A stretch of DNA of 64,000 bases, from assembly GCF_038050405.1 (NCBI RefSeq), contig NZ_CP150900.1, positions 1,922,001 through 1,986,000 of the forward strand, in the 5' to 3' direction. Position numbers and translations under genes: made by a program. Origin of the DNA: Paraburkholderia sp. IMGN_8 (GTDB taxonomy: Bacteria > Pseudomonadota > Gammaproteobacteria > Burkholderiales > Burkholderiaceae). The notes below the pieces were generated by a model. The model did not search any database and was not told the DNA's origin. It saw only the letters and a list, made by a program, of their open reading frames with translations. Positions 1 to 64,000 of this stretch are shown here, in pieces (within the stretch, counting starts at the first letter, position 1; each line of letters begins with the position of its first letter).

Positions 1-765
1 TTAATGCGTGAGTCGGCATCGACCCCCGAGCGTCGCCTGACGAACAGTGAGGACCAAAATGTGGAGCGCAGATTCGCCCTGTGCATTCTGTACGACGGTA
101 TACGGCGGACCCATAGGCCACTCCCCGCGCCGATGCCGCATACGCGGTAGTAGCGGTACACGCGGCAAGGAAAGCGGAGTTTGTGCTTCTTAAGCCATGC
201 CAACTCTTTAGGATGAGTTGGTGAATCGATTACCGTGAATTGCCCAGTGGACTTTCATCCGGCCCGTGGTCACATCGAGGTCCGCAGTGTAATCACCAGG
301 CCGTAGCGACTGATTTGAACGTTTCGTTGTGCCGTGTTCCTGATAATAGTTCGCCGGTCAAAGGATGGCTATTACATGAATCTGGAATCAGTCCGACGAG
401 GCTATTGGCGCTCGACGCTTGTTGAGCAACGGGGCCACGCACCTGGACGTGCCCTGGGTTACATAAACATGCAGTGTCTCGGCCGGGCACAACGTTATAT
501 CTTGTTTCCGTGGACGCTTGCCTTGCCGAAGCAACGTCGACTGATCTCATCCACTAACCGGACGTGCTCGAACGGCTCGCCCCCGACTACTATCGCGCAG
601 GTTTTTGCGGACTGATTCCAGGTGCGCAGTGGCACGACTAGCCGATAACACCGGAGGGGCCGCACCACGCCTTTTCTCAAGCAACGAATGACGATCGTTA
701 AGGTGTCGGCATGTACCGCAAGCGTCGGCGCAAACCGCATAGGAGCGAAGTATGACGGGGCAGAC
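1..765. other. Gene-free stretch with degenerate repeats
   Basis: I see no credible gene here; the short open frames on both strands have no ribosome binding site and no recognisable domain. It holds a small hairpin (CCAACTC at 200-206 pairing with GAGTTGG at 215-221). It also holds a 14-base inverted repeat, CTGGAATCAGTCCG at 382-395 and its exact complement at 608-621, bounding about 240 bp. The block at 369-396 recurs with changes at 3207-3235. This looks like decayed mobile-element DNA followed by the leader of the porin, but no transposase remains to name it. Confidence 0.4.
369..396 (+). repeat. Interspersed repeat, copy A
   Basis: A 28-base block beginning CTATTACATGAA and ending TCCGA is repeated with a few substitutions and one extra base at 3207-3235. 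Its right half is repeated again as an exact 14-base inverted copy at 608-621. The pattern would suit multiple terminal repeats of an old insertion sequence, but the family is not identified. Confidence 0.4.
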
Positions 766-1887
766 ATGAAAAGGGAAACCTCGACGGGCATCGCGATCGT
801 GAGTTGCACGCTAGCACTGGCGGTGCCCGCAAGTGCACTCGCTCAGAGCGGCGTGACGTTGCAGGGCGTCATCGATGGAGGCGTGACTTACGTGAACAAT
901 CAGCATGGCGGCGCCGCGACCTTGTTCGATAGCGGGATCCTGTCGCCGGACGTGCTGAGCTTCAAGGGCAGCGAGGAACTGGGCGGCGGCACCAAGGCCG
1001 TGTTCGAACTCACGTCGCAATTCGATCTGGGCAGCGGTGCAACCATGCCCGGCGCAGGGCAGATCTTCAACCGCACGGCGTTTGTCGGATTGGCAAACGA
1101 CCGGCTCGGTTCGCTTACCTTCGGCAACCAGTACGACTTCATGTTCGAAACGCTGACGCTCGGCCAGTATGACGGTGCGTTCCTGTTCGGTGGTCTCTAC
1201 GATTTCCGCCAGGGCCCGTTCGCCACGCTGGGTGTGCCGGCCAACCCGACCGGCTCGTTCGATTTCGACCGGATGGCGGGCGCCACGCGCGTGCCGAATG
1301 CGGTCAAGTACCGCAGCCCGGAAATCGCGGGCCTCACCTTTGGGGCGCTATACGGATTCGGCGGCGTGCCGGGATCGTTTTCGTCGGACTCGACGATGAG
1401 CTTCGGCGTGAACTACGTGAATGGGCCGATCGGATTGGGCGCGGCCTACGTGGAAGTGAAATATCCGCAGTTGGGCAGCGGCCACGACGGCATCCGGAAT
1501 TTTGGCTTTGGTGCGCACTACAGGTTTGCGAGCGTTCTCGCGATGATCTTGTATACGAACACAAAAAACACCGCGAGCGGCGCGAAGATCGACGTGTATA
1601 AGACCGGCGTCTTCTGGAGCATTTCCGGGCCGTGGGCGTTGGGTCTCGACTACGAATATATGAAAGGCAATGACGTGTTGAAGAACAACAAGGCACAGCA
1701 GATCACCACTGCGCTGCAATACAGCTTTTCGAAGCGGACGACAGCGTATGTCGAAGCCATCTATCAGCGCGCAAGCGGCGACGCCGCCATCACCCAGGCA
1801 TGGATCAACGGTTTGAACCAGCCGGACGGCGCGGCGAGCAACCGCTCGCAAACCCTTGCGCGCTTCGGCTTGCAAATGAAATTTTGA
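766..1887 (+). CDS. Porin, Gram-negative Porin_4 (OmpC-like) family
   Basis: Outer membrane general-diffusion porin of 373 residues, the normal size for the burkholderial trimeric porins. An N-terminal signal peptide ends near ALAQS, directly followed by the family's first strand (SGVTLQGVIDGGVTY). The FKGSEELGGGTKAVFELTSQFD motif region and the C-terminal aromatic residue (…LQMKF) match the family. I start at the ATG at 766 because it sits just before the hydrophobic signal segment; an in-frame codon at 688 would add an implausible leader. A five-codon frame (752-769) overlaps the start as ATGA. No partner genes adjoin it, so its solute is unknown. Confidence 0.9.
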   Translation: MKRETSTGIAIVSCTLALAVPASALAQSGVTLQGVIDGGVTYVNNQHGGAATLFDSGILSPDVLSFKGSEELGGGTKAVFELTSQFDLGSGATMPGAGQIFNRTAFVGLANDRLGSLTFGNQYDFMFETLTLGQYDGAFLFGGLYDFRQGPFATLGVPANPTGSFDFDRMAGATRVPNAVKYRSPEIAGLTFGALYGFGGVPGSFSSDSTMSFGVNYVNGPIGLGAAYVEVKYPQLGSGHDGIRNFGFGAHYRFASVLAMILYTNTKNTASGAKIDVYKTGVFWSISGPWALGLDYEYMKGNDVLKNNKAQQITTALQYSFSKRTTAYVEAIYQRASGDAAITQAWINGLNQPDGAASNRSQTLARFGLQMKF

Positions 1888-2706
1888 TCTTGCGGTTGTC
1901 TGCACTTGATAAGCAGGAGGGGGTGTCGTAAGCGCTTCTGGAATCATGTGCGCGAGGCCCGGCAAACCATTTAGGAGTTTTTCAGGTCGGGCTCAAGGAC
2001 TTTTAAGAGCGCAACGCGGTACGCTCGACCCCTCAGAAATCAGGTAGAGGTCCGCGGATCCGATTTCGCGCCAGTCGGCATGGACGTACGAAATGGGGAA
2101 ACGTTTTCCTGGATCCGCTTGGAATGATTCCCCAACAGGAGGTGGGCGCCAAATAATGCATCCGGGGCGACTTTTGCCGGTCACCTGCTACCGGCTCCTT
2201 TCAGTTCGCTATCGGCAGGACTAGCCTGCAACGGCTAGTAGCTTCATTACGATATGCGAAACTTGGGTCGCAACGCGCTCAGTCCGCCTGCTCGGCGGAA
2301 CGGGCTTACGCGCACAATATGGCAATGGACCCACTCCATTGGCTCGGACGCCGCAAACGGCAGCGAACCCGTCAGCATCTGGCCGCGCGCTAGGGGCGCG
2401 CAATGCGGATTATGTGGGCGTCGAGGCGAAGTTCGGATGGTGACCGGGTACCCGCTACTTGCCTGGATGAACGTCAACAGCGATGCGTCCCGTGACGACC
2501 GTCGAGCACTATGCGCTCCTCGCGGGCAATGCGCCGGAACGGGTTTCAAGAGTCTACGACTTCCCGACTGGAGGCGATCCAACAGGAGCCAGCGTAGAAC
2601 TGGTACCGGCTCTACGCGCACCTGGGCACCGCTGGCGACAGCGTTTCGAAAAATTCCTGTCAGAGACGTGTCGCGCCCGACCCGTTGCGCGCTTGAAGAG
2701 AACCGA
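1888..2706. other. Non-coding or decayed stretch, no gene recognised
   Basis: About 820 bp between the porin and the winged-helix fragment. Long open frames exist on both strands across 2247-2807, but they overlap each other, are rich in Arg, Ser and Pro, and show no domain, so I take them as GC-driven chance frames. No RNA gene, terminator with a T-run or intact insertion element is visible. Confidence 0.4.
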
Positions 2707-3057
2707 CTATCGTGCAGCCTGCCTCGCGTCAGTCCGCGCGACGAAAGTCGAGGCGGCGTGTGTCGGCTGGACCGGCCGTAACAGACGATAGCCGCGCCCA
2801 GGCGCACATATGAGCAACTTTCGATGCTCGTCCATCACTTTGCGAATCCTGCAAATGTGCACATAAAGGTTGTTGTCTTCGACTATAGTGGTCGGCCACA
2901 CGCGGTCCATAAGCTCGTCCTTTGTCACCAGCGCGCCGTTTGCTTCGATAAGGATGAGCAACACTTCCATCGCTCTGTAAGAGAGTTCGACAGGGGCGCC
3001 GTCGACGAGTACCTCTCGTCGGTCCGGGAGTACAGTCAGGTTTCCAATGCGAATCAT
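2707..3057 (-). CDS. Lone winged-helix (Trans_reg_C) DNA-binding domain, probably a truncated regulator
   Basis: 116 residues forming one OmpR/PhoB-type winged helix: an N-terminal beta region (IRIGNLTVLPDRREVLVDG), the conserved segment around LSYRAMEVLLILIEANGALV, and the recognition-helix/wing end (VHICRIRKVMD…GRGYRLL). In CadC-like and ATPase-linked regulators this domain is followed by several hundred residues of sensor or TPR/ATPase region. Here the frame stops after about 20 low-complexity residues. There is no clear Shine-Dalgarno sequence, and repeat-bearing DNA lies upstream. It is either a remnant of a larger regulator or a small stand-alone DNA-binding protein; I favour the remnant. 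Confidence 0.55.
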   Translation of the reverse strand: MIRIGNLTVLPDRREVLVDGAPVELSYRAMEVLLILIEANGALVTKDELMDRVWPTTIVEDNNLYVHICRIRKVMDEHRKLLICAPGRGYRLLRPVQPTHAASTFVARTDARQAAR

Positions 3058-3206
3058 GGCGTTAAATATTCATTTGGTTGAGACCGCTGTATTTGGACAG
3101 CAATTTGCGCAGGCCAGCGACTCCGATAGCAGCGTTAAAGTCATCGAGCCGTGGTCGCTTCAGTGTCCTACCTGGTTTCGATGGTAGCTGACAGGATGTC
3201 TGACCG

Positions 3207-3235
3207 CTATTACATGAAACTGGAGTCAATTCCGA
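3207..3235 (+). repeat. Interspersed repeat, copy B
   Basis: A diverged second copy of the block at 369-396; the first 12 bases (CTATTACATGAA) are identical, followed by substitutions and one inserted base. It lies in the gap between the winged-helix fragment and the sensor kinase, so the two copies bracket the 3-kb region with the porin and the fragment. Confidence 0.4.
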
Positions 3236-3414
3236 ATTCGTCGACGAAACCAATGGCGGAAGCGCGAGCGAGGGAAGGCAATGGAGAAGGAGGGGGAATT
3301 GCGGTGCCGGTAAGCGGCTTGCCGATTGAGTACCAGCCGTTGCAGGCTAGTCCTGCCGATAGCGAACTGAAAGGAGCCGGTGGCGGGCGACCGGAAAAAG
3401 TCGCCCCGGCCGCA

Positions 3415-6400
3415 TTATTTGGCGCTCACTTCCTGTTGGAAAATCTGGACAGGCAAGACTGGCAGGACGACGCTGAAGGTTGCTCCGTAGCCCTCGTTAT
3501 TGGCTGCAGTAAGACGACCCTCATGAGCTTCGATAATGGAGCGGGACACCGCAAGCCCGATGCCCATTCCCTTGCTCTTGGTCGTGACGAATGCGTCGAA
3601 TATGCTGTCGCCACCAACGATTCCCGAGCCGTTATCAATGACATCGAGTATTACGGACCGGTCGTCAAGGGGCCTTGCGGTAATGAGAATCTTAGGTGTG
3701 CGTCCCGAGTTTTCCGTGGACTCAATCCCGTTCGAGATCAGGTTAAGAAGGACCTGCTGAATTTGTATCTGGTCGACGAACACTGCAGGGAGGCTATCAG
3801 GCAAGTCGAACTCGATGTCGGTGATACGCCTTGTTTCGTCTTCCCGTAGCAGTCGTACGGCTTCGAGGACCATGTCTTTCACATTCCGTTTCTGCTTCTG
3901 GAATGTTTGCTGCTTGAACAGCGCGCGGATGCTTTGCATCGTCTCGTCAGCGGAACGGGCATCTTGAATGACGTTTCCCACGGAAGCCCTGGCTTCGCTC
4001 AAATTTGGCGGAGACGCTGCGAGCCACCGTTTGCAAGCCTGCGCATTGGCGATAACGGACGTGAGAGGCTGATTGAGTTCATGTGCGATGGACGCAGAGA
4101 GTTCTGCGACCGTGGCAATCCGGGTTGCCCGCGCGAGTTCAGCCTGAGTCTGTCTGAGCCGGTCCTCCGCGCGCTTCCGTTCGTCAATATCAAGACTGAG
4201 TCCATACCATTGAACAATGTTGCCGTCGGAGTCCCTCATTGCTTCAGCGGTGTGCTGGTACCATCGATAAACACCGTCATTTCGGCGAATCCGGGCAACG
4301 TGGCAGTGCGGTTCGCCAGTCTCAATCGAGTGTGTCCACGCTTGAACCAGGCTGTCCAGGTCGTCAGGATGAAAGGTCTTCTGATAGCGGACGCCCGCGA
4401 GCTGCGAAACATCCAGGCCAAGAAATTCAGAGGTTTTCCGATTGATGTAAGTGAGCCGCCCTTGTGGGTCATTGCACCAGAGCATGGCCGGGATGGTGTC
4501 GATAAGCGCGTGTAGCTGGTGCTCCCGCTGTTCGAGCGCTGCTTCCGTTTGTTTGAGATCGCTGATGTCCGTACATACGCCGTACCAGTGTAGAACCTGC
4601 CCGCTTTCGTCGCGAAACGGTTCGCCGCGAACGAGGTACCAGTGCAGTTTCCCATCGGCGCCAGTAACCTGATACGTGTCCTGGTACGACGCACCTTCAT
4701 CGACAGCTTGCTTCCGGCGCGAGCTGACACGAAGACGGTCAGCTTCCGGGATGAGGTTAAGTAACATTTCTTTGTCAATTTCTTCCCCGCTCTTTCCCAT
4801 GAACGTTAGCATTTGCCGATTCCATCTGTCGATTTCTCCTTGCGGTGTGGCCCTCCAGATCATCGCGGGCAATGCGTCTACGAGCCTTCGCAAATTAAGC
4901 TCTTCCGTGCGAACGGCCTCCTGGGCTAACTGCCGCTCATGGATATCCGTCGAAAGACCATACCAGTTCACAACATCACCGTTGGCATCCCGCATGGAGG
5001 CGCCTTTGCATTGAAACCATCGATACGTGTTGTCGGCCGCGCGGAGCCGATGGACCCGGTCGTAAGGTTTCCCGCTATTGAGGGAATCTCGCCAGGCTTC
5101 AGTGGTTGACGCAGAGTCATCTGGGTGTACCAGGTGAAGCCAGCCGTTCGCTATCAAATCATCGAGCGGTAGTCCAGTGTAGTCTTCAGTGCGCTTGTTC
5201 ACATATTCCAGGCGGCCATGGGAGTCCGTACGCCAGAGCAGGCTAGGGACATTCTCTGTCAGCCAGTTCAGTTGCGCTTCCCGTTCACGGATGAACTCTT
5301 TGGACCTGTAAAGATCATCAATGTCGATGGTCGTGGAGTACCACTTGTAGACGCTTCCGTCTTCATTCAAATAAGGAACGGAGCGCGAGTGACGCCATCG
5401 ATAATTACCGTCGTGATCTGCCCATCGGTAGGTGGTATCGTGCGCACTCTTTTCCTGAGCGGAGCGAAGATTACCTTCTTTTACCCTGTCGCGATCATCG
5501 GGATGAATGAAACTCAGAAAGCCGAGATTCTGTATACCTTCAAGCGTAGTTCCTGTTTCCTCAAGAATCTGCTGACTGACGAAGTCGAAATCGTGCTCTG
5601 TCCGGGTGGCGAAGCGGCCCGGTAATCGGTCGAGGAGCTCTCTCGCTTCTCTCTCACTTGCCGCTAATGCCTGCTGAGCCTTGATGGTCTCTTCAATCTC
5701 TATTCCGATGAGGTACCAGTTGATGACGCCTCCCTTTGAGCAGTCTGATGGCTCGGCTAGAAGACGCTGCCAGCGGTATACGCCGTCACGCTGCAGCATC
5801 CTCACGGCAATATCGACCGGTTCACGCGCGTTAATGCACGCTTTCCAGTGCTGCCGTGCGGCCTGCACGTCGTCGGGGTGGATGTAAGCCATCCATCGGT
5901 CGCCCACTATTTCCTCCATTGGTCTTCCCAGCGCGGCAACACCAACTCTATTCACGTAGAGAAGCTCGCCGGTGGGTCCACCAACACATACGCATGCCGG
6001 CACACTATCCACAATGCGCCGATAGGCTTCCTCTTCGGTCCGAAGAAGAGATTCGGCAGTCTTCCGGTCATGTATGTCCCAGCTCACACCGACCCATCGT
6101 AGTAGCCGTCCACTGTCGTTTCTTATGGCTTTGACACGGCAGAGGAACCACCGGTACTCGCCATCGGACCGCCTGAGTCGAAACTCGAGTTCTTCCGGGT
6201 CGATTCCGCCCCGGAGCGCGTCCCAATATCGGTCGTTTGCCTGCAGGTCGTCAGGGTGGATTGCGGCTCGGAAAGAGTCGCACTTATGTGCTTCCTTTAT
6301 GCCTGTGTATTCGAACAGGCTGGGACTGAGGTATTCGGTGGAGCCATCGGGCAGCGCAGTCCACACATGGCCGGGAAAAAGACTGCCGATGCTTTGAAGT

Positions 6401-6777
6401 GTCTGGTTTCGTTGGCGGACTTGCTCGTCAAACGGCTCGTCCTTCAATCTGGCAGTTGAGCCTGGCTGCCGGGGGCGCCGGGAGACCAGCTCGGCACAAA
6501 GCCATGCCGCCGCTATTGCGACGGCGGAATGGGCGATGGAGCCGGAGGCAAGAGGAGGGTGATTGGAAGCCAACGCCACTCCGGCGATCCCAAGCGAGGC
6601 GAACCCCGCGGCCAGACGCCCGAAGCTGCGGCCAAAAAAGTGCGTGAACAGGACAACCAGAACGAGGCTGAGGCAGCCCGTCATCGGTTCGAGTAACCCT
6701 GCCACCCCTGACGCACCGGCTATGGCGACGCTGAGGACGACAACCCGAGATGGGCGTGGTAGCAACACGGTAAGCAT
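3415..6777 (-). CDS. Membrane-anchored sensor histidine kinase with six PAS domains
   Basis: A 1120-residue kinase. The first ~100 residues hold about four hydrophobic segments. Six tandem PAS/PAC units follow at roughly 125-875, each with the HPDD-type motif and a C-terminal YRW…WYG…DI(D/H) signature. The transmitter comes next: HisKA with SIAHELNQPLT (phosphoacceptor His899), then HATPase with N-box NLISNG, DNGSGI, and the GMGIGLAVS loop. The kinase core resembles the FixL/TodS-like class. I chose the ATG at 6777 because a GAGG ribosome site precedes it; the frame extends 51 residues further without one. It is divergent from a FixJ-like regulator at 7392, its likely partner. The signal is unknown; heme-binding residues were not established. 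Confidence 0.88.
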   Translation of the reverse strand: MLTVLLPRPSRVVVLSVAIAGASGVAGLLEPMTGCLSLVLVVLFTHFFGRSFGRLAAGFASLGIAGVALASNHPPLASGSIAHSAVAIAAAWLCAELVSRRPRQPGSTARLKDEPFDEQVRQRNQTLQSIGSLFPGHVWTALPDGSTEYLSPSLFEYTGIKEAHKCDSFRAAIHPDDLQANDRYWDALRGGIDPEELEFRLRRSDGEYRWFLCRVKAIRNDSGRLLRWVGVSWDIHDRKTAESLLRTEEEAYRRIVDSVPACVCVGGPTGELLYVNRVGVAALGRPMEEIVGDRWMAYIHPDDVQAARQHWKACINAREPVDIAVRMLQRDGVYRWQRLLAEPSDCSKGGVINWYLIGIEIEETIKAQQALAASEREARELLDRLPGRFATRTEHDFDFVSQQILEETGTTLEGIQNLGFLSFIHPDDRDRVKEGNLRSAQEKSAHDTTYRWADHDGNYRWRHSRSVPYLNEDGSVYKWYSTTIDIDDLYRSKEFIREREAQLNWLTENVPSLLWRTDSHGRLEYVNKRTEDYTGLPLDDLIANGWLHLVHPDDSASTTEAWRDSLNSGKPYDRVHRLRAADNTYRWFQCKGASMRDANGDVVNWYGLSTDIHERQLAQEAVRTEELNLRRLVDALPAMIWRATPQGEIDRWNRQMLTFMGKSGEEIDKEMLLNLIPEADRLRVSSRRKQAVDEGASYQDTYQVTGADGKLHWYLVRGEPFRDESGQVLHWYGVCTDISDLKQTEAALEQREHQLHALIDTIPAMLWCNDPQGRLTYINRKTSEFLGLDVSQLAGVRYQKTFHPDDLDSLVQAWTHSIETGEPHCHVARIRRNDGVYRWYQHTAEAMRDSDGNIVQWYGLSLDIDERKRAEDRLRQTQAELARATRIATVAELSASIAHELNQPLTSVIANAQACKRWLAASPPNLSEARASVGNVIQDARSADETMQSIRALFKQQTFQKQKRNVKDMVLEAVRLLREDETRRITDIEFDLPDSLPAVFVDQIQIQQVLLNLISNGIESTENSGRTPKILITARPLDDRSVILDVIDNGSGIVGGDSIFDAFVTTKSKGMGIGLAVSRSIIEAHEGRLTAANNEGYGATFSVVLPVLPVQIFQQEVSAK

Positions 6778-7391
6778 GTCAACCTCGGAATTCGTCGGCG
6801 CATTGGATAGTGATACCCTACATTTTCCCGCAGAGGGCGGGTTTTTCAGCGCAACGGCCCCTTGCCCGCAAATTGAGCGGGGCGTGTTGCCGGTTATTTT
6901 GTGTAGTACTTGCGAAGTCTGGTCGCGCACACCGTCGTGGCACGAATTGAATACGAGGGCAATGGCAATATGTCATACCATTGCCTGTGGCTGCTTGCAT
7001 CTGGGCGATCAAAGCCTTTCCGAAGACGCAGTTTTGAAGAACATAGTCGAACTGCAAGGGTCCAACTGCCGCCAGACTGACTGCCTGTTTGCCGTCCGCG
7101 TCGAGCGTAGCATGGTCGGGCCGACAGCAGTGACGCCTGTCCGAGTGGGCCGCATCAGGGGATTTCAGGTCAAGTCGATGAGGCGAAACGATAAGCCTAC
7201 AACCTCATATCTGGTCGTGCCATTACATAATCATGTAGTGCTCAACACGACTGCCCGTGCTTCCGGGCGACGATTCCGACGGCTATAATTTTTCGTCGGC
7301 ACGACCGCGTGAGAGGGACATTCAGCGAGATTATCGTGGACCGCCTGTGCCGACGTCAGCAGAGGCTTTCACTTGGCAACAGAGGGAGTCC
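6778..7391. promoter_or_regulatory. Divergent control region between kinase and response regulator
   Basis: About 610 bp with no convincing gene. It must carry the outward promoters of the kinase and the regulator. One imperfect inverted repeat, ATTACAT-4-ATGTAGT at 7222-7239, lies about 155 bp before the regulator start and is a candidate binding site. No other strong palindrome stands out. Confidence 0.35.
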
Positions 7392-8030
7392 ATGGAATCA
7401 GTAAGCGAACTGGTGTATTTGGTCGACGACGACAGACGGGTGCGAGAAGCACTCTCTGCGCTGCTGCGCGCAAACGGAAGAGACGTCCACGCATTCGACT
7501 CGGGCAGAGAGTTTCTGGACACACCGCGTCAGAATGTCGTTGCATGCCTGATCTTGGATTTGAGAATGCCAGGCATGAATGGCCTGGAAGTCCAGAAGCT
7601 TGTCAGCAGGGACTCACAGATTCCCGTCATTTTCATTACCGGAAGGGGCGATGTGCCGTCCACGGTCATGGCCATGAAGGGCGGGGCTGTCGACTTCCTC
7701 ACAAAGCCCCTCGATGAAGATGCGTTGATGCGCGCGGTCGATGCGGCACTCGCCAGGGCTCACGTTCTTCGCAAGGAGGCGGAAGATACAGCGGCGCTCC
7801 AGGCGCTCTACCAGTCGCTGACGCCTCGTGAGCAGGAGCTTTTGCCGTTACTCGCAAGCGGCCTGCTCAACAAGCAGGCGGCGGCACTACTTGGCATCAC
7901 CGAATACACAGTGCAGGTACATCGCGGCCACATCATGAGAAAAATGCAAGCGGATTCGTTTGCCACGCTGGTCAGGCAGGCGAGCAAACTGCAGCTCGAA
8001 ACATCGTCGACGACCACGTTCGACGCCTGA
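7392..8030 (+). CDS. FixJ/NarL-type two-component response regulator
   Basis: 212 residues. A receiver domain (about 8-120) has the acidic pocket VDDD, phosphoacceptor Asp56 in LILDLRMPG, TG at FITGRGD, and Lys105 in FLTKPLD. A LuxR-type helix-turn-helix follows (about 145-205, LTPREQELLPLLASG…KQAAALLGITEYTVQVHR). The ATG at 7392 is preceded by AGAGGGA. It is divergent from the multi-PAS kinase and is followed after 45 bp by a single-domain receiver, so the three probably form one phosphorelay. TodT, StyR and FixJ share this architecture; target genes cannot be read from the sequence. Confidence 0.9.
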   Translation: MESVSELVYLVDDDRRVREALSALLRANGRDVHAFDSGREFLDTPRQNVVACLILDLRMPGMNGLEVQKLVSRDSQIPVIFITGRGDVPSTVMAMKGGAVDFLTKPLDEDALMRAVDAALARAHVLRKEAEDTAALQALYQSLTPREQELLPLLASGLLNKQAAALLGITEYTVQVHRGHIMRKMQADSFATLVRQASKLQLETSSTTTFDA

Positions 8031-8075
8031 CGCCAACGCTAATACTTTGTTGGACTCGATGACCCGGAGAAAAAA

Positions 8076-8441
8076 ATGCCCACGCCTCGGGTTCGAACCG
8101 TTGCCGTGATTGACGATGACCGGCGCGTTCTGGCGTCTCTGGCGAACCTGCTGGCCTCTGGCGGGTACGGAACACGGGCCTACGAATCTGCACTGGATTT
8201 TTTCTCCGACGGCTACTCGGGTCTGGTATGCGTGATTACCGACCTGGGAATGCGGCCCATTGACGGCATTCAAGTGCTCGATAGAACGGTTCATTCGGAC
8301 GCAGCCACGCCGGTCATCATTATCACAGGCAAACCGGGCGAGCATACGGAGGACTACTATCTGCAGAAAGGCGCACTAGGTTTCTTCAGAAAGCCGGTCG
8401 ACGGAGATGCGTTGCTGGACCTGCTGGATAGTATCGCTTGA
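8076..8441 (+). CDS. Single-domain response regulator (receiver only)
   Basis: 121 residues that are almost all receiver domain: IDDDRR acidic pocket, Asp56 in VITDLGM, T-G in IIITGKPG, and Lys106 in FFRKPVDG. There is no output domain, so it is likely to act as a phosphate sink or relay, as FixJ-linked lone receivers do. A GGAGAAAAAA ribosome site precedes its ATG. It is 45 bp downstream of the FixJ-like regulator and presumably co-transcribed. Residues 82-92 differ from the upstream receiver, so this is a diverged paralogue rather than a recent copy. Confidence 0.85.
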   Translation: MPTPRVRTVAVIDDDRRVLASLANLLASGGYGTRAYESALDFFSDGYSGLVCVITDLGMRPIDGIQVLDRTVHSDAATPVIIITGKPGEHTEDYYLQKGALGFFRKPVDGDALLDLLDSIA

Positions 8442-8742
8442 ACGGTTGGTATCAGATTCTGGATTGAATCGGGCTAGTGGTATGCCTTGATGTCGCTATT
8501 GCTCGAATGATCGATGATAGCGGCTAGCGGCAAGGTGACTCCCGCGGGCGTGCAGAACCGGGCCGAAAGCCCGGGAATTTGTCGAGGCATGCACTGTGCG
8601 GCGACGAGCTCAGCGCCCGATTTTGCATCGTTGTTTCTTGCGGCGACACTGCATATTTATGTAATGCGGAATGCCTCTTTCGGCGTTATTGTGACGGATT
8701 GGTACGTCTACGGTGATATCGATTCCAACCTCAGGGACGACT
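8442..8742. other. Spacer before the efflux operon
   Basis: About 300 bp without a gene. A short hairpin, CCGGGC at 8558-8563 pairing with GCCCGG at 8569-8574 over a CGAAA loop, could end the two-component transcript, although only a weak T-run follows. The promoter of the efflux operon should lie in the right half; no clear boxes are seen. Confidence 0.3.
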
Positions 8743-9039
8743 TTGAAACGACATATTCCGCTCGCCAGAGGCAGATGTTCAAAGCGTGCAATCGGGATTG
8801 CCGCAATTACCACGGTTCTCGTGTCAGGCTGCGCAAGTTCGCCATCCATTGGCGTGCTCGGCGCGTACTTTCCGGACTGGCTGTTCTGTATCGTCGCGGG
8901 AGTTGTGCTCACGGTCGTCATCTATCTGATTGTCAAGCGATTGCAGGTCGACCATCTGATGGGACCTCCGGCCGTGGTGTATCCCACGCTTGTCACTTTC
9001 CTCGCACTCGCTGCCTGGTTAATACTGTTCCAACACTGA
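8743..9039 (+). CDS. ytcA: YtcA-family small membrane lipoprotein of the efflux operon
   Basis: 98 residues if started at the TTG at 8743, which has AGGGA seven bases upstream; a GTG at 8713 is in frame but has no such site. A lipoprotein signal peptide ends in LVSGC, giving lipidated Cys30. Two hydrophobic helices follow (about 45-65 and 75-95). In E. coli, ytcA stands directly before mdtNOP, and the same order is seen here: 19 bp downstream starts an HlyD adaptor, then a FUSC pump and an outer membrane factor. The molecular role of YtcA is unknown. Confidence 0.7.
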   Translation: MKRHIPLARGRCSKRAIGIAAITTVLVSGCASSPSIGVLGAYFPDWLFCIVAGVVLTVVIYLIVKRLQVDHLMGPPAVVYPTLVTFLALAAWLILFQH

Positions 9040-9058
9040 AGCTCCTCAGGTGGGTGCA

Positions 9059-10117
9059 ATGGCGACGACTGCCAGCAAAACATCGAAGAGAAAATGGCCG
9101 GCCATCATCCTGGTCGTGGTGACGCTGTTGCTGCTGCTTTTCGTCATCCGGCTGCTCGACCGTGCGCCGCGCACCGACGACGCCTACGTCTATGCGGATA
9201 CGATCGACGTCGTGCCCGAGGTCAACGGGCGCATCGTCGAACTGGCCGTGCACGACAATCAGGCGGTGAAGCAAGGCGATCTACTGTTCCGCCTCGATCC
9301 GCGTCCGTATCAGGATGCGCTGACGCGGGGCAACGCGTCCCTCGTCGCGCTCGACCGCCAGATCGAACTGACCCAGCGCACGGTCAATGCGCAGCAGTAC
9401 AACGCGCAGTCGGTGCGCGCGGCCGTCGAGCGCGCGCGAGCTGCAGCCAGCCAGGCGTCCGATACGCTGCACCGCATGGAGCCACTTTTGTCACATGGCT
9501 ATGTGTCGGCGGAAGACGTCGACCGTGCGCGCACCGCACAACGCGCCACGCAGGCCGAACTCAGCGCCGCGCAACTGCAGGCGCAGCAGGCGGCAGCGGC
9601 TGTGAGCGGCGTCGATGCGCTGGTTGCGCAACGTGCCGTCGTCATGGCGGAGATCGCGATTGCCGAACTGAACCTCGAATATGCGACCGTGCGAGCACCG
9701 TTCGATGGACGCATCGTGTCGTTGAAAACGTCGACGGGCCAGTTCGCGTCGGTACTCAAGCCTGTCTTCACCTTGATCGACACGCGCCACTGGTACGTTG
9801 TCGCGAACTTTCGCGAGACGGAACTTAAGGGCGTCAGGACGGGGACGCCCGCCGCGGTCTACCTGATGAGCGATACGGGCCAGCGCTTTCGGGGCAGCGT
9901 CGATTCGATCAGCTATGGCGTCGCGCCCGATGAAGCCGGTCTTGCATTGCCCGGCGGGTTGCCGCGCATTCAACGTACGCTTAACTGGGTCCATGTATCG
10001 CAACGCTTCCCGGTGAAGATCCGGGTCGACAATCCGAACCCGGAGCTGTTTCGCGTCGGTACGTCAGCGGTGGCCGTGCTGGAGCCGGGGCGCGGCAACG
10101 ACGGCGAGCGTCATTGA
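9059..10117 (+). CDS. mdtN: HlyD/EmrA-type periplasmic adaptor of the efflux pump (MdtN-like)
   Basis: 352 residues. One N-terminal membrane anchor (about 12-32) is followed by the biotinyl-lipoyl half (RTDDAYVYADTIDVVPEV, then GRIVELAVHDNQ), a long alpha-helical hairpin rich in Ala and Gln (about 90-195), the second lipoyl half (ATVRAPFDGRIVS) and the beta-barrel region (VVANFRETEL). It should bridge the inner membrane FUSC protein and the outer membrane channel. The ATG at 9059 lies nine bases inside an alternative GTG at 9050. The FUSC gene begins 9 bp after its stop. Confidence 0.88.
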   Translation: MATTASKTSKRKWPAIILVVVTLLLLLFVIRLLDRAPRTDDAYVYADTIDVVPEVNGRIVELAVHDNQAVKQGDLLFRLDPRPYQDALTRGNASLVALDRQIELTQRTVNAQQYNAQSVRAAVERARAAASQASDTLHRMEPLLSHGYVSAEDVDRARTAQRATQAELSAAQLQAQQAAAAVSGVDALVAQRAVVMAEIAIAELNLEYATVRAPFDGRIVSLKTSTGQFASVLKPVFTLIDTRHWYVVANFRETELKGVRTGTPAAVYLMSDTGQRFRGSVDSISYGVAPDEAGLALPGGLPRIQRTLNWVHVSQRFPVKIRVDNPNPELFRVGTSAVAVLEPGRGNDGERH

Positions 10118-10126
10118 GGAGCGCCC

Positions 10127-12235
10127 ATGGCCGCCGCCGACTATCTGCCCGTCATGCTGCGCGATGCAGGCGCTTTCCTGAAGCGCGAGCTTGCGCCTTT
10201 CCCCGGTCGCGTCAACGTGATGTTGCGTGCCATGCTGACGAGCGCCATCGTGATCGTCGCGTCGATGGCGCTCGAAGTGCCGGAGCTCGCGCTGTCGCTG
10301 CTGGTGGTGTTCTATGTCACGCAGTCGAACGTCGTGGTCACGCGGCTGGTCGGCGTGATGTTTATCGTCGGATCGACGCTTGCAATCGGTCTATCGATCC
10401 TGCTGCTGAAGTTCACGTTCGACTATCCGTTGCTACGCATCGTGATCGCGAGTCTGCTGTTCTTCGGCAGCGTGTATCTGCTCCGCGTTCTCAAGATCGG
10501 CGTCGTGTTCTTTATCGTCGCGATCGTCGTGATCTATGTGCAGAGCTTCGTGGACCGGACCGATCAGGCCGACCTGCTGATCCGCGCGGTGTTGTGGGTA
10601 TGGGTCGCCGTCAACTATCCGATCGCGCTGACGCTCGTGGTCAACACGCTGCTGTTGCCCGCCGAACCGCAGTTGCAACTCAAGGCGGAAATCCATCGGC
10701 AACTCGCGGCGCTGGAAGCGCGGCTGACGCAACTGATCGATGGTAGCGCGAATGCCGCGCCGATCACGCCGGCGGCCGTCCAGCAAGGTGCGCTCACGCT
10801 GCAGAAGCTGCTGCGTTTCACGACGATGCGCGACGCCCACTATCGCGAGCATCAGGCGTTGCAGCTTGCATGCATCGCGACCGTGTCGCGCCTTTATCGC
10901 GGTGCGCGTGAACTGCCGCCTGACTGGCGGGGAGCGACAGCAGCGCAACTGGCGGTGTTGCGCGAGCTGCGCGCGAACGTCCGCGTGCTCGACGAATCGG
11001 TGATGTCGGGCGAGCCCTATCGCTACGTCGGCACCGCGACGCCTGAAGACCACGCCGTCGCCGATACGATGCCCGCGGCCGCCGAATTGCAGCGCGCGCT
11101 GCACGCCTACGCCGATCTGGTCGCAAGCGGTGCCGAACCCGGCAAGCCGGCCGCGAGCGAGCCGATGGTCGCACCGGACGCGTGGACCAATCCTGCGTAC
11201 ATGCGCTTTTCGCTCAAGACGCTGCTTGCCGTTCTGGTCTGCTACGTGTTCTACAACGCGGTGGACTGGCAGGGCGTCCACACGATCATGCTGACCTGCC
11301 TGATCGTCGCGCTGCCGAGCCTCGGCGCATCGACGCAGCGTGCGTTGCTGCGGCTGGCCGGGGCTGCCGTCGGCAGCGCACTGGCGCTGTTCATGGTCGT
11401 GTTCATCGTTCCGCATCTCGACGACATCGTCGGCTTGCTGCTGATGGCGTTGCCGGTCGTCGCGTTCGGGGCGTGGATATCGGCGGGTTCGGAGCGGATC
11501 GGCTATGCCGGCCTCCAGCTGATGTTCACCTTCTCGCTCGCGTTGCTCGACCAGTTCAGCCCAACCACGAATCTGACTGAAATCCGCGACCGGATGGTCG
11601 GCATTCTGCTGGGCGTCGGCGTGGCGACCTTCGTGCAGATGTCGTTCTGGCGCGAAAGCGAGGGCGACGTGCTGCGGCAGAAACTCGCCACGATGCTGCG
11701 CGCCATTGCCGCACAGTTGCGTGCTCCACAGGCGGGCGTCGACCAACGGGACGAGTTGCCCTTTGCGCAGCGGCAGTTGCAGGCGTGGGCCGTGCTGGCC
11801 GAGTGCGAAGCGACGCTGTCGCGCGTCGCGCTCGAGCCCGACTGGCAGGAAGTGGAGCAGGCGCAGCTGACACTGCGCGCGCAAACCGTCCTCGCGCAAG
11901 GGCGCGAGATCATGCTCGCTGGCGATGCACTGCGCAACACGCTGGCGGCGCAAGCGGGATCGTCGAGCTCACAAACGGTCGATGCAGTGCGCTCGACGCA
12001 GGAACAGGCGTCCGCCGACCTCAACCGGTACGCGGATGAACTTGCGTCCAGCTCGCCCGATGCCCGCGCGCCGCGACGCATCGGGATCGCTGCGCAAGCT
12101 GTCGAGCCGACCCAACCGACCGACGGGCCGCTCATCGCCGCAGCGGACGAACTGTCGCGGCAGGTCGCGGGGTTGCCGGACTGGCGCGTCGAGGCACCCG
12201 TCGCGGCGCCCTCATCACAGGCCATACGAACATGA
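10127..12235 (+). CDS. mdtO: FUSC-family inner membrane efflux protein (MdtO/AaeB-like)
   Basis: 702 residues, the usual size of FUSC/AaeB transporters. Two sets of membrane helices (about 35-190 and 360-510) are each followed by a cytoplasmic region rich in Ala, Gln and Glu. GAGGAGCGCCC precedes the ATG. Relatives export aromatic carboxylic acids (AaeB) or act in sulfonamide and dye resistance (MdtO, reported for E. coli). Its place between an HlyD adaptor and a NodT channel indicates a three-part pump. Export of aromatic acids would suit the neighbouring catabolic genes, but that is inference. Confidence 0.85.
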   Translation: MAAADYLPVMLRDAGAFLKRELAPFPGRVNVMLRAMLTSAIVIVASMALEVPELALSLLVVFYVTQSNVVVTRLVGVMFIVGSTLAIGLSILLLKFTFDYPLLRIVIASLLFFGSVYLLRVLKIGVVFFIVAIVVIYVQSFVDRTDQADLLIRAVLWVWVAVNYPIALTLVVNTLLLPAEPQLQLKAEIHRQLAALEARLTQLIDGSANAAPITPAAVQQGALTLQKLLRFTTMRDAHYREHQALQLACIATVSRLYRGARELPPDWRGATAAQLAVLRELRANVRVLDESVMSGEPYRYVGTATPEDHAVADTMPAAAELQRALHAYADLVASGAEPGKPAASEPMVAPDAWTNPAYMRFSLKTLLAVLVCYVFYNAVDWQGVHTIMLTCLIVALPSLGASTQRALLRLAGAAVGSALALFMVVFIVPHLDDIVGLLLMALPVVAFGAWISAGSERIGYAGLQLMFTFSLALLDQFSPTTNLTEIRDRMVGILLGVGVATFVQMSFWRESEGDVLRQKLATMLRAIAAQLRAPQAGVDQRDELPFAQRQLQAWAVLAECEATLSRVALEPDWQEVEQAQLTLRAQTVLAQGREIMLAGDALRNTLAAQAGSSSSQTVDAVRSTQEQASADLNRYADELASSSPDARAPRRIGIAAQAVEPTQPTDGPLIAAADELSRQVAGLPDWRVEAPVAAPSSQAIRT

Positions 12236-12341
12236 ACGACCCCCACGCTCACTATCGTTCGCTGACCCCTCCCCCAAGGGGACTTCCTTCGGGGCGCGAG
12301 GGGGCGAATGCCTCCCTTGGGGCGGCCCGGCGGGAGGCATC
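12236..12341 (+). repeat. GC-rich hairpin spacer inside the efflux operon
   Basis: This 106-bp spacer carries several C-run/G-run pairs (for example CCCCCAAGGGG near 12272, and a GGGG…CCCTTGGGG set near 12295-12325) that can fold into stem-loops. It ends in a good ribosome site, GGGAGG, for the next gene. It could attenuate expression of the outer membrane component. I infer this only from the base composition and pairing. Confidence 0.35.
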
Positions 12342-13829
12342 ATGAATGCGCGATCGGGTGTACGCGATTGGCGATGGCGTCGATGCTTTTTATGCGTTGC
12401 GTGGATGTCTTCCGTGCTGCCGGGTTGCGCGCTGATCCATCATAACGGCACGCCCTATGCCGAGATCGCGCCCGAGCAGATCAATCTCGCGAACGACATC
12501 CATCTCGCGCGCGACGGCTGGCCCGCCGCGCGCTGGTGGACACGCTATCGCGATGCGCAGCTCGAGGCGCTGATCGATCAGGCGCTAGCCGATGCGCCGA
12601 CGATGGTGATTGCGCGAACGCGCGTCGCGCAGGCGAAGTCTGATGTGGAGCTTGTCAGAGCGGGGTCGAATCTTCAGGTGGTCGCGTTGGCGTCGCTGGA
12701 TCGCGAGCATATTTCCGCGAACGGCTTTCTCGGCCCGTTCGCGAAGAACGAACCGGCTGCAGGGCTGACGGGGCCGTGGTACACCGAGGGCATCGTCGGG
12801 CTGGGTGCAAGCCTGGACGTCGACATCTGGGGCAAGCAGCGCGCGCAGATTGCCGCGTCGCTCGGCGTGAGCAATGCGCGGCTCGCCGAGACGTCCGCTG
12901 TCGAACTCGAAGTCTCGACGGATGTCACGCAGCTTTACTACGGCATTCAAACGACTTATCAGCTCATCGATCTGCTGAACGAATCGCATGAGATCGCGGT
13001 GTTCGCGGTGCAAGCACACGAAGCGCGAGCGGCGCGCGGGCTGGAAGCCCGCACCCAGCTCGAAGAAGCACGGGCGCAGCAGCTGGCCATCGAACGGCAG
13101 ATCGTGTCGGCGCAAGGGCAGATAAAACAGTTTCGCGAATCGATGCGGGCGCTGGTCGGTGCTGGCCCCAACAGCTTGCCGGCGATCGAGCCCGTGGCAC
13201 TGCCGCGCTCGCAGGCGGCCTTGCCGACGACGCTCTCGTACGAACTGCTTGCCCGGCGGCCCGACTTGCAGGCGATGCGATGGTATGTGGAGGCGTCGTT
13301 TGACCGGATCGACGCAGCGAAGGCGGCGTTTTATCCGAGCTTCGACATCAAGGCGTTTTTCGGCCTCGACGCATTGCATCTCGCGGACCTCTTCACGCAT
13401 GCAAGCCAGCAGATCAACCTGATTCCGGGCCTGACCTTGCCGATTTTCGACGGTGGCAGGCTCAACGCGAACCTCAACGGCGCACGCGAGGGCAGCAACC
13501 TGTCGATCGAGCAGTACAACCAGGCTGTCCTCAACGCGGTACGCGATGTCGCGCAGACGGGCAGCCGTCTGCAGGCTCTCGATGCGCAGACCGAGTTGCA
13601 GAAGCAACGGATCGAATCGGTTGCGTTCGCGAGGGACAGCGTCGAAGCCTATTATCAACGCGGACTGACGAGCCGGCTCGCGGCGCTCGAAGCGCGCCAG
13701 CCGGTGATCGCCGAACAGGTTGCGCTGCTCACGCTCAACGGCCAGATGCTCAGCCAGGAGATTGCATTGACGAAGGCGCTCGGCGGCGGCTATCGCGCCG
13801 ATCCGCCCGTCGAACTGAAGCCGCGTTGA
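12342..13829 (+). CDS. mdtP: NodT-type outer membrane efflux lipoprotein (MdtP-like)
   Basis: 495 residues. A lipoprotein signal ends in VLPGC (Cys29). Two outer-membrane-efflux (TolC-like) repeats follow, with the expected LDVDIWGKQRAQIAAS segment near 160 and LLARRPDLQAMRW near 300, and the second-repeat FPSFDIKAF / LPIFDGGRLNANL pattern. The ATG at 12342 has GGGAGG before it; the open frame continues upstream inside the FUSC gene only as an overlap. It completes the pump made with the adaptor and FUSC protein. Confidence 0.9.
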   Translation: MNARSGVRDWRWRRCFLCVAWMSSVLPGCALIHHNGTPYAEIAPEQINLANDIHLARDGWPAARWWTRYRDAQLEALIDQALADAPTMVIARTRVAQAKSDVELVRAGSNLQVVALASLDREHISANGFLGPFAKNEPAAGLTGPWYTEGIVGLGASLDVDIWGKQRAQIAASLGVSNARLAETSAVELEVSTDVTQLYYGIQTTYQLIDLLNESHEIAVFAVQAHEARAARGLEARTQLEEARAQQLAIERQIVSAQGQIKQFRESMRALVGAGPNSLPAIEPVALPRSQAALPTTLSYELLARRPDLQAMRWYVEASFDRIDAAKAAFYPSFDIKAFFGLDALHLADLFTHASQQINLIPGLTLPIFDGGRLNANLNGAREGSNLSIEQYNQAVLNAVRDVAQTGSRLQALDAQTELQKQRIESVAFARDSVEAYYQRGLTSRLAALEARQPVIAEQVALLTLNGQMLSQEIALTKALGGGYRADPPVELKPR

Positions 13830-13833
13830 ACGG

Positions 13834-14061
13834 CGCGCGTTCAACGATACAGACGTTGCCGGCTATCTGGATGCGGTGGGAAAGCGTATCGATGTGTGGC
13901 TCGACGGCGGTATCACGACGGGCCAGGATGTACTGAAGGCCGTGGCACTGGGCGCGCGCGGCACGACGATCGGTCGGGCCGGCGATTCTCTCGGCTCATC
14001 ATCCGTCGCGGCTTTAGCAATCTTTGCGGCGCTGACGCGTACGCGTGAACATGAGGAGTAG
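13834..14061 (+). pseudogene. Remnant of an FMN-dependent alpha-hydroxy-acid dehydrogenase (C-terminal part)
   Basis: The frame from about 13834 reads a stretch typical of the FMN-binding end of lactate dehydrogenase/glycolate oxidase enzymes: VWLDGGITTGQDVLKAVALG followed by ARGTTIGRA. A family member is about 380 residues; here only about 65 relevant residues remain, with no N-terminal catalytic part upstream, where the efflux gene ends. After GRA the sequence leaves the family. It is a decayed fragment lying between the efflux operon and the LysR gene. Confidence 0.6.
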
Positions 14062-14096
14062 AAAATGCAGTTCAAGTGGCGTCGGGGAATTTGAAA

Positions 14097-14996
14097 ATGC
14101 GTCTGTCAAAGGTCGATCTGAATCTCTTCGTTGTCTTCGAAGCCGTCTACAGAACACGAAACCTGACGCGCGCAGCGGAGATGCTGTTCATCACTCAGCC
14201 TGCTGTCAGCAATGCATTGGCGCGGATGCGCAAAGCATTCGACGATCAGCTTTTTGTCAGTACGTCGGCCGGCATGATGCCGACTCCCGTTTCGGAAAAC
14301 ATCATCGGCCAGGTTCGTGAGGCGCTGCAGCTGCTTGACTCGAGCACTCACGTCGGAGGACGCTTCGACCCCGCCTCGTCTGAGCGTACGTTTCGGCTGA
14401 GCATGACCGACCTCACGGAGGCGCTCCTTCTGCCCGCACTGGAGGAGGTGCTGCAGCGACTGGCGCCCGGCATCCGCATCGAAAGCTATTTCACGACGCG
14501 TAAAGAGGTTCCGGAAGCGTTAGCCAGCGGTGTGGTCAATCTTGCCATCGACGCGCCGCTGATTGACGACCCAGACCTCGAGCAGGAGCCACTCGGTGGC
14601 GACCGGTATGCATGCATGCTGCGTCACGACCATCCGTTTACCAGGAAGAAGCTGACGATCGATGACTACCTCGGGTTCGGTCATATCCACGTATCCAGCC
14701 GCCCCCAGGGATCTGGTCTCGTCGATGCGGAACTGAACAAGCTGGGCCTCAGGCGATCGATTCGGACGCGGGTTCAACACTATCTGGTCGCCCCATTGAT
14801 CGCGATGCGAACCGATCTTGTCCTCACAGCCCCGCTCGTGCTCCTTCAGCGGTATGACGCGCGAGTCCTGGCGCTGCCGTTCGATCTTCCGGATCTCGAG
14901 TCTCATTGCTACTGGCATCGAAGCGTGACCGAGGACCCGGCTCATCGTTGGCTGCGCGAGCAGATCGGCCGTCTCATGCGGGAGATGAACCAGTAG
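14097..14996 (+). CDS. LysR-family transcriptional regulator
   Basis: 299 residues. An N-terminal winged helix (about 5-65: DLNLFVVFEAVYRTRNLTRAA…ITQPAVSNALARMR) of the NodD/NahR-like type is followed by a type 2 periplasmic-binding-like effector domain (about 95-295). The ATG at 14097 is preceded by GGGGAA; a GTG seven codons earlier is possible. It is on the same strand as, and 131 bp before, a phosphatase/kinase/SDR/ACAD run. It is the obvious candidate regulator of that run, possibly through the palindrome at 15048-15059. Confidence 0.85.
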   Translation: MRLSKVDLNLFVVFEAVYRTRNLTRAAEMLFITQPAVSNALARMRKAFDDQLFVSTSAGMMPTPVSENIIGQVREALQLLDSSTHVGGRFDPASSERTFRLSMTDLTEALLLPALEEVLQRLAPGIRIESYFTTRKEVPEALASGVVNLAIDAPLIDDPDLEQEPLGGDRYACMLRHDHPFTRKKLTIDDYLGFGHIHVSSRPQGSGLVDAELNKLGLRRSIRTRVQHYLVAPLIAMRTDLVLTAPLVLLQRYDARVLALPFDLPDLESHCYWHRSVTEDPAHRWLREQIGRLMREMNQ

Positions 14997-15047
14997 CCGG
15001 GGCTTACGGGACATACGGGGCACACGCACCGGGTGTCACGAAAACTT

Positions 15048-15059
15048 ATAGCCGGCTAT
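15048..15059. promoter_or_regulatory. Perfect 12-bp palindrome, candidate operator
   Basis: ATAGCCGGCTAT is perfectly self-complementary. It lies in the 131-bp gap between the LysR gene and the histidine phosphatase gene, about 70 bp before the latter's start, where an operator would be expected. Binding by the LysR protein is inferred from position only. Confidence 0.35.
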
Positions 15060-15127
15060 CACAACAATCAATTTCCTGAATGATGCGGCGCTGGGTATTC
15101 TGCTAGCCATGTTGAAACGAGGATGGC

Positions 15128-15814
15128 ATGGCAGAACTCTATCTTGTACGGCATGGTCAGGCGTCCTTCGGCGCCGAAAACTATGACGAGCTATCTCCTT
15201 CCGGCCGGACCCAATCACGTTGGCTCGGCGAGCACTTCGCGCAGGCGAAATTGCGCTTCGATCGCGTTGTCATCGGCACGATGCAGCGGCATCAGCAAAC
15301 TGCCGATGCCATTCTCGCCGCGATGGGTGGGCCGCAAGTCGAGATCGCGCAAGACGCGGGTCTGAACGAATACGATTTCCAGGCATTGTTCGCAGCCCTC
15401 GGCGAGGAGGGCTTGCCGCTGGGTTTGTCTGCAGGTCCGTCGGCCACAAGTTCAAAGAAGGACTTTTACAAAGGGCTCCGGCAAGTGCTGCAGCTTTGGG
15501 CCGATGACCGCTTGCCTGGCCGTGTTCCAGAGACATGGCATCAATTCCAGACGCGTGTCCAGCGTGCGCGCATCGACATCCAGCGAGCTGGCGGCAGGCG
15601 CGTTCTGGTGGTGAGTTCGGGTGGTCCGCTCGCGGTAACCGCCCAACAGGTTCTGCAGGCGCCTGCTGCGACCGCGATTGCGCTCAACATGCAGATTCGA
15701 AACAGCAGTGTTTGCCAATATGTCTTTAACGACGGTGCGATGTCGCTAGTCAGCTTCAATTCAGTACCTCATCTCGAACGTGCCGACAGACATGAATTTG
15801 TCACCTACGGCTGA
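15128..15814 (+). CDS. Histidine phosphatase (phosphoglycerate-mutase-like) family protein
   Basis: 228 residues. The RHG motif lies at 8-10 (LVRHGQASFG, phospho-accepting His9), with the second family region near VVIGTMQRHQQTA and a C-terminal SSGGPLAV in place of the usual SHG. Family members remove phosphate from many small molecules. It opens a run with an APH-fold kinase, an SDR and an ACAD10/11-like dehydrogenase; a phosphatase of this type often accompanies such kinase/ACAD pairs. The Ser-Gly-Gly form of the last motif (His is usual) may affect activity, so a non-canonical role cannot be excluded. Confidence 0.8.
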   Translation: MAELYLVRHGQASFGAENYDELSPSGRTQSRWLGEHFAQAKLRFDRVVIGTMQRHQQTADAILAAMGGPQVEIAQDAGLNEYDFQALFAALGEEGLPLGLSAGPSATSSKKDFYKGLRQVLQLWADDRLPGRVPETWHQFQTRVQRARIDIQRAGGRRVLVVSSGGPLAVTAQQVLQAPAATAIALNMQIRNSSVCQYVFNDGAMSLVSFNSVPHLERADRHEFVTYG

Positions 15815-15839
15815 CCTCAATCCGGATTCCTGCTACATC

Positions 15840-16856
15840 ATGCATGCCAGCGTTCAATTCGACATCGAAGATCTCACACGTTATCTCACGGCGCACGTGC
15901 CCGGGTTTCAAGGGCCGTTGTCCGTCGAGAAATTCCCCGGCGGACAATCCAATCCGACGTTTCTTTTGAGGGCGCAAAGCGGTCGCTACGTGCTGAGGCG
16001 TCAACCTCCCGGCACACTGCTCAAGGCCGCCCATGCCGTTGATCGTGAGTTTCGCGTGCTGTCGGCGCTCGGCCGAACACCGGTCCCTGTTGCCCGTGCC
16101 TATCACCTTTGCGAGGACCGTGACGTCATCGGTAGCCTGTTTTACGTCATGAGCTACGAGGACGGGCGAATCTTCTGGAATCCGGCGCTGCCCGAAGTAC
16201 CCGTCGAGGAGCGTGGCTCCATCTACGACGCACTGCTTGGCACGATGGCGGCTCTCCACGACGTGGATATCGACGAAGCCGGATTGTCGGACTACGGCCG
16301 CCCGGGCAACTATTTCGCGCGTCAAATCGACATCTGGACCAAGCAATATCGCGCCGCGCAGACCGAGATATTGGAGGCAATGGAGTCGCTGATCGAGTGG
16401 CTGCCTGCCCACTGTCCGGCGGAATCCGGAAAGCCTTCGCTCGTGCACGGAGATTTCCGTATCGACAACCTCATTTTCATGCACGGTGCGCCGCAAGTTC
16501 GCGCTGTTCTCGACTGGGAGCTATCCACGCTCGGCAATCCTCTGGCTGACATTGCGTACTTCTGCATGTGTTTGCGGCTCCCGCCAGGCAGCCATATCGC
16601 CGGACTCGCGGGCTTGAATCGAGGGGCGTTGGGGGTGCCGGACGAGGCGTCGATTGTCGAGCGGTATTGCGAGTTCCGGGGCATTTCGTCGATTGAAAAC
16701 TGGAACTTCTACCTGGCGTTCAGCTTCTTCCGGCTCGCCGCTATCGCACAGGGCGTGAAGAAGCGGGCCTTGAGCGGTAACGCGTCGAATGAAAAGGCGC
16801 GACAGGTGGGGGAGATGGCCGGTGCGCTTGCGAAGATGGGCATTGAGCTGATCTGA
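15840..16856 (+). CDS. APH-fold phosphotransferase, ACAD10/11 kinase-domain (LvaA-like) family
   Basis: About 338 residues from the ATG at 15840 (an ATG at 15792 or GTG at 15780 would overlap the phosphatase gene; none has a strong ribosome site). Family features are GGQSNPTFLL in the N-lobe, the catalytic loop HGDFRIDN (His203-Asp205) and DWE near 225. Homologues are the kinase half of vertebrate ACAD10/ACAD11 and LvaA of Pseudomonas levulinate catabolism, which phosphorylate a 4-hydroxyacyl-CoA so that the partner ACAD can eliminate phosphate. The partner ACAD gene lies at 17733, and an SDR sits between them. The substrate here is unknown. Confidence 0.82.
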   Translation: MHASVQFDIEDLTRYLTAHVPGFQGPLSVEKFPGGQSNPTFLLRAQSGRYVLRRQPPGTLLKAAHAVDREFRVLSALGRTPVPVARAYHLCEDRDVIGSLFYVMSYEDGRIFWNPALPEVPVEERGSIYDALLGTMAALHDVDIDEAGLSDYGRPGNYFARQIDIWTKQYRAAQTEILEAMESLIEWLPAHCPAESGKPSLVHGDFRIDNLIFMHGAPQVRAVLDWELSTLGNPLADIAYFCMCLRLPPGSHIAGLAGLNRGALGVPDEASIVERYCEFRGISSIENWNFYLAFSFFRLAAIAQGVKKRALSGNASNEKARQVGEMAGALAKMGIELI

Positions 16857-16899
16857 AGACAGGCGGGAAATTCGGAACGTAGACATAGGGAGACTGATT

Positions 16900-17664
16900 G
16901 TGATTACTAATTTGTTTGATCTGAAGGGAAAGATTGCTCTGGTGACGGGTGCCAGCCGGGGTATCGGCGAGGAAATCGCCAAACTACTCGCCGAGCAGGG
17001 TGCCCACGTGATTGTGTCGAGCCGCAAGCTGGAAGATTGCGAATCTGTCGCACGCGAGATCAAGGCGGCGGGCGGGAGCGCTGAAGCGCAACCGTGCCAT
17101 GTCGGGCGTGTTGAGGACATTCTTACGATCTTCCAGCATATTCGTGCACGGCATGGCCGTCTGGACATCCTCGTCAACAACGCGGCGACGAATCCCTATT
17201 TCGGCCACATTCTTGATACCGACCTGACGTCATTCGAAAAGACAGTGGAAGTCAACTTGCGCGGTTATTTCTTCATGTCAGTGGAGGCGGGCAAGTTGAT
17301 GCGGGAGCACGGCGGCGGTGCGATCGTCAACACGGCTTCGGTCAATGCATTGCAGCCTGGCGACAGGCAGGGAATCTACTCGATCACCAAAGCCGCTGTG
17401 GTCAACATGACGCGGGCATTCGCGAAGGAGTGCGGGCCGTTGGGGATTCGAGTGAATGCGCTGCTCCCGGGATTGACAAAAACCCGCTTTGCGGGGGCAC
17501 TGTTCGAAGATCAGGCTACCTACGAAAACTGGATATCGCGCATCCCGCTGCGGCGCCACGCGGAACCTCGTGAGATGGCGGGTACCGTGCTTTATCTGGT
17601 GTCCGACGCTGCGAGCTATACCAATGGAGAGTGTGTAGTCGTCGACGGTGGACTGACGATCTAG
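16900..17664 (+). CDS. Short-chain dehydrogenase/reductase
   Basis: 254 residues, classical SDR. The nucleotide motif TGASRGIG is at 16-23, NNAA follows near 90, the catalytic Ser is in NTASVNA, and YSITK places Tyr160 and Lys164. An AGGGAGA site precedes a GTG start. It lies between the LvaA-like kinase and the ACAD. In levulinate and ACAD10/11-type clusters an SDR (LvaD) likewise accompanies the pair, which suggests oxidation or reduction of a hydroxyacyl intermediate. The cofactor preference is not certain; the SSRK after beta2 hints at NADP(H). Confidence 0.88.
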   Translation: MITNLFDLKGKIALVTGASRGIGEEIAKLLAEQGAHVIVSSRKLEDCESVAREIKAAGGSAEAQPCHVGRVEDILTIFQHIRARHGRLDILVNNAATNPYFGHILDTDLTSFEKTVEVNLRGYFFMSVEAGKLMREHGGGAIVNTASVNALQPGDRQGIYSITKAAVVNMTRAFAKECGPLGIRVNALLPGLTKTRFAGALFEDQATYENWISRIPLRRHAEPREMAGTVLYLVSDAASYTNGECVVVDGGLTI

Positions 17665-17732
17665 TCAAGTGGTCGAAGCGCGCTGTTGGCCGACGCGTCG
17701 ACGACATTAATCACGATTCTGGAAGAGTAAAA

Positions 17733-19019
17733 ATGGACTTTGCATATAGCCCGAAAGTCGAAGCGCTGCGCACCCAGGTGCGTACGTTCATGGACGCTCA
17801 CATCGTTCCGCGCATCCGGCGATGGCACGAGGAAGTGAGTGCGGGTCAATATCCGGTTTCCTTTATGGAGACCTTGAAGGAGCAGGCGCGTGAAGAGGGT
17901 CTCTGGAATCTGTTCCTTCCGCATCTGCGCGACGACGAGCCCGGTACCCGTCTGACCAATCTCGAATACGCGCCCCTGGCTGAAATCATGGGGCGTGTAT
18001 CTTGGGCATCGGAGGTATTCAACTGCAATGCGCCGGACACGGGCAATATGGAGCTGCTCCATATGTTTGCCACGCCCGCTCAGCGCAAAGAGTGGCTCAA
18101 GCCCCTTCTCGACGGCAAGATCCGCTCGGCGTTTGCGATGACGGAGCCGGCTGTGGCCTCCTCGGACGCGACCAATATCACGACGTCGATTCGACTTGAC
18201 GGGGATGACTATGTCATCGACGGCCGGAAGTGGTTCATCACGAATGCAGCACACCCGAATTGCACGCTCTTCATCGTGATGGGCAAAACGGATCCGGACG
18301 CACCGAGCCACCGTCAGCAGAGCATGATTCTCGTGCCCCGCGATACACCCGGCGTCAAGGTGATCCGCAATATCACGGTGGTCAATCACCTGGCACCGGA
18401 AGGACACTGCGAGATCGAGTTCAAAGAGGTGCGCGTACCCCGGTCGAATCTCCTCGGTGAAGAGGGCAGCGGCTTTGCGCTCGCGCAGGCGCGCCTTGGG
18501 CCGGGACGGATTCACCACTGCATGCGGTCGATTGGCGCCGCCGAACTGGCGCTCGAGTTGATGGTGGAACGGGCCCAGGCACGCACGACATTCGGAAAGA
18601 TGCTGCATGAGCACGGGTCCGTCGCCGAATGGATCGCGAAGTCCAGAATCGAAATCGATCAAGCGAGGCTGTTTGTTCTCAAAACCGCGTGGATGATCGA
18701 CAACGTGGGTGCGAAGGAGGCGCGCAAGGAGATCTCGATGATCAAGGCGCTCGTACCAAGTGTTCATACCGCCGTTTGCGAGCGGGCAATGCAGGTGTTT
18801 GGCGCGATGGGGCTGAGCCCCGACACGCCATTGGCCGATAGCTGGACGTGGGGCCGTGCGTTGCGGTTCGCAGATGGCCCGGACGAGGTTCACTTGCAGA
18901 GCATTGCACGGATGGAACTCAAGGCGCAGCCCTATGAACCGGGGAAGGATAATCCCTACCTGATGACGTCGGCGCAATGCATAGCGCCAGTTTCAACGCT
19001 TTGCATGGGACCCGAGTAA
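17733..19019 (+). CDS. Acyl-CoA dehydrogenase, ACAD10/11-like (LvaC-like)
   Basis: 428 residues with all ACAD regions: FAMTEPAVASSDATNI (flavin/substrate segment), the central beta-domain, and the ADGPDEVH motif near 386-393 that is common in ACAD10/11-type enzymes. GGAAGAG precedes the ATG at 17733. It probably works with the APH-fold kinase at 15840 to dehydrate a hydroxyacyl-CoA through a phosphorylated intermediate, as shown for LvaA/LvaC and ACAD10/11. The last seven residues (TLCMGPE) and the stop codon are encoded inside the first copy of a palindromic repeat, so the native C-terminus has been replaced or extended. Confidence 0.88.
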   Translation: MDFAYSPKVEALRTQVRTFMDAHIVPRIRRWHEEVSAGQYPVSFMETLKEQAREEGLWNLFLPHLRDDEPGTRLTNLEYAPLAEIMGRVSWASEVFNCNAPDTGNMELLHMFATPAQRKEWLKPLLDGKIRSAFAMTEPAVASSDATNITTSIRLDGDDYVIDGRKWFITNAAHPNCTLFIVMGKTDPDAPSHRQQSMILVPRDTPGVKVIRNITVVNHLAPEGHCEIEFKEVRVPRSNLLGEEGSGFALAQARLGPGRIHHCMRSIGAAELALELMVERAQARTTFGKMLHEHGSVAEWIAKSRIEIDQARLFVLKTAWMIDNVGAKEARKEISMIKALVPSVHTAVCERAMQVFGAMGLSPDTPLADSWTWGRALRFADGPDEVHLQSIARMELKAQPYEPGKDNPYLMTSAQCIAPVSTLCMGPE

Positions 19020-19095
19020 GCGCTAAAGCGCTAACTCGGGTCGACAGCTTTGCATGGGACCCGAGTAAGCATTAAAGCGCTAACTCGGGTCGACA
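18998..19095 (+). repeat. Two tandem copies of a 49-bp palindromic repeat
   Basis: Copies at 18998-19046 and 19047-19095 differ only by two bases in the centre. Each has a TTTGCATGGG lead, an outer stem ACCCGAGT/ACTCGGGT, an inner stem GCGCT/AGCGC (damaged in the second copy, GCATT) and a CGACAG tail. A third, oppositely oriented copy lies at 61865-61911 with a matched change in both arms of the outer stem. The first copy contains the TAA stop of the ACAD gene. It resembles REP-type elements. Confidence 0.8.
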
Positions 19096-19108
19096 GACTG
19101 ACCTTGCG

Positions 19109-19134
19109 GGGGCGCCTTGGGTTTCCGGCGCCCC
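19109..19134. terminator. Stem-loop between convergent genes
   Basis: GGGGCGCC at 19109-19116 pairs perfectly with GGCGCCCC at 19127-19134 across a 10-base loop. It lies between the convergent ends of the ACAD gene and the TetR gene. There is no long T-run, so it may be a bidirectional hairpin that slows or ends transcription rather than a textbook intrinsic terminator. Confidence 0.5.
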
Positions 19135-19157
19135 GGCGAGACGACTAGCGCTCGCCG

Positions 19158-19835
19158 TCAGATCCTCCCCAACAAGGACCGCGTTTCTTCCGACGGCTCT
19201 GCGGTGAGTACGCTTTCAAACGTGTCCATCAAGCTGGACACGGCGTATTGCGGGGACCAGAGCCCGCCAGACTCGCCATTGTCCCGACTCGCTTCCCACG
19301 CTGCCAGTGCGGCATTGCCGTAGATGCCGACGAGCGACAGTCTGTGATCGACTATTGCCGGCGGAATAGGGGAAAGCAGGTTCCGGAGCTGGGCGTTGCA
19401 ACGCTGATAACCCAGATTCCACTTGTTTTCCAGCGCCTCCCGCAAGAACGCGCGGTTGTTCAACTGCAAGTTGGCGATCATGCGGATGTACGTCGCCTGA
19501 CCCGTACGATCCGCCAGATCAAGCATCGGAAAGAGCAGCGCGCCCAATACCGCTCGCACGTTTATCCCGCCCTCTGCCTCCAGTCTGTCGAGCCGCGCCT
19601 GACGGTCTTCGTCTATAAGGCGCGCGCCGTCGACGACCAGCTCACGTGCCAGTTCAAGTTTGTTCCCGAAGTAGTAGCGCAGCGAGGCGCTGTTGCGCTG
19701 CCCTGCAGCGGAGATGATGTCCTGTACGGACACTCCGTCCAATCCGCGCAGCGCGAACAGGCGTTGGGCTTCTTCTTTTAAGCGAATTCGTGTCTCCGCC
19801 CCATCCGAGCGAAGGGTTTTCCCTGACGTCGTCAT
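19158..19835 (-). CDS. TetR-family transcriptional repressor
   Basis: 225 residues. The N-terminal HTH (about 14-62) reads through RLFALRGLDGVSVQDI and the recognition end SLRYYFGNKLELARE. The C-terminal two-thirds is a helical ligand-binding region with no family-specific signature I can name. Its start lies 63 bp from that of the flavin hydroxylase/hydrolase fusion on the other strand, and a perfect palindrome sits between them. It most likely represses the fusion/ligase/porin run and itself, and responds to a pathway acyl-CoA or aromatic compound. Confidence 0.85.
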   Translation of the reverse strand: MTTSGKTLRSDGAETRIRLKEEAQRLFALRGLDGVSVQDIISAAGQRNSASLRYYFGNKLELARELVVDGARLIDEDRQARLDRLEAEGGINVRAVLGALLFPMLDLADRTGQATYIRMIANLQLNNRAFLREALENKWNLGYQRCNAQLRNLLSPIPPAIVDHRLSLVGIYGNAALAAWEASRDNGESGGLWSPQYAVSSLMDTFESVLTAEPSEETRSLLGRI

Positions 19836-19850
19836 TACTTTACCGTGTCG

Positions 19851-19862
19851 AGTTAATTAACT
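19851..19862. promoter_or_regulatory. Candidate TetR operator, perfect 12-bp palindrome
   Basis: AGTTAATTAACT is fully self-complementary and lies in the 63-bp divergent gap between the TetR gene and the hydroxylase/hydrolase fusion gene. It is AT-rich in a GC-rich neighbourhood. Position and symmetry fit an operator that overlaps both promoters; binding is inferred. Confidence 0.55.
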
Positions 19863-19898
19863 ACACTGGCATAACTAACCCAGTTGGAGAAACTTAGC

Positions 19899-22031
19899 AT
19901 GAAAGTCATCGTTGTTGGAGGAGGCATTGGTGGGCTCACGACCGCTCTGGCACTGCTGCGCCACGGCATCGAGCCGATTGTACTGGAGCGCGCACCGCAA
20001 TTGACCGAGGTCGGAGCCGGTGTCCAGATCGCTGCGAACGGCACGATCGTGCTGCGGGAACTGGGGCTTGAGCCGGCGCTGGCGAGCGTTGCGACCGTGC
20101 CGGAGCGCTTTGACTACCTCGAGTTGTCAACGGGGCGTCTCCTGTACGTTGCCCCGCTCGGTAAGGAGGCGGAGGCACGTTACGGCGCGCTGCTCTACAA
20201 CGTCCACCGCGCCGACCTGATCGACTTGCTCGCGAAGGCCGTGCCGCCCAATGTGATCCGGCTGGGGGCGCAATGCGCGTCGGTTTCCCAGGACGACGAG
20301 GGCGCCTACGTCACGCTGCAAAACGGCGAAGTGATTCGTGGCGACGCCGTGATCGGCGCGGATGGCATTCACTCTGCCGTTCGGACGGCCCTGCGGGGAC
20401 CCGAGGAGAAGCAGTTCGCCAACATCCTCATGTGGCGCTCGCTCATCCCCGCCGACCGGCTCAAGGGCCTGAAGTTGCCGGTGGCGGGGAACAACTGGTT
20501 CGGCGTGGGCAGGAATATCGTCTCGTACTGGGTGCGCAAGGACCTCTACAGCATTCTTGCGTCGGTGCCGGCAACCGAAGTGAGCCGCGAGTCGTGGACG
20601 CAGTCGGGGGACGTCGCGCAACTGCGGCGCTCGTTCGCGGGTTCCGAGCCGACCGTCCAGAAGATGCTGGAAGCGGTGGACTCGACGTTCATTACCGGGA
20701 TGTACCACCGGGATCCGATTGAACACTGGAGTACCGGACGGATCGCCCTGCTCGGCGACGCCGCGCATGCAATGGTGCCCTATCTGGCTCAAGGCGCCTG
20801 CCAGGCGATCGAAGACGCATGGGTCCTCGCCACCTGTCTCAAGAACCATGGCCCGGCCGGCGTTCAGGACGCGCTGCTGGAATACGAACGGCGCCGCCAG
20901 CCGCGTACGACGCGGATTCAGGCGGGCGCGCGATTTGTCGTCGACTGGGCACACGAGCCCGACGAGGCGCGTGTACACCAGCGTAACGGACGCCTGAAGG
21001 GGCTCTCGCGTATCGATCCGCTGGCAGAGGCTTCGTGGTCGTTCGCATGGGGGCACGACATCCTCGAGGCCGTCAAGCTGCCGCCGGGCGAGGTCGTAGG
21101 CTTGAGCGCGGCACGCGAAGGAAAGCGGATGGAGCGCCCCGAGAGTCAGCGCGCTTTCGATCTCTGGAAGGGCGTGTTCAAGCCGGATGACATTGCGCGT
21201 GGCGACCGGGGGCAGCGTGCGGCGTACGAACGGTTCCTTCTGGAGCAGTTCCCGGCGCCCGCACGCACCGAAGTGACGGACGTCGATCTTCATGGGGTGA
21301 GCTCGTTGCGCGTGGTTGCAGCGGGAGCAGGGCACAAGGCGACCGTGTTGCACTTCCACGGCGGTGGCTACGTGCTGGGAACGGCTAAGAGCTCGGTTGA
21401 ATACGCAAGCCGTCTCTCGCGCGCCCTGAACGGTCCGTGCTACACGGTCGACTATCGCCTCGCGCCCGAGCATCCGTATCCGGCAGCATTCGATGACGCA
21501 TTCAGCGCCTATCGCGGCTTGCTCGCTTCGGGTGTCGATCCGTCGACGGTGTTCCTGAGCGGTGAATCGTCCGGTGGCGGCCTTGCACTGGCGTTGGCTG
21601 CTGCGTTGCGTCGCGCGGGCCTGCCGTTGCCGGGCGGCGTCATTGCAATCTGCCCGCTCACTGACCTCACGCTTGGCGGCCCCTCCGTCATGGCGAATTC
21701 GGGAGACGACCCGGCCGCGAATCGCGAGACGCTTTCCAACCTCGTCGCGTCTTACTTCCAGGGCCACGAGCCGACCGATCCGATGGTGTCGCCCCTGTTC
21801 GCGGACCTGGCGGACCTACCGCCGGTGTTCCTTTCGGCCGTCGAAGGAGAGGTGCTGGAAAGCGACACGACTCGCTTTGCGCAGCGGGCAAGGAGAGCCG
21901 GCGCGAACGTGAAGCTGAAGATGGTGGCCGATTCGGTCCACGTCTTCACGCTCTTCCCGTTCCTGCCGGAGACCGCCGAAACGCTTGAAGAAATCGGCCA
22001 GTGGAGCCGCCAGCTCGCGATTTGCGCGTGA
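19899..22031 (+). CDS. Fusion of a class A flavin monooxygenase with an HSL-type alpha/beta hydrolase
   Basis: 710 residues in one frame. Residues 1 to about 385 are a flavin hydroxylase of the salicylate/3-hydroxybenzoate hydroxylase type: GGGIGG at 7-12, the DG motif GADGIHSAVR, and GDAAHA near 287. After a linker, about 440-705 is an alpha/beta hydrolase of the hormone-sensitive-lipase family: oxyanion HGGGY starting at 487, nucleophile Ser557 in GESSGG, and a C-terminal His in DSVHVF. At the usual catalytic Asp position I read Glu (GEVLESD). An ATG at 19899 after TTGGAGAA is the start. Two enzymes normally encoded separately are joined, which suggests the product of one feeds the other. 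An acyl-CoA ligase follows 65 bp downstream. The substrate is unknown; an aromatic ester or lactone is my guess. Confidence 0.85.
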   Translation: MKVIVVGGGIGGLTTALALLRHGIEPIVLERAPQLTEVGAGVQIAANGTIVLRELGLEPALASVATVPERFDYLELSTGRLLYVAPLGKEAEARYGALLYNVHRADLIDLLAKAVPPNVIRLGAQCASVSQDDEGAYVTLQNGEVIRGDAVIGADGIHSAVRTALRGPEEKQFANILMWRSLIPADRLKGLKLPVAGNNWFGVGRNIVSYWVRKDLYSILASVPATEVSRESWTQSGDVAQLRRSFAGSEPTVQKMLEAVDSTFITGMYHRDPIEHWSTGRIALLGDAAHAMVPYLAQGACQAIEDAWVLATCLKNHGPAGVQDALLEYERRRQPRTTRIQAGARFVVDWAHEPDEARVHQRNGRLKGLSRIDPLAEASWSFAWGHDILEAVKLPPGEVVGLSAAREGKRMERPESQRAFDLWKGVFKPDDIARGDRGQRAAYERFLLEQFPAPARTEVTDVDLHGVSSLRVVAAGAGHKATVLHFHGGGYVLGTAKSSVEYASRLSRALNGPCYTVDYRLAPEHPYPAAFDDAFSAYRGLLASGVDPSTVFLSGESSGGGLALALAAALRRAGLPLPGGVIAICPLTDLTLGGPSVMANSGDDPAANRETLSNLVASYFQGHEPTDPMVSPLFADLADLPPVFLSAVEGEVLESDTTRFAQRARRAGANVKLKMVADSVHVFTLFPFLPETAETLEEIGQWSRQLAICA

Positions 22032-22096
22032 CGCAAGCAATCGGTTTCAAGGCGCTACGCCATATCACTGCATTTCGTCTCACGCTCGGAGTAGAC

Positions 22097-23797
22097 ATGA
22101 CGGCAACATCAACGCGTCGGCTGGTCGACGTGCCGCGGCAGATATCCGTGCCGCAGACATCGCTATACACGAATCTCGAAGTCTCCTCGAACCGCCATCC
22201 GGAAAAGGCCGCAATCCTTTACTACGGCAGCACCGTAAGCTACAGGCAATTGCGACATGAAGTCGAAGCGCTGGCCGGATTCCTGCAGCAGCACTGCGGC
22301 ATCGCCCGGGGTGAGCGCGTCGTCCTGTACATGCAGAACAGTCCGCAGTTCGTCGTCGCCTTCTATGCGGTGCTGCGCGCGGATGCCGTAGTCGTGCCCG
22401 TCAATCCGATGAACCGGACTGCGGAGCTGCAACACATACTCGAAGATAGCGGGGCTAGAGTCGCCTTCGTCGGCGAAGAACTTATGGAGCACGTACGGTC
22501 GCTGTCGGGTCGCCACGTGGACTATGTGATCCCCGCACGCTATGCCGACTATCTTTGCGACAAGACCGATCTGCCGCTGCCCGACGTCCTGACATCGTCC
22601 GGACCGCAGCCTCGTGCAGAATCTGTCCGCTGCCATGCTGCCCTCGTCGGCTGGAACGACGCACTCTCTCGTGCGTGCATTGCCCGCGACCACGAATCCC
22701 GGCCCGAGGATCTCGCGGTCATTCCGTATACGTCCGGCACGACTGGTCGCCCCAAAGGGTGCATCCATACACATCGTAGCGTGATGCATTCAACGGTCTC
22801 GTGCGCTGAATGGCCGAACCTCGCGAACGAGAGCGTGATGCTGTGCTCGGTACCGTTGTTTCACGTCACCGGCATGCAGAACTGCATGAACATGCCGATA
22901 TTCATCGGCGCCACGATGGCGATCATGACCCGCTGGGACGCGAAATGTGCCGCGCACGTGATCGAACGTCACCGCGCAAGCACATGGGTCACTGTTCCCA
23001 CGATGCTCATCGACCTGCTGAACATGGCGGACGTCGACAAGTTCGACCTGAGCTCCATTGCGTACCTGAGCGGCGGCGGTGCCGCGATGCCGCAGGCTGT
23101 CGCGCAGCAGATCCAGCAGCGTTGGGGCATTCCGTACGTAGAAGGGTACGGCCTCACCGAGACGATGGCGGCGACCCACATCAATCCGCCGAAGCACAGT
23201 AAGCAACAGTGCATGGGAGTGCCGGTCTTCAACACGGATTCACTCGTCGTCGATCCCGAGACGCTCAAGCCTCTTGGTGAAGAAGAAACAGGCGAGATTC
23301 TCGTCAGCGGGCCTCAAGTATTCGACGGGTATTGGAAGTCGCCGGAAGCCACGCAAGATGCATTCGTTCTGATCGATAGGAAGCGATACTTGCGCACCGG
23401 AGACCTCGGCTACGTGGATCGGGACGGATATTTCTTCATCGTCGACCGGCTAAAGCGCATGATCAATGCCTCTGGCTACAAAGTCTGGCCGGCCGAGGTC
23501 GAGGCCATGCTGTTCGAGCATCCCGCCATACAGGAAGCGTGTGTCATTGCGACGCACGATCCGCGTCGAGGCGAGTCGGTAAAGGCGGTCATCGTGCTTC
23601 GGAACGGCGAGCACGCGACGGGAGAGGAAATTGTGTCGTGGGCCCGCGAGCGCATGGCGTCCTATAAGGTCCCCCGCGTCATTCAGTTTGCCGCCAGCTT
23701 GCCCCGTACGGCGAGCGGAAAGATCCAGTGGAGACTGCTGCAGGAAGAGGAAACGCGGAGTCGAAACGCCCAATCCGAAGACCGCCGGCTGGATTGA
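22097..23797 (+). CDS. AMP-forming acyl-CoA synthetase
   Basis: 566 residues of the acyl/aryl-CoA ligase superfamily. The P-loop is IPYTSGTTGRPKG, the A5 motif YGLTETMA, A7 YLRTGDLGYVDRDGY, A8 DRLKRMINASGYKVWPAEVE in part, and the A10 lysine lies in RTASGKIQW. GGAG stands before the ATG at 22097. It is directly downstream of the hydroxylase/hydrolase fusion and probably activates an acid released by the hydrolase domain, so that the kinase/ACAD/SDR run on the other side of the TetR gene can act on the CoA ester. Sequence alone does not tell aryl from fatty acid substrates. Confidence 0.87.
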   Translation: MTATSTRRLVDVPRQISVPQTSLYTNLEVSSNRHPEKAAILYYGSTVSYRQLRHEVEALAGFLQQHCGIARGERVVLYMQNSPQFVVAFYAVLRADAVVVPVNPMNRTAELQHILEDSGARVAFVGEELMEHVRSLSGRHVDYVIPARYADYLCDKTDLPLPDVLTSSGPQPRAESVRCHAALVGWNDALSRACIARDHESRPEDLAVIPYTSGTTGRPKGCIHTHRSVMHSTVSCAEWPNLANESVMLCSVPLFHVTGMQNCMNMPIFIGATMAIMTRWDAKCAAHVIERHRASTWVTVPTMLIDLLNMADVDKFDLSSIAYLSGGGAAMPQAVAQQIQQRWGIPYVEGYGLTETMAATHINPPKHSKQQCMGVPVFNTDSLVVDPETLKPLGEEETGEILVSGPQVFDGYWKSPEATQDAFVLIDRKRYLRTGDLGYVDRDGYFFIVDRLKRMINASGYKVWPAEVEAMLFEHPAIQEACVIATHDPRRGESVKAVIVLRNGEHATGEEIVSWARERMASYKVPRVIQFAASLPRTASGKIQWRLLQEEETRSRNAQSEDRRLD

Positions 23798-24031
23798 TCT
23801 GTTGGCCTGCCGAAGCGCGCGATGAGTAGTCGAAGCAGGGCAGGCTCGGCGTACCGGTGACATCAAAGGATGAGGTGTTCGTCGAGTCGGCAGGTTGATC
23901 AAGTCGTCTACGCCCATTGAGTCACGCAATAAGAAGAAACCGGGCGCTCGCGCTCAGCTGGCAATAAATGAGTTGTAGATGCGACTCATATAATTCGTAG
24001 TGCGACATAATCATAATGCTGGAGTTTATAA

Positions 24032-25183
24032 ATGAAGAAGGTAAGGAGATTGTTCGGAAAAGAGCGGCATCGACGCAAGGCCGGCCTGTTGGCTGCCATC
24101 ATGTCTACCGCGACGCTGTACTCCGTCTCAGCAGCCGCGCAGTCGTCGGTAACGCTTTACGGCCTCGTCGATACGGGAATTCGCTACACCACTCATGCGG
24201 ATCCGCAAGGCGATTCTCGCGTCCAGCTCGCCAGCGGCGCAAGCGAGAGCCACTTCGGATTCAAGGGGGTGGAAGACATGGGTGGCGGAACGTTGGTCCT
24301 ATTCGACCTTGAGGATCGCTTCTTCCCGAACTCCGGGGCGACGGACCCCGCCTATCCGTTCTTCAATACGGCTTTTGTTGGCGTGCAGTCGAGCAGTTAC
24401 GGAAAGTTGACAATGGGGCGTCAGATCAACCCACTTGCTGACGCTGTTCTGAGAGCCTTCGTGACCAATCTATGGCTCCCGACCTTCTACCAGTTTCGGC
24501 CGGAAGTCATGATGGCTCAGGGCGTGTGGACAAGCAACATGGTCAAATATGCGGCGAGATGGCAATACCTGACGGCTGAGGTGTCGTATGCGTTTGGTGG
24601 CAATGCAGGCGCATTTGGTGCGGGAAGTCAGATTGGGGCATCGCTTCTCTATTTGCCCGGCGAACCATTGCGACTGGCTGCCGCGTACCTGGACTCGCGC
24701 GATGCCGTGAACACCTCCGCGCACCTCAAATCCTGGACTGCCGGCGGGTCATATTCGTTCGGAAATACGACGCTCACGGCAGGCTGGGCGGTGAACCGGC
24801 AGGATGCCGGCTTTGTCGGCAATTTCCCTAACGGGCCATTCAGCGCGCCGGAATTGTCCGCGCTTAAATTCAATACGTTCAGTTCCCGGCAAATGTTTTT
24901 TGGTGGGGTGACGCAGCAGGTAGCGGACGTGATTCACCTTTCTGCGAATGTGTGGCGCACGATTCAGACCGGGAAGACGCAAGCAGCCAACGGGAACGCG
25001 ACGCAATTCCAGCTGCTTGCGGACTATAACTGGTCGAAACGCACGGATACCTATCTGGAAGCGGACTACTCGCTGTACCGCGGCGGAATGGTTGGTGCCC
25101 AGTTCCAGGGCATCAACGCCCTAAGCTCGGCGTACGGCACGACCCAGCTAGGCATCATGGCTGGCTTGCGGCATATGTTCTAG
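24032..25183 (+). CDS. Porin, Gram-negative Porin_4 (OmpC-like) family
   Basis: 383 residues. The signal peptide is preceded by a basic N-terminus (MKKVRRLFGKERHRRK) and cleaves near SAAAQS, followed by SVTLYGLVDTGIRYTT, the standard first strand. The middle keeps HFGFKGVEDMGGGTL and the LTMGRQ turn; the last residues GLRHMF give the required C-terminal Phe. GGAG precedes the ATG at 24032. It ends the hydroxylase/ligase run, although a 234-bp gap may hold its own promoter. It probably admits the aromatic substrate of this cluster. Confidence 0.9.
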   Translation: MKKVRRLFGKERHRRKAGLLAAIMSTATLYSVSAAAQSSVTLYGLVDTGIRYTTHADPQGDSRVQLASGASESHFGFKGVEDMGGGTLVLFDLEDRFFPNSGATDPAYPFFNTAFVGVQSSSYGKLTMGRQINPLADAVLRAFVTNLWLPTFYQFRPEVMMAQGVWTSNMVKYAARWQYLTAEVSYAFGGNAGAFGAGSQIGASLLYLPGEPLRLAAAYLDSRDAVNTSAHLKSWTAGGSYSFGNTTLTAGWAVNRQDAGFVGNFPNGPFSAPELSALKFNTFSSRQMFFGGVTQQVADVIHLSANVWRTIQTGKTQAANGNATQFQLLADYNWSKRTDTYLEADYSLYRGGMVGAQFQGINALSSAYGTTQLGIMAGLRHMF

Positions 25184-25210
25184 GGTCTGTTCATATGTGA
25201 ACAGACCCTA
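25181..25210. terminator. Long perfect inverted repeat overlapping the porin stop codon
   Basis: TAGGGTCTGTTCA (25181-25193) and TGAACAGACCCTA (25198-25210) pair perfectly over a 4-base loop, and the first three bases are the porin stop codon. As RNA this is a strong 13-bp hairpin that could end the porin transcript, though no T-run follows. The arm resembles the edge of a sequence at 34591 (GGCTCTGTTCACATTTT), so it may instead be two insertion-sequence ends lying back to back. Confidence 0.6.
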
Positions 25211-25478
25211 GGCTGCCTCCGGGACGACGAGCGGCTCGAGAGAGCGCAGGCGGGAGCGATCACTGACAATCCTGAAAGGACGAAAGAATGTCCTTCGAAC
25301 ATATTTCGATTCGACCATACCGGAGGGCGATCGCTCCTTTTTCGGCCATGGACAACTCGCGACACAACGCGCCGAGCAGGTTGCGCACATATCAATATCC
25401 GACGCAGATCTGTCTGTTGAAGAGTCATCTTCAGTGGATCGTTGAACCGTACGAAAGAGACTGGTCGTTCGAGCGAGG

Positions 25479-25937
25479 TTAAACGAGGTCGTCAAGCGCG
25501 CCAGCGTTCTCGTACAACCTGAGCAGCATGGAGCGCAACACCCTGATGTCGCTTGCATTGAAGCCAGAGAGGACCACCGACTCATGGCGCTTTGCGACAG
25601 GGACGATGCGCAGAGCAAGTTCTTCCCCCTTTTCCGTCAGGACAACCCTGATCGACCGTCCATCGGTTTCGCTCCTCTCCCGCCGCACTAACTCTTGATC
25701 CTCAAGCCGGTCAATGATCCTGGAAAGCGCCGAAATATCTGACGATGCGTGGACAGACAGTTCAGACAAAGTCTGGCCCGGAACGTACAGAAGCGAGGCG
25801 CAGACTCGCCACTCGCTGAGGTTCAGGCCAAACGGTTTGAGTGCCTTCGAGAACGCGTTTCCCATCCGGCTCGTGGCGCGTGCCATCAGGAAGGGAACCG
25901 CTTTTTCCAATTCTTCTGGCCGCTTGGAGGTGTTCAT
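25479..25937 (-). CDS. MarR-family transcriptional regulator
   Basis: 152 residues from the ATG at 25937 (a TTG four codons earlier is in frame). The MarR winged helix lies at about 35-105: FGLNLSEWRVCASLLYVPG, the recognition region SDISALSRIIDRLEDQ and the wing RRERSETDGRSIRV. It is divergent from the gamma-resorcylate decarboxylase operon, and two identical 12-base sites lie in the 171-bp gap. MarR proteins of aromatic pathways (HpaR-, BadR-like) are usually relieved by an aromatic acid or CoA ester. Confidence 0.87.
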   Translation of the reverse strand: MNTSKRPEELEKAVPFLMARATSRMGNAFSKALKPFGLNLSEWRVCASLLYVPGQTLSELSVHASSDISALSRIIDRLEDQELVRRERSETDGRSIRVVLTEKGEELALRIVPVAKRHESVVLSGFNASDIRVLRSMLLRLYENAGALDDLV

Positions 25938-25977
25938 GATCGTCGCCAAAATTGAGGGTTAACGTGGGTTCATGTAC

Positions 25978-26022
25978 TTGAAAAATCAATTATACTCCGC
26001 TCCATAGTAGTTGAAAAATCAA
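25978..26022. promoter_or_regulatory. Paired palindromic operator sites (TTGA-4-TCAA)
   Basis: The word TTGAAAAATCAA occurs twice, at 25978-25989 and 26011-26022. Each is a TTGA/TCAA inverted repeat, and they are 33 bp apart, close to three helical turns, so two dimers would sit on the same DNA face. They lie between the MarR gene and the decarboxylase gene, 41 and 74 bp from the MarR start codon. The best reading is a MarR operator controlling both directions; this is inferred from position and symmetry. Confidence 0.65.
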
Positions 26023-26108
26023 GTAAAGCGATGTCCGGATGAACCTGTGTGGGACGCCCGACGTTCCTTGGGTCGGTAGGGTGTTGCGCGTTGAACTGGA
26101 GCAGACCG

Positions 26109-27080
26109 ATGAGAAACAAGATTGCGCTTGAAGAACACTTTGCGATTGACCTGACCATCGAGCAGTCGAAAATATATGCGCCTTCCGCGGTCTGGGAGAT
26201 GTTGAAGTCGAATCTAATGGACATTGAACAGCAGCGACTCGAGCGGATGGAGCAAGGTGGAACCGAATATTCGATCCTGTCGCTCAACTCGCCTGGTATT
26301 CAGGGCATCCCGGACATAAAAAAAGCGACTGATGTTGCGAGGCGAGCCAATGATGTCCTTGCGGAGCATGTTGCCCGTCACCCGTCTCGCCTGGGTGGAT
26401 TCGCTGCGTTGCCCATGCAGGACCCCGACGCCGCGGCACGCGAACTTGAGCGCTGCGTCAAGGAACTAGGCTTCCACGGTTTTATGGTGAATGGATTTTC
26501 ACAGGTAGGCGATGCTGACAGTGTCGCTTATTACGACGCGCCGCAGTACGCGGATTTCTGGGCGAGTGCAGCCGTGCTCGGCAAACCGTTCTACATGCAT
26601 CCTCGTGATCCGTTGCCGTCCCGTGAGCCGATTTACGATGGTTTTCCGTGGCTCACCGCAGCAACCTGGGCTTTCGCGGTTGAGACAAGTATTCACGCTC
26701 TGAGATTGATGACGTCAGGCCTCTTCGACCGTCATCCCGCGTTGCAGATGATTCTCGGTCACCTTGGCGAAGGGATTCCCTTCAATATCTGGCGCGTCGA
26801 CCACATTCTCCGGAAGGCGCCGCGGGGACTGCCTTGTCGGCGAACCGTAGGCGAATATCTGAGGGAGAACGTCTACCTGACGACGAGCGGCAATTTCAGA
26901 ACCCAGACACTTCTGTCCGCAATGTTGGAAGTCGGCAGTGACAGGATCATGTACTCGGTCGACTATCCATTCGAAACGCATGACGAGGCGTCCCAGTGGT
27001 TCGACACGTGCTCGATCAGCGAAACCGATCGCGTGAAGATTGGACGGGAAAACGCACGACGTTTGTTCTGTCTTGAATGA
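26109..27080 (+). CDS. Gamma-resorcylate (2,6-dihydroxybenzoate) decarboxylase
   Basis: 323 residues, ACMSD-type amidohydrolase. The residues known from the Rhizobium enzyme fall at matching positions: Glu8 and His10 (ALEEHF), His164 (YMHPR), His218 and Glu221 (GHLGEG), and Asp285 (SVDYPFE). It should convert 2,6-dihydroxybenzoate to resorcinol and CO2 without cofactor; 2,3-dihydroxybenzoate decarboxylases are close relatives and not fully excluded. GGAGCAGACCG precedes the ATG at 26109. An aldehyde dehydrogenase starts 23 bp downstream, and the MarR gene is divergent. The rest of the resorcinol route is at 45893-49896. Confidence 0.88.
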   Translation: MRNKIALEEHFAIDLTIEQSKIYAPSAVWEMLKSNLMDIEQQRLERMEQGGTEYSILSLNSPGIQGIPDIKKATDVARRANDVLAEHVARHPSRLGGFAALPMQDPDAAARELERCVKELGFHGFMVNGFSQVGDADSVAYYDAPQYADFWASAAVLGKPFYMHPRDPLPSREPIYDGFPWLTAATWAFAVETSIHALRLMTSGLFDRHPALQMILGHLGEGIPFNIWRVDHILRKAPRGLPCRRTVGEYLRENVYLTTSGNFRTQTLLSAMLEVGSDRIMYSVDYPFETHDEASQWFDTCSISETDRVKIGRENARRLFCLE

Positions 27081-27103
27081 TACGAGGAAGAGGGAGAAAT
27101 CGG

Positions 27104-28573
27104 ATGTCCGTGACTGAGTTGGCGCCAGCAGACGTGTGGCGTAACAAAATCTATAGCGGCGGGTGGAAAACCGGAGGTGCGGGCACGATCCCGGTGACCG
27201 AGAAGGCGACCGGTGCCGAAATGGGATCGATTGGTCGCGCGTCGGCCGCTGATGTGTCAGCCGCCGCAGCGATCGCGACAGATGCGCAACGCGCTTGGGC
27301 CGCGACACCGGGGCCTCAGCGAGGTGATGTTTTGCGCGAGGTCGCTCGTTTGTTGCAGGATCATCGAGATGAGATCGCCCGTCAGATCGTCCGGGAGACC
27401 GGGTCGATACGGCCGAAGGGGCAACTGGAGGTGAGGCTGGCGATACGCGAGATTCTCGAAGGTGCGGCGTTAGGCAGCCAGCCATCCGGGGTGATCACGA
27501 CAAGCGACGTGAAAGGGCGGCATAGCGTAGCGCGCAGAATTCCAATGGGCGTGGTCGGGGTCATTACCCCGTGGAATTCCCCGTTCATACTCGCGGCGCG
27601 AGCCATCGCGCCGGCGCTGGCCACCGGCAACGCAGTACTGCTCAAGCCCGATCCTCAAACGCCGATCAGCGGCGGTGTCCTGTATGCGCGGCTGTTCGAG
27701 GCTGCGGGGCTGCCCGAGGGGCTGTTCCATGTCCTTCCCGGTGGCGCGGAAACGGGTGACGCGCTGGTCCGGGATCCGCTTGTCAACATGATCAGCTTCA
27801 CGGGATCCACGCGGGTTGGGCAAGAGATTGGCGCCGTAGCGGGCGGCTTGCTTAAGCGAGCGAGCCTCGAGCTCGGTGGCAAGAATCCCTACATCGTGCT
27901 TGACGACGTCGATGTTGAAGCTGCGGCGAGCGCTGGGGCGTGGGGATCGTTTTTGCACCAGGGGCAAGTCTGCATGGCCGCGGGTCGGCATCTCGTTCAT
28001 GAAAGCATTGCTGACTCGTACATTGAAAGCCTCGTCCGGCGAACCAGGGCGCTATCGGTTGGCGACCCTTTCAAGGGCGATTTCCACCTGGGTCCCATCA
28101 TCAATGAACGGCAGGCCGAAAACGTCGATCGCATCGTAGCGGACTCTGCAAGCAAGGGCGCGAAAATTCTCGCCGGTGGGTCCCGCGACGGGCTGTTTTT
28201 TAAACCGACCGTCATGGTAGACGTTGCTCCGGGAATGCCTGCGTTTGAGGAAGAGATCTTCGGTCCCGTCGCCGCAGTGACCGTGTTCAAGAACGATGAC
28301 GAAGCGGTTTCGTTGGCCAATCAGAACCGGTACGGCCTGGTTGCGGCAGTGGCTTCTTGCGATTTACGCCGAGCCCAGCGGATTGCGGACCGACTGCACG
28401 CCGGCATTGTCCACATCAATGACCAGACGGTCATGCACGAGGTGTTTGGGCCGATGGGCGGTCTGGGTTTGTCCGGCAACGGACATAACTACAGCACGCT
28501 GACCAACGCAGACCAGTTCACGGAATGGCAGTGGGTGACGAGCCGCGAAGACCTTCCCACTTATCCATTCTAG
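27104..28573 (+). CDS. NAD(P)-dependent aldehyde dehydrogenase, benzaldehyde/vanillin dehydrogenase type
   Basis: 489 residues of the ALDH superfamily. PWNSPF lies in the cofactor region, FTGSTRVG follows, and the active-site pair is Glu256 (LELGGKNP) and Cys290 (GQVCMAAGR). The overall pattern is that of XylC/vanillin dehydrogenases. GAGGGAGAAATCGG precedes the ATG. It forms an operon with the gamma-resorcylate decarboxylase, suggesting it makes a hydroxybenzoate from the aldehyde just before decarboxylation. Physiological substrate unproven. Confidence 0.87.
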   Translation: MSVTELAPADVWRNKIYSGGWKTGGAGTIPVTEKATGAEMGSIGRASAADVSAAAAIATDAQRAWAATPGPQRGDVLREVARLLQDHRDEIARQIVRETGSIRPKGQLEVRLAIREILEGAALGSQPSGVITTSDVKGRHSVARRIPMGVVGVITPWNSPFILAARAIAPALATGNAVLLKPDPQTPISGGVLYARLFEAAGLPEGLFHVLPGGAETGDALVRDPLVNMISFTGSTRVGQEIGAVAGGLLKRASLELGGKNPYIVLDDVDVEAAASAGAWGSFLHQGQVCMAAGRHLVHESIADSYIESLVRRTRALSVGDPFKGDFHLGPIINERQAENVDRIVADSASKGAKILAGGSRDGLFFKPTVMVDVAPGMPAFEEEIFGPVAAVTVFKNDDEAVSLANQNRYGLVAAVASCDLRRAQRIADRLHAGIVHINDQTVMHEVFGPMGGLGLSGNGHNYSTLTNADQFTEWQWVTSREDLPTYPF

Positions 28574-28696
28574 AAAGGTGTTGTGCCGGGCTCGCTGCAT
28601 ACTGGCAAGGATCTGCGTCGCCCGGCGGCAATGTTGAGAAGCCAGAAGTGGCCCATTGGCGGATGATTTCATGCTCAAACGGAGCGAGGTGCAAAA

Positions 28697-30082
28697 TTGA
28701 CCCCCGGTACTGCGCAGCGAGTGGAAGAGGCGCATGCTTCGATCGTCGACATTGGCGCGCTGATCGATAGCCAGCCACTGAGCACCTTCCAGAAATGGAT
28801 CATGGTACTAATCGCCTGCTCTGTGGTGATGGATGGATTCGACGTACAGACGATGGGGTTTGTCGCGCCCGCGATTGTACGCGCCTGGCACATCAGTCCT
28901 GCAAATCTGGGTCCTGTCTTTGGTGCGGGCCTGTTCGGAATGCTCGCGGGCTCAATCGTGCTCGGTGCTATGGCCGATCGCGTGGGGCGCCGGCCGGTGC
29001 TGGTCGGCGCGACAGTTTTCTATGGGCTATGCATGCTCGGTACCACGCTCATTCAGAATGTTCCGCAATTCCTTGTGATTCGCTTCATGACTGGCTTCGG
29101 TATTGGTGGAGTGATGGGAAATGCGATCGCGCTGGTCAGCGAGTACAGTCCGCAGAAGCATCGGGCGTCACTGATGACCTGGGTTTCATGCGGGTTCACG
29201 GGTGGTGCAATCGCTGGTGGTCTGCTCAGTGCCGCTCTGGTTCCGTCCGAGGGCTGGAAGTCGGTATTTCTGGTCGGCGGTGTTTTGCCGCTGGCAATCG
29301 CAGTCGCAATGGTGAGGTATTTGCCGGAATCTCTGCAGCTGCTTGTACTGACGCGGCGCGATCCTGAAAAGGTTGCTCAGTGGCTTGGTCGAATTGCGCC
29401 GAACGTGCAGGTTGGACCAACCACCGACTTTGTTGTTCATGAACAGGCGCAGGCGAAGGCTTCCGTTGGCGAACTCTTTCGCCACGGCCGTGGCACGATG
29501 ACGCTGTTGTTATGGGGCGTCAACTTCGCAAACCTGCTCGATCTCTTCTTTCTGTCAAATTGGCTACCGATGCTTTCCCTGCGAGTCGGCGCAGGCGCGT
29601 CAACGGCCGTTCTCATCGGCACTTCACTGCAGATCGGCGGGACCGTGGGTGCGTTGCTAATGGGCCCGTTGATGGACCGCTTTGGATTCTATCGTGTCCT
29701 GTCGCTCAGCTTTCTGGTCGCGACGGTTTCCGTCTCATGTGTCGGTCTCCCCAATCTTTCGATGGGATTGCGCTATGCAGTAGTACTGATTAGCGGAGTC
29801 TGCGTCGTCGGTGGACAGCCGGCCGTCAACGCGTTGACCGCGACGCTGTATCCGACGTCACTCAGAGCGACCGGTGTCGGCTGGAGCCTCGGAGTGGGCC
29901 GGGCAGGTTCGATCGTCGGTCCGGTATTGGCTGGCCAGCTCATCGAGCTGCACTGGTCGAATACGGCGCTGTTTATTGCGGCGGCAGTGCCCGCATTCGC
30001 GGCGTGTCTGATGCTCATTGTCCTCTCGAGCGTTACGGGAGGAGGTCGAACTGGCGGTTCGTTACCGATTTTGAATCGGTGA
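28697..30082 (+). CDS. MFS transporter, aromatic acid:H+ symporter (AAHS) family
   Basis: 461 residues with 12 predicted helices. AAHS signatures are CSVVMDGFDVQTMGFVAPAI in helix 1 and GAMADRVGRRPVLVG in the helix 2-3 loop, with EYSPQKHRA in the cytoplasmic half. The start is a TTG at 28697 after GGAGCGAGG. It is likely to import the aromatic acid used by the neighbouring decarboxylase/ALDH pair. It follows the ALDH by 123 bp on the same strand and may be part of the same transcript. A second AAHS gene lies at 38147. Confidence 0.87.
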   Translation: MTPGTAQRVEEAHASIVDIGALIDSQPLSTFQKWIMVLIACSVVMDGFDVQTMGFVAPAIVRAWHISPANLGPVFGAGLFGMLAGSIVLGAMADRVGRRPVLVGATVFYGLCMLGTTLIQNVPQFLVIRFMTGFGIGGVMGNAIALVSEYSPQKHRASLMTWVSCGFTGGAIAGGLLSAALVPSEGWKSVFLVGGVLPLAIAVAMVRYLPESLQLLVLTRRDPEKVAQWLGRIAPNVQVGPTTDFVVHEQAQAKASVGELFRHGRGTMTLLLWGVNFANLLDLFFLSNWLPMLSLRVGAGASTAVLIGTSLQIGGTVGALLMGPLMDRFGFYRVLSLSFLVATVSVSCVGLPNLSMGLRYAVVLISGVCVVGGQPAVNALTATLYPTSLRATGVGWSLGVGRAGSIVGPVLAGQLIELHWSNTALFIAAAVPAFAACLMLIVLSSVTGGGRTGGSLPILNR

Positions 30083-30194
30083 TTTGCAGAAAATCCGAGA
30101 GGCGATAACCGGAAGTCAGAAAATCTTTTATCTAAACCAATATAGTTAGTACTACATTGCGAATGCTTGCGTATTTTAGATCGTCGGAGATGAA

Positions 30195-30659
30195 ATGAGC
30201 ATTTCGATCACGGTAAATGGAAAGCGTCATCTCCTGAATGTGGCGGCAGATACGCCGCTGCTATACGTACTGCGCAACGATCTCCTGCTCAATGGTCCAA
30301 AGTTTGGATGTGGCGAGGCGCAGTGCGGCGCATGCACTGTGATGATCGGCAATGACGCGACGCGCTCGTGCGTTTTCCCCGTTGGCGCTGTTGGCGCGGC
30401 TCGGGTAATCACTATCGAGGGCTTGGGCAAGGGCGAACGGCTTCACGCATTGCAGAAAGCTTTCCTTGCAGAGCAAGCTGCACAGTGCGGGTATTGCTCG
30501 AGCGGCGTGTTAATGACCGCGAAAGCGCTGCTGGATAGAAATCCGGATCCGGACCAGGCGACCATACAACGCGAGTTGGCCGGCCACAAATGCCGGTGTG
30601 GCGCGCACAACCGAATCGTCCGTGCAATTCAGCGCGCAGCGAAGGAGTCGCGCGGATGA
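30195..30659 (+). CDS. [2Fe-2S] subunit of a molybdenum hydroxylase (IorA-like)
   Basis: 154 residues. The plant-type [2Fe-2S] site is CGEAQCGAC with a further Cys in TRSCVFPV; the second cluster's cysteines are in QCGYCSSG and HKCRCGAHNR. This is the small subunit of the isoquinoline 1-oxidoreductase/nicotinate dehydrogenase branch of the xanthine oxidase family. It passes electrons from the Mo centre. GGAGATGAA precedes the ATG. Its TGA overlaps the next gene's ATG, so the two subunits are translationally coupled. Confidence 0.88.
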   Translation: MSISITVNGKRHLLNVAADTPLLYVLRNDLLLNGPKFGCGEAQCGACTVMIGNDATRSCVFPVGAVGAARVITIEGLGKGERLHALQKAFLAEQAAQCGYCSSGVLMTAKALLDRNPDPDQATIQRELAGHKCRCGAHNRIVRAIQRAAKESRG

Positions 30660-32884
30660 ATACCGCCAAAATTTCCCGTCGCGCGTTCGGCAAACTGGCA
30701 GGGGCGGTAATCGCGACGTTCTCGCTCGCGCCATTCTCGGCGTTTGCGCAGGCCGGGCCCGACTTGCCGGCTGATCTTCGTGCAAATCGCAGGCTCGATG
30801 GTTGGATTCGAATCGACGTCGAAGGCACGGTCACGATTTTTACCGGGAAGGTGGAACTCGGGCAGGGTATTCTCACCGCGCTCTCACAAATCGCCGCAGA
30901 CGAACTCGATGTGGATTTCGCACGCGTTCGCATGATCTCCGCCGATACGGCCCACAGCCCAAACGAGGGTTATACCTTCGGCAGTCAATCGGTCGAACAA
31001 GGTGGGGAGGCATTACGAACTGCCGCAGCGAATGCCCGGGCGGTACTGCTTGCAGCGGCTAGCCGCCAGTTCAATGTTCCGCAGTCGGATCTTCGGGTCG
31101 AGAACGGCGTGATTCTGCTCGCCGATGGCCGTCGTACCACGTACGCGAACATCGTCAGGAAGGACCGGGATCTTCTTGCGCGAGAGGTGACTACAGGTGT
31201 CACTCCCAAACGCCCGTCCGAGTACAAGCTGGTCGGCAAGTCCGTGCCTCGCATCGACTTGTCCGCGAAGTTCACGGGCGGCGCGGCATTCGTTCAGGAC
31301 ATGCATCTCCCCAATATGCTGTTCGGTCGTGTAGTGCGGCCACCGAGGCGCGGCGCAGAGCTGGTTTCCGTGAACGAGGCATCCGTAAGGCAGCTACCAG
31401 GTGTCGTCACTGTGGTTCGCAATGGCAATTTCCTCGGCGTCGTAGCCGAGCGGGAAGAGCAAGCGATAAGTGCGCGCCGTGCGTTGATGGAGGCAACACA
31501 GTGGAGTACGGACTACGTCACACTGCCGGACGTGAATCATCTCCAACAAGCATTACCTCGCTGGCGGAGCGAAGATACCGTGGTGAGCGATGCGGGACAG
31601 GATTCCCCGGCATCCGATAGCGCGATGCAACTGGAGGCCACGTACTCCCGCCCATACCTTTCGCACGCTTCGATTGGCCCCTCATGTTCCGTTGCGCTGC
31701 TCAAGGACGGACACATGACTGTCTGGTCTCACACGCAGGGAGCGTTTCCACTGCGCGGCAATCTCGCTACGGTGCTTGAAATGCCCGCCAGTGCGGTCGA
31801 CGTAGTGCACGTTCCGGGTTCGGGTTGCTACGGACATAACGGCGCCGATGATGCAGCGCTCGACGCAGCGTTGCTTGCCCGCGAAGTGGCGGGACGGCCG
31901 GTCAAACTTCAATGGATGCGCGATGACGAATTCGCGTGGGCGCCAATCAGTCCGGCAATGGTGATGCGGGTGAAGGCGGCACTGTCCAAAGACGGCCGAA
32001 TTTCCAACTGGAACTATGACGTATGGAGCAATTCGCACGCAATGCGGCCGGGCCAACCCGGCGGTGTGAATCTGCTGGCCGCCTGGCACCTTGCCAAGCC
32101 CTTCCAGCCGTCGCCACCACCGCGGATTCCACAGCCATACGGTAACGGCGACCGCAATGCCGTGCCTGTTTACGATCTGCCACGCAGGAGGGTGACCAAT
32201 CATCTGCTGCTGGATGCGCCGATCCGCACGAGTTCTCTGCGCACCTTGGGAGCATACGGAAACGTCTTTGCGATCGAGTCGTTCATGGACGAGCTCGCGC
32301 TTGCGACACAAGCGGACCCCGTCGCGTTCCGCTTGGCGCACCTGAGTGATCCGCGCGCGATGGCCGTGGTGCGAGAGGCGGCAAACCGGTCCGGATGGCA
32401 CCCTGGTGCGAAAGGCGATGGACAGCTCGGACGCGGCTTCGCCTATTCACGCTACAAGACCTTTCAGGCGTACACGGCAGTCGTCGTCGATGTGCACGTT
32501 GACCGCTCCACGGGCGTCGTCAGCGTTACAAAAGTGACCGCTGCAATTGACGTGGGCCGCGTGATCAATCCTGACGGTGTGAAAAACCAGATCGAGGGTG
32601 GCATTGTCCAGGCGTTGAGCTGGGCGCTCAAGGAACGCGTCATGTTTAGCCATACCGAGATCACTACTCGCAGTTGGCAGAACTATCCAATCCTGAATTT
32701 TGACGAGGTCCCGCCGATCGACGTCGTGCTGCTGGACCGTCCCGACGAAGCTTCGCTTGGCGCGGGTGAATGTTCACTCGGCCCGACGGTCGCCGCGCTG
32801 GCGAATGCTGTGGCGAATGCAAGCGGTGCCCGTTTACGCGATCTGCCTTTCGTGCCGGCCACGGTTCTCGATCGTCTCGTCTGA
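30656..32884 (+). CDS. Molybdopterin-binding large subunit of an IorB-type hydroxylase, Tat-exported
   Basis: 742 residues from the ATG that overlaps the small subunit's stop. A twin-arginine signal (KISRRAFGKLAG, Arg8-Arg9) indicates export with the cofactor bound. The molybdenum-cofactor domains follow, with GKVELGQGI near 65, GGAAFVQDM and the catalytic Glu705 in GAGECS. IorB/NicB-type enzymes hydroxylate N-heterocycles or oxidise aldehydes with water. No flavin subunit, c-type cytochrome or XdhC/MobA-like maturation gene adjoins it, so the electron acceptor must be encoded elsewhere. Its position suggests use in the aromatic pathway. Confidence 0.87.
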   Translation: MNTAKISRRAFGKLAGAVIATFSLAPFSAFAQAGPDLPADLRANRRLDGWIRIDVEGTVTIFTGKVELGQGILTALSQIAADELDVDFARVRMISADTAHSPNEGYTFGSQSVEQGGEALRTAAANARAVLLAAASRQFNVPQSDLRVENGVILLADGRRTTYANIVRKDRDLLAREVTTGVTPKRPSEYKLVGKSVPRIDLSAKFTGGAAFVQDMHLPNMLFGRVVRPPRRGAELVSVNEASVRQLPGVVTVVRNGNFLGVVAEREEQAISARRALMEATQWSTDYVTLPDVNHLQQALPRWRSEDTVVSDAGQDSPASDSAMQLEATYSRPYLSHASIGPSCSVALLKDGHMTVWSHTQGAFPLRGNLATVLEMPASAVDVVHVPGSGCYGHNGADDAALDAALLAREVAGRPVKLQWMRDDEFAWAPISPAMVMRVKAALSKDGRISNWNYDVWSNSHAMRPGQPGGVNLLAAWHLAKPFQPSPPPRIPQPYGNGDRNAVPVYDLPRRRVTNHLLLDAPIRTSSLRTLGAYGNVFAIESFMDELALATQADPVAFRLAHLSDPRAMAVVREAANRSGWHPGAKGDGQLGRGFAYSRYKTFQAYTAVVVDVHVDRSTGVVSVTKVTAAIDVGRVINPDGVKNQIEGGIVQALSWALKERVMFSHTEITTRSWQNYPILNFDEVPPIDVVLLDRPDEASLGAGECSLGPTVAALANAVANASGARLRDLPFVPATVLDRLV

Positions 32885-33081
32885 CGCGTGCCCACCCTGC
32901 AGTCAGACGAGTGGTTTGGCGTTGTCGTACAGCAATATCAGTAGTTTGCGTACTGTGACCATTTGTTGCACCGTGAAGCGCCGGTTTGAGGCCTGGCGAT
33001 ACGCGGCCCTTTGTCCGGAGCGACGATGTTCGTGTGCCCTCTGCGCATCGTACATATATATAAAAAAGATGGAGACATGAA

Positions 33082-34149
33082 ATGCGAATTCCAAACTGGT
33101 GTGTCGTCGGATTGCTGGCGTCGCTGATGGTTGGCGAAGCACGGGCTCAAGGCTCGGTGACTTTGTACGGTGTTGTCGACGCCGGCATCTTTTTTGCGAC
33201 GAAGTCACCCGGAGGAAATGGACATAGTCTGCAACTCATGGATAGTGGATTGTCGCCATCCCGATTTGGGTTTAAGGGAGAAGAGGATGTAGGTGGTGGT
33301 ACAAAAATCGGATTCGCGCTTGAGGACGGTTTTAGCGTTACGACAGGTAAGTTTGCGAACTCGAACGGAAATCTGTTTGGCCGTCGCGCATTCATTGAGG
33401 TCGAAAACGACAACTATGGACGTTTCCGCGCGGGTCTACAGTTTTCGCCATTTGTCATCGCAGTGATCCGGTCTGATCCGCGGTCCTCGTCGCCGTACGA
33501 GACTTCTTTTACGGGAAGTATTGCTGTGCCATATGTTCAGCTGATCAGGTTAAACGGGTTATTCGATAGTAATGCTCTTACGTATCTTACCCCGACGATT
33601 GCTGGCTTCGACGCCCAGGTCGAATATGCGCCGGGTGGGGTGGCGGGGAGCTTCAACGCTGGACGACGCTTGTCAGGGGCTCTCAACTACAACCGCTACG
33701 GAATCTCGGCTGATGTGGCGTACTACGAAGCGAGAGACCCAGTGATCAGCGATGTGACGACAAGAGCCTGGACGGCTGGGGCGGGCTACACGATCGGACC
33801 CGCGACATTCCGCGCCGCGTTCACCAACTTCAGGAACCCTTCAAAAGACACTGCGCTGTCGAACGTGAATGTCTATAGCATTGGTGGCCGCGCGAGCCTG
33901 AATCCATTCTGGGTTGTCAGTGGAGGGGTATATGCATCATTCGATCAAAATATAAAATCCAATAAGTCCTTGCTGTTTGGCGCTGCGGTGGAGTATTACC
34001 TGTCGATCCGAACGTCGTTGTACGCGCAGGTCGCGGTCGTTCACAACAACGGGAAGATGGGTACCGGTCTGGCCGTCAATTCTGGCGTTAGCGGCCTGAC
34101 AACGGGAACCGCGACGGGCCTCGGCGTCGGATTGAGACATTTCTTTTGA
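33082..34149 (+). CDS. Porin, Gram-negative Porin_4 (OmpC-like) family
   Basis: 355 residues. The signal peptide ends GEARAQG, followed by SVTLYGVVDAGIFFAT; FGFKGEEDVGGGTKIGFALE and the C-terminal GLRHFF are family hallmarks. GGAGAC precedes the ATG at 33082. It follows the molybdenum hydroxylase by about 200 bp, and the AT-rich run just upstream (TATATATAAAAAAG) may hold a promoter. Base composition is somewhat more AT-rich than that of flanking enzyme genes. Confidence 0.9.
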   Translation: MRIPNWCVVGLLASLMVGEARAQGSVTLYGVVDAGIFFATKSPGGNGHSLQLMDSGLSPSRFGFKGEEDVGGGTKIGFALEDGFSVTTGKFANSNGNLFGRRAFIEVENDNYGRFRAGLQFSPFVIAVIRSDPRSSSPYETSFTGSIAVPYVQLIRLNGLFDSNALTYLTPTIAGFDAQVEYAPGGVAGSFNAGRRLSGALNYNRYGISADVAYYEARDPVISDVTTRAWTAGAGYTIGPATFRAAFTNFRNPSKDTALSNVNVYSIGGRASLNPFWVVSGGVYASFDQNIKSNKSLLFGAAVEYYLSIRTSLYAQVAVVHNNGKMGTGLAVNSGVSGLTTGTATGLGVGLRHFF

Positions 34150-34234
34150 GCAGAAGGTGTGAAAGAGCAGGACTAAAGAAACGGGTATGCGGATGACCTC
34201 GGAGCCTCCACGCTCTTTGAAAACAGGAACGGAA

Positions 34235-34591
34235 ATGAAAAGAAAATTTCAGGCGAAGTTGATTTTGTGCGTGGTCTGCGTATGGGGCGCCGCCGCCTCG
34301 GCTCAGACGACGCCAAGCCAGCAAGCGTCCGATGCGGCCATGTCCACGCAACATCGATATGCTCATCCAAGTGCGGCCGACAAAGTGCTGGCCAGACAGG
34401 TGCGTCGGCAACTTGTGCGCACGAAGGGCGTTGACGCGTCGGAGGTTTCGGTGGGAGTAAGAGATGGTGCCGTGCTCCTGCGAGGCAGGCTGAACGACGC
34501 TGGGCAAATAGCGAGGGTAGAAGCCGCGGTGAGGACAGTGCCGGGCGTCAAGTCAGTGGATAACCAGCTGACGGTGCTGCCGTCGGACTAG
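34235..34591 (+). CDS. Small periplasmic BON-domain protein
   Basis: 118 residues. A signal peptide (KRKFQAKLILCVVCVWGAAASAQ in outline) is followed by one BON domain (about 50-115) with DGAVLLRGRLND and VPGVKSVDNQL. BON proteins (OsmY-like) bind phospholipid or peptidoglycan surfaces in envelope stress. AGGAACGG stands before the ATG at 34235; an in-frame ATG at 34187 lacks both a ribosome site and a signal peptide at its N-terminus. It follows the porin by 85 bp. Confidence 0.8.
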   Translation: MKRKFQAKLILCVVCVWGAAASAQTTPSQQASDAAMSTQHRYAHPSAADKVLARQVRRQLVRTKGVDASEVSVGVRDGAVLLRGRLNDAGQIARVEAAVRTVPGVKSVDNQLTVLPSD

Positions 34592-34735
34592 GCTCTGTTC
34601 ACATTTTCACGAATGTTCCAAAGCCATGGGCCAGCGCGCTGCGGGAGAGCTATAACAGACGCACCATAGCACGCACCATGCTGGCTCGACGCGCGTACAA
34701 GACTAAAGGGCAGAGGCGACCTGGCGCGGCTTGAA
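34592..34735. mobile_element. Possible insertion-sequence end or remnant
   Basis: Beginning at the BON gene's stop, GGCTCTGTTCACATTTT resembles the terminal inverted repeats of some IS elements and matches, in 13 of 14 bases, the arm of the palindrome at 25181-25210. About 100 bp on, a short frame (MLARRAYKTKGQRRPG) has the look of a transposase start but ends quickly. No full transposase gene follows. Calling this an IS remnant is tentative. Confidence 0.3.
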
Positions 34736-34760
34736 TACGGCAGCAGGCGGGTTGTCTGCC

Positions 34761-35519
34761 TTACCCCTGTTTGTTCGCGCGGGCCGACACGCGCGGCCGC
34801 CTGTCAGGCTTACCGGAAATCGATTCGGCCTTGTCCTCAATCACCGGTTGTCTGTCAAAGATGAGTTTCTCGACTATTCGCCAATAGGCATCAACCACAG
34901 CGGGATCGGACGCAGAGACATTGCTGGTCGCCAGCATTTCCGGCCCGAAGCCCGAAAGCGTTGATGTCAGGCTGATCAGAAGATAGTGCAGGAGGATCGG
35001 TTCCACCCGGGGCAAGGTGCCTTCATCCTGAGCGGCGCGGATCTGTGGAAGGAGCCAATTGATCAGTGGCTTGAGCACCGTGTCGGCGAGCCATTGCAGG
35101 CGAGGACTATATCCGAGGAACTCCTGGAGCATGAAGCGGTGAAACTCGGGAAAATCGACCGTGAACCGGAATAAGGCCTGATACACGACTTTTACCCGAT
35201 CCGTAGCACTGACAGGAGGGGCGTCGGTGAGATATGCGGCCCATTCGTGACGGATGCGTTCGAACACATATTCTGCTACCGCCTGCCAGAGAATGTCTTT
35301 CGAACGGTAATGGTAGGTGACGAGCGGATGCTGTAGTCCGATTCGATCGGCGATGCTTCGAATACTCGCCGCCTCAAAACCCTTCGAGGCGAATTCGGTG
35401 AGCGCCGCGTTCAGGATCGCGGAACGAGTTTCCTGCGCCCGCTGTTGCTCCGCGCGTTTGAGTTCTGTTGGCCGGCCTTTGGTGCCAACCTCTTTTTTCG
35501 AAACTGTGCTGTCCGCCAT
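34761..35519 (-). CDS. TetR-family transcriptional regulator
   Basis: 252 residues from the ATG at 35519 (the frame is open 45 codons further upstream but crosses the promoter region). The HTH lies at about 30-80 (RSAILNAALTEFASKGFEAAS…THYRSKDILWQAV in outline), and a TetR_C-type helical domain continues to about 220. The tail is basic and low complexity. It is divergent from an enoyl-CoA hydratase/porin/AAHS run starting at 35814 and probably regulates it. TetR proteins beside CoA-pathway genes commonly respond to acyl-CoAs. Confidence 0.83.
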   Translation of the reverse strand: MADSTVSKKEVGTKGRPTELKRAEQQRAQETRSAILNAALTEFASKGFEAASIRSIADRIGLQHPLVTYHYRSKDILWQAVAEYVFERIRHEWAAYLTDAPPVSATDRVKVVYQALFRFTVDFPEFHRFMLQEFLGYSPRLQWLADTVLKPLINWLLPQIRAAQDEGTLPRVEPILLHYLLISLTSTLSGFGPEMLATSNVSASDPAVVDAYWRIVEKLIFDRQPVIEDKAESISGKPDRRPRVSARANKQG

Positions 35520-35813
35520 ATCATTTCTCGAATGGAAATTACCTTGCTCCCTCGCTCCGCTGCCTCTAACACGCAAGACATGACACACAGCGAAGCGTTC
35601 GGGCATCCGCGTTACTCGAACGCCGACGGATGCAGGCGTCATCAAACGTATCAAGCGCGACTGTGTGCCCTAAACGATAACACCTTACATGATACTTTTA
35701 ATTTTACCGGTCGTAAACTATAATGGCGGTGGCGTAAGTGATTCAGGTACCTGTTCCGGCCAACGGACAGAGCTGAGTTCGGTCACAGGTTTGTTGCATC
35801 CGGTCATTGACAG

Positions 35814-36602
35814 ATGGAAAGCAAAATCAAGCTGACATCCAGTGGCGACATCGCGCTTGTCACCATGGAAAATGAAGAGCGCGCGAACGCGATCGACAAG
35901 GCGTTCTGCGATGAGATGCTCGGTGCTCTCCACGATATCGAGAGTTCGGCGAAGTATCGCGCGGTGATTCTTCAGGCCAGAGGCCGAATTTTCTCGGCCG
36001 GTGGTGATCTTCACCAGATCCTTGACGGAATACAGCGTGCCGACGGTTTCCTCGAATCGCTCATCAGTGCACTTAACGCCACGATCATGGCGATACGGCG
36101 GTCGCCAATACCTGTGATCGCGAGCGTGCAAGGCGCAGCAGCAGGTGCGGGATTTTCGCTGGCCATGGCATGCGACCTCGTTGTAGCGTCACGATCCGCC
36201 CGCTTTGTGGTCGGTTATGCCAAGCTCGGTACGTCAAGCGACGGCGGCTTGTCCTTTCATCTGGCGCGTCGATTAGGGGCGGCACGAGCACTGGAGATCA
36301 TGTTGACGCGAGACTCGTTGAGCGCGGACGAGGCCGCCCTGCTGGGACTCGTCCAGGGTATAGCCGAGCCAGCTTCCCTGGAAGAAACCAGTCTGGCGCT
36401 CGCGCGAAAGATAGCGGATCTTCCGGCGGCCGCGGTGAGAGAAACGAAATCGCTCGTTGAAATGGCAGGCAGCGATAACCTTGAGCGCCATCTCGAGCAC
36501 GAGAAGCATGCCTTCCTGAGATGTGCGTCGACGAAAGAGTTTTCTCTACGCGTTGAACGATTCGTCTCGCGCTCTGCTTCACCCGGAAACCCATCGACCT
36601 GA
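35814..36602 (+). CDS. Enoyl-CoA hydratase/isomerase (crotonase) family protein
   Basis: 262 residues. The oxyanion-hole segments are FSAGGDL and GAAAGAGFSLAMACDL. At the position of the first catalytic Glu of hydratases I read Ala (VGYAKLG), while an Asp is present in SSDGG, as in the PaaG isomerase group (VPDSGG). An isomerase or other crotonase reaction is therefore as likely as hydration. It is the first gene after a divergent TetR regulator. The porin gene follows after about 400 bp. Confidence 0.82.
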   Translation: MESKIKLTSSGDIALVTMENEERANAIDKAFCDEMLGALHDIESSAKYRAVILQARGRIFSAGGDLHQILDGIQRADGFLESLISALNATIMAIRRSPIPVIASVQGAAAGAGFSLAMACDLVVASRSARFVVGYAKLGTSSDGGLSFHLARRLGAARALEIMLTRDSLSADEAALLGLVQGIAEPASLEETSLALARKIADLPAAAVRETKSLVEMAGSDNLERHLEHEKHAFLRCASTKEFSLRVERFVSRSASPGNPST

Positions 36603-37005
36603 CGACAAACGATCTCCAACTAGTCAGCGTTCGATACATCATTCCCGTGTATCTGCGATACATGCATGCCGACTGCGTGCTCCGGGCCGCAGTGGCTGCC
36701 ACGATGCCCGCCATCGCTCCACTCACTCTACATATCACCCTCTTCGATCTTCGAACCCCGGCATCGATATGACGCCGGTGGCGTGCGATGTCATCGGTTA
36801 TTGCCGAATAAAAAATCTGCCGGGTCCACGCGTGCATCCATGCCACGCAGGCGGGCCGTCAGTCCCTTCATTCGAAACGAAGCTGACCCAGGGATAGTCC
36901 GAGTCAACTAATACTGTACGAGTGGAAAAATTAGCACTATGCTTGTTTCAACCCCCTGTAGTGCGCGAGCGGGTAGTGCAACTAAAAGCACAGAGGAGAC
37001 TGGAG
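36603..37005. other. Gap between crotonase and porin genes
   Basis: About 400 bp without a gene; short open frames on both strands lack ribosome sites and domains. It probably carries the porin promoter near its right end, where the DNA turns AT-rich (about 36900-36945). No palindrome or T-rich hairpin strong enough to list is visible. Confidence 0.35.
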
Positions 37006-38106
37006 ATGAAGGGATTGTCTTGGGCTGCGGCGCTGGTTTGTGTCACACCAGCCGTCGTATGCGCCCAGAGTGCCGTGACACTGTACGGTCTCATAGATGA
37101 AGGTCTGACTTATACAAGCAATCAGAAGGGGCATGCCGCCTGGCTGCTTCAAAGCGGAGGCGGGTCGCTCTCGAGATGGGGGCTGAAAGGCGCCGAAGAC
37201 CTCGGTGGAGGATTTAAAGCGGTTTTTACTTTAGAGAATGGGTTTGATACGTCTACCGGAAACTTAAACAACAATGGGCGTCTTTTCGGGCGGCAGGTCT
37301 ATGTTGGCGTTTCAAGCCCTTATGGGACGATCACACTTGGCCGTCAATACGAAGAAGTGGCCGAGATGCTCTCTACTTTCGCTGCCGGTTTGAACTGGGC
37401 TGTCTATTTCGCCCACGCTGGCGACGTTGATAACGCGGGTGGGAGCATACGAATCAACAATTCAGTCAAATACGCCAGCCCCAAGATAGCGGGATTCACA
37501 CTCGGTGCGCTGTATAGCTTTGGTGGGCAACCGGGCCAATTCGCCAACAATAGCGTCGCGTCGGTTGGACTTAGCTACTCAGGAATAAACTTTCCACTGT
37601 ATGTTGCGGCCGCCTATACGGTCATCCGGAATCCCTTTGCAGCCGCATTCGATAGTACCGCACCGCGAAACGTGATTTACGCACCCTACGTGCAGAATGC
37701 AGAAAGCGAATCTATCGCGGGGGTAGGTGGATCGTACAAAATCGGGGGCGCAACGATCGCACTCGAATATACAACGACCCGATTCAAGAAGGGCTTCCTC
37801 GGTAGCGACGTGCGCTTTGACAACTATGAGGCGAACGTCGGCTACTTCATTACGCCGTTTCTGTTTACCGGCGTGGCATACATTTACACGCATGGCAAGG
37901 TCACGGCGACCGACGCATCGCCAATCTATCGGGCAATCGATTTCTACGCAAACTATTTTCTGTCAAAGCGGACTGACGTCTATTTTGCAGCTCAATTGCT
38001 GAAAGCGGCGGGTTCGGCGACTCAGGCCCAAATCACGTTGATCCCTTCGCCGTCGAGTGGACGATCACAGGGGCTGCTGCGTGTCGGTATACGTCACCGG
38101 TTTTAA
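37006..38106 (+). CDS. Porin, Gram-negative Porin_4 (OmpC-like) family
   Basis: 366 residues. The signal peptide ends VVCAQS, then AVTLYGLIDEGLTYTS; SRWGLKGAEDLGGGFKAVFTLENGFD and the GRLFGRQVYVG turn follow, and GIRHRF closes the barrel. The ATG at 37006 has GGAGACTGGAG upstream; the frame extends 28 codons without a signal peptide. It precedes an AAHS transporter by 40 bp, so outer and inner membrane uptake of the same aromatic solute is likely. Confidence 0.9.
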   Translation: MKGLSWAAALVCVTPAVVCAQSAVTLYGLIDEGLTYTSNQKGHAAWLLQSGGGSLSRWGLKGAEDLGGGFKAVFTLENGFDTSTGNLNNNGRLFGRQVYVGVSSPYGTITLGRQYEEVAEMLSTFAAGLNWAVYFAHAGDVDNAGGSIRINNSVKYASPKIAGFTLGALYSFGGQPGQFANNSVASVGLSYSGINFPLYVAAAYTVIRNPFAAAFDSTAPRNVIYAPYVQNAESESIAGVGGSYKIGGATIALEYTTTRFKKGFLGSDVRFDNYEANVGYFITPFLFTGVAYIYTHGKVTATDASPIYRAIDFYANYFLSKRTDVYFAAQLLKAAGSATQAQITLIPSPSSGRSQGLLRVGIRHRF

Positions 38107-38146
38107 CGAACACAGGATCCTGACGGTCGTTGATCGGGAAAACGCA

Positions 38147-39547
38147 ATGAAAAGCACAGGCTATATCCGCCGCGACGTACGCGAAGTATTCAACACGATG
38201 CCCATGGGCCGAAAGCAGTGGGCAGTGTTCCTCATCTGCTTTGCTGCTACAGCAATCGAGGGATTCGATACGATCGTGATCAGTTTTATCGCGCCCGCCA
38301 TCAGCCATCATTGGCAACTATCGAGTGCTGCTCTTTCGCCTCTGGTGGCGTTCGGACTGACGGGATTATTGATCGGCTCAATTGTTGGTGGAGTGCTGGC
38401 TGATCGTGTCGGTCGCAGAGCGGTAAGCATCGTAGCAATCGCGTGGTTCGGCATAGCGGGTGTCATGTCTAGCGAGGCTCAGTCGATAGTGCAACTCGTC
38501 GGCTGGCGTTTCATAACGGGTCTCGGCATCGGGGCTGCGATGCCGGCCACGTCAGCGATCGTCGCGGAATATAGCGCCGACCGCTCACGTTCAGCAATGC
38601 TGGCATCGACTTACTGCGGATTCCTTTTCGGCGCGGCAGCGGCTGGTTTCGTGACGTCTCTGGCGATTGGTGTAATGGGCTGGCGCGGCATGCTCGTATT
38701 AAGTGGCTTGTTGCCACTTGGCGTTGTTGCTCTATTTGCGTGGCAAGTACCCGAGTCACCGCTCTATGTCGTGGCCAGTCGAAAGTCAAACGAGACGGCG
38801 CAACGAATTATCGGGAAAGTATTTCCAGCGGTGGACTGCTCCAATACCCATTTCTTTATCGCCGAGGCACAGGAATCGATAAACGGAAGCAAGGCACTAC
38901 TGAGCGAGAAGTACCGTCGTGGCACTGTGCTGACCTGGTTTACTGAATTTTCCGGGTATCTGGCGTTCTTTCTGATTGGTAGCTGGCTGCCAACGCACCT
39001 GAAGCAGGTCGGACTATCCATGCACGACGCCTCGCAGGTTTCGTCGTTGTTCCAGTTCGGTGCGCTTGGCGGGGCGGTACTTTTCGCTATCCTTGTTCGT
39101 CGCTATAACGTTGCGTCGGTCATATCCGGGGCGTTTGGCGCAGGTTCACTGCTTGTCATCGCTTTGGGCATGTCTGAAGCGACGCCCTGGAACGCGAGCG
39201 TGGTCTTCCTGTCAGGTCTGGCTGTTGGCGGCCCGCTGATCTGTGTCAACACCATTCCGGGTGTTTTCTATCCAACGGCACTTCGTGCGTCCGGTGGCGG
39301 CTGGAACGTTGCGATCGGACGACTGGGTTCAATCGTCGGTTCGTCGTTGATTGGTCTGATAGTCATATCGGGTTTTCCTTATCTGCTCACATGCGCGTTG
39401 TTGTCGATACCGCTCTTCATGGGATGTGTATGCATGACCGTCATGGCGCGGGTTCTCGTTGCACAACGGCGATCGCGGAGCGAAGACAGCGAGAACATCC
39501 ATGCGGTCGGGGCAGATGATCCGCCGTTGCCGAATAGCAGCCCGTAA
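38147..39547 (+). CDS. MFS transporter, aromatic acid:H+ symporter (AAHS) family
   Basis: 466 residues, 12 helices. AAHS features are ATAIEGFDTIVISFIAPAI in helix 1, GVLADRVGRRAVS in the 2-3 loop and EYSADRSRSAM. GGGAAAACGC precedes the ATG at 38147; the frame opens earlier inside the porin gene. It follows the porin by 40 bp. Compared with the transporter at 28697 it has the same architecture but different residues at helix 1, so the two probably take different aromatic acids. Confidence 0.87.
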   Translation: MKSTGYIRRDVREVFNTMPMGRKQWAVFLICFAATAIEGFDTIVISFIAPAISHHWQLSSAALSPLVAFGLTGLLIGSIVGGVLADRVGRRAVSIVAIAWFGIAGVMSSEAQSIVQLVGWRFITGLGIGAAMPATSAIVAEYSADRSRSAMLASTYCGFLFGAAAAGFVTSLAIGVMGWRGMLVLSGLLPLGVVALFAWQVPESPLYVVASRKSNETAQRIIGKVFPAVDCSNTHFFIAEAQESINGSKALLSEKYRRGTVLTWFTEFSGYLAFFLIGSWLPTHLKQVGLSMHDASQVSSLFQFGALGGAVLFAILVRRYNVASVISGAFGAGSLLVIALGMSEATPWNASVVFLSGLAVGGPLICVNTIPGVFYPTALRASGGGWNVAIGRLGSIVGSSLIGLIVISGFPYLLTCALLSIPLFMGCVCMTVMARVLVAQRRSRSEDSENIHAVGADDPPLPNSSP

Positions 39548-39641
39548 CGACTCCCATTGGGTTCGTTGGACATCCACGGTGATGGGAATTGCCACGGTAC
39601 TAAAGGAACGGAGATGTTGCGCCAGTATGGAGGTTAGCCAA

Positions 39642-39911
39642 ATGAATACGCTTATGGTGAATTCCGCACGGGCGCAGATGAATCACGACGGATCTCTTCG
39701 TTCGTTGGTGGACAAATGGCTTTCGCCAACTCAGGCAGCGCCAGCGCGCGCTACCCGGATCGGTCGAAGGGGCCTGGACCGGGCGCGTTTTGTCTGCCTG
39801 GAGGCGTCGCGGCAGGAACGGTCGATCGTGTTCTTGTTCTTCCGACACATTGACGGCACATGGCATGTATTCCCGCAGGTGACTCGCCGTCCAACGATGC
39901 GAATCTGCTGA
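39642..39911 (+). CDS. Small uncharacterised protein
   Basis: 89 residues. There is no signal peptide or membrane segment; it is basic with a central DGSLRSLVDKWLSP segment and an aromatic C-terminal part (VFLFFRHIDGTWHVFPQV). The pattern recalls small hypothetical proteins common in Burkholderia and relatives, which have no assigned role. GGAGG sits six bases before the ATG at 39642. It lies in the 440-bp space between the AAHS transporter and the amidohydrolase, on the same strand. Confidence 0.55.
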   Translation: MNTLMVNSARAQMNHDGSLRSLVDKWLSPTQAAPARATRIGRRGLDRARFVCLEASRQERSIVFLFFRHIDGTWHVFPQVTRRPTMRIC

Positions 39912-39991
39912 TTGTGTTCAGGATGGTTTTAACAGGAAGCGATGTCAATTGCCCCTTGATGTGCGAGAGACGAATTTAGGAGAGAACGGTT

Positions 39992-40915
39992 ATGTCGAAA
40001 CGAAAGATTGATACGCACCAACATTTCTTGCCGAAATTTTATGTGGATGCCGTAGGGTTGGATCTGCTGAATGCGGCAATGCCGAACGGTGTGGCCCCTA
40101 CGTGGTCCTCCGAAGCAGCCATCGCGATGATGGATGAGAATGGTATCGACGAGGGGATCCTGTCCATCTCCTCGGGTCCCACACTTCCGGATGCGACCAC
40201 GCTGCTGAGAAAGTGCAACGACCATGCGGCGGACCTCAGGTCCCGGTATGCCGGACGGTTTGGCTCCTTTGCGAGCTTGCCACTGCCAGACATAGATGCG
40301 GCGCTGAAGGAAGTCAGTTACTGCCTTGACGAGTTGAAGGTCGATGGCTTTATTGTCTTTACGAACTACAACGGACTGTATCTCGGGGATGCGCATTTCG
40401 CGCCTCTGTGGGAAGAACTGAACAGGCGTAGGGCTGTAGTTTTCGTTCACCCCAATCAGCCACCTCATGAAGTGCCGTCCGTTGCTCCGGCATCCGTCCT
40501 CGAATATCCGTTTGAGACGACGCGTACAGCCGCGAGTCTGATCATTTCGGGCGCGATGAATCGTTATCAGCATGTTCGGTTTATCCTGTCGCATGCAGGG
40601 GGAACGCTGCCGTATCTGGTACCGCGCATCGCACTCTCAATCTCCATGATGCCTGGCGCGGCTGAGCGCGTGGGCGATACGTTGGCGGCGGTGAGATCCT
40701 TCTATTTCGACACGGCGCTTTCTGCCGGCAATTCGTCCCTGAGTGCGTTGGCGCAGGTAGCCGACCCGGATCACATTCTGTTCGGGACCGACTTCCCGTT
40801 CGCGCCGACAGACGCAATCCGGCAATTCGGGAAGGTGCTTGACGACTTGCGGATTGCCGGGATTGAGATGGATAAGGTCTACGGGGAAAATGCCGCTCGT
40901 ATGCTTGCACGTTAG
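39992..40915 (+). CDS. ACMSD-family amidohydrolase, 6-methylsalicylate-decarboxylase-like
   Basis: 307 residues, metal-dependent TIM-barrel of the amidohydrolase-2 group. The N-terminal metal motif is DTHQH (His9 and His11), then VFVHPN, LSHAGG and the C-terminal FGTDFPF Asp. Members of this group decarboxylate aromatic acids (ACMS, 6-methylsalicylate, o-pyrocatechuate) and some open lactones. AGGAGAGAACGG precedes the ATG. It differs from the gamma-resorcylate decarboxylase at 26109 in length and motifs, so it is a second decarboxylase candidate in the same catabolic island. The substrate is not determined. Confidence 0.8.
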   Translation: MSKRKIDTHQHFLPKFYVDAVGLDLLNAAMPNGVAPTWSSEAAIAMMDENGIDEGILSISSGPTLPDATTLLRKCNDHAADLRSRYAGRFGSFASLPLPDIDAALKEVSYCLDELKVDGFIVFTNYNGLYLGDAHFAPLWEELNRRRAVVFVHPNQPPHEVPSVAPASVLEYPFETTRTAASLIISGAMNRYQHVRFILSHAGGTLPYLVPRIALSISMMPGAAERVGDTLAAVRSFYFDTALSAGNSSLSALAQVADPDHILFGTDFPFAPTDAIRQFGKVLDDLRIAGIEMDKVYGENAARMLAR

Positions 40916-41399
40916 CTGTACTGGTAGTCAGCGACACCCCACTTTGCAGCATAAGTTGCGAAAGCCTGCGGTCCTTCATACCTTAGCCGTTCTTTGACCC
41001 TCCTCTCCGCCAAAAAAGGGCGGAGATCCCCTGCGCGGCGCGGCGACGTCCCGCCGCAAGCACTTCCACTACGACAGCGTCGTCGGGCAGGCGATACTCG
41101 CCACGCTCGAAGCGTCCCCGTTCTCCTACAGCAGGTTATTTCAAGCAGTCCTGACGCGTATGCAGTCCTGACGCATATGCAGTTGCGACAACTGCAGGCC
41201 TGTGATCTCCCGGCTTGGAGCCGCAGGTTTTCAGGCAACTCACGCGGTGCTCCTTTGAAGCCGGCTTTTCGTCATCCAGCTCACAGTTCGTTCTTGCATA
41301 CTTTACGATCGTGAAGTATAGTGAATTGCAGAATGTGATCGATCACGCGGCTTCGAAAAAGAGCGAGGCCATGCGTGCTAACGAAACCCTGGAGGAGAC
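40916..41399. other. Gene-poor gap with a possible gene fragment and a short tandem repeat
   Basis: No intact gene in about 480 bp. On the minus strand, 40918-41010 reads a peptide (RYEGPQAFATYAAKWGVA and a few more residues) that looks like the C-terminal end of a protein, but I cannot name the family. A 17-base unit, GCAGTCCTGACGCRTAT, is repeated in tandem at 41145-41161 and 41162-41178. The last ~40 bp carry the strong ribosome site GGAGGAGAC of the next gene. Confidence 0.35.
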
Positions 41400-43139
41400 A
41401 TGATTGAGGAACGCGACGTCGTCGTCAGGATGCGGGACGGCACTCGTCTCGCTGTAGACGTCTATCGCCCCGATGAGGAAGGCAGGTATCCCGTGCTGTA
41501 CGCATCGGCCCTGCACAACAAGGATCTTCAAGGTCCGGATATTGCCGATGTGTTGCCACCGCAGCCTGCGCATGCACCGCTCTGGTTCGGGCCGGTAGAG
41601 GCAGGGGACACTCGCCGCTTTGTTGCAAATGGCTACGTGCACGTGATTGCGCAACCGCGGGGCTCAGCCAAGTCCGAAGGACACTATGGCGAAGAGAACA
41701 CTGACCATTACGACATGATCGAATGGATCACACAGCAGCCGTGGTCCGACGGCAACGTCGGGATGGTGGGTATCTCCGGTTTCGCGGGTGAACAATGGCG
41801 TGCTGCCGCACAAGGGCACCCGGCACTCAAGGCCATCTTCCCCTATGACGCCTGTAGCGCATACGGCGGGATGTTCGGGTTTCGAGACTTCAATCCGGGT
41901 GGCGTCATCCACACGTTCCCTTACTTGCTCGACGTTTTCAGTACTGTGCATGAACCGCGCGGCGTGCCGGGTCCGCTACCCGACGAGCAGGAGAACCTCT
42001 GGCGCTCCGCAATGCGCAACCCCGATTACAGGATGTACATCAACCTGTATAACATCCTGACGCAGAAGGGGCAGCGAACATGGGTGATGTATCACATCAT
42101 GACGAACCCCTGGGAGGCCGACGGGACCGTCGAGCGCGCCGAGGAGAACTTCCGCTCGATCAAGGTGCCGTTCTATACGGGTTCCGGTGCCTATGCTTAC
42201 ACGTACAAATTGCACTGGCTTGGCGCGCAGCACTACTACAGGAACGTGAAGCAGCCACGCAAGCTGATTTTCACGGGACCTGCACATCTGGAACGACCGT
42301 TCCATCAGTACCACGACGAAGTGATTCGCTGGTACGACTTCTGGCTGAAGGGTATCGATACGGGCATCATGGATGAACCCCCGGTCCGCTACTGGGTCAT
42401 GGGGGCCAACGAATGGCGTACGGGTAGCGACTGGCCCTTGCCTGAAACGCAGTGGGCGAAGTACTACCTCGCTGGCTGGGAGCGGTTATCCACAGATGCC
42501 CCTCGACCATCAGGAGAGGTCGGCAATGCCCAACGGGAGCCTGATGTCTTCACGCAAATGCCGCTCAAAAAGACATCCAGGGTCGAGCGCCTGCGGTACA
42601 TGACTGATCCGCTGCCCCAGGACGTGCTGGTGGCGGGTCCGATTTCGCTGACGCTTTACGCGGAGATCGACCAGCCGGATACGAACTGGATCGTCGTGCT
42701 CAAGGACGTGGGTCCCGACGTATCAGTCGTGACCGCGCGCGTCGGCGAACGGACTGTTCCCGAGACGTTACCGGAGCGTGAACTGACCCGTGGCTGGTTG
42801 AAAGCATCGTACCGCGCAACGGATCCCGACCGGTCTACGCCTGCGGAACCATTCCATAAGCTGACGAAAGATTCGATCGCACCGGTCACACCAGGCGAGA
42901 TCGTCAAGTATGAAATTCAGATACTCGCGACGGCCAATCAGTTCAAGGCCGGTCATCGAATCTGTGTCGAAATCTGCAGTCTTGACGTGCCCACGGGAAC
43001 GGGCGCGATGACTGACGTCGAGTACATCCCGTATCACGTGTGCAGTAGCAATACGGTTACCCACAAGATCTACCGCGACGCCGATCGCCCCTCGCATTTA
43101 CTGCTTCCGGTCATTCCGTTGAATGGAAAGTCATCCTGA
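41400..43139 (+). CDS. CocE/NonD-family alpha/beta hydrolase (esterase)
   Basis: 579 residues, typical for cocaine-esterase-like enzymes. Residues 1 to about 330 form the alpha/beta hydrolase with nucleophile Ser126 in GISGFAG and the RGSAKSEG loop before it. About 340-570 is the C-terminal jelly-roll (PepX_C-like) domain. GGAGGAGAC directly precedes the ATG. Relatives hydrolyse esters and amides, including aromatic esters. It lies upstream of a crotonase, CoA ligase and phenol hydroxylase in one direction, so it may release the aromatic acid or phenol that the following enzymes use. Confidence 0.86.
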   Translation: MIEERDVVVRMRDGTRLAVDVYRPDEEGRYPVLYASALHNKDLQGPDIADVLPPQPAHAPLWFGPVEAGDTRRFVANGYVHVIAQPRGSAKSEGHYGEENTDHYDMIEWITQQPWSDGNVGMVGISGFAGEQWRAAAQGHPALKAIFPYDACSAYGGMFGFRDFNPGGVIHTFPYLLDVFSTVHEPRGVPGPLPDEQENLWRSAMRNPDYRMYINLYNILTQKGQRTWVMYHIMTNPWEADGTVERAEENFRSIKVPFYTGSGAYAYTYKLHWLGAQHYYRNVKQPRKLIFTGPAHLERPFHQYHDEVIRWYDFWLKGIDTGIMDEPPVRYWVMGANEWRTGSDWPLPETQWAKYYLAGWERLSTDAPRPSGEVGNAQREPDVFTQMPLKKTSRVERLRYMTDPLPQDVLVAGPISLTLYAEIDQPDTNWIVVLKDVGPDVSVVTARVGERTVPETLPERELTRGWLKASYRATDPDRSTPAEPFHKLTKDSIAPVTPGEIVKYEIQILATANQFKAGHRICVEICSLDVPTGTGAMTDVEYIPYHVCSSNTVTHKIYRDADRPSHLLLPVIPLNGKSS

Positions 43140-43203
43140 ATTGAGAATGCATCCAGGGCGTCATGGACGCACGGTGATTTTGAACGGCCAATGAGGTTTG
43201 AAT

Positions 43204-43992
43204 ATGAAAAGCATACGATTTGAGCGCGACGAGAAGGTTGGAAACATCGTACTGGCGAATCCGCCCTATAACCGACTTGATGTGCGATTTGCACAATGCC
43301 TGCGCGAGGCGGTTCACGAAGCTAGCGAAAGCGACATCCGGGTGCTTGTCGTTCGGGGGGAGGGGCCGAACTTCAGTCTGGGTGGAGAGGTTCGCGAGTG
43401 GCCGGGCAAAGATGTGAACTGGTTCCGCACATTCGTTGCAGAAATCAACAACTCATATCGTGCAATCGAAACGCTCCGCGTTCCGACGGTGGCGGTGGTG
43501 CAGGGCCTCGCTTTCGGCGGCGGTTTCGAACTCGCATTGAGCTGTGACTTCGTCGTGGCGGCGACCGACGCAGAGTTCCGATGTGTCGAGGTCACGACGG
43601 CAATGCTGCCCATTGCGGGAGCGCTGCAGCGGCTCGCTGAGCGCGTGGGGCGTAGCCGCGCGTCGCGGTTTGCAATGCTGGGCGAACCTATTCCCGGCAG
43701 CGTGGCGGGAGACCTCGGGATCGCGACCCACGTGGCTGAGCCGGATGCACTCGAACGTGTCGCCGCGGAACTGGTTACGCGCCTGTCTGACGGTCCCACG
43801 CTTTCGTACGCGGCTACGCGCACGTTGCTCAAGGCGTGGTCAAACGGAGGTGTCACTGGTGCAGATGCCGTCATGTTGGACGTCAGCATGGGCTTATACA
43901 ACACAGAGGACGCCACGCGCGGTTTCGTCAACACGGCCGAGGCATTCGACGCCGATCAGCAACCCGGGGATCTGCTCTTCTACGGGAAATAG
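43204..43992 (+). CDS. Enoyl-CoA hydratase/isomerase (crotonase) family protein
   Basis: 262 residues. The oxyanion-hole segments are FSLGGEV and GLAFGGGFELALSCDF. One catalytic Glu position is kept (RCVEVTTAM); the second appears replaced (SRASRFAML), so the exact reaction is open. The GGGFELALS pattern recalls dienoyl-CoA hydratases of aromatic pathways. It sits between the CocE-type esterase and a CoA ligase, all on the same strand with short gaps, suggesting a CoA-dependent branch. GAGGTTTGAAT precedes the ATG at 43204. Confidence 0.82.
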   Translation: MKSIRFERDEKVGNIVLANPPYNRLDVRFAQCLREAVHEASESDIRVLVVRGEGPNFSLGGEVREWPGKDVNWFRTFVAEINNSYRAIETLRVPTVAVVQGLAFGGGFELALSCDFVVAATDAEFRCVEVTTAMLPIAGALQRLAERVGRSRASRFAMLGEPIPGSVAGDLGIATHVAEPDALERVAAELVTRLSDGPTLSYAATRTLLKAWSNGGVTGADAVMLDVSMGLYNTEDATRGFVNTAEAFDADQQPGDLLFYGK

Positions 43993-44037
43993 CGGACTTC
44001 TTGCAAGAAATGTGCAGCAACGATGGAGGATGGCTTC

Positions 44038-45774
44038 ATGCGTACATTACCCGCGTCCCTTACGCTCGATACGCCTGCCGATGGCGTGGCCTACGTGCGG
44101 GGTGCAACGGACATTCCGTTGAGCGAGTCTACAATCGGTCAGTTTTTAAGGGAAACAGCACGCCGCTTGCCTGACCGGCAAGCCGTGGTATTCCGTGAAC
44201 AAGACATACGGTGGACATGGAGGGAATTTGACGATCATGTCGATTGCCTTGCTACAGGCCTGTTGTCGTTGGGAATAGAAAAGGGCGACCGAGTTGGCAT
44301 CTGGTCGCCCAACCGGTTTGAATGGTTGCTCACACAGTTCGCGACGGCGCGTATCGGCGCGGTACTGGTCAACATCAACCCTGCCTACCGTGTAGCGGAA
44401 CTCGAGTACGCGCTGCGGAAAGTTGGATGCAAGGCGCTCGTCACAGCCGAGACGTTCAAAACGTCGAACTACATTTCAATGTTGCTCGATATTGCGCCAG
44501 AACTAGCGTCGCAGCAGGCGGGCGATTTGAGGATCGCACGCCTGCCGGAACTTCGCATGGTGATTTCTGTAGGTGACTGGCGCGTGTCGGGTGTCATGCC
44601 ATTCCACGCGGTCATGCGGCGCGGAGAGGACATGCTTCGCGTAGAAGGGGGCACGGTACTCGACGCTGTCGGGAGAACCCTTTCTCCACATGACCCGATA
44701 AATATCCAGTTCACCAGCGGCACCACAGGTAGTCCGAAGGGTGCAACGTTGACCCATCACAACATCGTCAACAACGCACGATTTGTCGCCATGGCGATGA
44801 AGCTGTCCGAAGCCGACTCACTCTGTATTCCTGTCCCCCTCTATCACTGCTTCGGAATGGTGCTCGGCGTCCTGGCGTGCGTATCGATTGGCGCGCAGAT
44901 GGTCTTCCCGGGCGAAGGATTCGACGCCGGTGCCACCCTCGCCGCCATTTCGGAAGAGCGTTGCACTGCACTTCACGGTGTGCCAACAATGTTCATCGCG
45001 GAGTTGGGACATCCAGACTTCTCTTCGTTCGACCTGAGTAGTCTCAGGACGGGCATCATGGCGGGATCCCCCTGTCCTGTCGAAACAATGAATCAGGTCG
45101 TGGCCAGAATGCATATGCGAGAGGTCACGATTGCATATGGCATGACGGAGACCAGTCCCGTGTCGTTTCAGAGTGCAACGGCGGATCCTCTGGATAAGCG
45201 CACGACAACCGTCGGGCGGATTCAACCTCATCTCGAGGTCAAGATCGTGGATTCCCTTGGCAATACGTTAGCGATTGGGGAGACCGGGGAACTCTGCACG
45301 AGAGGTTACTCGGTGATGTTGGGGTACTGGGATGACGAAGAGAAAACGCGAGAAAGCATCATTGACGGATGGATGCATACAGGCGATCTCGCGACCATCG
45401 ACGCCGACGGCTACTGCAACATTGTCGGAAGACTGAAGGACATGGTCATTCGAGGGGGAGAGAACATCTATCCCCGTGAAATTGAGGAATACCTTTTCAG
45501 GCATCCAAAAGTACAGAATGTCCAGGTGTTCGGCATACCGGACGAAAAGAACGGGGAGGAGTTGTGTGCGTGGATCGTGCTGCGGCCGTATGAAGGCGCC
45601 ACCGAGGAGGAGATCAAAGACTTTTGCCGAGGACAGATCGCTCATTACAAGATACCCAAATATATTCGTTTCGTGAGCGAGTTGCCGATGACGGTGACGG
45701 GAAAAGTACAGAAGTTCGCGATGCGGGAGGAGATGATCCGCTCATTGGGCCTGACCGTGCACAAGACCGCATGA
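44038..45774 (+). CDS. AMP-forming acyl-CoA synthetase (fatty-acyl-CoA-synthase-like)
   Basis: 578 residues. The P-loop is [23 protein letters not shown] and [15 protein letters not shown] follow, then [14 protein letters not shown], and the Lys of A10 is in [10 protein letters not shown]. This is the FadD/ACSF2-like subgroup often annotated as AMP-binding protein. GGAGG stands before the ATG at 44038, and the ATG at 44023 is the alternative. It follows the crotonase by 45 bp and precedes the phenol hydroxylase by 118 bp. It presumably activates a side-chain acid released during catabolism. Confidence 0.87.
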
Positions 45775-45892
45775 TTGGTTTGTGAAGGCCCGGCAAGTAC
45801 GCAAAAAGTGAAACGTGTCTGATCATATTGATTAGATATCCAAAATGTATGCAATTAGCGGATCGACGGGATTTGATTATTGGAGGTGTCGA

Positions 45893-47647
45893 ATGTATGA
45901 AATAACTACGGATGTACTCATTGTCGGAACGGGGCCGGCTGGCTCCGCGTGTGCCGCGCTGCTCTCGACGTACGGTATCGACAATATGGTCATCAACTAC
46001 TATCGTTGGTTGGCCAACACGCCTCGGGCGCATATCACGAACCTGCGCACGATGGAGGTGCTCCGCGACCTCGGTCAGCAGGTGGAGCAGGAAGCCTATC
46101 TGCACGCGACCGATGAGGATTTGATGGGTGGGACGGTCTTCTGCGAAAGTCTGACCGGTGAGGAGATTGGCAGGGTTCCCAGCTGGGGACTGCACCCACT
46201 GTCGAGAGCGGAACGCCAATTGTCGAGTCCGGCAAAAATGAACGATTTGCCGCAGACTTTCATGGAACCGCTTCTGTTCAAAACTGCTTGCGCGCGAGGT
46301 ACTGAGGCGCGTATGAGCACGGAATATCTGAGTCATACGCAGACTGAAGATGGCGTGATCACGCGTTGTCGTGACCGGTTGTCAGGAGAGGAGTTCTCAG
46401 TCAGATCGAAGTACCTCATCGGTGCAGACGGAGGGAACTCCAAGGTCGCAGCGAACGCCGGCCTGCCTTTTGAAGGGCAGATGGGTGTACGGGGATCGAT
46501 GAACATCTGGTTCCGTGCGGACCTGTCGGAGTTCGTCGCACACCGGCCGGCAGTTCTGTATCCCATCATGCAGCCCGGCGCAGAGGTGGGCGGTATCGGG
46601 ATGGGGCTGATCCGGATGGTTCGGCCCTGGTACGAATGGCTGATTGTTTGGGGCTATGACATCAACGGGCCTGCACCGGTTGTGGACCAGGCAAAGGCAA
46701 CTACAATCGCACGTCAACTGGTGGGCAAGCCGGATCTCGAGATCGAACTGCTGGGCGCGAACACCTGGACGGTGAACAACATGTACGCCACTCGCATGCA
46801 GGACGGACGGGTGTTTTGTATGGGCGATGCGACTCATCGGCATCCGCCGTCTGGCGGGCTGGGCTCCAACACATCCATTCAGGACGCGTTCAACCTCGCG
46901 TGGAAGCTTGCGGCGGTCATCAAGGGGCACGCGGGCGATGCGCTTCTGGATTCATATTCGGCTGAGCGTGCACCGATCGCGAAACAGGTCGTCACGCGCG
47001 CGAATCAGTCGATTGCCGAGTTCGCGCCGCTCTATAGGGCGCTAGGCATTGATGAGTCGACCGATGCAGAAGTCATGCAAGCGAACATGCATGCCCGAAG
47101 CCGGGCAACTGAAGCGGCGGAACACCAGCGGGAGGCAATTCGGGAAGCGTTGACGTTCAAGCGATACGAACTGGACGCCCATGGGGTGGAGATGAATCAA
47201 CGCTATCGCTCGCAGGCAGTGTTGACCGATAGGCAGGCTGAACCGGCGTTCGAGCGCGATCCTGAACTGTATTATCAGGCGACGACATGGCCCGGTGCGC
47301 GGCTGCCTCACGCCTGGGTCTTTGACTCCCGCGGACGGCAGCACTCGACGCTTGACCTTGCTGGACATGGACGGTTCGCGCTGTTCACGGGTCTGGGAGG
47401 TGAAGCATGGGTTAAGGCTGCCTCAGAGGTCGGTGAGGAGCTGGGGTTGAAGATTGACGTACATGTGATTGGTCCGCGACAGCGATATGCGGATCACACG
47501 GGCGACTGGGCGCGCGTGCGCGAAATCAGCGACCATGGTTGCGTGTTGGCTCGCCCCGACCATCATGTGGCATGGCGTAGCTTCACGTTGCCGGATGATC
47601 CCGCGGCCGAACTCCGTCGGGTCGTGCGTCAGGTGCTTTCCAGGTAA
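45893..47647 (+). CDS. FAD-dependent phenol hydroxylase, TfdB (2,4-dichlorophenol 6-monooxygenase)-like
   Basis: 584 residues, the length of TfdB. GTGPAG at about 12-17, the TfdB-type NTPRAHITNLRTMEVLRDLG segment, the DG motif LIGADGGNS, GDATHRHPP with GLGSNTSIQDAFNLAWK, and a C-terminal thioredoxin-like region all match the phenol-hydroxylase group. GGAGGTGTCGA precedes the ATG at 45893. Within this window the logical substrate is resorcinol, giving hydroxyquinol for the dioxygenase at 49012; chlorophenol use is an alternative. It ends 230 bp before the convergent maleylacetate reductase gene. Confidence 0.86.
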   Translation: MYEITTDVLIVGTGPAGSACAALLSTYGIDNMVINYYRWLANTPRAHITNLRTMEVLRDLGQQVEQEAYLHATDEDLMGGTVFCESLTGEEIGRVPSWGLHPLSRAERQLSSPAKMNDLPQTFMEPLLFKTACARGTEARMSTEYLSHTQTEDGVITRCRDRLSGEEFSVRSKYLIGADGGNSKVAANAGLPFEGQMGVRGSMNIWFRADLSEFVAHRPAVLYPIMQPGAEVGGIGMGLIRMVRPWYEWLIVWGYDINGPAPVVDQAKATTIARQLVGKPDLEIELLGANTWTVNNMYATRMQDGRVFCMGDATHRHPPSGGLGSNTSIQDAFNLAWKLAAVIKGHAGDALLDSYSAERAPIAKQVVTRANQSIAEFAPLYRALGIDESTDAEVMQANMHARSRATEAAEHQREAIREALTFKRYELDAHGVEMNQRYRSQAVLTDRQAEPAFERDPELYYQATTWPGARLPHAWVFDSRGRQHSTLDLAGHGRFALFTGLGGEAWVKAASEVGEELGLKIDVHVIGPRQRYADHTGDWARVREISDHGCVLARPDHHVAWRSFTLPDDPAAELRRVVRQVLSR

Positions 47648-47877
47648 GTGCTGGCGCCAGCGTCTCGCTATTGGGCGTGTATTGACACTTCAACGGCGAG
47701 ACGCGTACGTTCGAGGTTCAACGAGCGTACTACACAGCGGGTTTACGTTCGATACCGGCTGCTCAGCGCGCCTGAATTCCGGCGGACGATGCGCCGGGAA
47801 ATTTTTTGCATCAGGCAATGTTCGTGGCGCCATTTGCAATTACGTCGCGACACGCTGAAAGAACTATCTGTTGCGTC

Positions 47878-48951
47878 CTACAATCCATCAGTTGGCGCGC
47901 TGCCGTCAAATGCCCGCTGCAGCAAAGCGCGAATCGCTCCACGTTCTAGCGGACGCGGATTCCAGTAAGCGTTGTTGCATGCGATGTCGGCGGCCTGGTC
48001 GAGTTGTTCCTCGAGCATGCCAATCTCCTTTAACGCGACGGGCGCGCCGTTTGCGCGCGCGAGTTCGTACAGACCTTGGGCCGCGCTGTCGTGCCCGAGC
48101 GCCTGCGCGATGCGCCTCATTGCATCGGGCGCAGCGTCGGCGTTATAGGCCAATGCGTGCGGAAGCACGATGGTATGGGTGGGCGCGTGCGGCAGATTAA
48201 AACTGCCGCCAAGCGTATGGCATAGCTTGTGATGCAGTGCCATCCCGACGCTTCCGAGCACTGCACCGCATAGCCATGAACCGTAGAGTGCGTCGGCGCG
48301 CGCGGACGCGTCGTTCGGCTGCGCGACGATTCGGGGTAAGCTGCGCGCGAGCGCCGCGATGCCTTCTTCAGCCATGAGACTGGTAAGGGGATTGGCATCG
48401 CGTGAATACAAACCCTCTGCCGCGTGTGCAATTGCGTTGATGCCGCTTGTCACCGAAAGGCCGACTGGCAGGGTCACGGTCAGGTCTGGATCGTAGATGA
48501 CTGTCCTGGGTAATACGCGCAAATCAGTGCCTGTGCGTTTAAGACCTGATTCGGTCAACCCGAAGATGGGTGTCATTTCGCTGCCTGCGTAGGTGGTGGG
48601 CACGGCCAGAATCGGCAGGCTCGTCTCAAGGGCAAGACCCTTGGCGAGGCCGATTGCAGATCCGCCACCCACGGCGATAACGCAGTCGGCATCCAGCGAC
48701 GCGGCAACGGTGCGTGCTTGCGCGACCAGTTCAACGGGCACGTGCATGGTCGCGCGATCGAAAACGCCCGCTGCGCGTGCGCCCAATTGATCGGCAACCG
48801 ATGCGCCTAGTGCGCGTTGCTCCTCACTACACAGAATCAGAGCGCGTCGCGCGCCCAGCGTGTGTACCTCGCGTTCGATATGGATGCGTGAGCCGCAGCC
48901 AAATACGACGCGCATTGCGCGCCCGTTATAGACGAACTCAGGTGTTGACAT
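47878..48951 (-). CDS. Maleylacetate reductase
   Basis: 357 residues, iron-type alcohol dehydrogenase fold. The GGGSAIGLAK nucleotide loop lies near 94-103, VPTTYAGSEMTPIFGLT is the maleylacetate-reductase signature, and the metal-site histidines are in NAIAHAAEG and HHKLCHTLGG. It reduces maleylacetate to 3-oxoadipate with NAD(P)H. It is the last gene of a minus-strand run and follows the hydroxyquinol dioxygenase by 60 bp, which fixes its role in the hydroxyquinol branch. Confidence 0.92.
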   Translation of the reverse strand: MSTPEFVYNGRAMRVVFGCGSRIHIEREVHTLGARRALILCSEEQRALGASVADQLGARAAGVFDRATMHVPVELVAQARTVAASLDADCVIAVGGGSAIGLAKGLALETSLPILAVPTTYAGSEMTPIFGLTESGLKRTGTDLRVLPRTVIYDPDLTVTLPVGLSVTSGINAIAHAAEGLYSRDANPLTSLMAEEGIAALARSLPRIVAQPNDASARADALYGSWLCGAVLGSVGMALHHKLCHTLGGSFNLPHAPTHTIVLPHALAYNADAAPDAMRRIAQALGHDSAAQGLYELARANGAPVALKEIGMLEEQLDQAADIACNNAYWNPRPLERGAIRALLQRAFDGSAPTDGL

Positions 48952-49011
48952 AGTCGGGATTGGGTCGGTTCTTGCCTCGGTTGCGGGCCCGCGCTGGATA
49001 TCAATGCCGGG

Positions 49012-49896
49012 TCATCGCGCGTGTTCCGAGGGATTGAGAACGAAGTCGTAGTCGAGCGTATAGAAGGGCGTATCCATGGCAGTACCGGCCGGCGCGAGAC
49101 CCGGCGGGTGCTCGATCCAGTCGACGATCAAAGTCGAGCGCACGCCGAATACGGCATCCGAGTCCAGGTACTTGTCACCGTTACGGAACACATGGGTGAT
49201 CAACGGCTCGTACCCTGGCGCTTTGATCCAGAAGTGCAGGTGGGCCGGACGCCACGGATGGCGTCCAAGCGCATTGAGCATTCTGCCAACCGGTCCATCG
49301 TGCGGAATGGGATAGGCCTCGGCGAGAATCGAGCGGAAATGGAAGCGTCCGTCAGGCAGCGTGTGCAAGCGACCACGCGCCTGATGCTCTACCGTTGCGT
49401 CCAGAGGGTCACCATACTGGACGTCGTAATACCCGTCTTCATCGGATTGCCAGACTTCGATCGTTGCCCCGGCTACAGGCTCTCCCGAAAGACCGCGGAC
49501 TCGCCCGGCAACAAAACAGGGGAGGCCCGCTGCACCGTTGGAAATGTCGTCACCGTTCCTGTATTCGGGCGCGCCCTCAACGAAGAATGGACCCAGAACA
49601 GTGGCCTCTGTGCATTCGGCGGGCTTGCGGTTGTTCTGTGTCGTCACCAGCATCGACAGGCCGAGCGTATCCGACAGGAGGACGAACTCCTGACGTTTTT
49701 TATCCGTGATATGGCCGGTCTCGGTGAGGAAGTTGATCGCGTACAGCCACTCGCTCTCAGTCAGCCTCACGTCTCTTGCGAATGAATGCAAATGCTGGAC
49801 AAGACTGGTCATGACGGTGCGCAGCCTGTCGTTGGTACAACCCGACATTGCTGCGAGCACCGCCTGGGTGATGGTGTCTTCGTTGATGTTGCGCAT
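49012..49896 (-). CDS. Hydroxyquinol 1,2-dioxygenase
   Basis: 294 residues, intradiol ring-cleavage dioxygenase. An N-terminal helical dimerisation domain (about 1-95) is followed by the beta-sandwich with the non-heme Fe(III) ligands: a Tyr in DGYYDVQ (157 by pattern), Tyr195 in EAYPIPHDGPVG, and His219 and His221 in RPAHLHFW. The PIPHDGPVG and HPWRPAHLHF blocks are those of hydroxyquinol rather than catechol enzymes. It gives maleylacetate, the substrate of the next gene. The stop lies 60 bp before the reductase start. Confidence 0.92.
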   Translation of the reverse strand: MRNINEDTITQAVLAAMSGCTNDRLRTVMTSLVQHLHSFARDVRLTESEWLYAINFLTETGHITDKKRQEFVLLSDTLGLSMLVTTQNNRKPAECTEATVLGPFFVEGAPEYRNGDDISNGAAGLPCFVAGRVRGLSGEPVAGATIEVWQSDEDGYYDVQYGDPLDATVEHQARGRLHTLPDGRFHFRSILAEAYPIPHDGPVGRMLNALGRHPWRPAHLHFWIKAPGYEPLITHVFRNGDKYLDSDAVFGVRSTLIVDWIEHPPGLAPAGTAMDTPFYTLDYDFVLNPSEHAR

Positions 49897-49995
49897 GGTG
49901 TCTCCCTGAACTCCTCCTCGCGGTAGTTCGCAAACTAACTCGCGCGACGTCTTTGACGGCTTCGTGAAGCGTGGCGCTTCGACGGATCCGCCTTC

Positions 49996-50418
49996 CTAGT
50001 TCGCACCCAGAGACGTGACACGTGAGGCGAGCCGCCCGAAGCGCGCGTCCAGACTGAACGCGCCGGCACCAAAGTAGGCGATCTGCAGGAGCCCACCGGC
50101 CATCATCACGTTCTTGAGGAAGTGAATCATCTGGTTTTGATCTGCGAAGTTGTGGTGAAAGAAAATCGCAGTGACCACGCAGAACACCGCCATCGCCAGC
50201 GACACGACGCGAGCCCTGTAGCCGGACAGCAGCAGCAGGCCGCCGCCTAGCTCGGTCAGCACGGCAACAATGAACGCGAGTGGCGGCACGGGCAGGCCCA
50301 TGGCCGCAATATAGCCAACCGTCGCAGTGTACGCTCCGAGTTTGCCCAGCCCGCTCATCACAAACGGCGCCCCGATCAGAATGCGACCCAACAGCGGAAG
50401 AAATTTGAAACGTTCCAT
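49996..50418 (-). CDS. DoxX-family membrane protein
   Basis: 140 residues with four hydrophobic helices. The DoxX pattern is LPLLGRILIGAPFVMSGLGK at the N-terminus and ELGGGLLLLSGYRARV in the middle. DoxX proteins are often found beside pirins and quinone- or redox-linked genes; their activity is not well defined. It lies 48 bp after the pirin gene and 99 bp before the hydroxyquinol dioxygenase, all on the minus strand. Confidence 0.85.
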   Translation of the reverse strand: MERFKFLPLLGRILIGAPFVMSGLGKLGAYTATVGYIAAMGLPVPPLAFIVAVLTELGGGLLLLSGYRARVVSLAMAVFCVVTAIFFHHNFADQNQMIHFLKNVMMAGGLLQIAYFGAGAFSLDARFGRLASRVTSLGAN

Positions 50419-50466
50419 TACGATCTCCTGAAATGAGTTTGCGTAGGTGGAGTACGAAAAAGGGAA

Positions 50467-51165
50467 TTAGCCGGCGTCCACCATCACCAGCTCGGAATCT
50501 TCAAGGGCGGAAATCTGCGCCGCAGCGAATTTCGTGATCGCCACGCCGTCTAGCGGCCCAACGGCCTCGCCATTCACTTCGATGCGTCCCGAGGCCACGA
50601 CGAGATAGGCACGACGCGCTGGACCCATCTCGTGTCGAACGCTTTCGCCTGCCTTCAGCATCGCGCCAAGCACACGCGCATCGGCGCGAATAGGAAGCGC
50701 ACCTTCGTCGCCGCCGAACCCACTGGCAAGGATTACGAAGCGCCCAGATCGGTCGCTTTTGGGAAACGGCTTGGTATCCCACGCGGGTTCGCCACCGGCT
50801 TCACGAGGCAGCAGCCAGATCTGATAAACCTTGAGCGGCACCTCGCCCCGATTGAACTCGGCGTGGCGTATGCCCGTGCCGGCGCTCATGACCTGGACAT
50901 CGCCTGCGTGGATCGTTCCCTCGGATCCCAAGGTGTCTCGATGCCCGAGCAGGCCTTGGCGCACATAAGTGATGATTTCCATGTCACGGTGCCCGTGCAT
51001 GGGGAAACCACTGCCAACCGCGAACTCGTCGTCGTTCCAGACAATCAGGGGACCCAGGGCGGCGTGCGCGGGATTGCCGTCGGCGCTGACCACGAAATGG
51101 TATTTCGCGTGCAGCCAGCCGAGTTCCGCCCTGTCCAATGATTCCCAACGCCTGTGTGTGAGCAT
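50467..51165 (-). CDS. Pirin-family cupin protein (YhaK/YhhW-like)
   Basis: 232 residues, bicupin. The N-terminal metal motif FPMHGHRDMEIITYV and GDVQVMSAGTGIRHAEFN supply the His, His, His and Glu ligands; the C-terminal cupin is degenerate. Some bacterial pirins act as quercetinases; others are redox sensors. The ATG at 51165 has GGAAACGGAAGCGG before it. It is the first gene of the minus-strand run to maleylacetate reductase and is divergent from a LysR gene, as pirin genes often are. Confidence 0.86.
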   Translation of the reverse strand: MLTHRRWESLDRAELGWLHAKYHFVVSADGNPAHAALGPLIVWNDDEFAVGSGFPMHGHRDMEIITYVRQGLLGHRDTLGSEGTIHAGDVQVMSAGTGIRHAEFNRGEVPLKVYQIWLLPREAGGEPAWDTKPFPKSDRSGRFVILASGFGGDEGALPIRADARVLGAMLKAGESVRHEMGPARRAYLVVASGRIEVNGEAVGPLDGVAITKFAAAQISALEDSELVMVDAG

Positions 51166-51345
51166 GTCCGCTTCCGTTTCCCGCCGTCGCAAATGCGACG
51201 CTTGTCACCTGTGCGACCGACCGAATTCAGCGCTGATGCAGGCAATGAGAAGAATGCTATATTTGCAACGAACTGGCGCATAGATCCTGAACTGGAACGC
51301 ATCATTGCTGCAGATAGAACGATTAGAAGGAGTTGAAGTCTGCCC

Positions 51346-52263
51346 ATGAACGCAATTACTGACCTCAATGACCTTCGGCTCTTCGCAGAGGTCGTCGAGC
51401 ATGGAAGCTTCACGGCGGCCGCACGCAGTCTCGGCCTTCAGACATCGAAGCTCAGCCGGCGCGTTCGCGCGCTGGAAGAAGAACTTGGGGTCCGCCTGCT
51501 CAATCGCACGAGCCGCAGCCTGTCTTTGACGGAAACGGGGCGTCAGTTCCACCAGCATTGCCTTGCACTGGTGGCGGAATCGAAGGCCGCCAAAGACGTC
51601 GTGGACCGGACGCGGTCGACGCCGCACGGCACCGTGCGAATCAGCTGCCCTGTGGGATTACTGAACTCCGGCGTTGCCGCGATCATTGCGCAATACGTCC
51701 AGGACAACCCTCAAGTCCAGGTCCTGCTGGATGCAACCAACCGCCGCGTGGATGTGGTCGAAGAAGGCCTGGACTTTGCCATCCGTGTCAGGCGTCCCCC
51801 GCTGGAAGACACCGATCTCGCGGTCCGGCAACTGGGCTTATCCGTTCAGATTCTCGTTGCCAGTCCAGAATTGGTAGCGCGCTATCCGGCGCCCAGTTCG
51901 ATCGAATCCCTGAAGGAATGGCCGACCGTTTCCATGGCCAGCAGCAGCGAGAGATTTGTCTGGAACGTGGTCGACGCGGACGGTCAGATGACGTCCTGGG
52001 TGCATCGGGCTCGACTTGCGACGGATGATCTGGCCAGCCTTCGGGTTGCGGCGATACAAGGCGTCGGCGTGGCGATGCTGCCCCGCGAGCTCGTGGACGC
52101 CGATATTCAGGCCGGACGGCTGCAACACCTGCTGCCGGAGCTGGCTACGACGCCGGGTCTTGTGCACGCCGTCTTTCCCACGCGCCGGGGCATGGTTCCG
52201 GCCGTCCGTCACCTGCTCGATGCGCTCGTTGCAGGATTCGAAGACTTGAAGCGTAAGGGGTAA
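51346..52263 (+). CDS. LysR-family transcriptional regulator
   Basis: 305 residues. The winged helix (about 5-65) reads DLRLFAEVVEHGSFTAAARSLG and TSKLSRRVRALEEELG, and an AaeR/DmlR-like effector domain follows (about 92-298). The ATG at 51346 is preceded by AGAAGGAGTTG. The 180-bp gap to the pirin gene on the other strand should hold a shared control region. It probably activates pirin and DoxX, and through read-through the hydroxyquinol genes. Confidence 0.86.
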   Translation: MNAITDLNDLRLFAEVVEHGSFTAAARSLGLQTSKLSRRVRALEEELGVRLLNRTSRSLSLTETGRQFHQHCLALVAESKAAKDVVDRTRSTPHGTVRISCPVGLLNSGVAAIIAQYVQDNPQVQVLLDATNRRVDVVEEGLDFAIRVRRPPLEDTDLAVRQLGLSVQILVASPELVARYPAPSSIESLKEWPTVSMASSSERFVWNVVDADGQMTSWVHRARLATDDLASLRVAAIQGVGVAMLPRELVDADIQAGRLQHLLPELATTPGLVHAVFPTRRGMVPAVRHLLDALVAGFEDLKRKG

Positions 52264-52502
52264 AAAGGGCCATTAATCTGCCGGCCCGGATCTTTCTGGA
52301 AAGTTGGCTTCCCTATATCCCGTCTCCCGACCTGGTCGCGCGATCCTCACTACGCGACGGCATCCTGAAAGCTCCCCTTTTCGGGGGATAGCTCCTCCCA
52401 GCGAACAATCCGATGATGGCATCACTCGGGATGCCACCGTGTGCGACACACACCGACGGACCTGTGTCAGCCCGATCCATTTCTCGACTTCAGGAGATGT
52501 AG

Positions 52503-54146
52503 ATGCAGGACGCCGTGCAGGGCTCGACGCCATCCCCCTATGCCTATCCGCTGCTGATCAAGCAACTGCTGCATACGCCGTTCGTTCAGGCGCCGGACCA
52601 GGAAATCGTGTACCGCGGCCAGCTGCGGATGACCTATGCCACGCTGAGGGAACGCATCGCGCGGCTCGCCAATGGCCTCCACCAGCTCGGGGTGCGGCAC
52701 GGCAGCACCGTGGCGGTGATGGACTGGGACAGCCACCGCTATCTGGAGTCGTACTTTGCGGTTCCGATGATGGGCGCCGTGCTTCAGACGGTCAACGTGA
52801 GGCTCTCGGAGGCGGAGATCGCCTACACGATCAACCACGCTGGCGCAGAGGTGCTGTTTGTCCACACCGATTTTCTGCCCGTGGTCGAAGCGATCAAGGA
52901 TCAGCTTGAAACGGTCCGTACATTCGTGTGGATCGACGAGCCGGGCAGTGAAGCGTGCGCGCACACCATTGCGTTCGCTACGGAATACGAGGCGATGCTC
53001 GCAGCGTGCGCGACGAGCTACGATTTCCCCGACTTCGACGAGAACACCCGGGCCACGACGTTCTACACGACGGGAACCACGGGCCTGCCCAAGGGCGTGT
53101 ACTTCTCGCACCGCCAGCTGGTCTTGCACACCATCACCTTGATGGCGGCGCTGTCGAGCCCGGTGTCGGGACAGCGTTTTCACCGCGGCGACGTCTATAT
53201 GCCGCTGACGCCGATGTTCCATGTGCACGCATGGGGCATGCCCTACATCGCGACGGTACTGGGCGTGAAGCAGGTCTATCCGGGCCGCTATGTGCCCGAG
53301 CGTCTCGTGCAACTGATCCGCGACGAAGGTGTCACGTTTTCGCACTGCGTCGGCACGATCCTGCACATGCTGCTCTCGTGCGATGACGCGAAGCACGCGG
53401 ACTTCAGCAAATGGAAGATCGTCATCGGCGGCGGCGCGTTGCCGCACGGCCTCGCGCGCGCCGCGCTCGATCGCGGCATCGACATCTTTGCCGGCTATGG
53501 CATGTCGGAGACCTGTCCCGTATTGAGCCTCGCGCAACTTCCGCCTCGCACCGGGCCGCTCGATCTCGAAGAAGAGGTGCGCCTGCGCTGCAAGACCGGC
53601 TTCCCCGTTCCGCTCGTCGATGCGCGCATCGTCAACGAGCAGATGGAAGACGTCGCGCACGACGGCCGGGCCTACGGCGAGATCGTCGTGCGTGCGCCGT
53701 GGCTGACTCAGGGCTACCTGAACAATCCGGACGCGTCCGCGCAGCTCTGGACAGGTGGTTACCTGCATACGCAGGACATCGCGAACATCGACGCGACCGG
53801 CAACATTCAGATCACCGACCGCATCAAGGACGTCATCAAATCGGGCGGCGAGTGGATCTCTTCGCTCGAAATCGAAAGCCTGATTTCGCTGCACCCGGAT
53901 GTCGCGGAAGTCGCGGTGATCGGGATCAAGGATGAGAAATGGGGCGAACGGCCGGTTGCGCTAGTGGTGCTGAAGGCGGGCGCCGTGGTCACCGAAGACG
54001 ACGTCAAAGCGCACGTAATGGGATTCAGCAAGACAGGGCGGATCTCGAAGTACGCAGTGCCGCAGATCGTCAAGTTCGTCGACGCGCTGGAGAAGACGAG
54101 TGTCGGCAAGATGAACAAGAAGTGGTTGCGCGAGCAATTCGCCTGA
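52503..54146 (+). CDS. Medium-chain acyl-CoA synthetase, AlkK-like
   Basis: 547 residues, the length of AlkK (546). FYTTGTTGLPKGVYFSHRQ is the P-loop, YGMSETCPV is A5, and DRIKDVIKSGGEWISSLEIE is the very conserved A8 of the AlkK/3-methylmercaptopropionyl-CoA ligase group; Lys in TSVGKMNKK is A10. CAGGAGATGTAG precedes the ATG. It leads a run with a MaoC hydratase and class II PHA synthase, so it would activate medium-chain acids for storage as polymer. A 22-bp gap to the MaoC gene points to co-translation. Confidence 0.87.
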   Translation: MQDAVQGSTPSPYAYPLLIKQLLHTPFVQAPDQEIVYRGQLRMTYATLRERIARLANGLHQLGVRHGSTVAVMDWDSHRYLESYFAVPMMGAVLQTVNVRLSEAEIAYTINHAGAEVLFVHTDFLPVVEAIKDQLETVRTFVWIDEPGSEACAHTIAFATEYEAMLAACATSYDFPDFDENTRATTFYTTGTTGLPKGVYFSHRQLVLHTITLMAALSSPVSGQRFHRGDVYMPLTPMFHVHAWGMPYIATVLGVKQVYPGRYVPERLVQLIRDEGVTFSHCVGTILHMLLSCDDAKHADFSKWKIVIGGGALPHGLARAALDRGIDIFAGYGMSETCPVLSLAQLPPRTGPLDLEEEVRLRCKTGFPVPLVDARIVNEQMEDVAHDGRAYGEIVVRAPWLTQGYLNNPDASAQLWTGGYLHTQDIANIDATGNIQITDRIKDVIKSGGEWISSLEIESLISLHPDVAEVAVIGIKDEKWGERPVALVVLKAGAVVTEDDVKAHVMGFSKTGRISKYAVPQIVKFVDALEKTSVGKMNKKWLREQFA

Positions 54147-54168
54147 CCCGTCGCAAGGAGCAAACACG

Positions 54169-54633
54169 ATGAGCATCAAGGGTTACAGCGTCGCCACGAT
54201 TGACGACTTCGTGGGCCGCGAACTGGGCGTGTCGGACTGGGTCGTCGTCGATCAGGCGCGCATCGACGCCTTCGCGGTATGCACTGGCGACCGGCAGTGG
54301 ATTCACGTGGATGCCGGGCGCGCGAAACGCGAAAGCCCGTTCGGCAGCACGATCGCGCATGGCTATCTGACACTTTCGCTACTGGCGGCGCTCGCGATCG
54401 AGATCGGACTCATTCCTGAGGACGCATCGGCTGGGCTGAACTACGGGCTGGACAAGGTGCGCTTCATGACACCGGTGAAAGCGGGAGGGCGGGTGAGAAA
54501 TCGCGTGACGCTGATTTCGGTGGAAAAGAAGGGCGGCGGCCGGATCGTCGTCAAGACGATGAACGAACTGCAGATCGAGGGCGAGGAGAAGCCGGCGCTC
54601 ATCGCCGAGACGTTGGCGATGCTGATTTTGTAA
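54169..54633 (+). CDS. MaoC-like (R)-specific enoyl-CoA hydratase, PhaJ-like role
   Basis: 154 residues, single hot-dog domain. The hydratase motif is GDRQWIHVDAGRA (Asp and His) with SPFGSTIAHGYLTLSL, as in the Rv0130/Rv0216-like MaoC group. (R)-hydration of trans-2-enoyl-CoA yields the (R)-3-hydroxyacyl-CoA that PHA synthase uses. AAGGAGCAAACACG precedes the ATG. The gene lies between the AlkK-like ligase and phaC, which is the main argument for the PHA role. Family level is secure; the in vivo substrate is inference. Confidence 0.82.
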   Translation: MSIKGYSVATIDDFVGRELGVSDWVVVDQARIDAFAVCTGDRQWIHVDAGRAKRESPFGSTIAHGYLTLSLLAALAIEIGLIPEDASAGLNYGLDKVRFMTPVKAGGRVRNRVTLISVEKKGGGRIVVKTMNELQIEGEEKPALIAETLAMLIL

Positions 54634-54685
54634 GCGTAAGCAGCGGTGTTGGCGAAACGGATAGAGACGTTTGAGGAGCAGCAAG

Positions 54686-56392
54686 ATGGCGGCAAATGAC
54701 GAAAGCACGGCACGAAGCGAGCAGCTGAACGACCTCGCGGCGTCTGCCGCGGAAGGCATGCTCGGACCGAATCCGTTCGTGGGACTGCGGCCGCGCGACA
54801 TTCTGGCAACCGCGCAGCAGATTGGCGCCCAGGCGCTGCGGCAACCCGCATTGCTCATGGAGCAGGAGGCGGCGCTCGCGCGCGATCTGATGGCTGTGCT
54901 GGGCGGCAGTGCGGACAGTACGCCACCTCAGGGCGACAAGCGCTTCACCGACCCGGCGTGGCAGACGAATTCGCTCTACCGCATGACGCTGCAAGCTTAC
55001 GTGGCGTGGCGCAGCGCGCTGACAGGCTTTGTCGATCGCTCCGCGCTCGACCCGAAGAGCAAGGAACGCGCGCAGTTCGTACTGTCGCTTTTCACCGATG
55101 CGCTGTCGCCGACGAACACGCTGCTCGGCAATCCGGCTGCACTCAAGAAAATCATCGATTCGGGCGGCGCCAGCCTGCTTGGCGGCATCAGGAACCTCGT
55201 GACGGACATGCTGCAGAACCAGGGGATGCCCGCGCAAGTCGACAGGACGGCGTTCAAGGTGGGCGAAAATCTCGGCACGTCGCCGGGCGCGGTGGTCTTC
55301 CGCAATGACGTGCTCGAGCTGATCCAGTACGCGCCCGCGACGGAGCATGTGTACGCCCGCCCGCAGCTGATCGTGCCACCCCAGATCAACAAGTTCTACG
55401 TGTTCGACCTGTCCGAAGGCAAGAGCATCGTCGACTACCTGGTGAAGAGCGAGTTCCAGGTGTTCGTGGTGAGCTGGCGCAATCCCACCGCTGCGCAGAG
55501 TCACTGGGACCTCGATACCTATGTTGCCGCGCTCCTCGAAGCGATCGTGGCGGTGCGCGACATTACCGGTAGCGACGACGTCAACCTGCACGGCGCCTGC
55601 TCGGGTGCGATGACGATTTCGGCGCTCCTCGGCCACCTCGCAAGCCTTGGTGACAGGAGCGTCAATGCGGCCACGCTGATGGTCGCCGTACTGGACAACA
55701 CGGCTGACTCGCAGCTCGGTCTCTTTGCAACGCCGGAAGCGATCGCGGCCGCGAAGCAGAACAGCACATCGAAGGGCGTGCTCGCCGGCGAAGAAATGGG
55801 CCGCGTGTTCGCGTGGATGAGACCCAACGATCTCGTCTGGAACTACTGGGTCAATAACTATCTGCTCGGTAAAGCGCCGCCCGCTTTCGACATCCTCTAT
55901 TGGAATAACGACGCGACCCGGCTGCCGGCGCAGATGCATGGGCAACTGCTCGATATCTTCACCGGCAACCTGTTCAGCAAGCCTCGCGCGCTGACGGTCC
56001 TGGGTACGCCGATCGACCTGTCCAAAGTGACGTGCGACAAATACGTGGTAGCCGGCATGACCGATCACATCACGCCGTGGAAGGGCGTGTACAACACGGC
56101 GCGCACGTTTGGCGGCGATACACGCTTTGTGCTGAGTTCGAGCGGTCATATCCAGAGCCTGATCAACCCGCCGGGCAATCCGAAGGCGAAGTTCTTCCTC
56201 AATGCCGATTTGCCCGCCAATGCCGAAGCGTGGCTCGCCAGTGCCCAGGCTGAAAAGGACTCATGGTGGGCCGACTGGCGCACGTGGCTCGCCGACCATT
56301 CCGGCGAGCGGCGGCCCGCACCGGCGGCCGTCGGCAACGAGCGGCACCCCGCCGGCGTGAAGGCGCCGGGAACGTATGTCATGGAAGCATGA
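54686..56392 (+). CDS. phaC: Class II (medium-chain) poly(3-hydroxyalkanoate) synthase
   Basis: 568 residues, close to the ~560 of Pseudomonas class II synthases. Matching segments are NPFVGLRPRDIL, GDKRFTDPAWQ, VFRNDVLELIQY, PPQINKFYVFDLS and VSWRNPT, the modified lipase box GACSG with catalytic Cys305, and the Asp/His region TDHITPWKGVY and SSSGHIQS. The ATG at 54686 has GGAGCAGCAAG before it. It polymerises (R)-3-hydroxyacyl-CoAs. Class II enzymes are typical of Pseudomonas, whereas beta-proteobacteria mostly carry class I, so this locus is noteworthy. A phasin and PhaZ follow. Confidence 0.9.
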   Translation: MAANDESTARSEQLNDLAASAAEGMLGPNPFVGLRPRDILATAQQIGAQALRQPALLMEQEAALARDLMAVLGGSADSTPPQGDKRFTDPAWQTNSLYRMTLQAYVAWRSALTGFVDRSALDPKSKERAQFVLSLFTDALSPTNTLLGNPAALKKIIDSGGASLLGGIRNLVTDMLQNQGMPAQVDRTAFKVGENLGTSPGAVVFRNDVLELIQYAPATEHVYARPQLIVPPQINKFYVFDLSEGKSIVDYLVKSEFQVFVVSWRNPTAAQSHWDLDTYVAALLEAIVAVRDITGSDDVNLHGACSGAMTISALLGHLASLGDRSVNAATLMVAVLDNTADSQLGLFATPEAIAAAKQNSTSKGVLAGEEMGRVFAWMRPNDLVWNYWVNNYLLGKAPPAFDILYWNNDATRLPAQMHGQLLDIFTGNLFSKPRALTVLGTPIDLSKVTCDKYVVAGMTDHITPWKGVYNTARTFGGDTRFVLSSSGHIQSLINPPGNPKAKFFLNADLPANAEAWLASAQAEKDSWWADWRTWLADHSGERRPAPAAVGNERHPAGVKAPGTYVMEA

Positions 56393-56453
56393 CACGCATT
56401 CGTTGACCGCACGGTGGCCAACATTTTCTCAACGTAGTTTTATTGGAGTATCG

Positions 56454-56879
56454 ATGATGGATTCAACCAATTTCAATAGCATTTTCGCCGAGTATAAAAA
56501 GGTCGTTGGACAGTTCAAGCTGCCCGGCGTCGACGTGGGCGCACTCCTCGAGTCGCGCCGCAAGGACATCGAGGCGATCGTCGAGGCCAACACGACCGCG
56601 TTGGCAGGCGTGCAGTCGCTCGCTCAGAAGCAGTCGGAGATCCTCCGCACGACGCTGACCGAACTGCAGTCGCTCGTCAGCCGCGTGACCCAGTCGGGAG
56701 CCCAGCCCGCCGCCAACACGGGCGAAGTGGTGCAGCAGGCACTGCACAAGGCGCTGGTGGACATGCAGGAACTCGCGGACACGGCATACCGTGCGCAGTC
56801 GGACAGTGTCGCCGTGGTCACCAGGCGCGTCGCCGAGCACGTCGAGGAATTGAAAACGCTCCTTCAGCCGAAGAAGTAA
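56454..56879 (+). CDS. Phasin (PHA granule-associated protein)
   Basis: 141 residues, almost all helical and free of Cys and Trp. The opening FNSIFAEYKKVVGQFKLPG and the heptad-like Ala/Gln/Leu middle (NTTALAGVQSLAQKQSEIL) are those of burkholderial phasins, which coat polymer granules. The start is at one of two adjacent ATGs at 56454 after TGGAGTATCG. It lies 61 bp after phaC and 73 bp before the depolymerase gene. Confidence 0.87.
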   Translation: MMDSTNFNSIFAEYKKVVGQFKLPGVDVGALLESRRKDIEAIVEANTTALAGVQSLAQKQSEILRTTLTELQSLVSRVTQSGAQPAANTGEVVQQALHKALVDMQELADTAYRAQSDSVAVVTRRVAEHVEELKTLLQPKK

Positions 56880-56952
56880 TGCGACACAGCCTATGCGGCA
56901 TGCAGGCGCCTCGAATGAAGTGTCCTTCCAGAAGATGATCCGGAAACAAGAA

Positions 56953-57786
56953 ATGCACATGAGCCCCGAGTCTGCTTGCAGCATGCAAATCCAGATGATC
57001 GATCTGGACGGTCAGACACTGCGTGTCGCAACGTGGCGCGGCAGCGATGCTTCGCCGCCGCTGCTCATTTTCAACGGCATCGGCGCCAACCTCGAACTGG
57101 TGGAGCCGTTCGTCACGGCACTCGAAGACGTGAGCGTCATCATCTTCGACATTCCGGGCGTCGGCGGCTCGCCTGCTCCGGTCGTGCCGTATCGCTTTTC
57201 GACGTTGTCCGTGCTGACCGACAAACTGCTGACGCGGCTCGGCCATGATGGGGCCGTCGATGTGCTCGGCGTATCGTGGGGCGGCGCGCTGGCGCAGCAG
57301 TTCGCGCGTCTGTATCCGGGGCGCTGCCGCAGGCTGATTCTCGCGGCAACCTCTCCCGGCGTCATCATGGTGCCGGGCAAACTGTCGGTATTGTCAAAGC
57401 TGATCGGGCCGCGCCGCTATACCGATCCCGCCTACCTGCAACAGGTGGGCGCGGACATCTACGGGGGCGCTTACCGGCGCAATCCGTCGCTGCTGAAGGC
57501 GCACAGCCAGCACATTCAGCCGCCGCGCGGCCGCGGCTATGTCTATCAACTGCTGGCCGCTACGGGCTGGAGCAGCCTGCCGTGGCTCGGCGCGTTGCGC
57601 CAGACGACGCTGGTCATGCACGGCAACGACGACCCGATTGTGCCGCTCACCAACGCGAAGATTCTCGCAGCCCGTATCCGCGATGCGACGCTCTATGTGA
57701 TCGATGACGGTCACCTGTTTCTCATCTCGCGCGCCAGTGAAGTCGCGCCTGTGGTACGCAGGTTTCTCCGGCAGGAGGCGAGTTGA
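56953..57786 (+). CDS. phaZ: Intracellular medium-chain PHA depolymerase
   Basis: 277 residues, alpha/beta hydrolase. LLIFNGIGANLELVEPF, DIPGVGGS, the nucleophile Ser108 in GVSWGGALAQQFA, HGNDDPIVPL and IDDGHLFLISRA follow the Pseudomonas PhaZ (mcl-PHA depolymerase) pattern closely. Several in-frame ATGs exist; I take the one at 56953 after GGAAACAAG (56893 and 56959 are alternatives). It mobilises stored polymer made by the upstream synthase. Its TGA overlaps the TTG start of the next gene. Confidence 0.9.
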   Translation: MHMSPESACSMQIQMIDLDGQTLRVATWRGSDASPPLLIFNGIGANLELVEPFVTALEDVSVIIFDIPGVGGSPAPVVPYRFSTLSVLTDKLLTRLGHDGAVDVLGVSWGGALAQQFARLYPGRCRRLILAATSPGVIMVPGKLSVLSKLIGPRRYTDPAYLQQVGADIYGGAYRRNPSLLKAHSQHIQPPRGRGYVYQLLAATGWSSLPWLGALRQTTLVMHGNDDPIVPLTNAKILAARIRDATLYVIDDGHLFLISRASEVAPVVRRFLRQEAS

Positions 57787-59072
57787 GTTTCTTTGCGCGC
57801 GATAGCGATGGCGCGCGGCCGGCCACTGCGAATGCACGCGAAGGCCGCAAGGCAAGTGGCTTGAAGCGCATGCGGCGAACGGCGACGTGCCTGCTCGCCT
57901 TCATGATTGCGTTGCTGCTCGTGTGTGTCGCCTGGCAGGCTGACCATTCATGGCTTGCGTGGCCGCGCGCGTTCGCGGAGGCCGGCACGGTTGGCGCGAT
58001 CGCGGACTGGTACGCAGTCGTCGCGCTGTTCCGTCATCCTTTGAGTCTGCGGATCCCGCATACGGCGATCATTCCGCAAAACCAGCCGCGCATTGCCGAG
58101 AGTCTCGGCAACTTTGTCGAGGAAAATTTTCTGACACCGGAACTCATCGTCGGCAGGCTGAGCGGCCACGATGCCGCACAGGTGCTTGCCCGGTGGCTGG
58201 CGCAGCCGGCGAACAGTCGCGAGGTCGCCGATATCGTTGCGCACGCCGTTGCGGGATTACTTGACGGCATTGACGAAGCAGACCTCCAGTGGCTTTTCGA
58301 CCGTCTGGTGATACCGCAGTTGCGTACGCTCGACGTATCCCGCGTGGCCGGCGACGTCCTCAAAGTACTGACTGAAGGCGAGCGGCATCAGCCGTGGCTG
58401 GTTCACGGACTCGACGCGCTGGAGAAGTGGCTGACGGCGAACGTCGACATGATCAAGGCCAAATTCAGCGAGGCCTCGAGGTACACGCCCGCGCCGCTTG
58501 ACGCCTATATCGTCAGGAAATTTGTCGAAGGCATCGTTGCGCTCCTCCATGAAGTGGCGGCGAGTCCGGATCACGAGCTTCGCCGCCAGTTCGATGAGGC
58601 CTTGCAGGCGCTGACCGTGCAATTGCAGACATCGGCCGTGCACCGCCGTTTCGGCAAGTCGCTGATGCGCGACTGCATCCGTTATTTCAGGCATGCAGAC
58701 TACTATCGCGTGCTGCTGGAGCGCTTGCGCATGCGTGTCATCGCCGACCTCAATCACGAGCAATCGGCCGTGCGCGACGCATTGACGAGTATGCTGGCTT
58801 CGCTCGGCAAGCGGATTAGCCGTGAGCCTGCGCTTCGACACAAGCTGAACGCATGGTGGCTCGCGCTCGCGCGCGAACTCGTCGTGCGATATGGGCGCCA
58901 GTTCTCCGCGCTGATCACCGAGGTCGTAAAAGACTGGAATGCAGATGAAGTGAGCCGGAAGATCGAAGCGGAAATCGGCCGTGACCTGCAGTATGTCCGG
59001 ATCAACGGTACATTCGTGGGCGGCATGGTCGGCGTACTGATTCACGCCGCCACACTCGTCGTCATGCGGTGA
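57783..59072 (+). CDS. DUF445-family membrane protein
   Basis: 429 residues. One hydrophobic segment near 33-52 and a conserved N-terminal block (GTVGAIADWYAVVALFRHPL…IPHTAIIPQNQPRI in outline) define DUF445; a C-terminal hydrophobic segment (FVGGMVGVLIHAATLVVM) ends it. The start is a TTG at 57783 with AGGAGGCGAG before it, overlapping the phaZ stop as TTGA, so translation is coupled. DUF445 proteins have no settled function. Its place in the PHA operon hints at a link with granules or the envelope. Confidence 0.83.
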   Translation: MSFFARDSDGARPATANAREGRKASGLKRMRRTATCLLAFMIALLLVCVAWQADHSWLAWPRAFAEAGTVGAIADWYAVVALFRHPLSLRIPHTAIIPQNQPRIAESLGNFVEENFLTPELIVGRLSGHDAAQVLARWLAQPANSREVADIVAHAVAGLLDGIDEADLQWLFDRLVIPQLRTLDVSRVAGDVLKVLTEGERHQPWLVHGLDALEKWLTANVDMIKAKFSEASRYTPAPLDAYIVRKFVEGIVALLHEVAASPDHELRRQFDEALQALTVQLQTSAVHRRFGKSLMRDCIRYFRHADYYRVLLERLRMRVIADLNHEQSAVRDALTSMLASLGKRISREPALRHKLNAWWLALARELVVRYGRQFSALITEVVKDWNADEVSRKIEAEIGRDLQYVRINGTFVGGMVGVLIHAATLVVMR

Positions 59073-59090
59073 GACGCAGTGAGAGGCGCG

Positions 59091-61823
59091 CTAGCCGGTC
59101 ACAACCAGACCCAGTGCCTGCGCGCGCGCAACCGCGTGTGCGCGCTTGTCGACATCCAGTTTCACGAAGATGTTCTTGACATGAGTCTTGACGGTTTCGG
59201 GCGTAATCCCCAGTGTGCGCGCGATCTCCTTGTTCGACTGCCCTTGGGCAATCAGCTCGACGATGCTGCGCTCCCGCGCGCTCAACGGCTCGCGCTCCGT
59301 GTCGCGCCTGGGCCCGGCGTCGGGTTCGTACAGCGCTCGCCAGCCGTCTAGCAGGCGATCGATGTAAGCGATGCTCTCCTTCGTCTGCGGGGTGGAACGC
59401 GTGTTGTCGCGAACCGCATGCAGGAGCGGCCCGATTTCCGGACCCTGGTCGAGAATCGAGCGGTAGATGCCGCTATTGGCGCTCAGGACTTCGCGAAAAA
59501 TTTCGACCGCGCGGGTCTGTTCGTTCGCACGCATCCAGACGAGCGCGAGCGTGGTGCGCAAGCGCAGCGCGAGATAGTCGCCGTGCCGGTCTTCGACGCT
59601 TCGCAAAGCGGAGGTCAACGACCCGAGGGCTTCCTCTGTCCGGTTCTGGGCCATCGCCACCCAGGCCACCGCGATCGCGCGGTAGGTTTCGATCTCCGGC
59701 GAGACTGCATGCTCCGCGGCGGAACGGGAGCCCACCAGCTGATCCAGTTGCACGACACATGCCGACGCTTCCGTTATCCTGCCTTCCGCAAGATAGAGCC
59801 GCGCGCGCTCGACGAGGACGCCCGCAATCAGCCGGTCCCAGCGGCGTGCATGACCCAGAGTCTGCGCCTGATGGAGCAGCGCGTAGGCCTGCTCGGCGTC
59901 GGAACGCGCGATAGCGATCCGGACAAGCACGCGATAGGCGATCAAGGTGCTATCGAGCAGGACCGCCAGGTCGATCACCGGCATGAGATCGACCAGTAAC
60001 GCTTCCGCCTCGTCGAGCCGCCCCTGCTCGTACCAGATCTGCGCGATCATGGGCGCGCACAGCGCGGCCGAGATGGATTTCGGACCGGCATGGCGCTCGG
60101 CGAGCTGCATCGACTCGGTGAAATAGCGCTCGGCGAGCGCGAAATGCATCTGCTGCATTTCCGCGTGGCCGAGCAGGCATAGCCGGTAGACCGAGGCGAA
60201 CACATTGCGCTGGTCTTCCTCGATCGAATAGGGGATCCACGGTGTCGCGTACAGCGCTTGCAGGTTGCCGGCTTTCCAGTGCCCGAAGCGCACGACGTTG
60301 GAGGCAACGTTGGTGGTCCAACTGTCTGTCGACGGCCGTTCGAGACACGTTTGTGCGATCGCGAGCGCGCGCGGCGAGTCGTCCTGTAGCGCGGCCACCA
60401 CCGAGCGGATCGCCTTGCACTCCCAGCGGATGTTTTCGGAGGCGTCGCTCGAGCCAGTACCGGCGTCGCGCTCGATCTCATCCAGCATCGCGAGTGCTTC
60501 GTCGAAACGCATCGCAAGCGCCATTCCCCACGCGATCGCGAGCGTGATCTTGATCTGCCCGCGCATCAGATGCGCCGGGAACTGCCGTTGCCAGCCGAGC
60601 AGCGTGAGCAGGTCGCCCTTCGTGACGAGCGCCATCGCGCAGTGACCCATCAAGGAGACGGCGTCTTCTGTATCGCCCGCGGCGATCGCGTGCTTGACCG
60701 CGTCTGTCCATTGCGCCTCTTTGGCGTACCACTGGCACGCACGACGATGCAGGTCCACCACTTTATCGCGATGCTGGGTTTCGAGCCGTCGGCGCAGGTA
60801 CTCGCCCATGAGATGGTGATAGCGGAACCAGCGCCCTTCGATATCGAGCGGTTCGAGCAGCAACTGGCGTGCCGAGATCGCGTCCAGCATGCCTTGTGCC
60901 GCTGCCATGCCGGTTACCGCTTCGCATAGCGACGCCGTCAGGCGATCGAGTATCGACGTGCGCAACATGAACCCGACCATGTCGGCAGGCAAACGCTCGA
61001 GCATGTCTTCAAGGTAGGCGGCGAACGGCCGGGACGCACCGGACGGCGCGCGCACGTCCCAATCCGGTTTGCATTCGTCACGCGATAGCACCGAGGTGGA
61101 AATGCGCAGCGCCGCAGCCCAGCCTTCCGTGCTCGCGAACAGCGATTTCACGTTGGCGGCGCGCAGCCCGCCTGGGCATTCGTGTTCGACAAAGCTGCGT
61201 GTTTCGTCGAAGTTGAAACGAAGTGCCGACGCGTCGATTTCCAGCAGCTCGTTCCTGGCTCTCAGGTTGGCGAGCGGCAGCGGTGGATCGGTACGCGTAC
61301 AGACCACGACATGCACGTTCGACGGTGCGTTCGCGATGAAGTACGACATGGCATCGTGAATGGCGGGCAGGCTGATCAGGTGATAGTCGTCGACGAAGAG
61401 ATAGACCTCGTCGTCGACGTCGACGAGTTCGTTGATCAGCGTCGACACGACTGAGTGCGCGGGCACGAGCGACGCCTCGGTTGTCAGGCTGACCGCGGAC
61501 ACGCCGACGCTGGCGCAGGCGTTGCGCAATGCCTGCGCCAGATGATGGAAGAAGCGCGCGGGTTCGTCGTCCTCCGTGTCGAGCGACAGCCACGCGACAA
61601 ATGCGCCGCTTGCATTCAGCCCCTCGAGCCACGTGAGCGCAAGCGATGTCTTGCCAAAACCGGCAGGCGCCTTGATGACCGTGAGCCGTTTGTATTCCGC
61701 CTTCCCGGCGAGAGAGAGGAGCCGTGGCCGATCGATTAATCCGGCTGGCAGGCGTGGTGGAAAGACCTTCGTTGCGAGGAAGAGAGGTGACCTGTTCGGG
61801 GCGGGCGCTTGTATCACGTGCAT
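59091..61823 (-). CDS. MalT/AlkS-like large LuxR-family ATP-dependent regulator
   Basis: 910 residues, STAND-class. The Walker A APAGFGKTS is at 52-60, Walker B is in VYLFVDDYHLI, a long helical TPR-like sensor region runs at about 380-820, and a LuxR HTH ends the protein (about 845-905: LSARERSIVELIAQGQSNKEIA…VKTHVKNIF). AlkS, which governs alkane genes in Pseudomonas, has the same architecture. It converges with the PHA run (18 bp apart) and is divergent from etfBA. It may regulate either or both; the inducer is unknown. Confidence 0.87.
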   Translation of the reverse strand: MHVIQAPAPNRSPLFLATKVFPPRLPAGLIDRPRLLSLAGKAEYKRLTVIKAPAGFGKTSLALTWLEGLNASGAFVAWLSLDTEDDEPARFFHHLAQALRNACASVGVSAVSLTTEASLVPAHSVVSTLINELVDVDDEVYLFVDDYHLISLPAIHDAMSYFIANAPSNVHVVVCTRTDPPLPLANLRARNELLEIDASALRFNFDETRSFVEHECPGGLRAANVKSLFASTEGWAAALRISTSVLSRDECKPDWDVRAPSGASRPFAAYLEDMLERLPADMVGFMLRTSILDRLTASLCEAVTGMAAAQGMLDAISARQLLLEPLDIEGRWFRYHHLMGEYLRRRLETQHRDKVVDLHRRACQWYAKEAQWTDAVKHAIAAGDTEDAVSLMGHCAMALVTKGDLLTLLGWQRQFPAHLMRGQIKITLAIAWGMALAMRFDEALAMLDEIERDAGTGSSDASENIRWECKAIRSVVAALQDDSPRALAIAQTCLERPSTDSWTTNVASNVVRFGHWKAGNLQALYATPWIPYSIEEDQRNVFASVYRLCLLGHAEMQQMHFALAERYFTESMQLAERHAGPKSISAALCAPMIAQIWYEQGRLDEAEALLVDLMPVIDLAVLLDSTLIAYRVLVRIAIARSDAEQAYALLHQAQTLGHARRWDRLIAGVLVERARLYLAEGRITEASACVVQLDQLVGSRSAAEHAVSPEIETYRAIAVAWVAMAQNRTEEALGSLTSALRSVEDRHGDYLALRLRTTLALVWMRANEQTRAVEIFREVLSANSGIYRSILDQGPEIGPLLHAVRDNTRSTPQTKESIAYIDRLLDGWRALYEPDAGPRRDTEREPLSARERSIVELIAQGQSNKEIARTLGITPETVKTHVKNIFVKLDVDKRAHAVARAQALGLVVTG

Positions 61824-61864
61824 CAGCTGCTCCAGGCGTTCGGGTTGACCCTGACTGCCATTCT

Positions 61865-61911
61865 CTGTCGACCGGAGTTGGCGCTTTAGCGCTTACTCCG
61901 GTCCCATGCAA
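61865..61911 (-). repeat. Third copy of the palindromic repeat
   Basis: This is the reverse-oriented relative of the pair at 18998-19095. Read on the minus strand it has TTGCATGGG, outer stem ACCGGAGT/ACTCCGGT, inner stem GCGCT/AGCGC and CGACAG. Compared with the other copies, one base of the left arm (C to G) and its partner in the right arm (G to C) have both changed, which keeps the pairing. It lies between the LuxR gene and the etf genes, about 40 bp from the LuxR start. Confidence 0.8.
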
Positions 61912-62127
61912 CATGGTTGCCGTCCATGCAATCGCGCTCCCCTTTAAGGGGGATATTGCTCAGCGCCGCGCTCAGACACCATGGATTCCAGCGAGGAGAT
62001 CGAAGTTCCACAGCTGGACAACGGTGCGGCACGCCGGCCGGTCATGGGTGAAGCCCCTCGGCGGGTGCGGCCTGAACCGGTGTTTTGCTCACGGAATGAT
62101 ACGCCCAACCACCTTGAGGGAGGAGAC

Positions 62128-62268
62128 ATGTCTACCGCATCGAATCGTATTGCGGTGCACAAAATCGGGCCGGCGGCGCGTATCCCGGACGAACAAAACG
62201 AAACATCGAGCGATCGGTTCACATGGCCGGCGTGGCGGAGTCTTTTATCGAAACGGAGTAGGCAATGA
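62128..62268 (+). CDS. Possible 46-residue leader peptide or remnant before etfB
   Basis: A short frame begins at an ATG placed after the very strong site GAGGGAGGAGAC and runs 46 codons ([20 protein letters not shown] onwards). Its TGA overlaps the ATG of etfB as ATGA, which would couple the two. There is no domain, signal peptide or membrane segment. It may be a translated leader, or the N-terminal scrap of a lost gene whose ribosome site survives. The same frame can be read back to 61981 without a better start. Confidence 0.4.
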
Positions 62269-63014
62269 AAGTACTGGTTCCTGTCAAACGCGTCGTCGAC
62301 GCGAATGTGAGAGTCCGCGTGAAAGCCGACGGCAGCGCCGTCGACATCGCGAATGTGAAGCTGTCGATGAACCCCTTCGACGAAATCAGCGTGGAAGAGG
62401 CCGTGCGTTTGAAGGAAGCCGGCGCGGCGTCGGAGGTGGTCGTCGTGTCCTGCGGGGTGCAGGCCTGCCAGGAAACGCTGCGCACGGCAATGGCGACAGG
62501 CGCTGACCGCGGCATCCTCGTCGAGACCGACGCCGAGTTGCAGCCGCTCGCCGTAGCGAAGCTGCTCAAGGCGCTGGTGGACAAGGAGCAGCCGCAACTC
62601 GTGATGCTCGGCAAGCAGGCCATCGATGACGACGCGAACCAGGTCGGCCAGATGCTCGCGGCGCTGCTCGGCTGGCCGCAGGCGACCTTCGCATCGAAGG
62701 TGAGCGTCGAAGCGGGCAAGGCCATGGTGACGCGCGAGATCGACGGCGGACTCGAGACGATCGAGGTCGATCTGCCGGCCGTCGTAACCACCGATCTCCG
62801 GCTCAACACACCGCGCTATGCGACGCTGCCCAACATCATGAAGGCGAAGAAGAAGCCGCTCGACGTGGTGACACCTGACGCCCTCGGCGTCGACATCGCA
62901 CCGCGGCTGTCGACGCTGAAGCTCGCGGAGCCGCCGAAACGCGAGGCGGGCATTCGCGTCGCCGACGCCGCGGATCTCGTGGCCAAGCTGAAGAACGTCG
63001 CACACGTCATCTGA
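62265..63014 (+). CDS. etfB: Electron transfer flavoprotein, beta subunit
   Basis: 249 residues, full length. The start [19 protein letters not shown], the AMP-binding segment around [20 protein letters not shown] and the ETF-beta signature [20 protein letters not shown] (in outline), followed by MKAKKKPLD, are typical. With EtfA it carries electrons from acyl-CoA dehydrogenases to ETF:quinone oxidoreductase. GGAGTAGGCA precedes the ATG at 62265. etfA starts 15 bp downstream. Confidence 0.95.
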
Positions 63015-63029
63015 CCGGAAGAGGGAAAC

Positions 63030-63977
63030 ATGTCCATACTCGTTATTGCAGAACACGACAATCAGACGCTGAAGTCCGCGACGTTGAACACCGTCGCTGC
63101 CGCTGCGCGTCTTGGCGACGACATTCATGTTCTCGTCGCCGGATCGCAATGCGCGACAGTGGCCGAACAGGCCGCACGCATCGCCGGCGTGAACCGCGTG
63201 CGGGTCGCCGATGCGCCGCACCATGCGCATCCGTTGGCCGAGAACCTGGCCGCGCTGATCATGACGGTCGCGGCCGACTACAGCCACGTGCTGGCGCCCG
63301 CCACGACAACCGCGAAGAACGCGATGCCGCGCGTGGCCGCGCTGCTCGACGTCGCGCAGATCTCCGAGATCGTTGCCGTTGAGTCCGCCGATGTGTTCGT
63401 GCGCCCCATCTACGCGGGCAACGTGCTGGCGACGGTGCGAAGCGCGGACCGCATCAAGGTCATCACCGTACGCACCACGGCCTTTGCGGCGGCGCCCGCC
63501 GAAGGCGGCGCTGCAGCGATCGAATCGCTCGCGCCGGCCGTCGAGGTCCCGGGCTCACGTTTCGTGAGCCAGCAACTGACCCGCTCCGAGCGTCCCGAGC
63601 TGACAGCCGCGCAGCGGGTGATCTCGGGCGGCCGGGGCATGGGCTCCGGCGAAAACTTCGCCTTGCTGGAGGACATCGCCAACAAACTGGGCGCAGCGGT
63701 CGGCGCGTCGCGCGCTGCCGTGGATGCCGGCTTCGTGCCGAACGACTATCAGGTGGGCCAGACCGGCAAGGTCATCGCGCCGCAACTCTATATCGCGGTC
63801 GGCATCTCCGGCGCGATCCAGCATCTGGCCGGCATGAAGGACTCGAAGGTGATCGTCGCGATCAACAAGGACGAGGAGGCACCGATCTTTCAGGTCGCCG
63901 ATTATTGGATCGTCGGCGATCTCTTCAAGGTACTACCAGAGTTGTCCGCTGAACTGGACAAACTGCAACAAAACTGA
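63030..63977 (+). CDS. etfA: Electron transfer flavoprotein, alpha subunit
   Basis: 315 residues, full length. The N-terminal domain begins [19 protein letters not shown]. The C-terminal FAD domain has [20 protein letters not shown] in part, [20 protein letters not shown] and the closing [31 protein letters not shown] precedes the ATG. It pairs with EtfB; another gene begins 11 bp after its stop, so the operon continues beyond the window. Confidence 0.95.
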
Positions 63978-63988
63978 TGCCGGAGACC

Positions 63989-64000
63989 ATGATGAGCACC
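63989..64000 (+). CDS. Start of a further gene, cut by the window edge
   Basis: Two adjacent ATG codons (63989 and 63992) follow a CGGAGACC ribosome site 11 bp after the etfA stop, and the frame (M-M-S-T) is open to the edge. Acyl-CoA dehydrogenase genes often follow etfBA in this group, but four codons cannot show what it is. Confidence 0.4.

What the first reader, a model, noticed from the sequence alone, without database searches (positions are those of the whole stretch)
14097..25183. Candidate undescribed pathway: hydroxylase-esterase fusion, CoA ligase and LvaA/ACAD10-11-like kinase-dehydrogenase module
Seen: LysR, histidine phosphatase, APH-fold kinase, SDR and ACAD on one side; TetR; fusion enzyme, acyl-CoA ligase and porin on the other. 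Known: LvaA/LvaC in levulinate catabolism and ACAD10/ACAD11 phosphorylate a hydroxyacyl-CoA and eliminate phosphate. Inferred: an ester or lactone is hydroxylated and hydrolysed, the released hydroxy acid is activated to CoA, phosphorylated and dehydrated for beta-oxidation. I know of no described cluster with this combination.
Basis: partly seen in the sequence, partly recalled or inferred. Interest (0 to 1): 0.82.

Follow-up and report, generated by a model that had tools for sequence, protein, structure and literature searches.

The report
Two neighbouring catabolic gene modules
Two separately controlled sets of food-breaking genes sit side by side in a soil bacterium: one closely resembles a published pathway for 4-hydroxy acids, the other is built around an uncharacterised enzyme that joins an esterase to a ring-oxidising enzyme.

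The parts
14097..14996 (+). LysR-type regulator of the kinase module (module A)
   Evidence: Pfam LysR_substrate + HTH_1; a relative of it lies by the module in 10 of 13 fetched genomes without the fusion
15128..15814 (+). histidine phosphatase, partner of the kinase (module A)
   Evidence: Pfam PF00300; next to the kinase in 13 of 13 fetched genomes without the fusion; a histidine phosphatase is in the P. citronellolis levulinate cluster
15840..16856 (+). APH-fold kinase of LvaA / ACAD10-11 type (module A); frame open from 15780
   Evidence: PF01636 174 bits; aligned to mouse ACAD11 kinase 8v3v, keeps D220, N225, R86, R176 equivalents
16900..17664 (+). SDR, candidate 4-oxoacyl-CoA reductase like LvaD (module A)
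   Evidence: NF005446 464 bits, cut-off 373; 65% to the SDR of a HisPhos-APH-SDR cluster of P. citronellolis, L152
17733..19019 (+). ACAD of LvaC / ACAD10-11 type, candidate phosphate eliminase (module A); frame open from 17631
   Evidence: Keeps R626, R631, H634-C-M-R637 and D753 of mouse ACAD11
19158..19835 (-). TetR-family regulator, divergent to the fusion (module B)
   Evidence: PF00440; divergent neighbour of the fusion in 42 of 49 loci with at least 1 kb upstream
19852..19880 (.). operator-like palindrome GTTAATTAAC (19852-19861) with a degenerate second copy at about 19871-19880, between TetR and the fusion
   Evidence: only exact match in the window; similar TTAA-rich sites before the fusion in relatives by eye, not scored
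19899..22031 (+). fusion enzyme: group A flavoprotein monooxygenase (model residues 3-398, to about 21077) + HSL-family esterase (model residues 417-713, about 21132-22022); frame open from 19884
22097..23797 (+). acyl/aryl-CoA ligase (module B); frame open from 22001
   Evidence: PF00501; NF006181 831 bits, cut-off 705; beside the fusion in 21 of 48 loci
24032..25183 (+). outer-membrane porin (module B)
   Evidence: PF13609; in 13 of 16 loci with fusion identity of 85% or more, 0 of 32 below

Best explanation
Two adjacent, separately regulated catabolic modules. Module A (LysR, histidine phosphatase, kinase, SDR, ACAD) works like the levulinate (lva) / ACAD10-11 route: the SDR interconverts a 4-oxoacyl-CoA and a 4-hydroxyacyl-CoA, the kinase phosphorylates the 4-hydroxyl, and the ACAD eliminates phosphate to a 2-enoyl-CoA for beta-oxidation; the histidine phosphatase is an accessory of unknown role. 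Module B (TetR, fusion, CoA ligase, porin) takes up a small aromatic ester or thioester precursor. The esterase half hydrolyses the ester or thioester, and the TrlE-like flavin half hydroxylates the freed hydroxy-(hetero)arene, most likely by decarboxylative ipso-hydroxylation of a carboxylate. The CoA ligase activates an acid released or taken up in the process. Shown by sequence: families, intact active-site residues, gene order, separate distributions, operator-like site. Inferred: all reactions, the order of the two fused reactions, the substrate, the decarboxylation.
For: Module A: ACAD11 signature residues; published in vitro assays of Burkholderia orthologues and a published cluster with the same four enzyme families; phosphatase, kinase and SDR stand together without the fusion in 13 of 13 fetched genomes. 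Module B: TetR 42 of 49, CoA ligase 21 of 48, Peripla_BP_6 solute-binding protein 22 of 53 (0 of 16 close relatives, 22 of 37 others), porin 13 of 16 close relatives, which fits an imported small substrate. Fusion, in 45 selected sequences including the window's: HGG of the oxyanion hole, D661 and H686 in 45, S562 in 44; flavin-site R185 and Y215 in 45. Best-scoring solved FAD domains by sequence are TrlE, GsMNX1, vanillate 1-hydroxylase and NicC, all named or described as decarboxylating or as members of such groups. Two 38-40% identical fusions sit beside ring-cleavage-type genes: a gentisate-dioxygenase-like cupin and FAH-family proteins (L142), and a BphC-like dioxygenase with BphD/HsaD-like hydrolase, CoA ligase and metabolite/H+ symporter (L141).
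Confidence: 0.6

Rival explanations
1. One reading: the fusion opens or hydrolyses an ester or lactone, the CoA ligase activates the released hydroxy acid, and the kinase/ACAD remove its hydroxyl for beta-oxidation.
For: In 150 Burkholderiaceae genomes all 5 with the fusion (88% or more) also hold a kinase of 78% or more (5 of 7 such genomes against 0 of 143 others, Fisher p 3.5e-8, not corrected for relatedness), with gaps of 3-13 kb. In fusion loci of named genomes the kinase is within 10 kb in 4 (L038, L042, L044, L080) and at 13-21 kb in 4 more (L031, L033, L034, L037). Module A has no CoA ligase of its own in the window.
Against: Opposite-strand TetR between the halves, separate regulator genes, no copy of the operator-like site at the kinase module; 22 of 27 kinase genomes lack the fusion; 0 of 22 fusion loci below 85% identity with 9 kb on both sides have the kinase; in L137 the kinase module is followed by a CoA ligase-like gene (35% to the window's) in a genome whose fusion lies on a contig of another length. 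A ring hydroxylase is not needed to make an aliphatic 4-hydroxy acid.
Confidence: 0.12
2. The fused hydroxylase works like 3-hydroxybenzoate 6-hydroxylase (plain ring hydroxylation to a gentisate-type diol), with the esterase supplying the hydroxybenzoate from an ester or CoA thioester.
Against: NF006021 cut-off 459 not reached; catalytic His replaced in 43 of 45 sequences; TrlE and several decarboxylating enzymes score better in sequence; no ring-cleavage family next to the main-clade loci scanned.
Confidence: 0.2
3. The TetR-fusion pair is a detoxification cassette: a toxic plant or microbial ester (for example a phenolic or tropone-like compound) releases TetR and is inactivated by hydrolysis and oxidation, not used as food.
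For: TetR-fusion stands without CoA ligase or solute-binding protein in several loci (for example L053-L056, L061, L064, L073); an MdtN/MdtO-like efflux system lies at 9-13.8 kb in the window; nearest solved relative TrlE acts on a tropone-type precursor.
Against: In 34 of 48 loci a CoA ligase and/or a Peripla_BP_6 binding protein, both usual in catabolism, is beside it; the window is rich in aromatic-catabolism-type genes.
Confidence: 0.1

Closest known systems
Levulinate cluster of Pseudomonas citronellolis LA18T (LvaA, histidine phosphatase, LvaC, LvaD homologues; PMC6692424, abstract and passages) and the lva operon of P. putida (only through other papers)
   Same: Same four enzyme families as module A, including the histidine phosphatase and the lack of LvaB
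   Different: Here LysR instead of the sigma-54-type LvaR, no CoA ligase inside the module, gene order HisPhos-APH-SDR-ACAD; LA18T sequences were not in hand; in another P. citronellolis genome the best kinase is 35% and its neighbouring SDR 65% identical
ACAD10 / ACAD11 (PMC12440821 and PMC11342911, passages and one section; PDB 8v3u, 8v3v)
   Same: Kinase and ACAD keep the catalytic and phosphate-binding residues compared
   Different: Two separate bacterial proteins rather than one fused chain
TrlE, decarboxylating flavin monooxygenase of tropolone biosynthesis (PDB 8rqh; PMC11110157, passages)
   Different: TrlE acts after a separate thioesterase, TrlF; H213 is not conserved in the fusion
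EstD11 / Est8, HSL-family esterases (PDB 7at0, 6y9k)
   Different: Solved as stand-alone esterases of about 300 residues
Acinetobacter sal genes for salicylate esters (esterase SalE + hydroxylase SalA) - recalled from memory, no paper read
   Same: Esterase and flavin hydroxylase work in sequence
   Different: Separate proteins; product goes to catechol without a CoA ligase (recalled)
hcdABC of Pseudomonas mandelii 7HK4 (PMC6222606, abstract)
   Same: Flavin ipso-hydroxylase, extradiol dioxygenase and hydrolase, like part of the gene set around the 40% identical fusion L141
   Different: The abstract does not describe HcdA as an esterase fusion; no such ring-cleavage pair beside the window's fusion

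Membership tests
4-hydroxyacyl-CoA kinase (LvaA / ACAD10-11 kinase domain) | APH fold with catalytic D220, N225 and CoA-contact R86, R176 (ACAD11 numbering, PMC12440821) | tested here: met
   PF01636 174 bits; all four residues aligned (positions counted by hand)
4-hydroxyacyl-CoA kinase (LvaA / ACAD10-11 kinase domain) | phosphorylates 4-hydroxyacyl-CoA | not testable with these tools
   published only for relatives (PMC11342911)
LvaC / ACAD10-11 phosphate-eliminating ACAD | catalytic Asp D753, R626 and the HCMR motif | tested here: met
   (positions counted by hand)
lva operon | LvaD-type SDR next to kinase and ACAD | tested here: inconclusive
   an SDR is there, NF005446 over cut-off and 65% to the SDR of L152, but LvaD itself was not in hand
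lva operon | small LvaB protein beside LvaA | tested here: not met
   gaps between the plus-strand genes 15128-19019 are at most about 70 bases; also not found in the P. citronellolis LA18T cluster
lva operon | sigma-54-type regulator LvaR and CoA ligase LvaE in the same cluster | tested here: not met
   regulator is LysR; the nearest CoA ligase lies beyond the divergent TetR
group A flavoprotein monooxygenase | GxGxxG, DG and GD motifs, FAD_binding_3 fold | tested here: met
   (motif names recalled and)
TrlE / 3HB6H / NicC active-site type | Arg185 and Tyr217 (TrlE numbering) | tested here: met
   R185 and Y215 in 45 of 45
TrlE / 3HB6H / NicC active-site type | His213 (TrlE numbering) | tested here: not met
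   N 21, T 16, S 6, H 1, I 1 of 45
salicylate 1-monooxygenase (name given by JGI to many homologues) | TIGR03219 over its cut-off; Phe in place of the Tyr | tested here: not met
   142 bits against 446; Tyr present; Phe in SalH/NahG from passages of PMC11110157
3-hydroxybenzoate 6-monooxygenase | NF006021 over its cut-off | tested here: not met
   237 bits against 459
HSL-family esterase | Abhydrolase_3, HGG oxyanion hole, Ser/Asp/His triad | tested here: met
   174 bits; S562 in 44 of 45, D661 and H686 in 45 of 45; the NCBIfam subfamily NF058651 is below its cut-off (240 against 430)
HSL-family esterase | hydrolyses esters or thioesters | not testable with these tools
   needs assay

The most novel reading that the evidence does not exclude
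The fusion is a one-chain enzyme that splits an ester of a phenol-type compound and a 4-hydroxy or 4-oxo fatty acid, hydroxylates the aromatic half, and passes the aliphatic half through the neighbouring CoA ligase into the LvaA/ACAD10-11-like module, so that the two modules together digest both halves of one natural ester. The clustering of the two modules across Paraburkholderia and Trinickia (3-21 kb) does not exclude this.
Probability: 0.1. Interest if true: 0.65.

Novelty: new variant of a known kind. Interest (0 to 1): 0.4.

Why it matters
The esterase-monooxygenase fusion is a two-active-site enzyme found in many soil-type bacteria (record titles: Paraburkholderia, Burkholderia, Trinickia, Cupriavidus, Variovorax, Xenophilus, Bradyrhizobium, Afipia, Aeromicrobium, Pseudonocardia and others). 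The listings of the paper searches that I aimed at it or at likely routes showed me no description of it. Its substrate is a testable gap in aromatic-ester catabolism, and a covalent coupling of ester hydrolysis to ring hydroxylation is of use for biocatalysis. The kinase module adds a recurring histidine phosphatase beside 4-hydroxyacyl-CoA-type kinases, whose role is open.

Tried and rejected
Considered and rejected: (1) one operon for both halves - TetR lies on the opposite strand between them. (2) 'Salicylate hydroxylase' as the name of the fusion - family score far below cut-off and Tyr instead of Phe. (3) A shared operator: GTTAAYTAAC is found exactly only at 19852, and with one mismatch at 4756 (counting both strands 4 matches, the shuffles give 1.35 on average and 10 of 100 reach 4, so the number alone means little; the place is what counts). 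(4) Split versions of the fusion (separate FAD and HSL genes side by side): no HSL match among the 47 loci L007-L030 and L087-L109, but L007-L030 have only about 1.5 kb of flank. (5) Promoter and terminator scan of 13800-26100: no more sites than in shuffles, so uninformative. (6) Indole-3-carboxylate monooxygenase Icm as the known function: it is a stand-alone 414-residue protein. (7) Melilotate/dihydrocoumarin route: only a lead from the gene set around L141; not tested for the window. (8) A search with the histidine phosphatase over 274 genomes of the class: 36 with a match, most of them weak; of use only for the weak own-genome match upstream of the second kinase.

Limits: family scans of fusion neighbours covered 20 proteins of nine main-clade loci and ten of eight loci, not all; the genome scan kept the best 80 of 123 candidates. 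Near-duplicate assemblies (for example L046/L047, L048/L049) were not removed from counts. The 45 sequences of the residue count were chosen by me and the loci. Fisher tests ignore relatedness; the five fusion genomes are close kin or share transferred DNA. Active-site numbering against ACAD11 and TrlE was counted by hand from the printed alignments.
Full report
What is there. The window lies in a 9.1 Mb genome of two contigs. The genus is Paraburkholderia by this chain: the same-genus genome G120 holds the fusion on a contig of 2192838 bases, and the 88% identical protein P0086, named Paraburkholderia acidiphila, lies on a contig of that length. Likely starts are LysR 14097, kinase 15840, ACAD 17733, fusion 19899, CoA ligase 22097 (first suitable ATG in each frame).

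Kinase module. Among solved structures the kinase (P0003) matches a bacterial protein labelled 'putative acyl-CoA dehydrogenase' best (3dxp, 371 bits), then the kinase domain of mouse ACAD11 (266 bits, residues 15-357 of 358). The residues that PMC12440821 (passages read) names as catalytic or CoA-binding, D220, N225, R86 and R176, are all present. The ACAD (P0005) matches ACAD11 (399 bits) and one putative bacterial ACAD (4hr3, 382 bits); the next chain has 143 bits. It keeps R626, R631, H634-C-M-R637 and D753. PMC11342911 (section 13 and passages read) reports that kinase and ACAD orthologues from a Burkholderia species replaced the ACAD10 domains in vitro on 4-hydroxyhexanoyl-CoA. PMC6692424 (abstract and passages) describes in P. 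citronellolis LA18T a levulinate cluster with LvaA, LvaC and LvaD homologues and a histidine phosphatase, which it suggests may act on 4-phosphovaleryl-CoA. PMC9399607 (passages) restates that LvaD reduces levulinyl-CoA. So the four enzyme families of module A match a published set. The original lva paper is not held and was not read. Against too close an equation: in the P. citronellolis genome reached through L081, the best kinase is 35% identical and lies in a HisPhos / 103-residue ORF / kinase / SDR cluster (L152) in which the window's ACAD found no match; only the SDR is close (65%). I cannot say whether L152 is the LA18T cluster.

The module stands alone. A kinase of 68% identity or more is in 27 of 150 family genomes; the fusion (88% or more) is in 5 of the same 150, plus one full-length relative at 40% in G092. 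Of the 22 kinase genomes without the fusion I fetched 13 (L121-L132, L139): HisPhos, kinase and SDR lie together in 13 of 13, the ACAD was recognised in 11 of 13 (not in L127, L132) and a LysR relative in 10 of 13. The host has a second, more distant kinase/ACAD pair (53% and 56%) at C1:3260130-3262417, with a weak histidine-phosphatase match (35% over residues 4-76) just upstream.

Fusion neighbourhood. A scan of genome contigs gave 79 loci; 56 of them (L031-L086) encode the fusion at 58-97% identity, the other 23 only FAD-type relatives (capped at the best 80 of 123). With enough flank to judge: TetR next to the fusion in 42 of 49; CoA ligase (40% or more) in 21 of 48; Peripla_BP_6 solute-binding protein (35% or more) in 22 of 53; the module-A kinase (60% or more) in the locus in 4 of 37 (family of the binding protein). 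In the 16 loci at 85% identity or more: TetR 16 of 16, CoA ligase 13 of 16, porin 13 of 16, binding protein 0 of 16, kinase 4 of 15. In those below 85%: TetR 26 of 33, CoA ligase 8 of 32, binding protein 22 of 37, porin 0 of 32, kinase 0 of 22. Porin and binding protein appear to take each other's place, which suggests an imported small substrate (inference). In 14 of 48 loci neither CoA ligase nor binding protein was found.

Evidence for a link, told in full. Among the 15 of these with a fusion of 85% or more, all 15 hold a kinase of 69% or more somewhere; of the other 24 genomes, 2 (G169, G181) hold one of 66% or more. Linked on the same contig: about 3 kb apart in the window, L038, L042, L044, L080 and G120; about 9 kb in G051; about 13 kb in L031 (contig length agrees), L033 and L034; about 21 kb in L037. 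On another contig, or on one whose length or coordinates do not fit: L032, L035, L036, L039, L040, L041, L043, L050. In the 150-genome sample, fusion and a kinase of 78% or more coincide in 5, kinase only 2, fusion only 0, neither 143 (Fisher p 3.5e-8; with the 68% cut 5, 22, 0, 123, p 1.4e-4). These genomes are kin, and the fusion is 94-97% identical between the window and two Trinickia while the more distant core kinase is 85-88% identical to those of three such genomes, so joint horizontal transfer of a catabolic region is a simple reading. In L033 the two-component genes that lie at 3.4-8.4 kb in the window stand between TetR and the kinase module, so gene order in the region has been reshuffled.

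Distant fusions give function hints. L142 (38% identical, Bradyrhizobium plasmid) lies beside a cupin scoring 252 bits to gentisate 1,2-dioxygenase (cut-off 442), two FAH-family proteins, LeuCD-like proteins and a branched-chain-type ABC transporter. L141 (40%, from G092) lies beside a BphC-like extradiol dioxygenase (278 bits, cut-off 366), a BphD/HsaD-like hydrolase, a CoA ligase, an enoyl-CoA hydratase and a metabolite/H+ symporter. Both look like aromatic-ring pathways, which supports aromatic substrates for the family, not a particular compound for the window; the family scores are below curated cut-offs. Among 20 neighbours of nine main-clade loci I saw no ring-cleavage family; one locus (L061) has a separate MhpA-like ring hydroxylase and an MFS transporter beside it.

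Regulation. A perfect palindrome GTTAATTAAC lies at 19852-19861 between TetR and the fusion, with a degenerate copy about 20 bases on; TTAA-rich sites of similar look can be seen by eye before the fusion in many of the 24 relatives printed (not scored). There is no copy at the kinase module.

Verdict. The listings showed no description of the fusion; the library holds open-licence papers only, and I opened only a few of the papers listed.

Noticed in passing
window 26049-47647: Stretch rich in aromatic-catabolism-type genes: aldehyde dehydrogenase, two PcaK-like aromatic-acid symporters, molybdenum-hydroxylase-like subunit, enoyl-CoA hydratase, amidohydrolase, S15 hydrolase, CoA ligase, MhpA-like ring hydroxylase.
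   Followed up: no
window 9050-13829: MdtN/MdtO-like efflux system with outer-membrane factor, just upstream of the kinase module.
   Followed up: no
G000:C1:3259342-3262417 (locus L110): Second, more distant kinase / ACAD pair in the same genome (53% and 56% to the window's), with a weak histidine-phosphatase match upstream.
   Followed up: partly
L142:11941-14052: Distant fusion with Cys in place of the esterase nucleophile Ser, beside gentisate-type genes on a Bradyrhizobium plasmid.
   Followed up: no
L083 and L143: Damaged fusion copies: frameshifted in Cupriavidus basilensis OR16; on a Paraburkholderia plasmid a match to residues 26-563 only, no gene annotated there, IS630 transposase downstream.
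   Followed up: no
L059, L060, L071, L074, L082, L084: In these Bradyrhizobium/Afipia/Rhodopseudomonas loci no divergent TetR relative was found (L084 is cut there); a gene of another cluster, TetR-type in L074, follows the CoA ligase, in L059, L082 and L084 with a gene of a cluster that is a 4HBT thioesterase in L082.
   Followed up: no
window 3415-8441: Two-component-type genes; in relatives L032, L033 and L037 parts of this set lie directly beside TetR-fusion, so kinase module and efflux genes are placed differently in the window.
   Followed up: partly
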